Source: Burkholderiales bacterium | GTDB taxonomy: Bacteria > Pseudomonadota > Gammaproteobacteria > Burkholderiales > Burkholderiaceae_E | DNA: 44,837 nucleotides | Assembly (NCBI GenBank): GCA_017307915.1 | Contig: JAFKGG010000377.1 | Span: forward strand, 1 to 44,837 | Reading direction: 5' to 3' | In this document: positions 1 through 44,837 of the stretch, in pieces | Numbering within the stretch: the first letter of the stretch is position 1 | Layout: each line of letters begins with the position of its first letter | Position numbers and translations under genes: made by a program | Notes under the pieces: model-generated | Databases searched by the model: none | Seen by the model: only the letters and a program-made list of their open reading frames with translations | Told to the model about the DNA's origin: nothing

Positions 1-142
1 GCTCGGCGCGCTGCTGTTCGCCCCCGCCGAGGCGGTGCGCGCCGGCCGGCTGGCCAGCGCCGAGGCGCCGGCGATGGTCAGCGCGATGCTGCTCGACGGC
101 GTGCGGCGGCGCGCGGCGCCGCACGGGCCGGCCCACCATTGA
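1..142 (+). CDS. C-terminal fragment of a probable TetR-family regulator (5' end outside window)
   Basis: An open frame runs from the window edge to a TGA at 140-142 and encodes the last 46 residues of a protein. The fragment is Ala/Leu-rich and helical and ends with a segment reading LLDGVRRR. This resembles the last helix of TetR ligand-binding domains, which often ends in a 'LLxGlr' pattern. The DNA-binding half lies outside the window, so the family call rests only on this short C-terminal resemblance and on the frame being open to the edge. The gene converges with the MFS transporter. Any other alpha-helical C-terminus is possible. Confidence 0.4.
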   Translation, partial: LGALLFAPAEAVRAGRLASAEAPAMVSAMLLDGVRRRAAPHGPAHH

Positions 143-143
143 C

Positions 144-170
144 GCGAGCCCCGCTCAACGCGGGGTTCGC
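144..170. terminator. GC-rich hairpin between convergent genes
   Basis: An 11-bp stem (144-154 with 160-170, one G-T pair) surrounds a 5-nt loop. It lies just after the upstream fragment's stop codon and covers the stop codon of the MFS gene. Neither side has a T-run, so it is not a textbook intrinsic terminator. Its position between convergent genes suggests transcript-end formation or 3'-end protection for both. Confidence 0.35.
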
Positions 171-1498
171 CCAGGCGGGCCCCAACCCGGCTCGGGCCCG
201 TCGTCATCGACCGGCGTTGCCGGTTGCAGCGCATCGCGCGCATGCAGATCGGGAAACAAGCGCCGCCACAGCGCCACCACGAGCAGCGTGCCGACGCCGC
301 CCAGCGCCACCGCCGGCACGACGCCTATCATCGCCGCCATCGCCCCGGCGCGAAACTCGCCGAGCTGGTTGGAAGCGCCGATGAATAGCGAATTGACCGC
401 GCCGACGCGGCCGCGCATCGAATCAGGCGTTTCGAGCTGAATCAACGACTGGCGGATCACCACGCTGACCATGTCGGCGCCGCCCAGCACCAGCAGCGCG
501 ATGAACGACAGCACGAACGACGATGACAGCGCGAACACCACTGTAGCCACGCCGAACACCGCCACTGCGAGGAACATCAGCCGCCCGACCTGCCGCTCCA
601 GCGGGAACCTGGCCAGCGCCACCGCGACCAGCAGCGCGCCGATGCCCTCGGCCGAACGCAGCAGGCCGACCCCCCAGGCACCGGTGTGCAGGATGTCCCG
701 CGCATATACCGGCAGCATCGCCGAAGCGCCGCCCAGCAGCACCGCCACCATGTCGAGCGAAATCGCGCCCAGCACGACCGGCCGGCCGCGGATGAAATGC
801 AGGCCGCCGAGCAGAAACTCCAGGCTCGGCGGATCGCGCGACAGCTCGAAGCGGATGCCGCGGATCAAGCCGATCGCCACGGTGGCCGCAAGGCCCAGCA
901 CGGCGCTGGTGGCATAGGCGGCATGCGCGCCGGCGGCATAGATGAAGCCGCCGACCGCCGGCCCGATGATGACCGCCCCTTGCGTGGCCGACGACGACCA
1001 GGCCACGGCGCTCGGCAGCAGCGCCGGCGGCACGATGCGCGACAGCAGCGCCGAATGCGCCGGCATCTCGAAGGCCCGGCCCAGGCCGATCAGCACGGCG
1101 AACAGAAACAGCGCCGGCGCGGTCAGCCAGCCCTGCCAGCTGCCCAGCGCCAGCAAGGCCATCCACAACGCCTTGCAGCCGAGCGCGATGGTCAGCACGC
1201 GCTGCCGCGAAAACCGGTCGACCACGTAGCCGGCCGGGATCGCCAACAGCATCGCCGGCAGGAACTGCGCCAGCCCGATCAGCCCCAGGTCGAGCACGCG
1301 ATTGGTCAGTTCGTAGAGCTGCCAACCGATGGCCACGACCTGGATCTGATTGGCGCCCATCGAGATCACACGGGCAAACCAATAGCGGCGAAACGCCGGC
1401 AGCTCGAACGGGCTGGCCGGCTCGCGGCCGGAATCGTGTTTGGGGTCGCGGGGCGGCTCGTGCTCCAACCCCGCGACTGCAGAAGGCGCCTGGCTCAT
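155..1498 (-). CDS. MFS transporter, EntS-like exporter family
   Basis: The product is a 447-residue polytopic membrane protein with about 12 hydrophobic segments and a polar N-terminal tail of about 35 residues. The first transmembrane helix follows '[16 protein letters not shown]', and the first cytoplasmic loop carries '[14 protein letters not shown]', the MFS signature of the enterobactin-exporter-like (MFS_3/TMS) branch. Members export siderophores or small toxic molecules by proton antiport; the substrate here cannot be read from sequence. The start codon overlaps the dgt stop (ATGA), so it is probably the last gene of an aroK-aroB-dgt transcript. It also resembles multidrug exporters, so the substrate remains open. 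Confidence 0.85.
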
Positions 1499-2658
1499 GC
1501 CGGGATGCGCGCGCTGCCGTCCGAGGCGCCGAACAGGCGGCGATGCTCACGCAATGCGAAACGGTCGGTCATGCCGGCGATATAGTCGACGATCGCGCGC
1601 TCGCCGATCGCGTCGATGCGCTGCCGGTGTTCGTCGGGCAGCAGCGCCGGCTCGGCCAGATAGCGGCCGAACAGATCGCGCACGATGTTGCGCGCGTGTT
1701 CCATCACCTCGGTCACGCGCGGGTGCCGGTACAGGTTGGTGTAAAGGAAGCGCTTCAACTGCGCCGAGCGCTCGGCCACCGCCGGCGAAAAACCGGCCAG
1801 CGGCGGCGCGGCGCGCACCTCGTCGATGCTGCGCACGCCGGCCTCGGCAACGCGGCGCCGCGTTTCGTCCACCAGGTCGGTGACCAGCTCGTCGATCATC
1901 CGGCGGATCGTCTCGTGCACCAGCCGGCGGCCGGCCAGCCCCGGATAGCGCTGCAGCACGTCATGGCAGTGCCGTTCGAACAGCTCGATGCTCTGCAACT
2001 GCGCCAACTCGATCAGGCCAGAACGCAATCCGTCGTCGACGTCGTGATTGTTATAGGCGATCTCGTCGGCCAGATTGGCCACCTGCGCCTCCAGCGACGG
2101 GCGCCGCTGGTTCAGGAAGCGTTCGCCGACTTCACCGAGCTGGCGTGCCTGCGCCGGCGAGCAATGCTTGAGGATGCCTTCGCGCGTTTCGAAACTGAGG
2201 TTCAAACCGTCGAAGGCGGCATAGCGCTGCTCCAGCTCGTCGACCACGCGCAGCGATTGCAGGTTGTGCTCGAAGCCGCCCCAGGGCCGCGCGCATTCGT
2301 TCAGCGCATCCTGGCCGGCATGGCCGAACGGCGTATGACCCAGGTCGTGCGCCAGCGCGATCGCTTCGATCAGGTCTTCCGATAGTTGCAGGTTGCGCGC
2401 GATCGAACGCGCGATCTGCGCCACCTCGATCGAATGCGTAAGCCGAGTGCGGAACAGGTCGCCTTCGTGATTGACGAACACCTGTGTCTTGTATTCGAGC
2501 CGGCGAAACGCCGTGCAATGCACGATGCGGTCGCGGTCGCGCTGAAATGGGCTGCGCGTGGCCGCCGGCGGCTCAGCATGGCGGCGGCCCCGGCTGCGCG
2601 CCGGATCGGCCGCCCATGGCGCCAGCGGCGGCGATGATGGCGGCCCTGGCGCGTTCAC
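1495..2658 (-). CDS. dgt: Deoxyguanosinetriphosphate triphosphohydrolase-like protein (HD domain)
   Basis: This is a 387-residue dNTPase of the HD superfamily, which removes triphosphate from dGTP or other dNTPs and helps control nucleotide pools. The usual N-terminal block '[20 protein letters not shown]' is followed by '[15 protein letters not shown]' and '[20 protein letters not shown]'. The metal-binding HD sits in '[14 protein letters not shown]' and the later Asp in '[12 protein letters not shown]'. I chose the GTG at 2658-2656, four bases after the aroB stop. A longer reading from 2700 would run into aroB with an atypical Arg/Pro-rich leader. The order aroK-aroB-dgt is a common betaproteobacterial arrangement and suggests translational coupling. 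Confidence 0.9.
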
Positions 2659-2662
2659 ATCG

Positions 2663-3760
2663 TCAGGCCGTGCCGGCGGCCAGCGCCGCCCGCAGCGCAT
2701 CGTCGGGTACGCGCTGCACGGCGGCCTGGCCCAGCTTGCGCAGCACGACGAACTTGGGCGTGCCCTGCGTGGCTTTCTTGTCCACGCTCATCAGCTCGAT
2801 GTAGCGCTCGGCCGGCCAGGCCGGGCCGCATACCGGCAGTTTCGCGGCGCCGATCGTGCGGCGCAGCCGCGCCACCACGCCGGCGTCGATGTAGCCCAGG
2901 CGCTGCGACAGCTCGGCGGCCATCACCATGCCAGCGCCCACCGCTTCGCCGTGCAGCCACTGGCCATAGCCCATGCCGGCTTCGATCGCGTGGCCGAAGG
3001 TGTGGCCGAAATTGAGCGTGGCGCGCACGTCGGCCTCGCGCTCATCGGCCGCCACCACGGCGGCCTTGATTTCGCAAGAACGCAGAATCGCCTGCGTCAA
3101 GGCGTCGGCATCGCATGCCAGCAACGCCGGCAGATCGGCTTCGAGCCGCGCCAGGTAGTCGGGGTCGGCGATCGCGCCGTGCTTGATCATCTCGGCCAGC
3201 CCGGCCGACAGCTCGCGGGCCGGCAAGGTACGCAGCGTATCGACGTCGGCCAGCACCAGCCTGGGCTGATGGAAGGCGCCGATCATGTTCTTGCCCAGCG
3301 GATGATTGATCGCCGTCTTGCCGCCCACCGACGAATCGACCTGCGCCAGCAAGGTGGTGGGCACCTGCACGAAATCGACGCCGCGCTGGTAGACGGCGGC
3401 GGCGAAACCGGTCATGTCGCCGATCACCCCGCCGCCCAGTGCGACCAGCAGACAGTGCCGGTCGAAACGGTGTTCGAGCAGCGCATCGAAGATGCGATTC
3501 AGGCTTTCCCAGGTCTTGAACGCTTCGCCATCGGGCAGGCGCACCGTGATGCGCACGGCGGCGCCGTGCAGCGCCGCGGCCAGCGGCGCTTCATACAGAT
3601 CACCGACGGTATCGTTGGTAACGATCGCAACCTGCCGGCCGGCCGCCAGCCGCGCCAGCTCGGGATGCCCGGCGACCAGCCCGGCACCGATCAGGATCGG
3701 ATAGCTGCGCTCGCCCAGCGACACGCCCAACTGCCGCACCGTTGCTGCGCTGACACTCAT
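2663..3760 (-). CDS. aroB: 3-dehydroquinate synthase
   Basis: The 365-residue enzyme converts DAHP to 3-dehydroquinate, the second step of the shikimate pathway, using NAD+ and a divalent metal. Visible family motifs are the NAD-binding loop '[17 protein letters not shown]', '[20 protein letters not shown]', '[15 protein letters not shown]', and the metal-site histidines in '[16 protein letters not shown]' and '[16 protein letters not shown]'. The start at 3760 ([10 protein letters not shown]) overlaps the aroK stop by four bases (ATGA). The frame stays open far upstream only because it shadows aroK. Length and motifs are typical and it looks intact. Confidence 0.97.
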
Positions 3761-4299
3761 GAAGAAGCCCTGAAACTGTCGGGAAGACGGTCGATTATAT
3801 CGAGCACCAGGTCTTCGACCGGCTGCCGTGCGCTGGTCACGATCAGGCCGGCCGTCTCGAGATACAGCGGCTCGCGCAGCGCCAGCAGCTCGGCGATGCG
3901 CTTGCGCGGGTTCTCGGTCTGCAGCAGCGGGCGCACGCGATCGCGGCGCAGCCGCTGCCACAGGTCGCCGGCGGACGCCTGCAGAAAGACCACCAGCCCG
4001 CGCTCGCGCAGCATGCGCCGGTTCTCCTCGCGCATCACGACGCCGCCGCCGGTGGCCAGCACGATGCCGGGCAGGCGCGTCAGCTCGTCGATCAACGCAG
4101 TTTCGCGGCGCCGGAAGCCGTCTTCGCCTTCCAGCTCGAAGATGGTAGTGATCGGCACGCCGCAACGTTCTTCCATGACCTTGTCGGCATCGAAGAACGG
4201 CCGGCCGAGCATCTGCGCCAGCCGGCGGCCGACGGTGGACTTGCCCGACCCCATCATGCCGACCAGGAAAAGAGACGAAGAACTATCAGCAGAATCCAT
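3757..4299 (-). CDS. aroK: Shikimate kinase
   Basis: This 180-residue P-loop kinase phosphorylates shikimate to shikimate-3-phosphate in the cytoplasm. The Walker A motif GMMGSGKST (residues 14-22) is followed by the family sequence '[20 protein letters not shown]' and the glycine-rich substrate loop '[14 protein letters not shown]'. The LID region contains '[17 protein letters not shown]'. The start at 4299 (MDSADSSSS) gives the family's usual length; an ATG at 4344 would add 15 residues not seen in homologues and would reach into the terminator zone. It overlaps aroB by four bases. It sits downstream of the terminator that closes the pil block, so it probably has its own promoter between 4300 and 4350. 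Confidence 0.95.
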
Positions 4300-4350
4300 G
4301 AGCGGGCAGCTTGGGAACACGTGAGGCAGCCGCAAGCATGACACATGAAA

Positions 4351-4381
4351 AGCGAACGACCGCCCGAAGGCGGCCGTCGCT
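4351..4381 (-). terminator. Intrinsic terminator closing the pil/lipoprotein block
   Basis: On the minus strand the 13-14 bp GC-rich stem has one bulged base and one G-U pair, closes on a stable UUCG tetraloop (4365-4368), and is followed by TTTT. It lies 26 bases after the lipoprotein stop and about 50 bases before the aroK start, separating the two transcription units. Confidence 0.8.
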
Positions 4382-4406
4382 CAGCAGTCGCGGGTGCCGG
4401 GGCTGC

Positions 4407-6155
4407 TTACGGCCCCGGGCTGAACCCGCCGGCCGAGTAGCTCACGGTGAACGCGTAGATGCGCTCGGCCCCGCCGACCGGTTGCACGGTCAGCCGTACC
4501 TGGCCGACGCCGCCGCCGCTCGAGCACTTGCCGGCTTCGCCCTTGATGAACAGGCTGTGCTGCGAGCCGCCGATGCGGTTCGTATTCGGCACCGTGTTCG
4601 GCGACAGCGTGTCGATCGAGGCACCGGTGGCTTCAGCCTTCAAGGTCGAGCCGGCCGCCAGCGGATTGTTGTTGATGTCGCGCAGCTCGAAATCGACGCG
4701 CCTCACGTCGCTGGCCAGCTCCCATTTGGGGGCGTCGACCGTGCCCGTGTTCCGGCATTCGAACGACACTTGCGACGGCAGGATAGGCGTTTCGACGTTG
4801 ATCGAGCTGAACACCACCTCGACCGAACGGCGCACGTGCGCGTCGCCCCAGATGCCATCGACCACCGGCGAGGTCTGGCCGCGATCGATGAACTTCACCA
4901 GCCGGTCGCCGCGCGCCTGGTTGAACGCGCTGCGATCGGAAAGCTCGGTGTTCAGGAACGCATCGGGCAGGTCTTCGAAGGCCTCGTCCGGGTCATACAC
5001 GCCGTTGGCATTGGCGTCGTTGAAGGTTTCCTTGCCTACCGCGTAGGCCAGCACGCTCACGCGGCAGTTGTTGTGGCGCTGCGCACCGGTGTAGCCGATC
5101 GGGCGGTACTCCTGGCTTTCCAGGTCGACCGAGCACACGCCGTTCTCGGTCTGGCACGAGCCGACGCTGGAGGCGCCGACGCGGCCGCCTTCGGTGATGA
5201 AGTTCACCGTGGTGCCGTCGGGCACCGGATTGCCGAACTGGTCGCCGGCACGGGCGTTGATCTTGGTCTTGGTGCCATCGAAGTTGCAGCCGTGGATGTT
5301 CAGCGTCTCGACCGACAGCGAGAAGAACTTCTGCGTCGGGTCACCCGAGCTGACCGACAGCTGGATCGACTGCGCCGAATAGACCATCCCCTCGACGTTC
5401 ATCGACGCCGTCACGCGCACCGGCGTAGGCACCGTGCCCGCGCTGACCACCGTGCTGACCATGCCATTGGCATCCGACACGGCCGTCAGCGGCGCCACCG
5501 TCAGGCCGCCCGTGGTAACGGTCGGCGCGAAATTGACGGTCGCACCCTGACGCGGCTGGCCAAGCTGGTTGACGACCTGGAAGCTCAGCACCGAGGTGCT
5601 CTCGCCGATCGTGCCGCCGAGCTTGAGCGTCTGCACCGACGCCGTCTTGAAGGTGATCGTGCCGGCCTGCGGGCTGGTGTCGGGCACCACCGAGAAGTTC
5701 AGGTTGACCTTGCGTTCGAACGATTCCACCGTCACCGCGGCCGTCAGCGTGCCGGCACCCACCGCCAGGCCTTCCAGGCCCAGCGACGCAACGCCGTTGG
5801 CATCGGTCAGCGCCGTGCCAATCGCCGGGTTCAGCCGCGCCAGGTCGGCCGGCGCAGTGAACGTGACCACCACGTTGGGCACCGGTGCACCGGCCGAGTT
5901 GACCACCGCCGCGCTTATCGTGCGCACGGCGCCGATCGGCAGCGTGTTGGTGGCACTGGCGCCGTTCAGGATGCGCAGCGTCACGTACGGCGACAGGCCG
6001 CTGCCCGGCGGATACGGATCGACCGGCACCACGCTGCCGCCGCCTTCGCCCTTGGCGCCGCCGCCACCGCAAGCGGCCAGCAGCGTGCTCAGGCACAGCA
6101 TCGTCAACAGCGCGAGCAACCGCTTCACGGAAAACGGGGTCCGGGTGTCGTTCAT
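4407..6155 (-). CDS. Ig-like (Big_1-type) repeat lipoprotein encoded in the pilus operon
   Basis: The product is a 582-residue secreted lipoprotein. Residues 1-28 are a signal peptide with lipobox LLAAC (Cys29), followed by a Gly-rich linker, as expected for outer-membrane anchoring. Two or three beta-sandwich repeats follow, of the bacterial Ig-like/invasin type, with the recurring pattern 'G.PV.nV.VTF ... T.ANGVAS' (about residues 55-150, 150-285, 285-420). A segment near residue 375 reads DANANGVYDPDEAFEDL, an EF-hand/dockerin-like calcium loop. Several cysteines in the C-terminal half could form disulfides. It starts 35 bases after pilQ and is closed by the terminator at 4351, so it should be transcribed with pilMNOPQ. 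Function is unknown; a surface adhesin, or a secretin-associated or pilotin-like factor, is my inference. Confidence 0.8.
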   Translation of the reverse strand: MNDTRTPFSVKRLLALLTMLCLSTLLAACGGGGAKGEGGGSVVPVDPYPPGSGLSPYVTLRILNGASATNTLPIGAVRTISAAVVNSAGAPVPNVVVTFTAPADLARLNPAIGTALTDANGVASLGLEGLAVGAGTLTAAVTVESFERKVNLNFSVVPDTSPQAGTITFKTASVQTLKLGGTIGESTSVLSFQVVNQLGQPRQGATVNFAPTVTTGGLTVAPLTAVSDANGMVSTVVSAGTVPTPVRVTASMNVEGMVYSAQSIQLSVSSGDPTQKFFSLSVETLNIHGCNFDGTKTKINARAGDQFGNPVPDGTTVNFITEGGRVGASSVGSCQTENGVCSVDLESQEYRPIGYTGAQRHNNCRVSVLAYAVGKETFNDANANGVYDPDEAFEDLPDAFLNTELSDRSAFNQARGDRLVKFIDRGQTSPVVDGIWGDAHVRRSVEVVFSSINVETPILPSQVSFECRNTGTVDAPKWELASDVRRVDFELRDINNNPLAAGSTLKAEATGASIDTLSPNTVPNTNRIGGSQHSLFIKGEAGKCSSGGGVGQVRLTVQPVGGAERIYAFTVSYSAGGFSPGP

Positions 6156-6190
6156 GAGAAATTCTCTAATAATCGGAATCGGTACGAAGC

Positions 6191-8452
6191 TCAGCGGGCC
6201 AGCGCGGTGTCGGTGACCACGCGCGGCGTCAGGAACACCAGCAGCTCGGTGCGGTCATTGGTGCGCTCGGTGTTCTTGAAGGCATTGCCCACCACCGGAA
6301 TGTCACCCAGGAACGGCACCTTGTTGACGCGGTTGCGCTCGGTCTGTTCGTAGATGCCGCCGATCACCACCGTGCCGCCGTTCTCGACCAGCACTTGCGT
6401 CTGCACGCGCCGCGTATCGATCGCCACGCCGGTCGGCAGCAGCTCGGCAGCATTGTCGCGGCTGACTTCCACCGCGAGGATCACGCTGCCCTCGGGCGTG
6501 ATCTGCGGCGTCACTTCAAGCTTGAGCACCGCCTTCTTGAACTGGATCGCGGTGGCGCCGCTGGAGGTGGCCTGCTGATACGGAATTTCCTTGCCCTGCT
6601 CGATCACCGCCTTGCTCTGATTGGCGGTGAGCACGCGCGGGCTGGAGATCACCTTGCCGCGGTTGTCGGCTTCGAGCGCCGACAGTTCCAGGTTCAGGAA
6701 GCGCGTCAGGCTCGACCCGAACAGGCTGATCGCGAAGCTGGCCGGCGAAGCACCCGAGATGCTGGCCGCCGGCAGATTGACGAAGTTGGTATTGGCCGTC
6801 GCCGTGGACCGCCCCAGGCCGAGCGCATTGATGCCTTCCAGCGTCGAGCCGTTCTGCGACGACAGATCGGTCACGCCCGACAGGTTGCCCGAGATCGTCG
6901 AGTACACGCCGCCGATCCGCGAGCCCGCGCCATAGACCGGGTAGTTGAACGCGGTAGGTTGGCCCGTCACCGGATCGACGACGCTGGTGGTCTGATAGAT
7001 CGTCGATCTCTTGTCGTTGAAGCCCAGCCGCACGCCCAGGTTGCGCGTGAAGCGGTCGTCGGCCTCGACAATGCGCGCCTCGATCAGCACCTGCCGCACC
7101 GGCACGTCGATCTGCGCGATCACGCGGCGCACGTCTTCCAGCCGCGTGCCGGTATCCTGCACGAACACCTTGTTGGTGCGCTGGTCGATCACGACGCTGC
7201 CGCGCTTGGACAGCACGCGCTGCCTTTCATCCGACAGCAGCTTCTGCAGCACCTCGGCCTTCTGGTAGTTGAGCTGGAAGGTCTCGGTGCGCAGCGGCTC
7301 GATCTCGGCGATCTGCTGGCGCGATTCCAGATCGAGCTTTTCCTTGGCCGCCATTTCCTCGGCCGGCGCGATCATGATCACGTTGCCGTTCTTGCGCTTG
7401 TCCAGCCCCTTGCTCTGCAGGATGATGTCGAGCGCCTGGTCCCAGGGCACGTCTTTCAGCCGCAAAGTCAGGTTGCCGCTGACCGCATCGCTGGTCACGA
7501 TGTTCAGCCCGGTGAAATCGGCGATCACTTGCAGCAGCGCGCGGATGTCGACGTTCTGGAAGTTCAGCGACAGCCGGTCGCCGCGATAGCCGGGCTGGCT
7601 GCCGGCGATCAGGCGGTTCGGGTCTTCGCGCACCGCCTTCACTTCGACGACGAACTGCGTCTCGCTCTGGTAGGCGTTGTGCTCCCACTGGCCTTCGGGT
7701 TCGATGACCAGCCGCGTGCCGCCGTTGTTCTCGAAGGTGCGCACGTTCTTCACCGGCGTGCCGAAGTCGGCCACGTCGAGCCGGCGCCGCAGGTTTTCCG
7801 GCAGCGCCGTGCGCGGGAAGTCGACCACGATGGTCGGCCCCTGCTGGCGGATGTCGACGCCGACGCCGCTGTCGGACAGCTCGACCACCACGCGGCCTTC
7901 GCCATCCTTGCCGCGGCGGAAGTCGACGTCGCGCAGCGAATGCTGCTGCGCGCCGTCGGCCGGCTTGGCGAAGGTGTAGGCAGTGGCCGACTGCGCCTGC
8001 CCGGCGGCGGCGATCGGCTCCAGCGCCACGATCAGCGTATTGCCTTCGACGCTGGTGTTGTATGACAGCGGCCGTTTCAGATTGAGCACGACGCGCGAGC
8101 GATTGCCGGCCTGCACGATCGACACGCTGCGCACGTCGCCCTGCGGCAGCTCGATCGAGCTGCGGCCGGCGGCGTTTTCGGTATCGAGGAAGTCGAACGC
8201 GATGCGCGGCGGATTGCTCACCGAGAAGCCGGCCGGCGCGGCCGACAATGCCCCCTTCAGCGCGATGCGCAGGTAGGTGACGTTGCCCTGCTGCGCGCTG
8301 TTGACCGACTCGATCGAGTTGGCTTGCGCCAATGCCGGTGCGGGCGCGGTCAGCATCAGCGCGAGGCCGGCGGCAAACAGGCCCGCCGCCAATGCGCGCA
8401 CTGCGCGAGACGCCGGACGGCGGTCGGATTGATAGCTATTGTTGGTCGTCAT
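6191..8452 (-). CDS. pilQ: Type IV pilus secretin PilQ
   Basis: The 753-residue outer-membrane secretin forms the gated channel through which the pilus passes. A long signal peptide ends near 'APALAQ' (about residue 43). Two AMIN peptidoglycan-binding domains follow (about 45-150 and 165-275). Next is the short secretin N-terminal domain ('LNFQNVDIRALLQVIADFTG'), a NolW-type N1 domain ('TFQLNYQKAEVLQKLLSDE'), and the C-terminal secretin domain with 'KVPFLGDIPVVGNAFKNTE' and 'ELLVFLTPRVV'. The start overlaps the pilP stop by four bases. Length and domain order match betaproteobacterial PilQ. Confidence 0.97.
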   Translation of the reverse strand: MTTNNSYQSDRRPASRAVRALAAGLFAAGLALMLTAPAPALAQANSIESVNSAQQGNVTYLRIALKGALSAAPAGFSVSNPPRIAFDFLDTENAAGRSSIELPQGDVRSVSIVQAGNRSRVVLNLKRPLSYNTSVEGNTLIVALEPIAAAGQAQSATAYTFAKPADGAQQHSLRDVDFRRGKDGEGRVVVELSDSGVGVDIRQQGPTIVVDFPRTALPENLRRRLDVADFGTPVKNVRTFENNGGTRLVIEPEGQWEHNAYQSETQFVVEVKAVREDPNRLIAGSQPGYRGDRLSLNFQNVDIRALLQVIADFTGLNIVTSDAVSGNLTLRLKDVPWDQALDIILQSKGLDKRKNGNVIMIAPAEEMAAKEKLDLESRQQIAEIEPLRTETFQLNYQKAEVLQKLLSDERQRVLSKRGSVVIDQRTNKVFVQDTGTRLEDVRRVIAQIDVPVRQVLIEARIVEADDRFTRNLGVRLGFNDKRSTIYQTTSVVDPVTGQPTAFNYPVYGAGSRIGGVYSTISGNLSGVTDLSSQNGSTLEGINALGLGRSTATANTNFVNLPAASISGASPASFAISLFGSSLTRFLNLELSALEADNRGKVISSPRVLTANQSKAVIEQGKEIPYQQATSSGATAIQFKKAVLKLEVTPQITPEGSVILAVEVSRDNAAELLPTGVAIDTRRVQTQVLVENGGTVVIGGIYEQTERNRVNKVPFLGDIPVVGNAFKNTERTNDRTELLVFLTPRVVTDTALAR

Positions 8453-8991
8453 TTCTTCTCGCCGCCTTCCTGGAGCCGCAGCGCCGATTCACGTTCGATC
8501 CAGTCGCCCGCCGCGTCCTGGACCATTTCCTTGAGCATGACTTCGGTTTCGCTGATGCGAATGATCCTGCCGAAGTTCTGACCGGCGTAGTTGCCCACGC
8601 GCGCTTGATAGACGACGCGATCGACTTCGAGCAAAGCGAAATCGGCGCGGCTGTTCGACAGGTGCCCGACCATCTTGATCATGTCGAGCGGATACGATTC
8701 GAGCACTTCGCGGCGCCGGTTGGTATCCGGCTTGAGCCCTTCGCGCGCGCGCTGCTGGAACTTCTCGATGGCCAGCGCCAGCTTGTCGGTGGAAAACGGA
8801 TCGACCTGCGGCGAGTTGTCGTAGCGAAACGGTGCGAAGCGTTTCGGCTCGGCGATCTTCTCGGTGATCGGCTGCGCCGTCGCGCGCACCTGGTTCATCC
8901 AGTCGATCAGCTCGCCGCGATCATCACCGCAGCCGGCCAGCGCCAGCGCGATCGGCAAAGCGACGAGCAGCCGGATCTTTGCTGCGCTCAT
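8449..8991 (-). CDS. pilP: Type IV pilus inner-membrane lipoprotein PilP
   Basis: The 180-residue lipoprotein has a signal peptide and lipobox ALAGC (Cys21). The mature part starts with a flexible segment ('EPKRFAPFRYDN', the PilN/O-interacting region) and continues into the small beta-domain with 'LDMIKMVGHLSNSRADFALLE' and 'VGNYAGQNFGRIIRI', which in the family contacts the PilQ N0 domain. It links the PilMNO platform to the secretin. Four-base overlaps with both pilO and pilQ indicate translational coupling. Confidence 0.95.
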   Translation of the reverse strand: MSAAKIRLLVALPIALALAGCGDDRGELIDWMNQVRATAQPITEKIAEPKRFAPFRYDNSPQVDPFSTDKLALAIEKFQQRAREGLKPDTNRRREVLESYPLDMIKMVGHLSNSRADFALLEVDRVVYQARVGNYAGQNFGRIIRISETEVMLKEMVQDAAGDWIERESALRLQEGGEKK

Positions 8992-9689
8992 TTGGCCGCC
9001 CCCTTGGTCTTGGCGGCCGCTTCCTTGCGCCGCTGCTCAGCCACTTCCTCGGGATCGAGATAGCGGAAAGTCTTGGCGATCGCTTCCATCGTCAGCGTGC
9101 CGGCCGGCGCCGCGCTGGCACCCGCCGAGTTGCGCGTCTCGGGTAGCACGATCTGCAAATCGTTGAGCGTGACGATGCGCGGCAGGTTGGCGACGTCGCT
9201 GGTGAAGGCGCCGAAGTCGTGATAGCCGCCCGACAGCTTGATGTGGATCGGCAGCTCGGCATAGAAGTCGCGCACCACCACCTGGCCCGGCTTGAACAAT
9301 TCGAACTGCAGGCCGCGGCCGATGCCGGCCTGGTTGATATCCGACAGCAGCGCGTCCATCTCGGCCTTGCTGGGCAACTGCTTTTCGAGCAGGTTCACGT
9401 ATTGCGAGACCTGCTCCTTCTGCTTGCGCAGCGCTTCCAGATTCACCGCCTGGCGCATCTTGTCGGTGAACTGCTGCTTGAGCGTGACTTCTTCCTGGCG
9501 CGCCATGTCGAGCTCTTCGAGCTGCCCGCTCCAGTAGACGGCATAGGCCACCGCCAGCACGCCCAGCACCAGCCCGAGCAGCAAGGCCACCCTGGGCAGC
9601 AGCGGCCACAGACCGGGGTGCCGTCCTTGCAAGCCCTGGAACTGCGCGCTGAGCTGGCTCAGATCGATATTGGTATTGAACTTCGCCAT
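8988..9689 (-). CDS. pilO: Type IV pilus alignment protein PilO
   Basis: This 233-residue bitopic inner-membrane protein has a cytoplasmic tail ('LSQLSAQFQGLQGRHPGLWP'), one transmembrane helix (about residues 30-50), a coiled coil (about 55-110) and a periplasmic ferredoxin-like domain ('YHDFGAFTSDVANLPRIVTL'). PilO pairs with PilN to form the periplasmic scaffold. The start at 9689 lies four bases after the pilN stop; the longer frame upstream is Arg/Pro-rich shadow of pilN. The Lys/Ala-rich C-terminal tail is ordinary for the family. Confidence 0.94.
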   Translation of the reverse strand: MAKFNTNIDLSQLSAQFQGLQGRHPGLWPLLPRVALLLGLVLGVLAVAYAVYWSGQLEELDMARQEEVTLKQQFTDKMRQAVNLEALRKQKEQVSQYVNLLEKQLPSKAEMDALLSDINQAGIGRGLQFELFKPGQVVVRDFYAELPIHIKLSGGYHDFGAFTSDVANLPRIVTLNDLQIVLPETRNSAGASAAPAGTLTMEAIAKTFRYLDPEEVAEQRRKEAAAKTKGAAK

Positions 9690-9693
9690 GGTT

Positions 9694-10365
9694 TCATCTG
9701 CCCACTTTGCCGGCCGCCGCCAGCGGCGCCGGCGCGCCGGCCGCGGCCGTCTTGGCCTGCGCCTTGTCCGGCGGCGCATCGTTCGACTTGACCATTGCGT
9801 TCAGCGCGAACTCGAACACGCGCCGGCCTTCGCGCGCGCTCGCCCCTGGGCCCGAGCCGGGCGGCGGGGCCAGACGCGTGGCCTTGATCTCGATCAGCTC
9901 GGGGCGCTCCAGCCACGGCGTGTTGTTGGCCAGGTTGCGCAGCAGCTCGGAGACGCGTTCGTTCGATTGCGCATAGCCGACCAGCGTCACCTTGCGCGCT
10001 TCCTGCCGCATCAGCTTCAGATAGATGCCTTCGGGCACGTGCCTGACCAGTTCGTCGAGCAGATGCACCGGAATCGTGCGATTGGTCTGCAGGCTCTCGA
10101 CGGCCTGCTGGCGCGCGCGCAGCGAATCGATGTCGGCGCGCAGCGACGCGATTTCCTTGATCTGCTCATCCAGCTTGGCGTTCTCGCTGCGGATGAAGCT
10201 GTTGCGGGCGCGCTGGCTCTCGATCTGCTGATCGATGATCATCGCCACCAGCAGAGCTGAACAGACGGCCAGGATGGCGACCAGCGCCAGCAGCCCGACG
10301 AAATCCTTCTTGCGCCGCTCGCGGCGCAGCTCCCGATGCGGCAGCAGGTTGATGCGGGCGATCAT
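9694..10365 (-). CDS. pilN: Type IV pilus assembly protein PilN
   Basis: This 223-residue inner-membrane protein begins MIARINLLPHRE, carrying the conserved 'INLLP' motif that docks into a groove of PilM. One transmembrane helix (about residues 22-44), a coiled coil (45-95) and a periplasmic ferredoxin-like domain ('VPEGIYLKLMRQEARKVTLV') follow. The Pro/Ala-rich tail after about residue 175 is longer than in many homologues and looks disordered. It overlaps pilM by four bases and is followed by pilO after a four-base gap. Confidence 0.95.
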   Translation of the reverse strand: MIARINLLPHRELRRERRKKDFVGLLALVAILAVCSALLVAMIIDQQIESQRARNSFIRSENAKLDEQIKEIASLRADIDSLRARQQAVESLQTNRTIPVHLLDELVRHVPEGIYLKLMRQEARKVTLVGYAQSNERVSELLRNLANNTPWLERPELIEIKATRLAPPPGSGPGASAREGRRVFEFALNAMVKSNDAPPDKAQAKTAAAGAPAPLAAAGKVGR

Positions 10366-11444
10366 TCGTCGAATCTCCGCATGGCCAGGCCGGTGGCGAT
10401 CAGCAGCGACGGCGCGTCGGCGCGCAACTGCCGCTCACGGATCGATTCAGCCACTTCCATGCCCTGGAACGGGCTGAGGATCTCGGTGGGCACCTGCGTG
10501 CGTTCGGCCACCGCATCGACCAACCCTGACACCACCGACGAGCCGCCGGCCAGGTAGATCTGATCGACGCGCGTATACGGCGTCGACGTGAAAAAGAATT
10601 GCAGCGCGCGGCTGATGTCGGTCGTGCCCTGCTCGATGAACGGCTGCAGCAGGTCGCGCTGATAGTTTTCGGGCAGATCGCCGGTGCGCTTCTTGATTTC
10701 GGCCTCTTCGGGTGTCAACCCGTAAAGCCGCACCAGATCCTGCGTCAACTGCTGGCCGCCGAAGGCCTGCTCGCGTTCGAAGATGGTCTGGCGGTTCAGC
10801 ACCACGGTCAGCGAAGTCGTGCTCTGGCCGATCGAGAACACCGCGATGATCTGGCCCTGTCCGTTGTTGGGCAGAAACTCGGTCACGTGATCGACGGCGG
10901 CGCGCAGCGCATACGGCTCGACATCCATCACGACCGGGCGCAGCCCGGCCATCTCGGCCACCGCCACGCGATCATCGACCTTCTCCTTGCGCGAGGCCGC
11001 CAGCAGCACATCGATCTCGTCGGGCGAATTGGCCGCCGGGCCCAGCAGCTGGAAATCGAGGTTGACCTCGTCGATCGAGAACGGGATATATTGGCTGGCC
11101 TCGGTCTCGACCTGCACTTCGTAGTCTTCTTCGCGCATGCCGGCCGGCAGCATGATCTTCTTGGTGATCACCGCCCCCGAGGGCAGCGCCAGCGCCGCTT
11201 CTTTTGCCCTGCTGTTGCATTTGCGCAGCGCGCGCAGCAGCGCATCGGCCACCGGCTCGGCTTTTTCGATGTTGCCGTCGACGATTGCGCCGCGTTCGAT
11301 CGATTCGATCGCATAGCGCTCCAGACGCATCGGCGTGCGCTGGCCCTTCGTCAGCTCGACGACCTTGACGCTGGACGCGCTCAGATCGATGCCGACCAAG
11401 GGGGGAGCAGCTCGGCGAAAGAGACTCGGGAAACTGACCGCCAC
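10362..11444 (-). CDS. pilM: Type IV pilus cytoplasmic actin-like ATPase PilM
   Basis: The 360-residue FtsA/actin-like protein binds the PilN tail on the cytoplasmic face. Motifs are the N-terminal phosphate-1 loop 'VGIDLSASSVKVVEL', the SHS2-region segment 'ALALPSGAVITKKIMLPAGM', phosphate-2 'IIAVFSIGQSTTSLTV' and the adenosine motif 'IYLAGGSSVVSGLVDAVAER'. Translation starts at a GTG (11444) preceded by a GAGGCG-type ribosome site. It is the first gene of the pil operon and is read away from mrcA across a 362-base spacer. Confidence 0.96.
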   Translation of the reverse strand: MAVSFPSLFRRAAPPLVGIDLSASSVKVVELTKGQRTPMRLERYAIESIERGAIVDGNIEKAEPVADALLRALRKCNSRAKEAALALPSGAVITKKIMLPAGMREEDYEVQVETEASQYIPFSIDEVNLDFQLLGPAANSPDEIDVLLAASRKEKVDDRVAVAEMAGLRPVVMDVEPYALRAAVDHVTEFLPNNGQGQIIAVFSIGQSTTSLTVVLNRQTIFEREQAFGGQQLTQDLVRLYGLTPEEAEIKKRTGDLPENYQRDLLQPFIEQGTTDISRALQFFFTSTPYTRVDQIYLAGGSSVVSGLVDAVAERTQVPTEILSPFQGMEVAESIRERQLRADAPSLLIATGLAMRRFDE

Positions 11445-11806
11445 GAGACGCCTCGAAGGTTAAAAAACCCTTAAAATTTAAGGATTTAGAGCAACTTTAG
11501 ATAATTTGCTTGAGATGCTAGCAACAAGCTCGATTTAATGTAAAGCGTTTTGTGGAAAAGTTCGCAGCCACGCGACTCCTTTTGTCGCATGGCATCGACC
11601 ATCCAGCCGGCGAGCTGAAGGGCAGCACCATGAACGGTTGATCGCGGCCGCCAGCCGGCGGTGCGGCGGGTGCAAGCCGCGGCGCACCGGCCGATAGCCC
11701 GCCGGCGCCCGAGCGATACCCGCGATCGGACCGTGCCGCGGCGGGGCCGGCGGGTCGAACCGTATAGAATCCGGGCACAGCAGCGACGCGGTCACCGGCG
11801 TCGCCG
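11445..11806. promoter_or_regulatory. Divergent pilM/mrcA regulatory spacer
   Basis: This 362-base stretch has no convincing gene. The half next to pilM (about 11458-11560) is strikingly AT-rich for this genome. It contains a 15-bp palindrome at 11469-11483 (CCTTAAA-A-TTTAAGG), 25 bases upstream of the pilM start. On the minus strand that palindrome is followed by TTTTTT, so it could be an operator or a weak attenuator. On the minus strand TTGTTG and TATCTA, 18 bases apart, are a possible promoter for pil. Near mrcA, TATAGAAT at 11763-11770 is a possible -10. The middle is GC-rich and shows nothing clear. Confidence 0.5.
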
Positions 11807-14152
11807 ATGCGCATGAGTCGAACCCAAGCCCGCAGCCGCAAAGCCAAACCACCATCGAACCGCTTCCGCCTGGTCCTGACGCTGGCGGCGATTCCGGTGG
11901 CTGCCTTGCTGTCTGGGCTGCTGTTGATCACGCTGGCACTGGTGCTGGCCAACGACCGGCTGCCGCCGCTCGATGCGCTGATCGATTACCGCCCACGCAT
12001 CGCCCTGCGCGTCTATACCGCCGACGACAAGCTGATCGGTGAATTCGGCGAGGAACGGCGCACCTTCGTGCGCATCGAAGACGTTCCCGACGTCATGAAG
12101 CAGGCGGTGCTGGCCGCCGAAGACACGCGCTTTTTCGACCATATCGGCATCGACCTGAAGGGCGCTCTGCGCGCCTTCGTCGCCAACCTGCTGGCCGGCG
12201 GCACCGAACAGGGCGCCAGCACGATCACCATGCAGCTCGCGCGCGAGTTCTTCCTGTCGCCCGAGCGCACCTATACGCGCAAGATTTCCGAGATCCTGCT
12301 GGCGCTGCGAATCGAAGAAAGCCTGAGCAAGGAACAGATCTTCGAGCTGTATCTGAACCAGATCTATCTAGGCAAGCGCGCCTACGGTTTCGCCGCCGCA
12401 TCGCAAACCTACTTCGGCAAGCCGCTGGCCTCGCTGACGGTGGCCGAGGCGGCGGTGCTGGCCGGCCTGCCGAAGGCGCCGTCGCGCTTCAACCCGATGG
12501 TCAACCCCAAGCGCGCCGTCGAGCGGCAGCGCTACATCCTGCGGCGCATGCACGAGGCCGGCTTTCTCACCGACGACGGCCTGCAGGCCGCGCTCGACCA
12601 GAAGCTGAACTTCGTTCCGCCGCGCGCCGACTACCCGGTACACGCCCCCTACGTCGCCGAACTGGCGCGGCAGTTGGCCTTCGACCTGTATCGAGAAGAG
12701 ATCTATTCAGCGGGACTGAAGGTCTACACGACGATTCGCAGCGACGATCAGCAAGCCGCCAACGCCGCGCTGGAACAGGGCATTCTCGATTACGACCGGC
12801 GCCACGGCTTTCGCGGGCCCGAGCGCATTCTCGACCTGCCGGCCGATCGCACGGCCGCCGAAGAGGCCGTCGATGCGGCGATCGGCGACGGCGACGACAT
12901 CGGCCGCTTCGAAGCCGCCGTGGTGCTGTCGGCCGCGCCGGGCCGCGTAGTGGTCACGCGCGGGCGCGACGCCACTTACGAGATCGGCGCCGAGGGCCTG
13001 AAGTTCGTCGCCAACGCCCTGAGCGAGCGCGCCCCGGCCGCCCAGAAGCTGCGCCGCGGCGCGCTGGTGCGCATCGTGCGCAACGCCAAGGGCCAATACG
13101 AAGTCGGCCAGTTGCCCGAGGTGCAGGCCGCGCTGGTATCGATGAACACGTATGACGGCGCGGTGCGTGCGCTGGTCGGCGGCTTCGATTTCGAGCGCAA
13201 CAAGTTCAACCGCGTCACGCAGGCGTGGCGCCAGCCGGGTTCCAGCTTCAAGCCGTTCATCTATTCGGCGGCGCTGGAAAAAGGCTTCATGACCACCACC
13301 ATCATCAACGACGCGCCGGTGCTGATCGACCCGGCGCGCACCGGTGGCCAGTTGTGGGATCCGAAGAACTACGACGGCAAGTTCGAGGGTCCGATGCGCA
13401 TGCGTACGGCGCTGGCCAAGTCCAAGAACATGGTGTCGGTGCGCATCCTCGATTCGATCGGCACGCAGTATGCGCAGGATTACATCACGCGCTTCGGCTT
13501 CGACGCCGAACGCCACCCGGCGTTCCTGACGATGGCGCTGGGCGCGGGCTCGGTCACGCCGTGGCAAATGGCCGCCGCGATCTCGGTGTTCGCCAACGGC
13601 GGCTACCGGATCGAGCCCTACATCATCGACCGCATCACCGACAACAACGGCCGCGTGCTGGCGCGCGCCCGGCCCGGGCTGGCCGGCACCGAATCACTGC
13701 GCGCCATCGACCGCCGCAACGCGTTCCTGATGGACAGCATGCTGCGCGAAGTGGCGCGCTCGGGCACCGCCGCGCGCGCGCAGGGCACGCTCAAGCGCAG
13801 CGACCTGGCCGGCAAGACCGGCACCACCAACGATTCGTACGATGCCTGGTTCGCCGGTTACCAGCCCAAGATCGCCGCCGTCGCCTGGGTCGGCTACGAC
13901 CAGCCGCGCAAGCTGGGCGACCGCGAAACCGGCGGCGGCCTGGCGCTGCCGATCTGGATCAACTACATGAGCCGCGCGCTGCGCGGCGTGCCCGAGCAGC
14001 CGCTGGAAGTGCCGCCCGGCGTGGTGCAGGTGGGCAGCGACTATTACTACGCCGAGACCCGGCCCGGCCAGGGCGTGGCCTCGCTGGGCGTTTCCGAAGA
14101 CGGCGTGGCCGCCGGCTCGGATGCGGACATGATCCGCGATCAGGTGTTCTGA
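11807..14152 (+). CDS. mrcA: Penicillin-binding protein 1A (bifunctional murein polymerase)
   Basis: The 781-residue class A PBP polymerises and cross-links peptidoglycan. A short basic cytoplasmic tail and one transmembrane helix (about residues 24-48) precede the GT51 glycosyltransferase domain with catalytic Glu in 'AAEDTRFFDHIGID' (Glu105) and 'GASTITMQLAREFF'. An OB-like insert follows, then the transpeptidase domain with SxxK at Ser479/Lys482 ('PGSSFKP'), SxN as SKN at 539-541, and KTGT from Lys670. All catalytic motifs are present. The ATG at 11807 has another in-frame ATG two codons later; neither has a clear ribosome site. Location opposite pilM is the classical ponA/pil arrangement of proteobacteria. 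Confidence 0.97.
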   Translation: MRMSRTQARSRKAKPPSNRFRLVLTLAAIPVAALLSGLLLITLALVLANDRLPPLDALIDYRPRIALRVYTADDKLIGEFGEERRTFVRIEDVPDVMKQAVLAAEDTRFFDHIGIDLKGALRAFVANLLAGGTEQGASTITMQLAREFFLSPERTYTRKISEILLALRIEESLSKEQIFELYLNQIYLGKRAYGFAAASQTYFGKPLASLTVAEAAVLAGLPKAPSRFNPMVNPKRAVERQRYILRRMHEAGFLTDDGLQAALDQKLNFVPPRADYPVHAPYVAELARQLAFDLYREEIYSAGLKVYTTIRSDDQQAANAALEQGILDYDRRHGFRGPERILDLPADRTAAEEAVDAAIGDGDDIGRFEAAVVLSAAPGRVVVTRGRDATYEIGAEGLKFVANALSERAPAAQKLRRGALVRIVRNAKGQYEVGQLPEVQAALVSMNTYDGAVRALVGGFDFERNKFNRVTQAWRQPGSSFKPFIYSAALEKGFMTTTIINDAPVLIDPARTGGQLWDPKNYDGKFEGPMRMRTALAKSKNMVSVRILDSIGTQYAQDYITRFGFDAERHPAFLTMALGAGSVTPWQMAAAISVFANGGYRIEPYIIDRITDNNGRVLARARPGLAGTESLRAIDRRNAFLMDSMLREVARSGTAARAQGTLKRSDLAGKTGTTNDSYDAWFAGYQPKIAAVAWVGYDQPRKLGDRETGGGLALPIWINYMSRALRGVPEQPLEVPPGVVQVGSDYYYAETRPGQGVASLGVSEDGVAAGSDADMIRDQVF

Positions 14153-14165
14153 GATCGGGCCGGCT

Positions 14166-14200
14166 GGCGGCTAGCGACTGGCCGTCCGCAACTAGCCGCC
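14166..14200. terminator. Inverted repeat between convergent mrcA and cyaY
   Basis: A perfect 9-bp inverted repeat (GGCGGCTAG at 14166-14174, CTAGCCGCC at 14192-14200) with a 17-nt loop lies between the mrcA stop and the cyaY stop, with its right arm inside the end of cyaY. There is no T-run. The convergent position suggests a shared transcript-end structure. Confidence 0.45.
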
Positions 14201-14518
14201 CGCAGGCCCCAGCACAACCGCTTCACCCGATTGCTGCGAGACGCAGCGCGACAGGCAGTGCCACATGTCCTCGCCGCTGCGCGTGTCGACCCAGCGTTCG
14301 CCGTCGCGGCGGAAATGAAAACCGCCGGCGCGCGCGGCGATCCACAGCTCGCGCATCGGCGCCTGGCCATTGACGATGATGCGCGTGCCGTCGTCGAATT
14401 CGAGCTGCAGCACCTGGCCGCTGCGGTCGATCTCGGCCTGCGCGCCGCAGGCATCGACCGCATCCTCGATGGCATCGAGAGTATGGTCGACGAGCTCCAG
14501 GAACTGCTGTTCGGTCAT
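14192..14518 (-). CDS. cyaY: Iron-sulfur cluster assembly regulator CyaY (frataxin)
   Basis: The 108-residue frataxin homologue binds iron on an acidic first helix and modulates IscS activity. Visible are the acidic helix 'LVDHTLDAIEDAVDAC', the beta-sheet block 'VLQLEFDDGTRIIVNGQAPM' with the conserved 'INxQ'-like turn, and 'ELWIAARAGGFHFR'. The start at 14518 gives the family length; the frame stays open upstream only by shadowing lptM. It is divergent from lptM/lysA, a standard betaproteobacterial arrangement. Confidence 0.93.
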   Translation of the reverse strand: MTEQQFLELVDHTLDAIEDAVDACGAQAEIDRSGQVLQLEFDDGTRIIVNGQAPMRELWIAARAGGFHFRRDGERWVDTRSGEDMWHCLSRCVSQQSGEAVVLGPAGG

Positions 14519-14548
14519 GCTAGACTGGCCTCGCTCAAGGAATCGGTT

Positions 14549-14788
14549 GTGGCGTGCCCTCATTCTAAAGTTCCCCGCATCGCCGTGATCGCGGCGCTGG
14601 CAGCGGCTGCCGTGCTGGCCGGCTGCGGGCAGCGCGGGCCCTTGTATCTGCCCGATTCGCAGCCGAAGAAAAAAATGGCGATTACGGTGTCCCGGACGAT
14701 CGCGTTCCGGGCTATCGCGCCCCGGACGATCGATATGGCGCCGACGATCCAGGCGCGCCAAACCCCTTCGCCGCATATGCGCGGCTGA
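14549..14788 (+). CDS. lptM: Small lipoprotein LptM (YifL/LppL family), tail possibly frame-shifted
   Basis: The 79-residue lipoprotein starts at a GTG (14549), with a signal peptide and lipobox LAGC (Cys26) followed at once by GQRGPLYLP, the hallmark of LptM. In enterobacteria LptM helps oxidative maturation of the LPS translocon LptD. It lies just upstream of lysA, as in many proteobacteria. The tail after a run of seven A residues (14669-14675) turns basic and hydrophobic (ITVSRTIAFRAI), unlike the usual hydrophilic Pro/Asp-rich tail. The neighbouring frame after that run encodes such a tail (VPDDRVPGYRAPDDR), so a length change in the A-run, real or from sequencing, is possible. The start codon is also uncertain. 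Confidence 0.8.
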   Translation: MACPHSKVPRIAVIAALAAAAVLAGCGQRGPLYLPDSQPKKKMAITVSRTIAFRAIAPRTIDMAPTIQARQTPSPHMRG

Positions 14789-14828
14789 GCCGCCCCTGGC
14801 CGCCCCACTTTTCGTTTTCCACCAAGAC

Positions 14829-16211
14829 ATGGACGCGTTCACCTACCGCCACGGCGAGCTGCTGGCCGAAGAACTGGCACTGACCGACATCGCCGAGCGC
14901 TTCGGCACGCCCACCTACGTCTATTCGCGCAGCGCCATCGTCGAGGCCTTCAGCGAATTCCAGCGCGCCGCCGCCGGCCGCAAGGTGCTGGTCTGCTATG
15001 CGCTGAAAGCCAACTCCAATCTGGCCGTCATCGACCTGCTGGCACGCCAGGGCGCCGGCTTCGACATCGTCTCGGCCGGCGAATTGCAGCGCGTGCTGGC
15101 CGCCGGCGGCGATCCCGGCAAGACGGTGTTCTCGGGCGTGGGCAAGAGCGAAGCCGAAATGCGCATGGCGCTGCAAGCGGGCGTGCGCTGCTTCAACGTC
15201 GAATCCGAAAGCGAGCTGCACCACCTGAACCGGGTCGCGGCATCGCTGGGCAAGCGCGCACCGGTGTCGCTGCGCGTGAACCCCGACGTCGATGCCGGCA
15301 CGCACCCGTACATCTCCACCGGCCTGCGCGAAAACAAGTTCGGCATCGCGCACGAGGCCGCGCTGGCCGCCTATCGCACGGCCGCCGCGCTGCCCAATCT
15401 GCAAGTGGTCGGCATCGACTGCCACATCGGCTCGCAGATCACCGACACCGCGCCGTTCCTGGCCGCGCTCGACAAAGTGCTCGAACTGGTCGATACGCTG
15501 CACGCCGAAGGCATCGAGCTGCATCACCTCGACCTGGGCGGCGGCCTGGGCATTCGCTACAGCGACGAGACCCCACCATCACGCGCCGCGCTGCTGGCCG
15601 CAGTGTTCGAGCGCTTGCAGCGGCATCCGCGCGGCCAGCAATACGAGCTGCTGTTCGAGTTCGGCCGCTCGATCGTCGGCAACGCCGGCGTGCTGCTCAC
15701 GCGCGTCGAGTATCTGAAGGAAAACGGCGGCCGGCATTTCGCCGTGATCGACGCGGCGATGAACGATCTGATGCGGCCGGCGCTGTATGAGGCTTGGCAT
15801 GAGGTGCTGCCGGTGCGGCAGCCAAATGCAGGTGCTAGTGCTGGTGTTGACAGTGGCAGCACCCGCGCCGGCGGGCACGGCAGCCAGGGCAGCGCATCCC
15901 CGACCGCTCCGACAACCAGCAGCGCGAGCGCCGCCGCGAACACCGCGCAGCCGATCGAAGCCGTCTACGACATCGTCGGCCCAGTCTGCGAATCCGGCGA
16001 CTGGCTGGCGCGCGGCCGCACGCTGGCGCTGGCCGAAGGCGATCTGCTCGCCATCGGCTCGGCCGGCGCCTACGGCATGGCGATGAGCTCGAACTACAAC
16101 ACGCGGCCGCGTGCCGCCGAAGTCATCGTCGACGGCGCGCAGGCGCATCTGGTGCGCGAGCGCGAGTCGATCGAGTCGCTGTTTGCGCTGGAGCGGCCGC
16201 TGCCGCGATAG
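14829..16211 (+). CDS. lysA: Diaminopimelate decarboxylase with a low-complexity insert
   Basis: The 460-residue PLP enzyme of the alanine-racemase fold converts meso-diaminopimelate to L-lysine. The PLP lysine is Lys60 in 'VCYALKANSN'; the phosphate-binding glycines lie in 'HHLDLGGGLGIRYSDE', and the C-terminal active-site segment reads 'DIVGPVCESGDWLARGR'. Residues about 332-375 form a Gly/Ser/Ala/Thr-rich insert between 'EVLPVRQ' and 'IEAVYDIVGP', where most LysA proteins have only a short loop. That adds roughly 35-40 residues to the usual 415-420. The first part of the insert uses more T-ending codons than its surroundings. The last 89 bases overlap the antisense TetR gene. Confidence 0.95.
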   Translation: MDAFTYRHGELLAEELALTDIAERFGTPTYVYSRSAIVEAFSEFQRAAAGRKVLVCYALKANSNLAVIDLLARQGAGFDIVSAGELQRVLAAGGDPGKTVFSGVGKSEAEMRMALQAGVRCFNVESESELHHLNRVAASLGKRAPVSLRVNPDVDAGTHPYISTGLRENKFGIAHEAALAAYRTAAALPNLQVVGIDCHIGSQITDTAPFLAALDKVLELVDTLHAEGIELHHLDLGGGLGIRYSDETPPSRAALLAAVFERLQRHPRGQQYELLFEFGRSIVGNAGVLLTRVEYLKENGGRHFAVIDAAMNDLMRPALYEAWHEVLPVRQPNAGASAGVDSGSTRAGGHGSQGSASPTAPTTSSASAAANTAQPIEAVYDIVGPVCESGDWLARGRTLALAEGDLLAIGSAGAYGMAMSSNYNTRPRAAEVIVDGAQAHLVRERESIESLFALERPLPR

Positions 16212-16986
16212 TTGCGGCGCTCAGCCACCCCTCGAACCCATCGAGCAGCAACGCCAGCCCAGCGCGCAGCGTTGCCTCGGTATCGATCTCGGTGAACGGC
16301 CCGACCAGGAAACGCGCCCCGGTGCAGCTCTCCACCCCGGGCCGGCCCACGTAATTGCGAATGAAGTCGCGATGCAGCACCGGCGTCTGCCGGTGCGCGT
16401 CGGCGCTGCTCACGCCGACCAGGAACAGCATCAGCAGGTGATAGGCCATCGCCGCTTGTGCCGCCGTGAAGCCACCCTGTTCGAGAATGCGGCCGATGCG
16501 GTCGAAGAAAGCCAGGCCCCAGTCGGTTTCGCCCGCCGCCACCTTCTGGAACAGCCGGCTGCGGTTGTGCGTGGCCACGTATGAGGCCACGCCTTTCCAA
16601 CGCAGCATCATCTTGCTGCTGATCAGTGCCACCGCCTCCAGGTCGCGGCGCCAGTCGCCGCTGGGCTGCGGCAGCGCCTCGACGCGCTCGCGATAGGCGA
16701 TGTTGACGATCGTGCTGATCAGTTCGTCGCGGCTGCCGACGTAGTAGTGCACCAGACCCGGCGTAATGCCCAGCTCGCGCGCCAGCCGCACCATCGACAG
16801 CTCGTCGATCGATTCCCGCTGCGCCAGCCGCACCGCGCAGTCGATCACCGCGGCGCGCGACAGTTCCGCCGAGCCGTCGGCATTGCGCGGTCGCCGGCCC
16901 GCGCGGCGCGGCGCGGCGGGGGCAGACGATATCGGAGGAGAAGCGTCGTCGAATCGGGCCATGGCCCAAGGATAGCTCGCCGTCAT
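16123..16986 (-). CDS. TetR/AcrR-family repressor of the adjacent aryl-CoA operon
   Basis: The 287-residue regulator has a disordered N-terminal 40 residues ending in 'RRAGRRPRN', then a TetR DNA-binding domain with helix-turn-helix 'LARELGITPGLVHYYVGSRD' (about residues 68-87), and a helical ligand-binding domain from about 95 to 235. It is divergent from the hydrolase gene across a 76-base spacer that holds two matching palindromes, so local repression with an aromatic acid or CoA ester as inducer is the simplest inference. The last 29 residues (Ala/Arg-rich) are encoded opposite the 3' end of lysA; this tail is not part of the TetR fold. The start could instead be the ATG at 16962; neither has a strong ribosome site. 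Confidence 0.88.
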   Translation of the reverse strand: MTASYPWAMARFDDASPPISSAPAAPRRAGRRPRNADGSAELSRAAVIDCAVRLAQRESIDELSMVRLARELGITPGLVHYYVGSRDELISTIVNIAYRERVEALPQPSGDWRRDLEAVALISSKMMLRWKGVASYVATHNRSRLFQKVAAGETDWGLAFFDRIGRILEQGGFTAAQAAMAYHLLMLFLVGVSSADAHRQTPVLHRDFIRNYVGRPGVESCTGARFLVGPFTEIDTEATLRAGLALLLDGFEGWLSAATIAAAAAPAQTATRSTRARAPDAPARRRR

Positions 16987-16995
16987 TCACTTTTT

Positions 16996-17047
16996 ATTTG
17001 ACACCATCTCAATTAACCTCCAGAATTTATTTGAGACCGCATCAAAT
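16996..17047. promoter_or_regulatory. Tandem operator sites for the TetR regulator
   Basis: Two copies of the same dyad lie in the divergent spacer: ATTTGA-N7-TCAATT at 16996-17014 (one mismatch) and ATTTGA-N7-TCAAAT at 17029-17047 (perfect). They are 33 bp apart, close to three helical turns, so dimers would bind on one face. Flanking bases are also repeated (TTTA before, TTAAC after). The first site covers the -35 of the rightward promoter; the second lies between its -10 and the start codon. Confidence 0.8.
16998..17026 (+). promoter_or_regulatory. Sigma70-type promoter of the aryl-CoA operon
   Basis: A consensus -35 TTGACA (16998-17003) is followed after 17 bases by CAGAAT (17021-17026, four of six matches to TATAAT). 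The start site would fall near 17033, inside the second operator. A ribosome site AAGGA at 17052-17056 sits six bases before the hydrolase ATG at 17063. The geometry fits repression by steric block. Confidence 0.65.
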
Positions 17048-17062
17048 TAACAAGGACGATCG

Positions 17063-18316
17063 ATGAACGCAGCGACAGGCAAGGTGGCCGTCACCGCCGG
17101 ATTGCGCGGTGCCTCGTGGAACGCGCAGCGCATGGCGACGCCCTACACGATGAGGCCGCATGCGCTGGCCACGGCCGACGGCCAGAAGGTGCTGGGCTTT
17201 CTGTTCTCGCGCGGCGGCGAACGCAATGCCGCGTTCCTGATGCACCCGCGCGAGATGGTCGTCACGCATTACATGGTGCCCGACGTGCTCGACGCCGGCT
17301 GGGCCTGCTGGGTGCAGGGCCCGCGTTCGGTGGGCAACGACCTGCGGCTGGAACACGAGATCGCGCTGCACGACGTGGCTGCCGGCATGCAGCGGCTGCG
17401 CGAACTGGACTTTGCGCAGATCGCGATGATCGGCAACAGCGGCGGCGCCGGCCTGCTCAGCTTCTACAACCAGCAGGCGCTGCTGGCGCCCGAGCAGCGG
17501 CTGGCGCGCACGCCCGGCGGCCGCCCGACCGGGCTGGCCACGGCATCGATGCCGGCCCCCGATGCAATGGTGCTGCTGTCGCCGCACCCCGGCCAGGGCG
17601 TGCTGCTGATGAACGGGCTCGACCCTTCGGTCAGCGACGAGAACGATGCGCTATCGGTGGAAACCTCGCTCGACCCTTTCGACCCGGCCAACGGCTTTCG
17701 GCGCCCGCCCGAGTCGTCGTCGTATGCCCCCGACTTCATCGAACGCTATCGCGCGGCGCAGCGCGAACGTTGCGCGCGCATCGATGCGCATGCACGCGAG
17801 CTGCTGGCACGGCGCAACGCGGCCCGCGCACGCTTGAAGAGCGAGCCGAACCGGCAAGACAAGCGCATCGCCAGCCACGCGCCGATCTTCACTGTCTGGC
17901 GCACCGACGCCGACCTGCGCTGCTGGGATACCTCGCTCGATCCGTCGGATCGCCTGGTCGGCTCGCTGTGGGGCGCCGATCCGGCCGTCTCCAATCTGGG
18001 CAGCGTCGGCTTCGGCCGCGTCGTCACGCCCGAGTCGTGGCTGTCGACCTGGTCGGGACTGTCGTCGAATGCGTCGCTGGCCAACTGCGCACCGGCCATC
18101 GAGCAGCCGGCACTGCTGATCGAATACACGGGCGACAACTGCGTATTCCCGTCCGACGTCGATCGCATCTATGCCGACCTGCGCAGCTCGCGCAAACAAC
18201 GCCATCGCGTGCGCGGCAACCACCACGGCATGGCCCTGAGCGCCGAGGAACCGCCGGGACAGATCGAAGCCGGGCGCCTGGTGCAGGCTTGGCTCAACGA
18301 AGTCGCGCCCGGCTAG
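17063..18316 (+). CDS. Alpha/beta hydrolase, first gene of the aryl-CoA operon
   Basis: The 417-residue protein has the nucleophile elbow 'IGNSGGAG' (Ser126), a candidate catalytic Asp358 in 'YTGDNCVFP' and His387 or His388 in 'GNHHGMA', so a complete Ser-Asp-His triad is likely. A long insertion between strands 6 and 8 (about residues 145-325) forms a cap, larger than in simple esterases. No signal peptide is seen, so it is probably cytoplasmic. As the promoter-proximal gene it may release the aromatic acid from an ester or amide, or act on a later ring-cleavage product; the sequence does not decide. I do not recognise a characterised orthologue. Confidence 0.75.
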   Translation: MNAATGKVAVTAGLRGASWNAQRMATPYTMRPHALATADGQKVLGFLFSRGGERNAAFLMHPREMVVTHYMVPDVLDAGWACWVQGPRSVGNDLRLEHEIALHDVAAGMQRLRELDFAQIAMIGNSGGAGLLSFYNQQALLAPEQRLARTPGGRPTGLATASMPAPDAMVLLSPHPGQGVLLMNGLDPSVSDENDALSVETSLDPFDPANGFRRPPESSSYAPDFIERYRAAQRERCARIDAHARELLARRNAARARLKSEPNRQDKRIASHAPIFTVWRTDADLRCWDTSLDPSDRLVGSLWGADPAVSNLGSVGFGRVVTPESWLSTWSGLSSNASLANCAPAIEQPALLIEYTGDNCVFPSDVDRIYADLRSSRKQRHRVRGNHHGMALSAEEPPGQIEAGRLVQAWLNEVAPG

Positions 18317-18446
18317 CGCGCATCGCCCGGCGGCACGTCCCCCGGCCGAGCGTCGACACGCAAGAGCCGGCGCGCGCCGCACGCACCACATACGTACGCT
18401 TCATTTCAACGAGACAGCGGGCCCGACCCGCAGCGAGGAGACCGAC

Positions 18447-19424
18447 ATGAACCGACGCCCGCTTCTGGCGACCGCCCTGGCAGCCGTGCTGCTGGCCTGC
18501 GGCGCCGCGCTGCCTGCCGCAGCGCAGACCTTTCCGTCCAAGCCGATCCAGATGGTCGTGTCAGCGCCGCCGGGCTCGGCGCCCGACGTGATCGCACGGC
18601 TGCTGGCCGACCAGTACCGCACGCGGCTAGGCCAGCCGGTGGTGGTCGAGAACCGCCCCGGCGCCGGCGGCATCATCGCCGTCAACGCGATGAAGGATGC
18701 GCCGACCGACGGCCATCGACTGCTGTTCGCCCAGGCCGCCGTCGCGGTCGTCACGCCGTTCACCTACAAGGAAGCGCGCTACGACATGCTGCGCGATTTC
18801 GAACCCGTGTCGGCGCTGGCCAGCACGCCGATGCTGTTCGTCGCGAACCCGGCGTCGGGCCCCAAGACCTGGCAGGACGCCGTCGAGCAGACCCGCACGC
18901 GGCCGCAGAAGCTGTCGCTGGGCAACCCCACGCGCACTTCGATTCCGCACCTGGCCGGCGAGCTGGTCGATGCACGCAGCGGCGGACGCTTCCAGCACGT
19001 ACCGATGAGCAATACCGGTCAGGGCCTCCAGGCCGTGGTCAACGGCGACACGCAGATGTACGTCGACGGCGTGGCACCGCTGTTGCCGATGGTCAAGGCC
19101 GGCCGCCTGCGCGCGCTGGCCGTCACCGCCGACCGTGAGCTGCCTGGGCTGGAAGGCATCGCACTGGCCAAGAACGTGGTGCCCGGCACGATCGTGTCGG
19201 GCTGGTTCGTGTTGTTCGCGCCCAAGGGCACGCCGCAGCCGGTGCTGGAAAAACTCAACACCGCCGCGCACGAATCCATGCACGCGCCCGAAGTGGTGGC
19301 CAAGATGCGCGAGCTGGGCAACTATCCGATGGGCGGCAGCCTGCACGATGCGCAGACCTTCGTCGCCCGCGAACGCGCAATGTGGTCCGACGTGATCCGG
19401 CGCGCCAATATCGTCGCGGAGTGA
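18447..19424 (+). CDS. Bug-family tripartite tricarboxylate transporter receptor
   Basis: This 325-residue periplasmic binding protein of the TctC/Bug family has a signal peptide ending near 'PAAAQT' (about residue 28). Family features include 'FPSKPIQMVVSAPPGSAPDV', 'GQPVVVENRPGAGGIIAVNA', and 'FAPKGTPQPVLEKLN'. A good ribosome site (GAGGAGA) precedes the ATG. No TctA/TctB membrane genes are nearby, so it is an orphan receptor, as is common in Burkholderiales. It sits between the hydrolase and the aryl-acid ligase, so its ligand is plausibly the same aromatic acid or its precursor; it could also act in sensing. Confidence 0.92.
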   Translation: MNRRPLLATALAAVLLACGAALPAAAQTFPSKPIQMVVSAPPGSAPDVIARLLADQYRTRLGQPVVVENRPGAGGIIAVNAMKDAPTDGHRLLFAQAAVAVVTPFTYKEARYDMLRDFEPVSALASTPMLFVANPASGPKTWQDAVEQTRTRPQKLSLGNPTRTSIPHLAGELVDARSGGRFQHVPMSNTGQGLQAVVNGDTQMYVDGVAPLLPMVKAGRLRALAVTADRELPGLEGIALAKNVVPGTIVSGWFVLFAPKGTPQPVLEKLNTAAHESMHAPEVVAKMRELGNYPMGGSLHDAQTFVARERAMWSDVIRRANIVAE

Positions 19425-19427
19425 GGT

Positions 19428-21149
19428 ATGCGGCACCCCGTTGCCTTGAAGCCGATCGGCGTGCGCGCGCCGATGCCGGGCGTCGTCTATCCGCCTGAAG
19501 CCGCACTGCGCCATTACGTCGAAGCCGGCGCACTCGGCTTCGATACGCTGGCCGACGGCCTGCGTGCGTCGTTCGCGCGAAACGCAGCGCGCATCGCGCT
19601 CGACGGCCCCGGCGGTGCGATCAGCTACGCCCGGCTCGACGCCGATTCGGAACGGCTCGGCGCAGCGCTGCTGCGCCAGGGCCTGGCGCCGCTCGATCGC
19701 GTCGTGTTCCAGATGAACAACGCGTATGAACTGGTCATTCTGTGGGTGGCATGCCTGAAGGCCGGGCTGATCCCGCTGTGCACGCTGGCCGCGCATCGCG
19801 AGCACGAGATCGGCTATCTGGCGCGGCACGGCGAAGCGGTGCTGCACGCGGTGCAGGGCAACGATCCGAAATTCGACGGCATCGCGTTCGCGCGCGCGAT
19901 GCAAGACAAGGTGCCGTCGCTGCGATGGATCCTGCAGACGCAAGGCGAACCTGCGCCCGGCGTGCTGCATCTGCGCACGCTGATCGAATCGATCGATGAA
20001 GAAGACGCCAGGCGCGAACTGAGCGCCGTCGAGCTCGATCCGTTCCAGGTGGCGGTGTTCCAGTTGTCGGGCGGCACCACCGGCGCCCCCAAGATCATTC
20101 CGCGCTTTCACAACGAATACCTGGCGATGATGCAGGGCGTGGCCCGCTTCAACGGCTACCGGCCCGACGACACCGTGTTCATCCCGCTGCCGATGGTGCA
20201 CAACCTGAACATGGGCTGCTTCTTCGGCCCATTCCTGTTGAGCGGTGGCCGCGTGCTGGTGGCGCCCGATCTGCAGCCCGACACGCTGGTGGAGATGATC
20301 AGGCGCTTCACACCGAACTGGCTGGTGCTGGGGCCGCTAGCCGCGCGCATCGAAAGCGCGATCGCCACCGGCGAGCTCGACTTTTCGCACGTGCGCGGCA
20401 TCGTCGCGCCGAACGGTGCGCAGCGGCTGCGCGAACGGCTGAAGACGCCCGCGCTGCACATCTTCGGCATGACCGAAGGCGTGATCATGTTCACGAACCC
20501 GCACGAAGACCCGCTGCCGGCGCAGAACGTCACCGTCGGCCGGCCGATCAGCCCGCTCGATCGCGTGCGCATCCTCAAGCCCGGCACCGAGCAAGATGCC
20601 GCGCCCGGCGAAGACGGCGAGCCGGCGTTCCAGGGGCCGTACACGATCCACGGCTACTACCGCGCCGAGGAACGCAATCGCGAAGCCTTCACGTCCGACG
20701 GCTTCTATCGCTCGGGCGACCTGATGCGCAGCGTGACGATCGAAGGCCGCACCTACTACGAGTTTCGCGGTCGGCTAAAGGACGTGGTCGATCGCGGCGG
20801 CGAAAAGATCAACTGCGAAGAGATCGAGTGGCTGCTGGTGCGGCACCCGTCGGTGGCCGCGGTGGCCGTGGTCGGCATGCCCGATCCGATCTACGGCGAG
20901 CGGCTGTGCGCCTGCGTGATTCCAGTGGCCGGCCGGACCGCACCCAGCGTCACCGAATTCGGCACGTTCCTGCACGAGCAGGGCGTGGCCAAGTTCAAGT
21001 GGCCCGAACGCGTCGAAGCGATGACCGAGTTCCCGTCGACGCAATCGGGCAAGTTGAGCAAACCCTTGCTGAAGCAGTGGGTCGCCGAACGCCTGCAAGG
21101 CGAACGCGCGGCCGCGCCGCGGCAATCAACCGACGAGAAGGCACGATGA
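19428..21149 (+). CDS. EntE/DhbE-like aryl-acid adenylating enzyme or aryl-CoA ligase
   Basis: The 573-residue ANL-superfamily enzyme activates a carboxylic acid with ATP and then probably transfers it to CoA. The phosphate loop is 'SGGTTGAPKIIPR' (from Ser214), the adenine motif region is 'LHIFGMTEGVIMFTN', the ribose-binding Asp is in 'GFYRSGDLM', and hinge and catalytic motifs are 'RLKDVVDRGGEKINCEEIE' and 'QSGKLSKP'. The sequence resembles the 2,3-dihydroxybenzoate/salicylate-AMP ligase branch, including a His-Asn pair (His258-Asn259 in 'PMVHNLNMG') at the place where EntE/DhbE contact ring-acid oxygens. This favours an ortho-hydroxy or ortho-amino benzoate. No carrier-protein gene is nearby and a CoA-ester hydroxylase and thioesterase follow, so CoA is the likely acceptor. 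It follows Bug after three bases. Confidence 0.85.
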   Translation: MRHPVALKPIGVRAPMPGVVYPPEAALRHYVEAGALGFDTLADGLRASFARNAARIALDGPGGAISYARLDADSERLGAALLRQGLAPLDRVVFQMNNAYELVILWVACLKAGLIPLCTLAAHREHEIGYLARHGEAVLHAVQGNDPKFDGIAFARAMQDKVPSLRWILQTQGEPAPGVLHLRTLIESIDEEDARRELSAVELDPFQVAVFQLSGGTTGAPKIIPRFHNEYLAMMQGVARFNGYRPDDTVFIPLPMVHNLNMGCFFGPFLLSGGRVLVAPDLQPDTLVEMIRRFTPNWLVLGPLAARIESAIATGELDFSHVRGIVAPNGAQRLRERLKTPALHIFGMTEGVIMFTNPHEDPLPAQNVTVGRPISPLDRVRILKPGTEQDAAPGEDGEPAFQGPYTIHGYYRAEERNREAFTSDGFYRSGDLMRSVTIEGRTYYEFRGRLKDVVDRGGEKINCEEIEWLLVRHPSVAAVAVVGMPDPIYGERLCACVIPVAGRTAPSVTEFGTFLHEQGVAKFKWPERVEAMTEFPSTQSGKLSKPLLKQWVAERLQGERAAAPRQSTDEKAR

Positions 21150-22039
21150 ACACGACGACCGCAACACCCGCCATGCACCTGAACGGCGTGCATCACACCG
21201 CACGCCCCACCTGGAAACTGCGCGAGACGGTGGAGTTCTATCGCGACGTGCTGGGCCTGCCGATGGTGCACGCCATTTCGGCGCGCGGCTGGGGGCCCGA
21301 CAATCACCCCGACTTCCTGCATTTCTTCTTCGACAGCGGCAACGGCAGCACGATCGCGTTCTTCTATTACATCGGCGCCGAGCAGCCCGACTACACGCAT
21401 CCGCAAAACGACTACCGCTCGCGCGCCACGCACACCGCATGGGCCGTGCAATCGACCGACGAACTCGACGCCTGGCGCGAACGCCTCGAGGCCAAGGGCG
21501 TGCCGATCAAGTACCGACTGCGCCACGAGCTGATCGAATCGATCTACTTCAACGACCCGAACGGCTATCCGATCGAGATCACGCTGCAACTGCGGCCGAT
21601 GAACGCGCTCGACGCCACCGATGCCGCGAATACGCTGCAAGCGGCCATCGCGCTGGAAGACGCGCAGCACGCCGGCCGCGAGCGCTTCACGTCGATCGAC
21701 CAGGTCTGGCAGCGCAAGGCCGCTGCGCTAGCGCCGAACGAACCCGGCCGAACCGGCCAGGGCAAGCAAGCCAATCAGGCCGGCCTGGCTGTTCTGAACG
21801 TGCTCGAGGTGCCCGAGTTCGAGCCGATCGTCGCCGCCTTGCGCCGCGATCCGCGCTGCACCGTCGACGGCCCGCATGGCGGCTACTGGCGCATCGCTTC
21901 CAAAGAGGCCATCGTGTTCGAGCGCAAGGCGCTGGGGCTGGTACCGGCGCTGTGGAACGCGGCGCTGACCGGCGGCTTCGAAGGCCGCGTCGTCAGCTTC
22001 GATCGCAACACGCTCGAGCTGCGCCCGGAGGTTGCCTGA
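21146..22039 (+). CDS. VOC (glyoxalase/extradiol-type) protein with a C-terminal extension
   Basis: The 297-residue protein starts at 21146, overlapping the ligase stop (ATGA). Residues about 12-150 form one vicinal-oxygen-chelate module: 'GVHHTARP', 'FYRDVLGLPM', 'HTAWAV' and 'DPNGYPIEIT'. Likely metal ligands are His16 or His17, His96 and Glu144. After an Ala/Gln-rich linker, residues about 205-297 form a second small domain ('LNVLEVPEFEPIVAALRRD') that I do not recognise. VOC proteins include extradiol dioxygenases, isomerases and glyoxalases. Placement between the ligase and the aryl-CoA hydroxylase makes a ring-modifying or ring-cleaving role attractive, but that is inference. Confidence 0.75.
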   Translation: MNTTTATPAMHLNGVHHTARPTWKLRETVEFYRDVLGLPMVHAISARGWGPDNHPDFLHFFFDSGNGSTIAFFYYIGAEQPDYTHPQNDYRSRATHTAWAVQSTDELDAWRERLEAKGVPIKYRLRHELIESIYFNDPNGYPIEITLQLRPMNALDATDAANTLQAAIALEDAQHAGRERFTSIDQVWQRKAAALAPNEPGRTGQGKQANQAGLAVLNVLEVPEFEPIVAALRRDPRCTVDGPHGGYWRIASKEAIVFERKALGLVPALWNAALTGGFEGRVVSFDRNTLELRPEVA

Positions 22040-23205
22040 TGAAGATCGCAATCATCGGCGGTGGCCCCTCGGGGCTGTACCTGGGCATCCTGCTGAAACG
22101 GCGCGCACCCGACTGGCAGGTCGAAGTGGTCGAGCAGAACGCTGCCGACGCCACCTTCGGCTTCGGCGTAGTGCTGGCCGATACCGGCCTGCAGCAATTG
22201 CGGCACGCCGACGAAGCCTCGTATCAGGCGATGACCGCCGCGATGCACTACAACGACCGACAGACGATCGTTCACAACGAAACACCGATCGAAGTGGCGC
22301 GGCAGGTCAAGGGCGGCGCGATCGAGCGGCTGCGGCTGCTCTCGATTCTGCAAGCGCAGGCCGATGCAGCCGGTGTTCGCACCCATTTCGGCTGCCGCAT
22401 CGGCATGGTGGCCGAGCTGGCACGCATCGGCCTGGCCGATGCCGACGTGGTGGTGGGCGCCGACGGCGTCAACTCGACGCTGCGCGGCGAGTTCGCCGAA
22501 CAGTTCGGCACCACGCGCCGCTCGCTGACCAATCACTTCGCCTGGTACGGCACGCACCATGTGTTCGATTCGCCGGCGCTGGTATTCCGCAAGCACGCCG
22601 GCGGCCATTTCGTCGCGCACTACTATCCCTACTCGGCAACGATGAGCACTTTCGTGGCCGAATGCGACGACGCCACCTGGCAGCGCTGCGGGCTGGCCGA
22701 AATGAGCGACGACGAACGCCAGCGATTCTTCGAGAATCTGTATGCGCCCGAGCTATACGGCAAGCCGCTGCTGTCGAACAACTCGGTATGGCGGCAGTTT
22801 CCGGTGATCCGCAATGCACACTGGTTCCACGACCGCTACGTGCTGATCGGCGACGCACTGGCCAGCGCGCATTTCTCGATCGGCTCGGGCACGCGCATCG
22901 CGATGACCGACGCGATCGCACTGGCCGAGGCGCTGCTGGCCGAAGCGCCGAACGTCTCGGCCGCGCTGCACCGCTACCAGGAACGGCACACTCCCGAAAA
23001 GCGCAAGCTGATCGAAGCCTCGGAGCACTCGTTCGACTGGTACGAGCGCATCGCCGAGTGGATGGAGCGCTACACGCCCGAGGCCTTCGTCTACCACTTC
23101 ATGACGCGCACCGGCCGCGTCGATGACGCGCGGCTGCGCCGCGCTTTTCCCGAGCTGATGAAGCGGCTGGAAGCAGCCGGCGTGCCCAGCGGGGCCGGCG
23201 CATGA
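22039..23205 (+). CDS. FAD-dependent aryl-CoA hydroxylase (salicylyl-CoA 5-hydroxylase / 2-aminobenzoyl-CoA monooxygenase type)
   Basis: The 388-residue single-component flavoprotein has an N-terminal Rossmann motif 'MKIAIIGGGPSGLYLG', 'VVVGADGVNSTLR' and the FAD ribityl-binding block 'VLIGDALASAHFSIGSGTRI'. 'EVVEQNAADATFGFGVVLAD' and 'WYGTHHVFDS' are typical of the branch holding salicylyl-CoA 5-hydroxylase, the monooxygenase half of 2-aminobenzoyl-CoA monooxygenase/reductase, and VioD. It lacks the fused reductase half of the 2-aminobenzoyl-CoA enzyme (about 770 residues), so simple hydroxylation of the CoA ester is more likely than dearomatisation. The start overlaps the VOC stop by one base (TGATG), indicating tight coupling. 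Confidence 0.85.
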   Translation: MKIAIIGGGPSGLYLGILLKRRAPDWQVEVVEQNAADATFGFGVVLADTGLQQLRHADEASYQAMTAAMHYNDRQTIVHNETPIEVARQVKGGAIERLRLLSILQAQADAAGVRTHFGCRIGMVAELARIGLADADVVVGADGVNSTLRGEFAEQFGTTRRSLTNHFAWYGTHHVFDSPALVFRKHAGGHFVAHYYPYSATMSTFVAECDDATWQRCGLAEMSDDERQRFFENLYAPELYGKPLLSNNSVWRQFPVIRNAHWFHDRYVLIGDALASAHFSIGSGTRIAMTDAIALAEALLAEAPNVSAALHRYQERHTPEKRKLIEASEHSFDWYERIAEWMERYTPEAFVYHFMTRTGRVDDARLRRAFPELMKRLEAAGVPSGAGA

Positions 23206-23648
23206 ACGAAAGCTGCGAGATCGTCGTGGCCGATGCGCCGTTCACGGTGCGCCGCCGCGTGCGCTGGAGCGACTGCGACCCGGCCGGCGTGGCGTTCACC
23301 GGGCGCTTCACCGACTACCTGCTCGGCGCCGTCGACCACTTCATACGGCACATCTTGCACGAGCCGCGCGCCGCGTTCATGGCCCGGCTGGGCATCGAAA
23401 CGCCGTGCAAGGGCATGTCGCTGAATTTCCATTTGGCGCTGCCCCCCGAGGCGGAAGTCGACATCGTCTTGTGGGTGGCGCGCATCGGCACGCACAGCTT
23501 CGACCTGGACGCCACCGCCCGGCTGCCCGACGGCCGCATCGCGTTCGAAGGACGCTTTTCGCCGATCTGCATCCAGACGCAACCGCGGCACAAGGTGCCG
23601 ATTCCGCCGGCATTGCGCGAACGGCTCGCACTGCATACCAGCCGCTAA
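23202..23648 (+). CDS. 4-hydroxybenzoyl-CoA-type hot-dog thioesterase
   Basis: The 148-residue single hot-dog protein carries 'WSDCDPAGVAF', matching the active-site helix of the Pseudomonas 4-hydroxybenzoyl-CoA thioesterase; Asp26 corresponds to that enzyme's catalytic Asp17. It should hydrolyse an aromatic CoA ester, here most simply the hydroxylated product of the preceding monooxygenase. The start overlaps the hydroxylase stop (ATGA), and it is the last gene of the operon, 13 bases from the convergent oxoprolinase. The usual family length is 135-150 residues, so it is intact. Confidence 0.9.
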   Translation: MNESCEIVVADAPFTVRRRVRWSDCDPAGVAFTGRFTDYLLGAVDHFIRHILHEPRAAFMARLGIETPCKGMSLNFHLALPPEAEVDIVLWVARIGTHSFDLDATARLPDGRIAFEGRFSPICIQTQPRHKVPIPPALRERLALHTSR

Positions 23649-23661
23649 GGCACGTCAGGCA

Positions 23662-26600
23662 TCACTGCAGCGAGCCGAACCCGCCGCCCCCTGGGGTCTC
23701 GATGACGAACACGTCGCCGGGCGCCAGCTCGGCGCGATCGGCGTGGCGCAGATGCTGCACGCTGCCGTCGCCGCGCTCCACACGCGCCGCCGCCGGCGCG
23801 CCGTTGCCGCCGCCGGCGGCGCCGAACGCCGGATGAATGAAACCGTTGGCGAGGATCGACGCCGTCATGGTCTCCAGGAATCGCACGCGCCGCACACCGC
23901 CGTCGCCACCCTGCCAGCGCCCGACGCCACCCGAACCGGCGCGGATTTCATAGCTTTCCAGCCGCACCGGAAAACGCGCCTCCAGAATTTCGGGATCGGT
24001 GAGCCGCGAATTGGTCATATGCGTCTGCACCACCGACGTGCCATCGAAGCCGCCGATCAAGCGGCCGTGTTCATCGAACACGCCGCCGGCGCCCGAACCG
24101 CCCGAAACGGTTTCGTAATACTGGTTGCGCGCATTGCCGAACGTGAAGTTGCTCATCGTCGGCGGCCCGGAGGCCATCACGCCGAGCGCTCCATACAGGC
24201 AGTTGGTGATGCACATCGAGGTCTCGACGTTGCCGGCCACCACTGCCGCCGGGTGGCGCGGATTGAGCATCGAGCCTTCGGGCACGATCACGTCAAGCGG
24301 TTTCAGGCACCCCGCATTCATCGGAATCTCATCATCGACCAGCGTGCGGAACACGTACAGCACTGCCGCCATCGTCACCGCCAGCGGCGCGTTGAAGTTG
24401 TTCGGCTGCTGCGCTGAAGTGCCGCTGAAATCGATCCGCGCGCGGCGCCGCGCAGGGTCGACATCGATGCGCACGCGGATCGTCGCGCCGTTGTCCAGCG
24501 GCAGCGCAAATTCGCCGTTCTTCAATGCGCCGATCACGCGCTTGACCGATGCCTCGGCATTGTCCTGCACGTGCCGCATGTAGGCACGTACCACGTCGAG
24601 CCCGAACTGCGCCACCATCTTGCCCAGTTCTTCACGGCCTTTCTCGTTGGCGGCGATCTGCGCACGCAGGTCGGCCAGGTTCTGCTCGGGCTTGCGCGCC
24701 GGGTGGCGCGCCGACGCAAGCGCCGCGCGCAGCTCGGCTTCGCGCAGGCGGCCGTGCTCGATGAGCTTGAAGTCGGTGAGCAGCACGCCTTCATCGTCGA
24801 TATGGCGGCTGTCGGGCGGCATCGAGCCCGGCGTGATGCCGCCCACGTCGGCATGGTGGCCGCGCGAGCCGACATAGAACAGAATCTCACGCCCCGCCTC
24901 GTCGAACACCGGCGTGATCACCGTGACGTCCGGCAGATGCGTGCCGCCGGCATAGGGGTCGTTCAGCACGTAGACCTCGCCGGGCTTCAGCGGGTCGGCA
25001 CTGCCGGGCGCATGCGCATCGATCACCGCGCGCACGCTGGCGCCCATCGAACCCAGATGCACCGGCATGTGCGGCGCGTTGGCCACCAGCGCGCCATCGG
25101 CATCGAACACCGCGCAAGAGAAATCCAGCCGTTCCTTGATGTTGACCGAATGCGCGGTGTTCTGCAGCCGGTAGCCCATCTGCTCGGCCACCGACATGAA
25201 CAGGTTGTTGAAGATCTCCAGCATCACCGGGTCGGCATCGGTGCCCATCGCGTGGCGCTGCGGCCGCGGCAGATGGCGTTGCAGCACCAGGTCGCCGCGC
25301 ACGCTCATCTGCGCGCGCCAGCCGGGTTCGATGACGGTGGTGGCGGTGGCCTCGGCAACGATCGCCGGACCATCGATGGTGTCGCCGGCGGTCATCTCGT
25401 CGCGGCGATACAGCGGCGTATCGTGCCAGCGGTCCTGCGCATGCATGCGCACGTGCGTAGCCGGCAGCAGCGGCCCGCTGCGCTGCGCCGGCGCGGCCAG
25501 CTCGGCGCCGGCGCCCGAAGCGCCGAGCGCCTCGACCACGGCCGATTCGATGACCAGCGCGCGATCGGGCATCAGGAACGCGAAGCGCTGGCGGTAAGCG
25601 GCTTCGAAGGCGGCGCGCATCGTGGCCTGCGCATCGCCGGCCGCCGCATCGCCGGCCGCCGCAACGTCGAACGCCGCGGCGCCTTCGACGAAATCGACCG
25701 CCAACGCCGTATCGGTGCCCTCGTAGCGCAGATGCACGCGCCACCGCACCCGCAGCGCGTTCGCCGCCTCACCCTGCGCCAGCAGCTCCGCGCATGCCGC
25801 TGCCTGCAACTCGTCGAGCACGCGCCGCACTTCGATCAACCCGTCGGCGTCGAAGCGCCGCTCGATCGAGCGCTCACGCATCGCCGTCTGCTCGGCCAAC
25901 CCCATGCCGTAGGCCGACAGCACGCCGGCCAGCGGGTGCGCCAGCGCGCGCGGCATGGCCAGCGAATCGGCCACGCCGCAGGCATGCTGGCCGCCGGCGC
26001 CGCCGAAGGTGGTCAGCGTATAGCGCGTGACGTCATAGCCGCGCTGCACCGAGATCTTCTTGATCGCATTGGCCATGTTGGCCACCGCGATGTCGACGAA
26101 GCCTTGCGCCACTGCTTCAGGCGTCATCGCGCGGCCGGTGTCGGCAGCGATGCGCGCGGCCAGTTCAGTGAAACGCTGCCGCACGATCGCGTCATCGAGC
26201 GGTTCATCGCCGCGCGGCCCGAACACCGCCGGAAAGAACGCCGGCTGGATCTTGCCCAGCATCACGTTGGCATCGGTCACCGTCAGCGGCCCGCCGCGCC
26301 GATAGCAGGCCGGGCCCGGATCGGCGCCGGCCGAATCGGGCCCCACACGCATGCGCGCGCCGTCGAAATGCAGGATCGAACCGCCGCCGGCGGCCACCGT
26401 ATGGATGCTCATCATCGGCGCGCGCATGCGCACGCCGGCCACCAGCGTGTCGAACTCGCGTTCGAATTCGCCGGCATGATGCGACACGTCGGTCGAGGTG
26501 CCGCCCATGTCGAAGCCGATCACGCGATCGAAACCGGCGGCGCTGCTCACCCGCGCCATGCCGACGATGCCGCCGGCCGGTCCCGACAGGATCGAATCCT

Positions 26601-27354
26601 TGCCCTGGAACACCTGCGCGTCGGTCAGCCCGCCATTGGACTGCATGAACTGCAGCCGCACGCCGTTCAGCGAAGCCGCCACGCGCTCGACATAACGGCG
26701 CAGCACCGGCGACAGATACGCATCGACCACCGTGGTGTCGCCGCGCGCCACGAAACGGATCAGCGGCGATACCTGATGCGACACCGATATCTGCGTGAAG
26801 CCGATGCCGCGCGCGATCGCCGCCACGCGCTGCTCGTGATCGGTGTAGCGATAACCATGCATCAGCACGATGGCCACCGCGCGCAACCCCGCATCGAAGG
26901 CACGCTCGAGCGCCGCGCGCGTGGCCGCTTCATCCAGCGGCCGTACGACGCTGCCGTCGGCCCCCAAGCGCTCGTCGACCTCGATCACGTCGCGATACAG
27001 CAGCTCGGGCAGCACGATGTGACGCTCGAACAGCTTCGGCCGGTTCTGATAAGCGATACGCAAGGCATCGCGAAAGCCGCGCGTCACGGCCAGCACCAGC
27101 GGCTCGCCCTTGCGTTCGAGCAGCGCATTGGTGGCCACCGTGGTGCCCATCTTCACGACCTCGACCTGCGCGGCGTCGATCGGCTGGCCGGCTTGCAGAC
27201 CGAGCAGCCGGCGAATGCCTTCGACGGCGGCGTCTTCGTAATGGCCGGGGTTTTCCGACAGCAGCTTGGCCGTGCTCAGCGTGCCGTCGGGCCGGCGCGC
27301 CACGATGTCGGTGAACGTGCCGCCGCGATCGATCCAGAATTGCCAACCCGCCAT
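23662..27354 (-). CDS. oplA: Fused 5-oxoprolinase (hydantoinase A/B family)
   Basis: The 1230-residue protein fuses HyuA- and HyuB-type domains. The HyuA half begins '[20 protein letters not shown]' and contains the nucleotide-binding blocks '[13 protein letters not shown]', '[14 protein letters not shown]' and '[20 protein letters not shown]'. The HyuB half begins near residue 700 ('[18 protein letters not shown]') and holds '[20 protein letters not shown]' and the Gly-rich end '[12 protein letters not shown]'. Fused proteins of this size are usually ATP-dependent 5-oxoprolinases (5-oxo-L-proline to glutamate), though related enzymes act on other cyclic amides. It converges with the aryl-CoA operon, and nothing shows that the two are functionally linked. 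Confidence 0.9.
25631..25660. repeat. Perfect 15-bp tandem duplication inside the oxoprolinase gene
   Basis: The unit GCATCGCCGGCCGCC occurs twice head to tail (25631-25645, 25646-25660). In frame it produces repeated GDAAA-type residues around position 570 of the protein, in an Ala-rich loop of the HyuA half. The length is a multiple of three, so the frame is kept. It looks like recent slippage and could vary between strains. Confidence 0.85.
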
Positions 27355-27401
27355 TGCGCCCTCGCCTTGCCTCGTTCGCCTTGCCCATCAGCCGCGCGGC
27401 G

Positions 27402-28043
27402 TCACGCACCCGACCGGGCGCGCCGCCACCACCACCGCAGACCCAGCAGCACCGCCACCACCGCGGCATAGATCAGCGGCTCGGCAAGATCATTCTTGCC
27501 CGCCTTGTGCCACCAATAGTGCAACACCCCCAGACATGCCACGGCATAGACCAACCGGTGCAAGCGCTGCCAGCGCCGGCCCAATCGCCGCATCGCTGCC
27601 TTCGTCGACGTGAGCGCCAGCGGCAGCATCAGCACGAAGGCCGTAAAGCCCGCGGTGATGAACGGCCGCTTGACGATGTCGGCCGCCATCGCCGGCACGT
27701 CGAACCATTGATCGAGCCAGATGTAGGTGGTGAAGTGCAGGCAGCCGTAGAAGAACGCATACAGCCCGAGCATGCGGCGCAACCGCAGCAGCCAGCTCCA
27801 ACCGAGCAGCCGGCGCAGCGGCGTCACGGCCAGCGTCAGGCACAGCATCACCAATGTCCAGGTGCCGGTGGAACGCGTGACGAATTCGATCGGGTTGGCG
27901 CTCAGGCCGTCGGTGAAGCCTAACCACACCAGGCGCGCCAAAGGCAGCAGCGCTGCGATGAAAGCCGCCGCCCGCGCGGCGTTGACGGCAGCCGCGGGAG
28001 GATCGGCGAACGACGCAGCGCGTTGCAATGAACTGCCCGGCAC
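27402..28043 (-). CDS. msrQ: Heme-binding membrane subunit MsrQ
   Basis: The 213-residue inner-membrane protein has about six hydrophobic helices of the ferric-reductase-like fold and supplies electrons to MsrP for repair of periplasmic methionine sulfoxide. Heme-ligand histidines are likely those in 'FFYGCLHFTTYIWLD', 'WQRLHRLVYAVACLGVLHYW'. It starts at a GTG (28043), 12 bases after the msrP stop, so the two form an operon. Length and motifs match YedZ/MsrQ. Confidence 0.93.
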   Translation of the reverse strand: MPGSSLQRAASFADPPAAAVNAARAAAFIAALLPLARLVWLGFTDGLSANPIEFVTRSTGTWTLVMLCLTLAVTPLRRLLGWSWLLRLRRMLGLYAFFYGCLHFTTYIWLDQWFDVPAMAADIVKRPFITAGFTAFVLMLPLALTSTKAAMRRLGRRWQRLHRLVYAVACLGVLHYWWHKAGKNDLAEPLIYAAVVAVLLGLRWWWRRARSGA

Positions 28044-28055
28044 GCGCCGCCGGTG

Positions 28056-29039
28056 TCAGTAGTTCTTGACCAGGTCCATGCCCGCGTACAGCGAGGCGAC
28101 CTGTTCGGCATAGCCGTTGAACGGCAGCGTCTTGCGCTTGCGCTGCAGGAAGCCGTCTTCGCCGATGCGCCGCTCGGTGGCCTGCGACCAGCGGGGATGG
28201 GCCACGTCGGGATTCACGTTCGAATAGAAGCCGTATTCGTGCGGCGCCGCGCGGCGCCAGCTCGTCATCGGCTGCTGCTCGGTGAAGCGGATCTTGACCA
28301 GCGACTTGCCGCTCTTGAAGCCGTATTTCCACGGCACGACGATGCGCACCGGCGCACCGTTCTGGTTCGGCAGCGCTTCGCCGTACAGGCCCATCGTGAG
28401 CAGCGTCAGCGGGTTCGCGGCTTCATCGATGCGCAGCCCTTCGATGTACGGCCAGGCCAGCACCGACGAGCGGATGCCGGGCATCTGCCCGCGATCGGCC
28501 AGCGTCACGAACTCGACGTACTTGGCGTTGCCGGTGGGCTCGACGCGGCGCATCAGCTCGGCCAACGGATAACCGACCCACGGAATCACCATCGACCAGC
28601 CTTCGACGCAGCGCATCCGGTAGATGCGCTCTTCCAGCGGCGCCAGCTTGAGCAGCTCGTCGATGTCGAACACGCGCGGGCGCGCCACCGCGCCTTCCAC
28701 CGATACCGTCCATGGCCGCGGCCGCAGCGTCTTCGAATACGTCACCGGATCGTCTTTCTCGGTGCCGAATTCGTAGAAGTTGTTGTAGGTGGTGACGTCC
28801 TTGTACGACGTCGGTTTTTCCATCGTCGACAGCGTGCTGGGCCGCGTCTGCAGCTTGCCGCCCGCGGCGGGCACCGTTGCCCGCGAGGCGCTGCTCTGCG
28901 CATGAGCGCTGCCCGCCATCGACCAGTAAGCGAGACCGGCCGCAGCGGCCTGCAGCACGGTACGACGATTCTGGTACAGGCGCCGAGGCGTGATTTCCGA
29001 GGGAAGGGGCTCGTGGCGGATGCGACTGCGCAGCAGCAT
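28056..29039 (-). CDS. msrP: Periplasmic methionine-sulfoxide reductase MsrP (molybdopterin subunit)
   Basis: The 327-residue enzyme of the sulfite-oxidase fold reduces protein-bound methionine sulfoxide in the periplasm. A Tat-type signal is seen at '[16 protein letters not shown]', with the SAHA-type cleavage site after it. The molybdenum-ligand cysteine is Cys144 in '[17 protein letters not shown]'. Other family blocks are '[11 protein letters not shown]' and '[18 protein letters not shown]'. I chose the ATG at 29039, preceded by GAGGAAC; an upstream ATG at 29093 gives an atypical basic leader. Confidence 0.95.
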
Positions 29040-29163
29040 GGCGGTTCCTCTTCGGCGTGGGTCGACCGCCGAGAACGCTACCTTACTCTGCACGCCGGCG
29101 CCGCGCGGCCGCCGGCCCGACAGACGTCGTGACTACCAGGGTCGGCCGGGCCGAGTCATGCCT

Positions 29164-29802
29164 TCAACGCAGGCCGGCGATGTAATCGGCAACCGCCTTG
29201 ATCTCGCGATCGGACAAGCGATCGGCAACCGCCGCCATCTGCGGGCTGTTCTTACGCCCACCCTGGCGGAACGCCACCAGTTGCGATTCGGTGTACTCGG
29301 CGAACTGGCCGTGCAGGCGCGGATACTGGGCCGGAATGCCGGCACCGGTGGGGCTGTGGCAGCCGGCGCAGGCCGGCACGCCTTTGGCGGCGATACCGGA
29401 GCGGTAGATCTTCTGGCCCAGCTCGACCGTGTCCTTGTTGCGCGCGGCGGCAGGCTTGAGCTTTTGCGCGGCAAAATGCGCCGACACGTTGCGCACGTCT
29501 TCAGCCGACAACTGCTGCGCAAAGGCGGCCATGATCGGACTGGGGCGCTGGGCTTCCTTGGCGCCTTCCTTGGGTTTGAAGTCGGTGAGCTGCTTGGCCA
29601 GGTAATCGGCGTGCTGCGCGGCCAGCTTGGGGTTGGCCGGCGTCGCGCTGTTGCCGTCGGCCGCATGACAGGCGGCACAGACGTCTTGAGCGATCTTCGC
29701 CCCTTTGTTCGGATCGACCTTCGCGGGCGCCTGCGCGAGCGCGGCACCCGCCGGCAGGAACAATGACACGAGAACGATGGCCAGCGGCTTGGTTCGGAGC
29801 AT
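29164..29802 (-). CDS. Diheme cytochrome c4
   Basis: The 212-residue periplasmic protein has a signal peptide ending near 'ALAQA' (about residue 24) and two c-type heme sites: CAACH at residues 42-46 and CAGCH at 145-149, each in one half of a duplicated monoheme domain. Methionine axial ligands are likely in 'PSPIMAAFAQQLSAED' and 'NSPQMAAVADRLSD'. Cytochrome c4 carries electrons from the bc1 complex to terminal oxidases. The start is at 29802; the open frame further upstream crosses the divergent promoter. Gene order cytochrome c4 / engB / hemB is conserved in related genera. Confidence 0.93.
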   Translation of the reverse strand: MLRTKPLAIVLVSLFLPAGAALAQAPAKVDPNKGAKIAQDVCAACHAADGNSATPANPKLAAQHADYLAKQLTDFKPKEGAKEAQRPSPIMAAFAQQLSAEDVRNVSAHFAAQKLKPAAARNKDTVELGQKIYRSGIAAKGVPACAGCHSPTGAGIPAQYPRLHGQFAEYTESQLVAFRQGGRKNSPQMAAVADRLSDREIKAVADYIAGLR

Positions 29803-29855
29803 GACAGACCCAGAAAGGAACGACGGACGCGACAGGCGCCCGATACAAACATCAG

Positions 29856-29865
29856 ATTGTACAAT
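29856..29865. promoter_or_regulatory. Palindromic -10 shared by divergent cytochrome c4 and engB promoters
   Basis: ATTGTACAAT is a perfect 10-bp palindrome. TACAAT reads as a -10 on both strands (29860-29865 rightward, 29861-29856 leftward), so polymerase could start either way but not both at once. Neither side has a convincing -35 at the right spacing, so the call rests on the -10 and its place midway between the genes. Confidence 0.45.
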
Positions 29866-29867
29866 AG

Positions 29868-31613
<1,746 letters not shown>

Positions 31614-31628
31614 AGCGGTGAACCCACC

Positions 31629-32747
31629 GTGGAATTCGTAATCGTTTCCCCGGACGCCGCACGCGCGGCGTCCGAGCCGCCCGGCAAACTGCCGGCGCAC
31701 GGCTTCGTCTGGTGCGATTGCGTCTATGAGGACGGCCGCGCCTGGGTCGAGCCGGTGCAGCGGCTGACCGGCATCACGGTGTTCGACGACCACCTGAGCG
31801 ATTCCGAAAACCCGAACCATCCCTCGTATTTCGATTCGACCAGCGATTACGAGATGATCGTGTTCCGCGGCCGGGCCGCGCCGGCCGACGACGTCGACCC
31901 AAACGACGTGATCCATGTGCGCACGCGACCGGCGGTGTTCTTCCTGTTGCCGGGCATGCTGGTCACCATCCGCTCGCCCGACAACCGCCAGATGGCCGCG
32001 CTGCGCGAGCGGCTGCTGGCCGCCGTGCGCAGCCGCAACCGCCTGCCCGAGCTGCCCGAAGAGCTGATGCTGCGCATCCTCAACGGCATGGTCGATCGTT
32101 ATCTCGACCTGCGCCAGCCGCTGTCCGAGCAGCTCGAACGGCGGCAGCGCGAGCTGCTCGATCCGCGCCGGCCGTTTCGCGATTGGTATGCGCTGCTGCA
32201 AAGCCGCCGCGAGACGCAGCGCCTGCAAGACCTGTGCGAAGAACAGCTCGACGCGATCCAGGAATGGCGCGACGAGCGCGCCGAACGCGCCGAGGCAGCC
32301 GGCTCCGACAAGGGCTTGCATCGATTGAGCGACGCGCTGCTGGTGCGCACCAGCGACGTCGTCGAGCACATCCATCGCGTGCTGAGCCACGCGCGCCGGC
32401 TCGAATCGTCGGTGGAAAGCGCGGTGCAGCTGCACTTCTCATCGACCGCGCACCGCACCAACGAATCGATGCGCACGCTGACCGCGATCACCGCGGTGTT
32501 CATGCCGCTGACGCTGATCACCGGCATTTTCGGCATGAACTTCGAGTTCATTCCGGGTTTGCACGCACAGCATGGGTTCTGGTGGTCGCTGGCAGTGATG
32601 GCGGTGATCGGCGGCGTGTTGCTGATCTATCTGCGCACGCGAGCGATGATCTCGACGGCTGCGCTGGTGGATCGCAAGGGACGCGTGGCGACGCGACGGC
32701 GCGGCAGCCACAAGCGCAGTACCGGCAGCGACGCGCAGGAATCCTAG
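31629..32747 (+). CDS. corA: CorA-family divalent cation transporter
   Basis: The 372-residue protein has a large cytoplasmic alpha/beta domain (about residues 1-160), a long helical stalk (about 165-290), then two transmembrane helices. The pore signature GMN is at residues 302-304 ('TGIFGMNFEFIPG'), between helix 1 ('TAITAVFMPLTLITGIF') and helix 2 ('WWSLAVMAVIGGVLLIYL'). A basic C-terminal tail follows. It starts at a GTG (31629), 15 bases after hemB, so engB-hemB-corA is one probable operon. Magnesium, cobalt or zinc could be the ion. The stop codon overlaps the stop of the opposite HAD gene. Confidence 0.9.
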   Translation: MEFVIVSPDAARAASEPPGKLPAHGFVWCDCVYEDGRAWVEPVQRLTGITVFDDHLSDSENPNHPSYFDSTSDYEMIVFRGRAAPADDVDPNDVIHVRTRPAVFFLLPGMLVTIRSPDNRQMAALRERLLAAVRSRNRLPELPEELMLRILNGMVDRYLDLRQPLSEQLERRQRELLDPRRPFRDWYALLQSRRETQRLQDLCEEQLDAIQEWRDERAERAEAAGSDKGLHRLSDALLVRTSDVVEHIHRVLSHARRLESSVESAVQLHFSSTAHRTNESMRTLTAITAVFMPLTLITGIFGMNFEFIPGLHAQHGFWWSLAVMAVIGGVLLIYLRTRAMISTAALVDRKGRVATRRRGSHKRSTGSDAQES

Positions 32748-33439
32748 GCGATCCGGCCGACGCTTAGCTCACCGCAAGCATCGACGCCGAACTCATCGAA
32801 CGAGTCGAAGCTCGCCGCCATCTCGCCTGCCATCAGGCGCGCACCGCCATAGCCGGCGCGATGCCACAGGAACGCCACGCCGCCGTGCCGCGCGCACAGC
32901 GCATCGACGTGCGTATCGCCGATCATCAGCGCCTGCTCGGGTCTTGCCCCCAGCGCCGCCAGCGCCATCTGCAAGGGCGCCGGATGCGGCTTGGCGGCAT
33001 GCGTGCTGTCGGCGCCGACGATTGCGCCGAAATGATCGAGCAGGCCGAAATGGCCGAGCATGCGCACCGCTTCGGGCTGCCGCTTGTTCGTGCAGATCGC
33101 CATGCGCACGCCCTGGCGCAATCGCTCGGCCAGAAACGGCATGACGCCGGGATAAGGTTGCGATTGCGGATACGCGCTGACCGCCAAGCGCTCGCGATAG
33201 GCCAGCATCACGCGCTCAGCCAGCGTCGACGGCAGCCCTCGGGCCCGCAGCAAGCCGCCGACGATCTCGCCGAAAGGGCTATGCAGGTCGGGCGAGCGCT
33301 CGCCGTCGAGCGGTTCGAGACCGCAATCCTGCAAAGCCAGGCTCAGCGTGCGGCCGATGTCGGCCGCCGAGTCGATCAAGGTGCCATCCAGGTCGAACAC
33401 CAGCACCGGATAGCTGCGAACCAGCGCGGCGATGCTCAT
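32744..33439 (-). CDS. HAD-family phosphatase, phosphoglycolate-phosphatase-like
   Basis: The 231-residue HAD hydrolase has motif I 'VFDLDGTLID' (nucleophile Asp16, acid/base Asp18), motif II Thr in 'MAICTNKRQ', Lys in 'HAAKPHP' (motif III), and motif IV 'MIGDTHVDA'. It resembles Gph/PGP-type enzymes with a helical cap. It is the last gene of the leftward operon and overlaps the esterase gene (ATGA), so it may dephosphorylate a product of the phosphonate/phosphate ester route rather than serve 2-phosphoglycolate. Its stop overlaps the corA stop in a CCTAGG palindrome. Confidence 0.87.
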   Translation of the reverse strand: MSIAALVRSYPVLVFDLDGTLIDSAADIGRTLSLALQDCGLEPLDGERSPDLHSPFGEIVGGLLRARGLPSTLAERVMLAYRERLAVSAYPQSQPYPGVMPFLAERLRQGVRMAICTNKRQPEAVRMLGHFGLLDHFGAIVGADSTHAAKPHPAPLQMALAALGARPEQALMIGDTHVDALCARHGGVAFLWHRAGYGGARLMAGEMAASFDSFDEFGVDACGELSVGRIA

Positions 33440-34974
33440 CGGCGTGAACGCAGCCCGTCGGGCGTCGCGGCATAGCCGGTCAGCGTGCGCTCGGCGTGCC
33501 GCAAGCGCCAGTCGAGCATCTTCTGCGCATAAGACAGCATGAGCGGCGCATGCTCGGCGCTGCGCGACAGGTCGACGAACTGCGCGGGATCACGCCTGAT
33601 GTCGAAGAACAGCGGCGGCAGCGCGGCGAAGTGCACGTATTTGTAGTGCTCGTCTTGCACCACGGCCAGCGAGCATTCATCCATCTTCAAGCCCAGCGAT
33701 GATTCAGGCGCCGAATAGTACAGGTCGCGGAAATCGTATTCGTAATGCACTTCGGTGCGCCAATCCTCAGGTGTCGCGCCCTCGCGCAGGAACGGCAACA
33801 GCGAGCGGCCATCGCCAGCGCGCGGCGCCTGCAAACCGAGCCAGTCGAGCAGCGTAGGCATCGTGTCGACGCATTCGGTGAACGCCTGCACCACCGAGCC
33901 GCGCGTGCGGTCGGCTGCGCGCGACGGATCGCGCACGATCATGGGAATGTGGAAACTCTCGTCGAAGTAGCCGATCTTGCCCAGCAGATGATGATCGCCC
34001 AACTGCTCGCCGTGGTCGCTGGTCAGCACGATCAGCGTATCGTCCCACTGGCCGGTGTCTTTCAGGAACTGAAACACGCGGCCGAGCTGATCTTCGACCT
34101 CGCTCATCAATCCGTAGTAGGTGGCACGCATCTGCCGCACCTCGGCATCGTCCATCTCGCAAGCCCGACCGCGCCCGTTCTGAAAGAAACTCTTGCGCTC
34201 GATGTGCTCGACGTAAAAGCGCAGCAGCGGATGCTGCGCGGCCTCGGCCTGCGCTGAGGCCGCGCGCACCGGCGAGGGGCACTGCGCCGGGTCGTACATG
34301 TCGTGGTACGGCGCAGGAGCCGAAAACGGCGGGTGCGGTCGCCAGTAGCCCAGATGCAAAAACCACGGCTTGCGCTGCACGCCGCGCAGATATTCAAGAC
34401 CGCGATCGGTGAACCAAGTGGTGTCCGACAGCGCCGCCGGTACCCGGCTGGGCCAGCGCGTGGCGCCGGGTTCGTCATAAGCCGACTGCGGCAACCAGAT
34501 GTCCCACGGATTGTCGGGCAGCCGGCAGCCCTGCGACACCAGCCACGCAAAATAGGCCTCCATCTTCAGCCCCCACGAACCCACCGGCCGCCAGCCTTCC
34601 ATGTCGGCACCCAGCACCTTGAAGCGCGGATCTTCGGCCGGGTTCACGCGCGGATCGGGCGTGGTGGTCGTATAGCCGACCAGCGCCGGCTCGTAGCCGG
34701 CCTTGCGCACCTCGAAGGCGATATTGGTGTGGCGCGCATCCAGCGGAATCGTGTTCTGCACGGCGCGGTGATTCATCATGTACAGGCCGGTCAGCAGGCT
34801 GGCGCGGCCCGGTCCGCAGGGCACCGCCTGCGCGTAATGCCGCGCGAAGGTGACGCCTTCGGCGGCCAGCGCGGCGATGTTCGGCGTGCGGATCACCGGG
34901 TGGCCCAGCATCGGCAGCGTGTCGCCGCGCCACTGGTCGACGACGATCAGCAGAACGTTCTTCTTGTTGGACAT
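33436..34974 (-). CDS. pehA: Phosphonate monoester hydrolase / arylsulfatase-type enzyme (formylglycine-dependent)
   Basis: The 512-residue alkaline-phosphatase-superfamily enzyme has the modification motif CGPGR (Cys53, expected to become formylglycine) in 'VPCGPGRASLLTGLYMMNHR', the metal site Asp13 in 'IVVDQWRGD', and Asp-His in 'LTSDHGEQLGDHHLLGKIGY'. The overall sequence closely recalls rhizobial and Burkholderia phosphonate monoester hydrolases ('RAVQNTIPLD', 'VGYTTTTPDPR', 'VHYEYDFRDLYYS'), which also cleave phosphodiesters and sulfates. The start at 34974 (MSNKKNVLL) matches that family. It is embedded in an ABC-importer operon, suggesting hydrolysis of an imported ester. No signal peptide is seen. 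Confidence 0.85.
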   Translation of the reverse strand: MSNKKNVLLIVVDQWRGDTLPMLGHPVIRTPNIAALAAEGVTFARHYAQAVPCGPGRASLLTGLYMMNHRAVQNTIPLDARHTNIAFEVRKAGYEPALVGYTTTTPDPRVNPAEDPRFKVLGADMEGWRPVGSWGLKMEAYFAWLVSQGCRLPDNPWDIWLPQSAYDEPGATRWPSRVPAALSDTTWFTDRGLEYLRGVQRKPWFLHLGYWRPHPPFSAPAPYHDMYDPAQCPSPVRAASAQAEAAQHPLLRFYVEHIERKSFFQNGRGRACEMDDAEVRQMRATYYGLMSEVEDQLGRVFQFLKDTGQWDDTLIVLTSDHGEQLGDHHLLGKIGYFDESFHIPMIVRDPSRAADRTRGSVVQAFTECVDTMPTLLDWLGLQAPRAGDGRSLLPFLREGATPEDWRTEVHYEYDFRDLYYSAPESSLGLKMDECSLAVVQDEHYKYVHFAALPPLFFDIRRDPAQFVDLSRSAEHAPLMLSYAQKMLDWRLRHAERTLTGYAATPDGLRSRR

Positions 34975-35006
34975 GGGCTTGGGGTGCTCGATGGATGTGG
35001 AAGAAA

Positions 35007-35915
35007 TCAACGCAGCGTCGGGTCGAGCCGGTCACGCAACCAGTCGCCGACGATGCTGACCGAAAACGTCGTCAGCACGATCACCAGGCTGGGCGCCAGC
35101 AGCAGCCATGGCGCCGACTGCAGGTATTCGCGGCCGTAGCCGACCATGTTGCCCAGGCTGGTCATCGGCCGCTGCACACCAAGCCCGAGGAAAGACAGGC
35201 CCGACTCCAGCAGAATGATCTCGGGAAAGGTCAGCGTGACGCTGACGATCAGCGTGCTGGCGATGTTCGGCAGCACGTGCAGCGCATAGACGCGCAGCGG
35301 CGACGCGCCGATGTCGGTCACCGCCGCCGCATAACCTTGTTCATTGGCCGCGATGGTCAGGCCGCGCGCAATCCTGGCCGCGCGCTCCCAGCCGTGCAGG
35401 CCCATCAGCGCGATGAACAAGGTCAATGTGTTTCCAAAGAACGCCAGCACCGCCAGCGCAATGATCATGAACGGCATCGAGGCCTGGAAATCGACCAGCG
35501 TCAGCACCACCTGCTCGACCCAACCGCGAAAGTGCGCCGCCAGCATGCCCAACGTCACGCCGACGATCGCCGACAGCACGGTGCCCAGGAACGCCACCAG
35601 CAAACTGATGCGCACCCCGTGCATCAGCCGCGACAGCACGTCGCGGCCCAGTTCGTCGGTCCCCAGCCAATGCGCGGCGTCGCCGCCCGCAAAGGCCGGC
35701 GGCGACAGGCGCGCCAGCAGGTCCATCTGGCTGTAGCCGTACGGCGCGATCACGTCGGCCAGCGCGGCAACGGCCAGCATCAGCGCGATCCAGGCCAGGC
35801 ACAGCATCACCAGCGGCGGATACGCGCGCAGCAGGCGGACCATGCGTACGCGCAAGGGCGCGGAATGCCGATCGCGCGCATCGGCAGGGGGTGAGCCGGT
35901 AGAAACGGCGCTCAT
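35007..35915 (-). CDS. ABC importer permease, DppC/OppC type
   Basis: The 302-residue permease has an N-terminal OppC-type region (one transmembrane helix, 'LADVIAPYGYSQMDLLARLS', 'HWLGTDELGRDVLSRLMHG') and five more helices. The ATPase-contact EAA loop lies in 'AAAVTDIGASPLRVYALHVL' and the family end 'GLGVQRPMTSLGNMV' is present. It follows the DppB-type gene by 30 bases and precedes the esterase by 32 bases, so all belong to one transcript. The substrate is not readable from the permease. Confidence 0.92.
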   Translation of the reverse strand: MSAVSTGSPPADARDRHSAPLRVRMVRLLRAYPPLVMLCLAWIALMLAVAALADVIAPYGYSQMDLLARLSPPAFAGGDAAHWLGTDELGRDVLSRLMHGVRISLLVAFLGTVLSAIVGVTLGMLAAHFRGWVEQVVLTLVDFQASMPFMIIALAVLAFFGNTLTLFIALMGLHGWERAARIARGLTIAANEQGYAAAVTDIGASPLRVYALHVLPNIASTLIVSVTLTFPEIILLESGLSFLGLGVQRPMTSLGNMVGYGREYLQSAPWLLLAPSLVIVLTTFSVSIVGDWLRDRLDPTLR

Positions 35916-35945
35916 CTCGATTCTTCCTTCTCCCGGCTCACTGCT

Positions 35946-36884
35946 TCACGCCCCCGCCTCGGCACGCTGCCCATGGCGCAGCCGCGGATCGATCCAGCCA
36001 TACAGCACGTCGACCAGCAGATTCGACATCGTCATCGTCGCCGCGACCAGCAGCAGCAGGCTCTGCACGACGGCCAGATCGCGATTGGCCACCGCGGTGA
36101 CCAGCAGCCGCCCCACCCCGGGCCACGAGAACACGCTCTCGACCACCACCGCACCGGCGATCAGGCTGCCGACCATGAAGCCGATCACCGTCACGGTGGG
36201 AATCGCCGCGTTCGGCAGCGCATGGCGCCGCACCACCTCACGCCAGATCAGCCCCTTGGCCGAGGCGGTGCGGATGAACGGCTGGCCCAGCACTTCAAGC
36301 ATGGCCGAGCGCGTGAAGCGCGCCAGCACTGCGGCGCCGCCTAGGCTCAGCGTGGCCACCGGCAGGATCGCGTGGCGCCACGACGTGTTGCCACCGCTGG
36401 GCAGCCAGCCGAGCTGCACGGCGAAGATCAGCACCAGCACCAGGCCTAGCACGAAACTCGGAATGGTGTGCCCGGCCACCGACAGACTCATCACCGCGCG
36501 ATCGATCAGCGAATTGCGATGCAAGGCGGCATAGATACCGGCCGGCACGCCGATCACGATCTTCAGGAAGAAGGCCGGCAGCGTGATCGCCAGCGTCGCC
36601 GGAATGTGCCGCAGCACCAGCTCCATCGCCGGGCTGCGATCGCGCATCGAGTGGCCGAAGTTGCCTTGCAACAGGTTCTTGAAGAAGCCCACATACTGTT
36701 CCCACAGCGAAGCATCGAGCCCCCAGCTGCGCCGGAACGCTTCGAGCGCTTCCGGCGGCGCATCGGGCGACATGATCATCAGCGCCGGATCGCCCGACAG
36801 CCGCAGGATCACGAAGGCGAAGCTCAGCACCAGGAACACCGTGAGCAGCGTACGCAGCAGCCGCGCAAGCAGATAGCGGGACAT
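35946..36884 (-). CDS. ABC importer permease, DppB/OppB type
   Basis: The 312-residue permease begins with the characteristic 'MSRYLLARLLRTLLTVFLVL' helix and 'LSGDPALMIMS', followed by five further transmembrane helices. The EAA-type loop is in 'TASAKGLIWREVVRRHALPN'. It pairs with the DppC-type permease to form the channel. It starts 15 bases after the ATPase gene stop. Length and topology are normal for the family. Confidence 0.92.
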   Translation of the reverse strand: MSRYLLARLLRTLLTVFLVLSFAFVILRLSGDPALMIMSPDAPPEALEAFRRSWGLDASLWEQYVGFFKNLLQGNFGHSMRDRSPAMELVLRHIPATLAITLPAFFLKIVIGVPAGIYAALHRNSLIDRAVMSLSVAGHTIPSFVLGLVLVLIFAVQLGWLPSGGNTSWRHAILPVATLSLGGAAVLARFTRSAMLEVLGQPFIRTASAKGLIWREVVRRHALPNAAIPTVTVIGFMVGSLIAGAVVVESVFSWPGVGRLLVTAVANRDLAVVQSLLLLVAATMTMSNLLVDVLYGWIDPRLRHGQRAEAGA

Positions 36885-36899
36885 ATCAGGCGGTTACCG

Positions 36900-37853
36900 T
36901 CAGGACGAAGCCAGCAGATGACAAGCGGCCTTGCGGCCGCCGCCGATGTCGATCAGCGCCGGCGCCTGCTGCCGGCAGCGCGGATGAAAGCTGCAGCCGG
37001 CCGGCGCAGACAAGGGATTCGGCGGATCGCCCTGCAGCACGATGCGCTCGGCAGACTTGTCGCGCCACGGCGTGGGCACCGCCGACACCAGCGCCTGCGT
37101 ATACGGATGCGCCGGCCGCGACAGCAGTTCCTGCGGCGGCCCCTGCTCGACGATCCGGCCCAGATACATCACCGCCACCTCGTGACTGACGTGGCGCACC
37201 ACCTTCAGATCGTGGCTGATGAACAGGAAGGCGACGCCGTCGCGCTGCTGGATCTGCTGCAGCAGGTTGATCACCTGCGCCTGCACCGATACGTCCAGCG
37301 CCGACACCGGCTCGTCGCAGACCAGCAAGGCCGGCCCCAGGATCAAGGCACGCGCCAGCACCACGCGTTGGCGCTGCCCGCCGGAAAGCTCATGCGGATA
37401 GCGCTCGAACAGATGCCGCGGCAAACCCACCGAAGCCATCAGCTCGCGCGCCCGTTCGCGCCGCTCGGCGGGCAAGCCTTCGCCGAACACAGCCAGCGGC
37501 TCGCACACCTGTTCCAATGCGGTCAGGCGACGGTCGAGCGCACCCAGCGGATCCTGATACACCATCTGCATGCGCCGACGCAGCGCACGCCACTGCGCGT
37601 CGCGACGGCTCGACACCGGCTGGTCTTCGAACCGCACCGAGCCCGACGAAGGCGGCAACAGACCGAGCACCAGCCGCGCCGTGGTCGACTTGCCGCAGCC
37701 CGATTCGCCGACCAGCCCCAGCGTCTTGCCCTGCTCGATACGGAACGAGACGCCGTCAACCGCGCGCAGCGTCAGCGGCCGCGACCAGGGCCAGCTCGAT
37801 GAGCGCAGCGCGTAGCGCCGCGCCAGATCATCGACTGCCAGCAATGCGCTCAC
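36900..37853 (-). CDS. ABC importer ATPase, DppF/OppF type
   Basis: The 317-residue nucleotide-binding protein has Walker A '[13 protein letters not shown]', Q-loop 'MVYQDPLGALDRRL', ABC signature 'LSGGQRQRVVLARAL', Walker B 'LLVCDEPVSALD' and H-loop 'ISHDLKVV'. The C-terminal oligopeptide-transporter extension has the cysteine motif 'GCSFHPRC', which in the DppD/F family can bind a [4Fe-4S] cluster. Translation starts at a GTG (37853) overlapping the previous stop (GTGA). The much longer open frame upstream is a shadow of the neighbouring ATPase gene. Confidence 0.92.
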   Translation of the reverse strand: MSALLAVDDLARRYALRSSSWPWSRPLTLRAVDGVSFRIEQGKTLGLVGESGCGKSTTARLVLGLLPPSSGSVRFEDQPVSSRRDAQWRALRRRMQMVYQDPLGALDRRLTALEQVCEPLAVFGEGLPAERRERARELMASVGLPRHLFERYPHELSGGQRQRVVLARALILGPALLVCDEPVSALDVSVQAQVINLLQQIQQRDGVAFLFISHDLKVVRHVSHEVAVMYLGRIVEQGPPQELLSRPAHPYTQALVSAVPTPWRDKSAERIVLQGDPPNPLSAPAGCSFHPRCRQQAPALIDIGGGRKAACHLLASS

Positions 37854-38890
37854 GACAATGCACGCACGCAAGCGGCACAATGGCCCGGCGCCACCATGGT
37901 TTGAACCGGCACGACGTGATGGCAGGCATCGACGGCGAAAGTGCAGCGCTCGCGAAAGCTGCAACCGGCAAGCACCGAGCCGGGCGCGGGCACGCCGCCG
38001 GCAATGGCTTCGAGCCGCGCGCGCGGCCGGGTCAGATCGGGCAGCGCCGCCAGCAGGCCGCGCGTATACGGATGCGCCGGCCGGTCGAACAGTGCACGGC
38101 ACTGTGCCGACTCGACGATGCGGCCGGCGTACATCACCATGACGCGATCGCACACCTCGGCGATCACGCCCAGGTCGTGCGAGATCAGCGCCAAGGCCAT
38201 GCCGCTGTCGCGGCGGATCTCGTCGAGCAGTGCAAGAATCTGCGCCTGGATCGTCGCGTCGAGCGCCGTGGTCGGTTCGTCGGCCACCAGTAGATCGGGT
38301 TCGCCGGCCAGCGCCATCGCGATCATCACGCGCTGGTTCATGCCGCCCGACAGTTGATGCGGATAGGCATCGAGCCGCTGCCGCGCGCTCGGGATCTTCA
38401 CCCGGTCGAGCAGGCGCAAGGCCTGCGCACGCGCCGCCTCGCCGCGCAGACCGCGATGCAGGGCCAGCGCCTCGCACAATTGCTTGCCGATCCGATGCAC
38501 CGGATTCAGCGCCGAAGCGGGATCCTGGAAGATCATCGCGATGCGCTTGCCGCGAATGCGCGCCAGCGCATCGCCGCGCAGCGAATCGATCGCATCGCCA
38601 TCGAGCCGCACCTCACCCGACACGCGCGCCCGCGCGCCGAGCAGGCCCAGCACGGCAAGCCAGGTCACGCTCTTGCCGCAGCCCGATTCGCCGACGATGC
38701 CCAGCGCCTCGCCATGCCGAACGTCGAGATCGATGCCGTGCAGCACCGGCAGCCGCGTGACGCCGTCATCGAAGGCCACCTGCAATCCGTGAATCGCGAC
38801 CAGCGGCGCCGGCTCGGCCGACGGGGCCCAGCGCCGATCCCGTTCCTGCGCCCTCGGCGACGGCGCGGCGAAGTCCAGCACGGCGCTCAT
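37850..38890 (-). CDS. ABC importer ATPase, DppD/OppD type
   Basis: The 346-residue ATPase has Walker A '[12 protein letters not shown]', Q-loop '[17 protein letters not shown]', signature '[15 protein letters not shown]', Walker B '[12 protein letters not shown]' and H-loop 'ISHDLGVI', with the C-terminal 'GCSFRERC' cysteine region. The residue after Walker A Lys-Ser is Val instead of the common Thr, which is tolerated in this family. I chose the ATG at 38890, overlapping the receptor gene's stop (ATGA). The N-terminal 45 residues are disordered before the ABC domain starts. Confidence 0.92.
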
Positions 38891-40554
38891 GGCAAGGCGA
38901 TCCGCAGGTTGTTGGCGGTGAAGTCCATCGTGAAGGTCGGTGACCACTTCCAGGCGATGTCCTTGCGCTTGCCGTAGAACACGACACTGCGATGCAGGAC
39001 CGTGTACGCCGGATCATCACGCTCGGCGATCTCCAGCATGCGACGGAACGCACGCGCACGGTTGCCCATGTCGGTCGAGGTTTCCAGCACCCCCGACAAG
39101 GTATTGAACTCGCTATTGACCCACTCGCCCATCTGTTGCTGCTGCCCGTTGGGCCCGTGCTGGTTCACGATCGAGCTGACCGGATCATTGAACGGCGCCG
39201 AGTTCGACCAGTCGCGAATGCCGCGCGGCGTGGTGCGGTCGAAGATCTGCTGCCAGTTCTCCTTCATCTGCATGTCGACCTTCAGGCCCACGGCACGCCA
39301 CATCTCGGCCAGGATCTGCGCGGTCTGAACCTGGTTCGTGTAGTAGTTGTTCAGCACGCGGAACGGAATCGGCTCGCCCTTGTAGCCGGCTTCCCTGATC
39401 AGGCGCCTGGCCAGCTCGGGGTCGTAGCGCGGCACGGTCCAGTCTTTCTGGAACATGCGGCCGTAGTATTCCCATTGCAGGCCGGCCGGCACCGTCGCGC
39501 GTCCGGCCCACAATGCCTTGTTGATCGCGTCGCGGTCGATCGCATGCGCCATCGCCAGGCGAATGCGCGGATCGGCAAGCTGCGGATGATTCTTGTCGAA
39601 CACGATCAGCCGATGATTGAGCACCGGGCCGCCTACCACTTCAAACTTCGGATTGGCCTCGATGGTCTTGATCTGATCGGGCGGGATGTCGGTAACGAAA
39701 TCGTATTCGCCGCTCAGCAGGCCGTTCACGCGGCCCGCCACCTCAGGCACCACCTGGTAGCGCACTTCGCGCACCGGCGGCCGGCCGCCGTAGTAGCCGT
39801 CGTGCGCGACCAGCACCAGCAGGTTGTCGGGCCGCAGTTCCTTGACCTTGAACGGGCCGGCAGACACCGGGCTGCGCGCCCACGACGTCCAGTCTTTGGC
39901 TTGCAGGAAAGCACGCTTGGAAACGATCTCCGACCCCGAACGCGCGATGCGGCCTTCGATGGTCACGTCGGGCACGGCGTTGATGAAACGCACCGTGTAG
40001 CGATCGATCGCCTTGACCTCCTGCAAGGACGGCCACAAGCGCCGCGCAATGGCCGGCACCTCGGGCGGCAGCGCCCGCGGTGATGTCTTGTCCGTGCCGC
40101 CGACGCCGGCCGCCGATGCATCGGTTCTGATCGTCTGGGCTTGCTGTCCGGCGACGACCGGCTTGGTCGAGCCGAACATGTATTCGGGGCCGAACGTGAA
40201 CGCAACGTCTTCGGCGGTCACCTCATCGCCGTTGTGAAAGCGCGCGCCGCGGCGCAATGTCAGCTCGACGGTGCGATCGTCGATCCGCTTCCATGACGTG
40301 GCCAGGCCGGGCTTGAGCGACAGATCGCCCTGCCGGTCGAGCTCGATCAGCGCCGCATAGATCATCGGGAAGCTGCGCGAGCCGACATTGCTCTACTCGC
40401 GCAGCGGCGACAGAGTGCCGGTGTTGGTCACCTGCTGCACGGCGACGCGCAGCACCGGCCGCGGATCGTTCGCCTGCGATTGTTGCGCGGCCGTGCCGCC
40501 GCTGATCAGCCCGGCAGCGGCCAGGGTCGCCAGCCATTTGAATCGTCGTGCCAT
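38887..40554 (-). pseudogene. ABC importer substrate-binding protein (SBP_bac_5) interrupted by an in-frame TAG
   Basis: Read from the ATG at 40554 (an in-frame ATG also lies at 40566), the frame gives a signal peptide ('WLATLAAAGLISGGTAAQ') and a normal mature start ('PVLRVAVQQVTNTGTLSPLRE'), then TAG at 40395-40393 (codon 54), then continues in the same frame with 'SNVGSRSFPMIYAALIELD' through a complete family 5 solute-binding domain to 38887. Nothing else is damaged. The codon is where homologues would be expected to have a polar residue; CAG to TAG is a single C-to-T change. Without readthrough, only a fragment lacking a signal peptide could start at Met 40365. It is the first gene of the ABC/esterase operon. 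A sequencing error or a nonsense-suppressing host are alternatives. Confidence 0.85.
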
Positions 40555-40681
40555 CGCATGCTCCATCGTGAGATGGAAGCCAGCATGCGCGTGCAGCGTT
40601 TCGATTCGATGACGTGGGCCCGACGACTCTGACGCGCCCGCCGGCGCAGCAGGTGCAGTGCGCCGCCGGTGCGCAGCAGCC

Positions 40682-41671
40682 TTACTGCGTCAGCTTCACG
40701 CCGGCCTGCTTCGCCACCTTGCTCCACATGGCACGGCTGGCGGCCACGAACTCGCCGAACTCGGCCGGCGACATCGCCCTCAGTTCACCGCCGGTCAGCG
40801 CCCAGCGCTCTTTCAGCGTGGCGTCTTGCACGCCCTTGCGCATCGCCGCGTTCAGCTTGTCGATGATCGCGGCGGGCGTGCCGGCCGGCGCGAACAGCCC
40901 GGTCCACACGATCGGCACGAACGACGGCAGGCCCGCTTCGGTGAAGGTCGGCACTTGGGGGAACGACGGATGCCGTTCCTTGCCGGTGATCGCCAGCAAC
41001 TTGAGCTTGCCGGCACGCGCATGGCCCGCCGCCACCGGCAAGGCATCGAACAGCAACTGCACCTGGCCGGCCATCAGATCCGCATAGGGGCTGGTGTTGC
41101 TGTAGGCCACGAAGTTCAGCTTCGGCCCGGCCACCTGGCTGAACCACTCGCCGCTCAGGTGATAGAAGCTGCCCGGGCCCAGCGTGGCCACGTTGAACGC
41201 GTCAGGCTTGGCCTTGAGCGCGGCCAGCAGGCCGCCCACGTCGTTGATGCCCAGGTTGGGGTTGGCGATCAGGCCGACGTTGAGGATGCCGAACAGGCTG
41301 ACCGGCACGAAATCCTTGGCGACGTCGAACGGCAGGTTGTCGTACAGGCTGGGCACGATCGCCATCGAATTATTGGTGCCGACGAACAGCGTGTAGCCGT
41401 CGGGGGCCGCCTTGGCCGCCAGTTGCGTGCCGATGATGCCCGAGGCCCCGGGCCGGTTCTCGACCACCACCGACTGCGACAGTGCCTTGGCAAGCTCGCC
41501 GGCGATCTCGCGCGCGTTCACGTCGGGGCCGGTGCCCGCGGCAGAAGGGATCACCACGCGGATCGGCCGCGACGGATAGTCGGCGGCCGGACCTTGCGCC
41601 TGCGCAGCGGCAGTGAAGGCGAAGACCAGGGCGAGCGCGGCGCGCGTCAGGGAGCGGGAGCGTGAGGTCAT
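40682..41671 (-). CDS. Bug-family tripartite tricarboxylate transporter receptor
   Basis: This 329-residue periplasmic binding protein has a signal peptide ending near 'AAQAQG' (about residue 26). Family blocks are 'YPSRPIRVVIPSAAGTGPDV', 'SVVVENRPGASGIIGTQLAA', 'DGYTLFVGTNN' and 'GLFAPAGTPAAIIDKLNAAM'. A strong ribosome site (AGGAGA) precedes the ATG. It diverges from the FAD hydroxylase across a 124-base AT-rich spacer, so a shared regulator and an aromatic-acid ligand are plausible. No TctA/TctB genes are in the window. The 115 bases after its stop, before the ABC operon, hold only a 7-bp GC hairpin (40642-40665) without a T-run. Confidence 0.92.
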   Translation of the reverse strand: MTSRSRSLTRAALALVFAFTAAAQAQGPAADYPSRPIRVVIPSAAGTGPDVNAREIAGELAKALSQSVVVENRPGASGIIGTQLAAKAAPDGYTLFVGTNNSMAIVPSLYDNLPFDVAKDFVPVSLFGILNVGLIANPNLGINDVGGLLAALKAKPDAFNVATLGPGSFYHLSGEWFSQVAGPKLNFVAYSNTSPYADLMAGQVQLLFDALPVAAGHARAGKLKLLAITGKERHPSFPQVPTFTEAGLPSFVPIVWTGLFAPAGTPAAIIDKLNAAMRKGVQDATLKERWALTGGELRAMSPAEFGEFVAASRAMWSKVAKQAGVKLTQ

Positions 41672-41694
41672 GGAAGTCTCCTGGGGATGGCCCG

Positions 41695-41775
41695 ATGGTA
41701 TTTATGATAATTAAATCGATTCAACCGGTTATTCTGACCAGAAAATACCATTTAATTATCGTTTTATGATAAATA
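41695..41775. promoter_or_regulatory. Interleaved inverted repeats in the Bug/hydroxylase divergent spacer
   Basis: Two perfect inverted repeats interleave: ATGGTATTT (41695-41703) with AAATACCAT (41743-41751), and GATAATTAAAT (41706-41716) with ATTTAATTATC (41750-41760). A third similar element, TTTATGATAAATA, lies at 41763-41775. The palindrome AACCGGTT (41723-41730) lies near the centre. The region is very AT-rich and must hold both promoters. It is the likely binding zone of the IclR regulator encoded downstream. Confidence 0.65.
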
Positions 41776-41795
41776 TTTAAGAAATTGAGGCACCC

Positions 41796-43403
41796 ATGAC
41801 CTACCCTTCCCCTCCGCCGCCCCCAGGCGATATCAGCGCAGCCAGCGCAGCCTCCACAAGCAGCGGCATCGCCGCAGCCGCGGCCCCTGCCGCCGCCGGC
41901 TCCGACATCCCGATCCATGACGTCGCCGTGATCGGCTATGGCCCCACCGGCGAAACACTGGCCAACTGCCTGGGCCAGGCCGGCCTGTCGGTGGTGGTGA
42001 TCGAGCGCGAGGCGGAAATCTGCACGCTGCCGCGCGCCATTCATTGCGACGGCGAAGTGATGCGCGCCTTCCAATCACTCGGCCTGCGCACCGGGATGGA
42101 AGCGATCTCACGCCCCGGCATGGCCAGCGTGTTCAAGAACCCGGCCGGCGAAACGCTGATGGTGCGCAATGCCAATGGCGAGATCGGGCCGCATGGCTGC
42201 GCCAACAGCTACTACTACCACCAGCCCGACCTGGAACGCGTACTGCGCGACGGCGCGGCACGTCACGCCGGGCTGCGCGTGCTGCTGCAGCACGAAGTGC
42301 TCGACATCGCCGACGACGGCGGCCCCGCGGCGACGCTACGGGTGCGCGACCTGGGCAGCGGCCGCGACATCACGCTGCGCGCGCGCTACGTGGTCGGCTG
42401 CGACGGCGCGCGCTCGCTGGCGCGCCGCGCGCTGGCCACGCCGATGATCGATCTGGGCCTGCACCAGCCGTGGCTGGTGTTCGACGTGCGGCTGTACGAC
42501 GACGCCCCGGCGCTGCCGCTGCACACGGTGCAGCACTGCGACCCGGCGCGGCCGATGACGTACTGCAACGTGATCGGCAACCGCCGGCGCTGGGAAATCA
42601 TGCTGATGCCCGGCGACGATCCCGACACCATCGTGCAGCCTGAATCGCTGTGGCGCTTGATCGACCGCTGGCTGCGGCCCGAGCATGCCGACATCGAACG
42701 CGCCGCCGTCTACACCTTCCACTCGCTGATCGCGCAGCATTGGCGCCGGGGCCGTGTGTTCCTGGCCGGCGACGCCGCGCACCAGACGCCGCCGTTCCTC
42801 GGCCAGGGTTTGTGCGCCGGCGTGCGCGACGCAATGAACCTGGGCTGGAAGCTGGCCGCCGTACTGCGCGGCGACGCTCCCGAAGCGCTGCTCGACACCT
42901 ACCAATCAGAACGGCTGCCGCACGTGCAGTCGATCATCGAGCTGGCGGTGCGCTTGGGCAGCGTGATCCAGACCACCGACCCGGTGCTGGCGCGCGAGCG
43001 CGACGAAAAGCTGCGCAGCAGGCCCGAGATCGTCGAGCCGCCGTCGCCGCCGCTGGGTCCGGGGCTGCTGGTCAGCAACGCGCCCGATACCGGCCGCGTG
43101 TTTCCGCAACTGCGCGTCGATGACGGCCGCTTGCTCGACGACCGCATCGGTCCGCGCTTCGCCGTCATCGGCCAGGCGCAGGCGCTCGAACGCATGGCGC
43201 CCGCCAGCCGCGCCACCTGGCAGCGCCATGACGCGATGCTGCTGCCGGCCACCGGCGAACTGGACACCTGGCTGGCCGACCGCGCGCTGGCCGCCGTCGT
43301 GCTGCGCCCCGACCGCTATATCATGGGCGCGGCTACATCGGTCGCCGAGCTTGACGCGATCGCCGCCGCCATGCCCCGACCGACCGCGCCCAACGATCCG
43401 TGA
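41796..43403 (+). CDS. MhpA-like FAD-dependent aromatic hydroxylase
   Basis: The 535-residue class A flavoprotein monooxygenase has the Rossmann motif 'VAVIGYGPTGETLANCLG', the DG motif 'YVVGCDGARSLAR' and the FAD site 'VFLAGDAAHQTPPFLGQGLC'. 'LPRAIHCDGEVMRAFQSLGL' is characteristic of the 3-(3-hydroxyphenyl)propionate hydroxylase (MhpA) group; homologues hydroxylate phenolic acids with NAD(P)H. Residues 1-40 are a Pro/Ser/Ala-rich disordered extension not needed for the fold; a GAGG ribosome site five bases upstream supports this start. No ring-cleavage gene is adjacent, so the exact substrate is open. The stop overlaps the IclR start (GTGA). Confidence 0.88.
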   Translation: MTYPSPPPPPGDISAASAASTSSGIAAAAAPAAAGSDIPIHDVAVIGYGPTGETLANCLGQAGLSVVVIEREAEICTLPRAIHCDGEVMRAFQSLGLRTGMEAISRPGMASVFKNPAGETLMVRNANGEIGPHGCANSYYYHQPDLERVLRDGAARHAGLRVLLQHEVLDIADDGGPAATLRVRDLGSGRDITLRARYVVGCDGARSLARRALATPMIDLGLHQPWLVFDVRLYDDAPALPLHTVQHCDPARPMTYCNVIGNRRRWEIMLMPGDDPDTIVQPESLWRLIDRWLRPEHADIERAAVYTFHSLIAQHWRRGRVFLAGDAAHQTPPFLGQGLCAGVRDAMNLGWKLAAVLRGDAPEALLDTYQSERLPHVQSIIELAVRLGSVIQTTDPVLARERDEKLRSRPEIVEPPSPPLGPGLLVSNAPDTGRVFPQLRVDDGRLLDDRIGPRFAVIGQAQALERMAPASRATWQRHDAMLLPATGELDTWLADRALAAVVLRPDRYIMGAATSVAELDAIAAAMPRPTAPNDP

Positions 43404-44152
43404 CCGACAAATCCGACTCCAGCCTGGTGCGAATGCTCAGCGTGCTCGAGCTGTTCGACGAACACCGGCTGAGCTGGAGCGCCGAGGAAATCGCCGACGC
43501 GCTGCAAGTATCAGTGCCTACCAGCTACCGCTACGTGCGCGTGCTGGTGGCGGCCGGCCTGCTGCAGCGCGCGGCCGGCCCGCATTACACGCTCGGGCCG
43601 CGCATCATCATCATGGATCACTACATCCGGCTGGGCGACCCGATGCTGCAGCACAGCCAGCCGCTGATGAAGGAACTGGTCGAGCAGACCGGCCTCGATT
43701 GCGTGCTGTCGGGCCTGTACGGGCTGCAGGTGCTGGACACGCATCGCGAGTCCGGCAGCCAGCCGGTGGCCTTGCGCTATGGCCGCGGACGACCGCGCTC
43801 ACTGTTCGTCGGCGCCGCGCCCAAGGCGATCCTGTCGCGTTTCACGCCGGCGCAGTTGCGCAAGATGTTCGACGGCCACGCCGGCGAAATCACCGCCGCG
43901 GGCCTGCCGGCCGAATGGAAGGCCTTTCGCAGCTATTTCGGTGCGATCCGCAAGGCCGGCCATTATTTTTCGAACGGCGAGCTCGAACCCAACGTGGCCG
44001 GCGTGGCCGCGCCGATCCAGAAGACCGACGGCACGATCCTCGGCGCGATCTCGCTGGTCACCAGCGTGCAGCGGATGGCGATCGTCGACCTGCCCAAGAT
44101 CGTCGCGCTGGTGATGCGCGCCGGGCGCGAGATTTCGGCACGCATTCGCTAG
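43400..44152 (+). CDS. IclR-family transcriptional regulator
   Basis: The 250-residue regulator has an N-terminal winged helix ('SLVRMLSVLELFDEHRLSWS', recognition helix near 'SVPTSYRYVRVLVAAGLLQR') and a GAF-like effector domain (about residues 75-245) with 'NVAGVAAPIQKTDGTILGAI'. It starts at a GTG overlapping the hydroxylase stop, so the two are co-translated and the regulator probably autoregulates the cluster by binding repeats in the spacer upstream. The inducer is likely the hydroxylase substrate or product. Confidence 0.92.
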   Translation: MTDKSDSSLVRMLSVLELFDEHRLSWSAEEIADALQVSVPTSYRYVRVLVAAGLLQRAAGPHYTLGPRIIIMDHYIRLGDPMLQHSQPLMKELVEQTGLDCVLSGLYGLQVLDTHRESGSQPVALRYGRGRPRSLFVGAAPKAILSRFTPAQLRKMFDGHAGEITAAGLPAEWKAFRSYFGAIRKAGHYFSNGELEPNVAGVAAPIQKTDGTILGAISLVTSVQRMAIVDLPKIVALVMRAGREISARIR

Positions 44153-44201
44153 ACACCGCAGGTGCGAGATGGGTCTGACCGGCGGCCGCTCGCCGTCGGC
44201 A

Positions 44202-44837
44202 CTACCAACCGCTGCGATACGCAGCCTTGATGCTGCTATGAAAATGCTGCGCCAGTTCCGACGCCGGCGAGAATCTGGTAAATGCCACGTAGGTGGTGAC
44301 CGGCAGCCTGGGACGGAAAGCGCGGATGCACAGCCGATCCTTGAAAACGGCGGCCATGTACGGATTGATGATGCCAACGCCAAGACCATGCGCTGCGAAC
44401 GTGCACATGGTCGATGAATAAATGGTTTCGATGGACGTCGACATCGACATTTCGTGCTTCACGAACTGCTCCCGCAGCGCCTGCGTCACCGGGTCTTCGT
44501 TGGACAAGCTGATCAGCCCTTCCCCGACCAGATCGGACAGCTGCACCACGCGAAGCTTCGCAAATCGATGCTTCGGTGCTGAGATGCAAACCGCCTCCGA
44601 CTCATGGACGACGCTGACATTGAACTCGGCCCGGTCGTAAGGCATGTTGGTCAGCGCGATGTCGTACAGCCCGACACGCAGCCGCTCTTCGATTTCGCGG
44701 CGGCTCAGGGTCTGGACGTTGAGCCGTACCTGCGGAAATTTTCTGGCGAAGTGCTCCATTGCCGCCGGTAGCACGCTCTGCCCCAGCGCGGGCGTGCTTG
44801 CGATGCGGAATACGCCTGCCCCGGACTCCCTGAGTGC
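44202..44837 (-). CDS. LysR-family regulator, effector domain only (5' end outside window)
   Basis: The open frame on the minus strand runs through the window edge and ends with TAG at 44204-44202. The visible 211 residues form a LysR substrate-binding domain: it opens with 'GVFRIASTPALGQSVLPAAM', then 'EIEERLRVGLYDIALTN' and 'AAHGLGVGIINPYMAAVF'. The helix-turn-helix is beyond the edge. A GTG at 44774 is not the true start, since the domain continues upstream. It converges with the IclR gene 49 bases away and may control genes outside the window. Confidence 0.9.
   Translation of the reverse strand, partial: ALRESGAGVFRIASTPALGQSVLPAAMEHFARKFPQVRLNVQTLSRREIEERLRVGLYDIALTNMPYDRAEFNVSVVHESEAVCISAPKHRFAKLRVVQLSDLVGEGLISLSNEDPVTQALREQFVKHEMSMSTSIETIYSSTMCTFAAHGLGVGIINPYMAAVFKDRLCIRAFRPRLPVTTYVAFTRFSPASELAQHFHSSIKAAYRSGW

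Follow-up and report, generated by a model that had tools for sequence, protein, structure and literature searches.

Which enzyme opens the aromatic ring when an operon that appears suited to salicylate degradation encodes no cupin dioxygenase? In the classical lower pathway of gentisate degradation (nag genes), the ring is opened by a cupin gentisate 1,2-dioxygenase, followed by a maleylpyruvate isomerase and a fumarylpyruvate hydrolase. A compact gene set in a 44,837-nucleotide stretch of DNA from a Burkholderiales bacterium (the window) includes no cupin gene, as judged from its open reading frames and Pfam, and a VOC-fold protein appears to occupy the position that a ring-opening dioxygenase would have, as the first-pass annotation had proposed.

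Organization and conservation of the operon

A TetR-family regulator (16123-16986, minus strand; PF00440 and PF02909) is divergent from a series of plus-strand genes encoding an alpha/beta hydrolase (ABH; 17063-18316, an open reading frame whose fold comes from a model), a Bug/TctC periplasmic solute receptor (18447-19424; PF03401), an EntE-like ligase (19428-21149), a VOC-fold protein (21146-22039), an FAD hydroxylase (22039-23205) and a hotdog acyl-CoA thioesterase (23202-23648). Pfam families above their cut-offs in these proteins are TetR_N, TctC, AMP-binding, Glyoxalase (VOC), FAD_binding_3 and 4HBT_2. The open reading frames bear out the gene set and order given in the first-pass annotation, and the short overlaps that it reported from ligase to thioesterase measure 4, 1 and 4 bases. 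The operon belongs to an inserted island of about 11 kb (16212-27401), which is flanked by lysA on one side and a ferric-reductase-like (msrQ-type) gene on the other and also carries a hydantoinase/oxoprolinase gene (23662-27354, minus strand; Pfam). The TetR reading frame overlaps the end of lysA by 89 bases. Twelve congeneric genomes were searched, 11 of which have a lysA match; in all six examined at the locus, lysA is directly followed by msrQ- and msrP-type genes. The operon has probably been acquired horizontally.

The grouping exceeds chance, the same genes recurring together in many Proteobacteria and partly in two Rhodococcus loci. Among 88 loci seeded with the VOC gene (window included; partners counted within 8 kb of it), the ligase is found in 88, the hydrolase in 86 and the hydroxylase in 84, so that the expected co-conservation of ligase, VOC protein and hydroxylase holds. 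For the thioesterase it holds at 62 of the 88; the other 26 have no recognized thioesterase within 8 kb, one of them (L080) having a copy farther away. Such small proteins readily escape tblastn, and a thioesterase from elsewhere may also take their place. A maleate cis-trans isomerase is present within the same distance at 57 loci and missing from 31. It often completes the cluster and is missing from the window copy, and was outside the view of the first-pass annotation. A thiolase gene is a frequent addition in the clusters nearest to the window, and some of these also have a lactonase-like and a FadL-like gene, a hint that certain hosts may handle side chains or lactones. Beside one cluster (L088) lies a transporter whose nearest family is that of the aromatic acid/H+ symporters (TIGR00895), although its 372 bits are below the cut-off of 419.

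TetR control, also part of the first-pass annotation, is made plausible by operator-like palindromes in the gap between the TetR and ABH genes. Two putative operators of the form TTGA-N7-TCAA lie at 16998-17012 and 17031-17045, the latter within a longer palindrome (17029-17047). The pattern is matched in the corresponding gap of 15 of 17 scanned relatives; of the remaining two, L064 has a match with N8 and L083 has none (L022 was left out of the scan for distance). A similar TetR protein is encoded within 8 kb of the VOC gene at 42 of the 88 loci.

A probable CoA-dependent upper route

The best solved relatives of the ligase, assigned from its open reading frame and sequence matches, are salicylate- and DHB-AMP ligases, with 5wm2 first. 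The HN motif is kept in all 84 aligned ligases. At one pocket position, which we take to be the site separating salicylate from DHB enzymes, cysteine is found in 45 of the 84, including the ligases of the window and of Cupriavidus metallidurans CH34, and is replaced by tyrosine in 37, which form a second clade. The window and CH34 enzymes would therefore carry the salicylate-type residue, and the EntE-like protein is proposed to be a salicylate:CoA ligase. The hydroxylase, placed by Pfam and NCBIfam, has as its top NCBIfam match the N-terminal half of PRK08255 (salicylyl-CoA 5-hydroxylase/oxidoreductase). Its 329 bits fall below a cut-off of 1078 bits that was set for the 768-residue fusion, and the hydroxylase is without the oxidoreductase half. 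The thioesterase is of the 4HBT type (Pfam) and has a DCDPAG motif in its sequence. These three proteins are best read as activating, hydroxylating and releasing a salicylate-type acid, as the first-pass annotation inferred, and together would make gentisate.

A CoA-dependent route from salicylate to gentisate is of an already known kind. It presumably corresponds to the Sdg route of Streptomyces sp. WA46, which we take to be of the salicylyl-CoA to gentisyl-CoA type. The operon would share with it a CoA ligase, a salicylyl-CoA 5-hydroxylase and the release of gentisate; however, the Sdg route has a separate gentisate dioxygenase, SdgD, for ring opening, whereas the VOC protein, ABH and often a maleate isomerase are found here. 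SdgC is named in PMC13215587 and PMC6460240.

Candidates for ring opening and cleavage

Both Pfam and the predicted fold assign the VOC protein to its superfamily, and TIGR02272 (cupin gentisate 1,2-dioxygenase) is not among its NCBIfam matches. Residues H17, H96 and E144 are invariant in 47 sequences and align with H, H and E of 9u42; they are likely metal ligands, giving a 2-His-1-carboxylate pattern on a VOC fold. The nearest solved relative by sequence is 9u42 (26% identity), which is also first by Foldseek E-value, followed by a BphC-type enzyme in second and the MhqO structure 3oaj in sixth place. The fold and the H-H-E pattern are shared with these dioxygenases. However, 9u42 superposes poorly on the model (TM 0.24/0.39, rmsd 17.7 Å), and its title, “homogentisate 1,2-dioxygenase,” is the depositors' own, a search of openly licensed PMC papers having found none on the structure. 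The model fits methylmalonyl-CoA epimerases better (target TM as high as 0.67), and epimerases, glyoxalases and FosA/FosB appear among the sequence and fold matches. The window protein further differs from these dioxygenases in an extra C-terminal β-α-β-β-β half-module, which is fused here and in Tistrella, Pseudosulfitobacter and Rhodococcus has a small, overlapping gene of its own. From its sequence and model, the VOC protein is proposed to be the gentisate ring-opening dioxygenase.

The ABH protein has no Pfam or NCBIfam match at E ≤ 0.001 and none among PDB sequences at E ≤ 0.1. Its model adopts an alpha/beta hydrolase fold nearest to esterases, lipases and thioesterases, a comparison that leaves its role undecided. 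S126, D358 and H387 are invariant in 40 sequences and are the likely catalytic triad. The first-pass annotation had cast this hydrolase as a supplier of the substrate. The pairing of hydrolase and VOC genes speaks against that role: the hydrolase gene is no less constant than the VOC gene, and among 16 distant loci that lack an orthologue of the hydroxylase, 7 have a VOC gene adjoining it, with none nearby in the other nine (the search scored the best four candidates per genome, making place counts lower bounds). No further VOC match was found in 155 kb of stretches chosen for neither gene. This pairing fits a step after ring opening, and ABH is proposed to hydrolyze the ring-fission product, maleylpyruvate. 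Current annotations give these families no names more specific than VOC protein, hypothetical protein or alpha/beta hydrolase.

Direct hydrolysis of the ring-fission product of gentisate yields maleate and pyruvate, and the usual fumarylpyruvate route needs no maleate isomerase. The isomerase of one cluster (L013) matches the solved maleate isomerase 4fq7 (283 bits, E 1.9e-83). In 249 sampled Burkholderiaceae, an isomerase is present in 35 of 35 VOC-positive genomes vs. 52 of 214 VOC-negative ones, although very small genomes among the latter mean that part of this contrast may reflect genome size. It lies within 10 kb of 35 of the 37 VOC places in this sample, where the searches scored the best 9 and 10 candidates per genome and place counts are again lower bounds. 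None is present within 8 kb of the window's VOC gene; the host genome carries two copies outside this cluster (63-65% identity). An isomerase is likewise encoded elsewhere in all 24 searched genomes whose cluster lacks one nearby, the comparison rate being 4 of 150 genomes of the host's order, host included.

A proposed pathway and its alternatives

From gene content, conservation, the metal-site pattern, predicted folds and the isomerase link, we infer the following substrates and reactions. The Bug receptor would bind the acid outside the cell, and the EntE-like ligase would convert it into salicylyl-CoA. The FAD hydroxylase would then place a hydroxyl group on C5 of the CoA ester, and the hotdog thioesterase would release gentisate. 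Acting as a metal dioxygenase, the VOC protein would open the ring to form maleylpyruvate, which ABH would cleave into maleate and pyruvate. Finally, a maleate cis-trans isomerase, encoded in many related clusters and elsewhere in the host genome, would generate fumarate. We thus regard it as probable that this is a horizontally acquired, TetR-controlled operon that takes salicylate all the way to central metabolites, with ring opening by the VOC protein and cleavage by ABH.

Several other readings bear on the same genes. The operon might make gentisate only, with a cupin enzyme encoded elsewhere opening the ring, the VOC protein serving as an accessory in binding, epimerization or detoxification and the hydrolase freeing salicylate from an ester, for which its fold would be suited. 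A cupin gentisate dioxygenase is indeed found above the family cut-off in the host, at C45 (526 bits) together with five weaker related loci, and in 34 of 50 searched cluster genomes, so that those hosts could do without the VOC protein. Sixteen of the 50 lack such a protein above the cut-off, however, and in eight not even a weaker match is found; six of these eight (L022, L023, L025, L044, L051 and L052) carry all six cluster genes. The tie between the cluster and an isomerase superfluous for the fumarylpyruvate route, and the pairing of hydrolase and VOC genes away from the hydroxylase, further make this reading unlikely. That the ring is opened while still bound to CoA, the thioesterase serving for editing or at a late stage, is more doubtful still. 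The 26 loci without a recognized thioesterase nearby would agree with it, as would the occurrence of the VOC fold in methylmalonyl-CoA epimerase, a CoA-ester enzyme; but such loci may owe their gap to tblastn or to a thioesterase supplied from elsewhere, and on chemical reasoning an alpha-keto thioester would remain. Siderophore-type aryl-AMP biosynthesis has in its favor that the nearest relatives of the ligase belong to it. Since no carrier protein, NRPS or isochorismatase was found among the operon genes (open reading frames and Pfam), and hydroxylase, thioesterase and VOC protein are present instead, with maleate isomerase in relatives and an aromatic acid-type transporter beside L088, it is rejected as hardly credible.

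The same chemistry acting on another substrate, such as a substituted salicylate, 3-hydroxypicolinate or anthranilate, is a real if lesser possibility. It concerns mainly the second ligase clade, with tyrosine in the pocket, and to that extent overlaps with the proposed salicylate pathway; the thiolase, lactonase-like and FadL-like genes of the clusters nearest to the window also point to it. Against it, the window ligase has the salicylate-type residue, and maleate as a product suits unsubstituted gentisate. The CH34 locus (L011) carries all six cluster genes and has the same pocket pattern, and in the growth data given in PMC8879955 this strain grows strongly (+++) on salicylate and not on anthranilate, which disfavors the latter as substrate. 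The authors list no gentisate pathway for CH34 and identified no orthologues of salicylate pathways already described; 3-hydroxybenzoate and other acids likewise support growth of the strain in the absence of known genes (PMC8879955). On these data, therefore, the phenotype does not single out the cluster. No TIGR02272 match was found on the CH34 megaplasmid, the replicon searched.

With the classical gentisate pathway, the proposed salicylate route shares its intermediate and its end products, fumarate and pyruvate; it differs in lacking a cupin gene in the operon and in placing isomerization after C-C cleavage rather than before. The nicotinate lower pathway employs an alpha/beta hydrolase (NicD) and a maleate isomerase (NicE). 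The resemblance lies in a hydrolase of this fold acting on a ring-fission product and in the isomerase, whereas a 2,5-dihydroxypyridine dioxygenase and a maleamate amidase were not recognized in the operon, which has an aryl-CoA front end. Searches of openly licensed PMC papers gave none recognizable by title or abstract as a description of this lower route or gene set. On balance, we favor the view that a VOC-fold gentisate dioxygenase, a further structural class beside the cupin enzymes, an ABH protein without Pfam family and a maleate isomerase form a full alternative lower pathway, joined to a CoA-dependent upper route, spread in Burkholderiales and other bacteria, and representing the missing salicylate pathway of C. 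metallidurans.

The gene set is a candidate for the growth of CH34 on salicylate, for which PMC8879955 gives no known genes. If true, the proposed pathway would extend gentisate-type ring opening to a fold other than the cupin and give names to families that now carry generic annotations. Salicylate is a plant defense hormone, and soil bacteria that consume it therefore matter for the root microbiota; the operon may explain salicylate growth in some bacteria without any known pathway.

Conservation and origin of the operon

The seven genes of the first-pass annotation (TetR regulator, hydrolase, TctC/Bug receptor, ligase, VOC protein, hydroxylase and thioesterase; 16123-23648) are all found where it placed them, and the 1-4 base overlaps that it saw from ligase to thioesterase are borne out, at 4, 1 and 4 bases; six of the seven are assigned by Pfam. 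In 84,980 species genomes, a VOC profile matches 391 coding stretches. Together with seven plasmid loci and the window, the 80 best of them form a set of 88 loci, a few of which stop at contig edges; gene presence was scored by tblastn up to 8 kb away from the VOC gene. Since the loci were picked by VOC similarity, the counts describe the close relatives of this protein rather than bacteria overall. The grouping that the annotation proposed to search for recurs in this set (which includes the best 80 of the 391 matches): the ligase is present in 88/88 loci, the hydroxylase in 84, the thioesterase in 62, the hydrolase in 86, an Asp/Glu-racemase-family gene in 57, a window-like TetR in 42 and TctC in 31. 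In two loci (L015 and L080) the hydrolase is present, but farther out than 8 kb. In a betaproteobacterial MAG locus (L064), the racemase-family gene comes after a gene order identical to that of the window (TetR-hydrolase-TctC-ligase-VOC-hydroxylase-thioesterase).

Two putative operator palindromes (TTGA-N7-TCAA; 16998-17012 and 17031-17045) lie between TetR and hydrolase. Of 18 relatives examined in which TetR adjoins the hydrolase, L022 was left out because of the distance; as raw pattern matches, the gap contains at least one N7 palindrome in 15 of the 17 scored, an N8 form in L064 and none in L083.

In all six congeneric genomes examined, lysA is directly followed by ferric-reductase-like and molybdopterin-type genes, which we take to be msrQ and msrP. 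In the window, 11 kb separate lysA from the ferric-reductase-like gene, and this extra DNA indicates that the operon was acquired as part of an island. The TetR frame crosses the junction (16123-16211) and ends in the lysA antisense strand, likely a trace of insertion. The same island carries a hydantoinase A/B fusion of the oxoprolinase family (23662-27354, minus strand), opposite to the operon, and a distant relative (28% identity) stands just after the cluster in L018 and L019. Downstream of the clusters nearest to the window (L018-L026) there is often a thiolase (by Pfam in L018 and L023); an SMP-30-type lactonase (by Pfam in L023) and a FadL-type gene (by Pfam in L026) are present in six Pseudomonas loci among them. 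These additions possibly funnel side-chain or lactone compounds, of the coumarin type, into salicylyl-CoA.

The hydrolase, the VOC protein and proposed ring opening

The hydrolase (417 residues) has no Pfam or NCBIfam match at E <= 0.001, and a search of PDB sequences at E <= 0.1 gives none either. The structure predicted for it (mean pLDDT 88.2, pTM 0.90) is that of an alpha/beta hydrolase, in which S126, D358 and H387, invariant in 40 sequences, would form the catalytic triad. A hydrolase profile against 399 genomes of the order gives 19 places at E <= 1e-40 among the best candidates of each genome; a VOC gene adjoins each of the three that are close relatives. At the 16 distant places, a VOC-family gene overlaps, adjoins or lies within 2 kb in seven (two with an AMP-binding gene some kilobases off) and none is near in nine, and no hydroxylase orthologue was found (0/16; best 33 bits). 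The VOC profile, run over 155 kb picked for neither gene (six sister regions plus the window), matches the window's own gene only. The hydrolase is thus linked to the VOC gene more closely than to the hydroxylase, which is what a step downstream of ring cleavage would show.

The host genome has a second, divergent hydrolase-VOC pair (L115, G000:C149, about 736-12531), which adjoins a PRK07538-type FAD monooxygenase; nearby lie a ligase of the Tyr type and the large subunits of two Rieske oxygenases (benzoate-like and AndAc-like, both under cut-offs). Other distant hydrolase and VOC genes stand close together at L117 (G000:C208, 6446-10324) and L166 (G000:C188, 6479-10307), adjoined by flavocytochrome c-like and PRK08132-type flavoprotein genes. 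Several ring-opening pathways may make use of the pair.

The VOC model (mean pLDDT 89.6, pTM 0.87) comprises one VOC domain, two helices and, read from its strands, a C-terminal beta-alpha-beta-beta-beta half-module; in Tistrella, Pseudosulfitobacter and Rhodococcus, this half-module is encoded by a small overlapping gene of its own. H17, H96 and E144, invariant in 47 sequences, are the expected metal ligands. The closest solved structure by sequence, also top by Foldseek E-value, is 9u42, whose deposition names the molecule Glyoxalase and is titled Homogentisate 1,2-dioxygenase from Acinetobacter; a literature search found no publication on it. The two superpose poorly (TM 0.24/0.39, rmsd 17.7 A), so sequence is the basis of the link to 9u42. 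In the Foldseek list, second place goes to a BphC-type extradiol dioxygenase and sixth to the MhqO structure 3oaj; the list also holds methylmalonyl-CoA epimerase (target TM up to 0.67), FosA/FosB and glyoxalase I. The fold by itself does not settle the function.

Gentisate could also be opened by a cupin dioxygenase. The TIGR02272 profile, run against 50 genomes from the 80 fetched loci, exceeds its cut-off in 34. It falls under the cut-off in 16, eight of them with no match at E <= 0.001, figures in which draft assemblies can miss genes. Six of these eight (L022, L023, L025, L044, L051 and L052) have all six cluster genes (ligase, VOC, hydroxylase, hydrolase, thioesterase and isomerase); the other two have no isomerase nearby. 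The host itself has a cupin over the cut-off (C45), four full-length weaker matches and one weaker match in two pieces, so the VOC protein could be redundant here.

Maleate isomerase and the likely product

By sequence, the racemase-family gene of the clusters, absent within 8 kb in the window copy, encodes a maleate cis-trans isomerase: its L013 representative scores 283 bits against the solved maleate isomerase 4fq7. Among 249 evenly drawn genomes of the Cupriavidus laharis family (Burkholderiaceae), 35 have the VOC gene (E <= 1e-60) and 87 the isomerase (E <= 1e-50), the latter in 35/35 VOC-positive against 52/214 VOC-negative genomes (raw counts, unadjusted for genome size or lifestyle). 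The isomerase lies within 10 kb in 35 of 37 VOC places in these genomes, and is tied to the VOC cluster. Many isomerases of VOC-negative genomes likely belong to nicotinate clusters. Thirty-one of the 88 loci have no isomerase nearby; 25 of these were followed, representing 24 genomes, and all 24 encode it elsewhere, at least two through a second cluster (L094 and L092, in the genomes of L035 and L040). In the host's order it occurs in 4/150 genomes, including the host, which has two copies (63-65% identity).

Hydrolysis of the gentisate ring-fission product yields maleate and pyruvate, and the 2,5-dihydroxypyridine route likewise ends in maleate. By this general biochemistry, the tie of the isomerase to the cluster indicates maleate as the product. 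One host isomerase (L165, G000:C134, 1542-7226) adjoins an amidohydrolase-2 gene, with a 3-hydroxybenzoate 6-monooxygenase-like gene, under that family's cut-off, nearby.

Substrate and proposed pathway

The ligase His-Asn motif is kept in 84/84 aligned sequences, including the host's second copy (C149). A pocket position that, according to work on DhbE, separates salicylate from dihydroxybenzoate enzymes is Cys in 45 (window and CH34 included), Tyr in 37, Val in one and Ile in one. Ligases with Tyr at this position may act on another acid.

The Cupriavidus metallidurans CH34 megaplasmid (L011) carries all six cluster genes, and a TIGR02272 search of this megaplasmid gave no match. According to the accessible portion of the published study, CH34 grows strongly (+++) on salicylate and not on anthranilate, gentisate is not among the ten central pathways given, and the authors found no orthologues of described salicylate pathways (PMC8879955). 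The same portion states this gap for 3-hydroxybenzoate and six further compounds, so it is not special to salicylate (PMC8879955). A CoA-mediated gentisate route with sdgC is described in Massilia (PMC13215587), and SdgC and nag genes occur in a strain without growth on salicylate (PMC6460240); the accessible parts of both papers mention neither a VOC enzyme nor a maleate isomerase.

From acid to gentisate, the upper half belongs to a known type of route. The literature searched yielded no case in which it is combined with a VOC protein as ring opener, a hydrolase for C-C cleavage and a maleate isomerase. In a Candidimonas cluster (L053), a fumarase/aspartase-family gene (4850-6244; Pfam Lyase_1, FumaraseC_C) stands just before the hydrolase and would fit fumarate as product. 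The cluster probably converts salicylate through salicylyl-CoA to gentisate, whose ring the VOC protein would open; the hydrolase would then release maleate and pyruvate, and the isomerase would turn maleate into fumarate.
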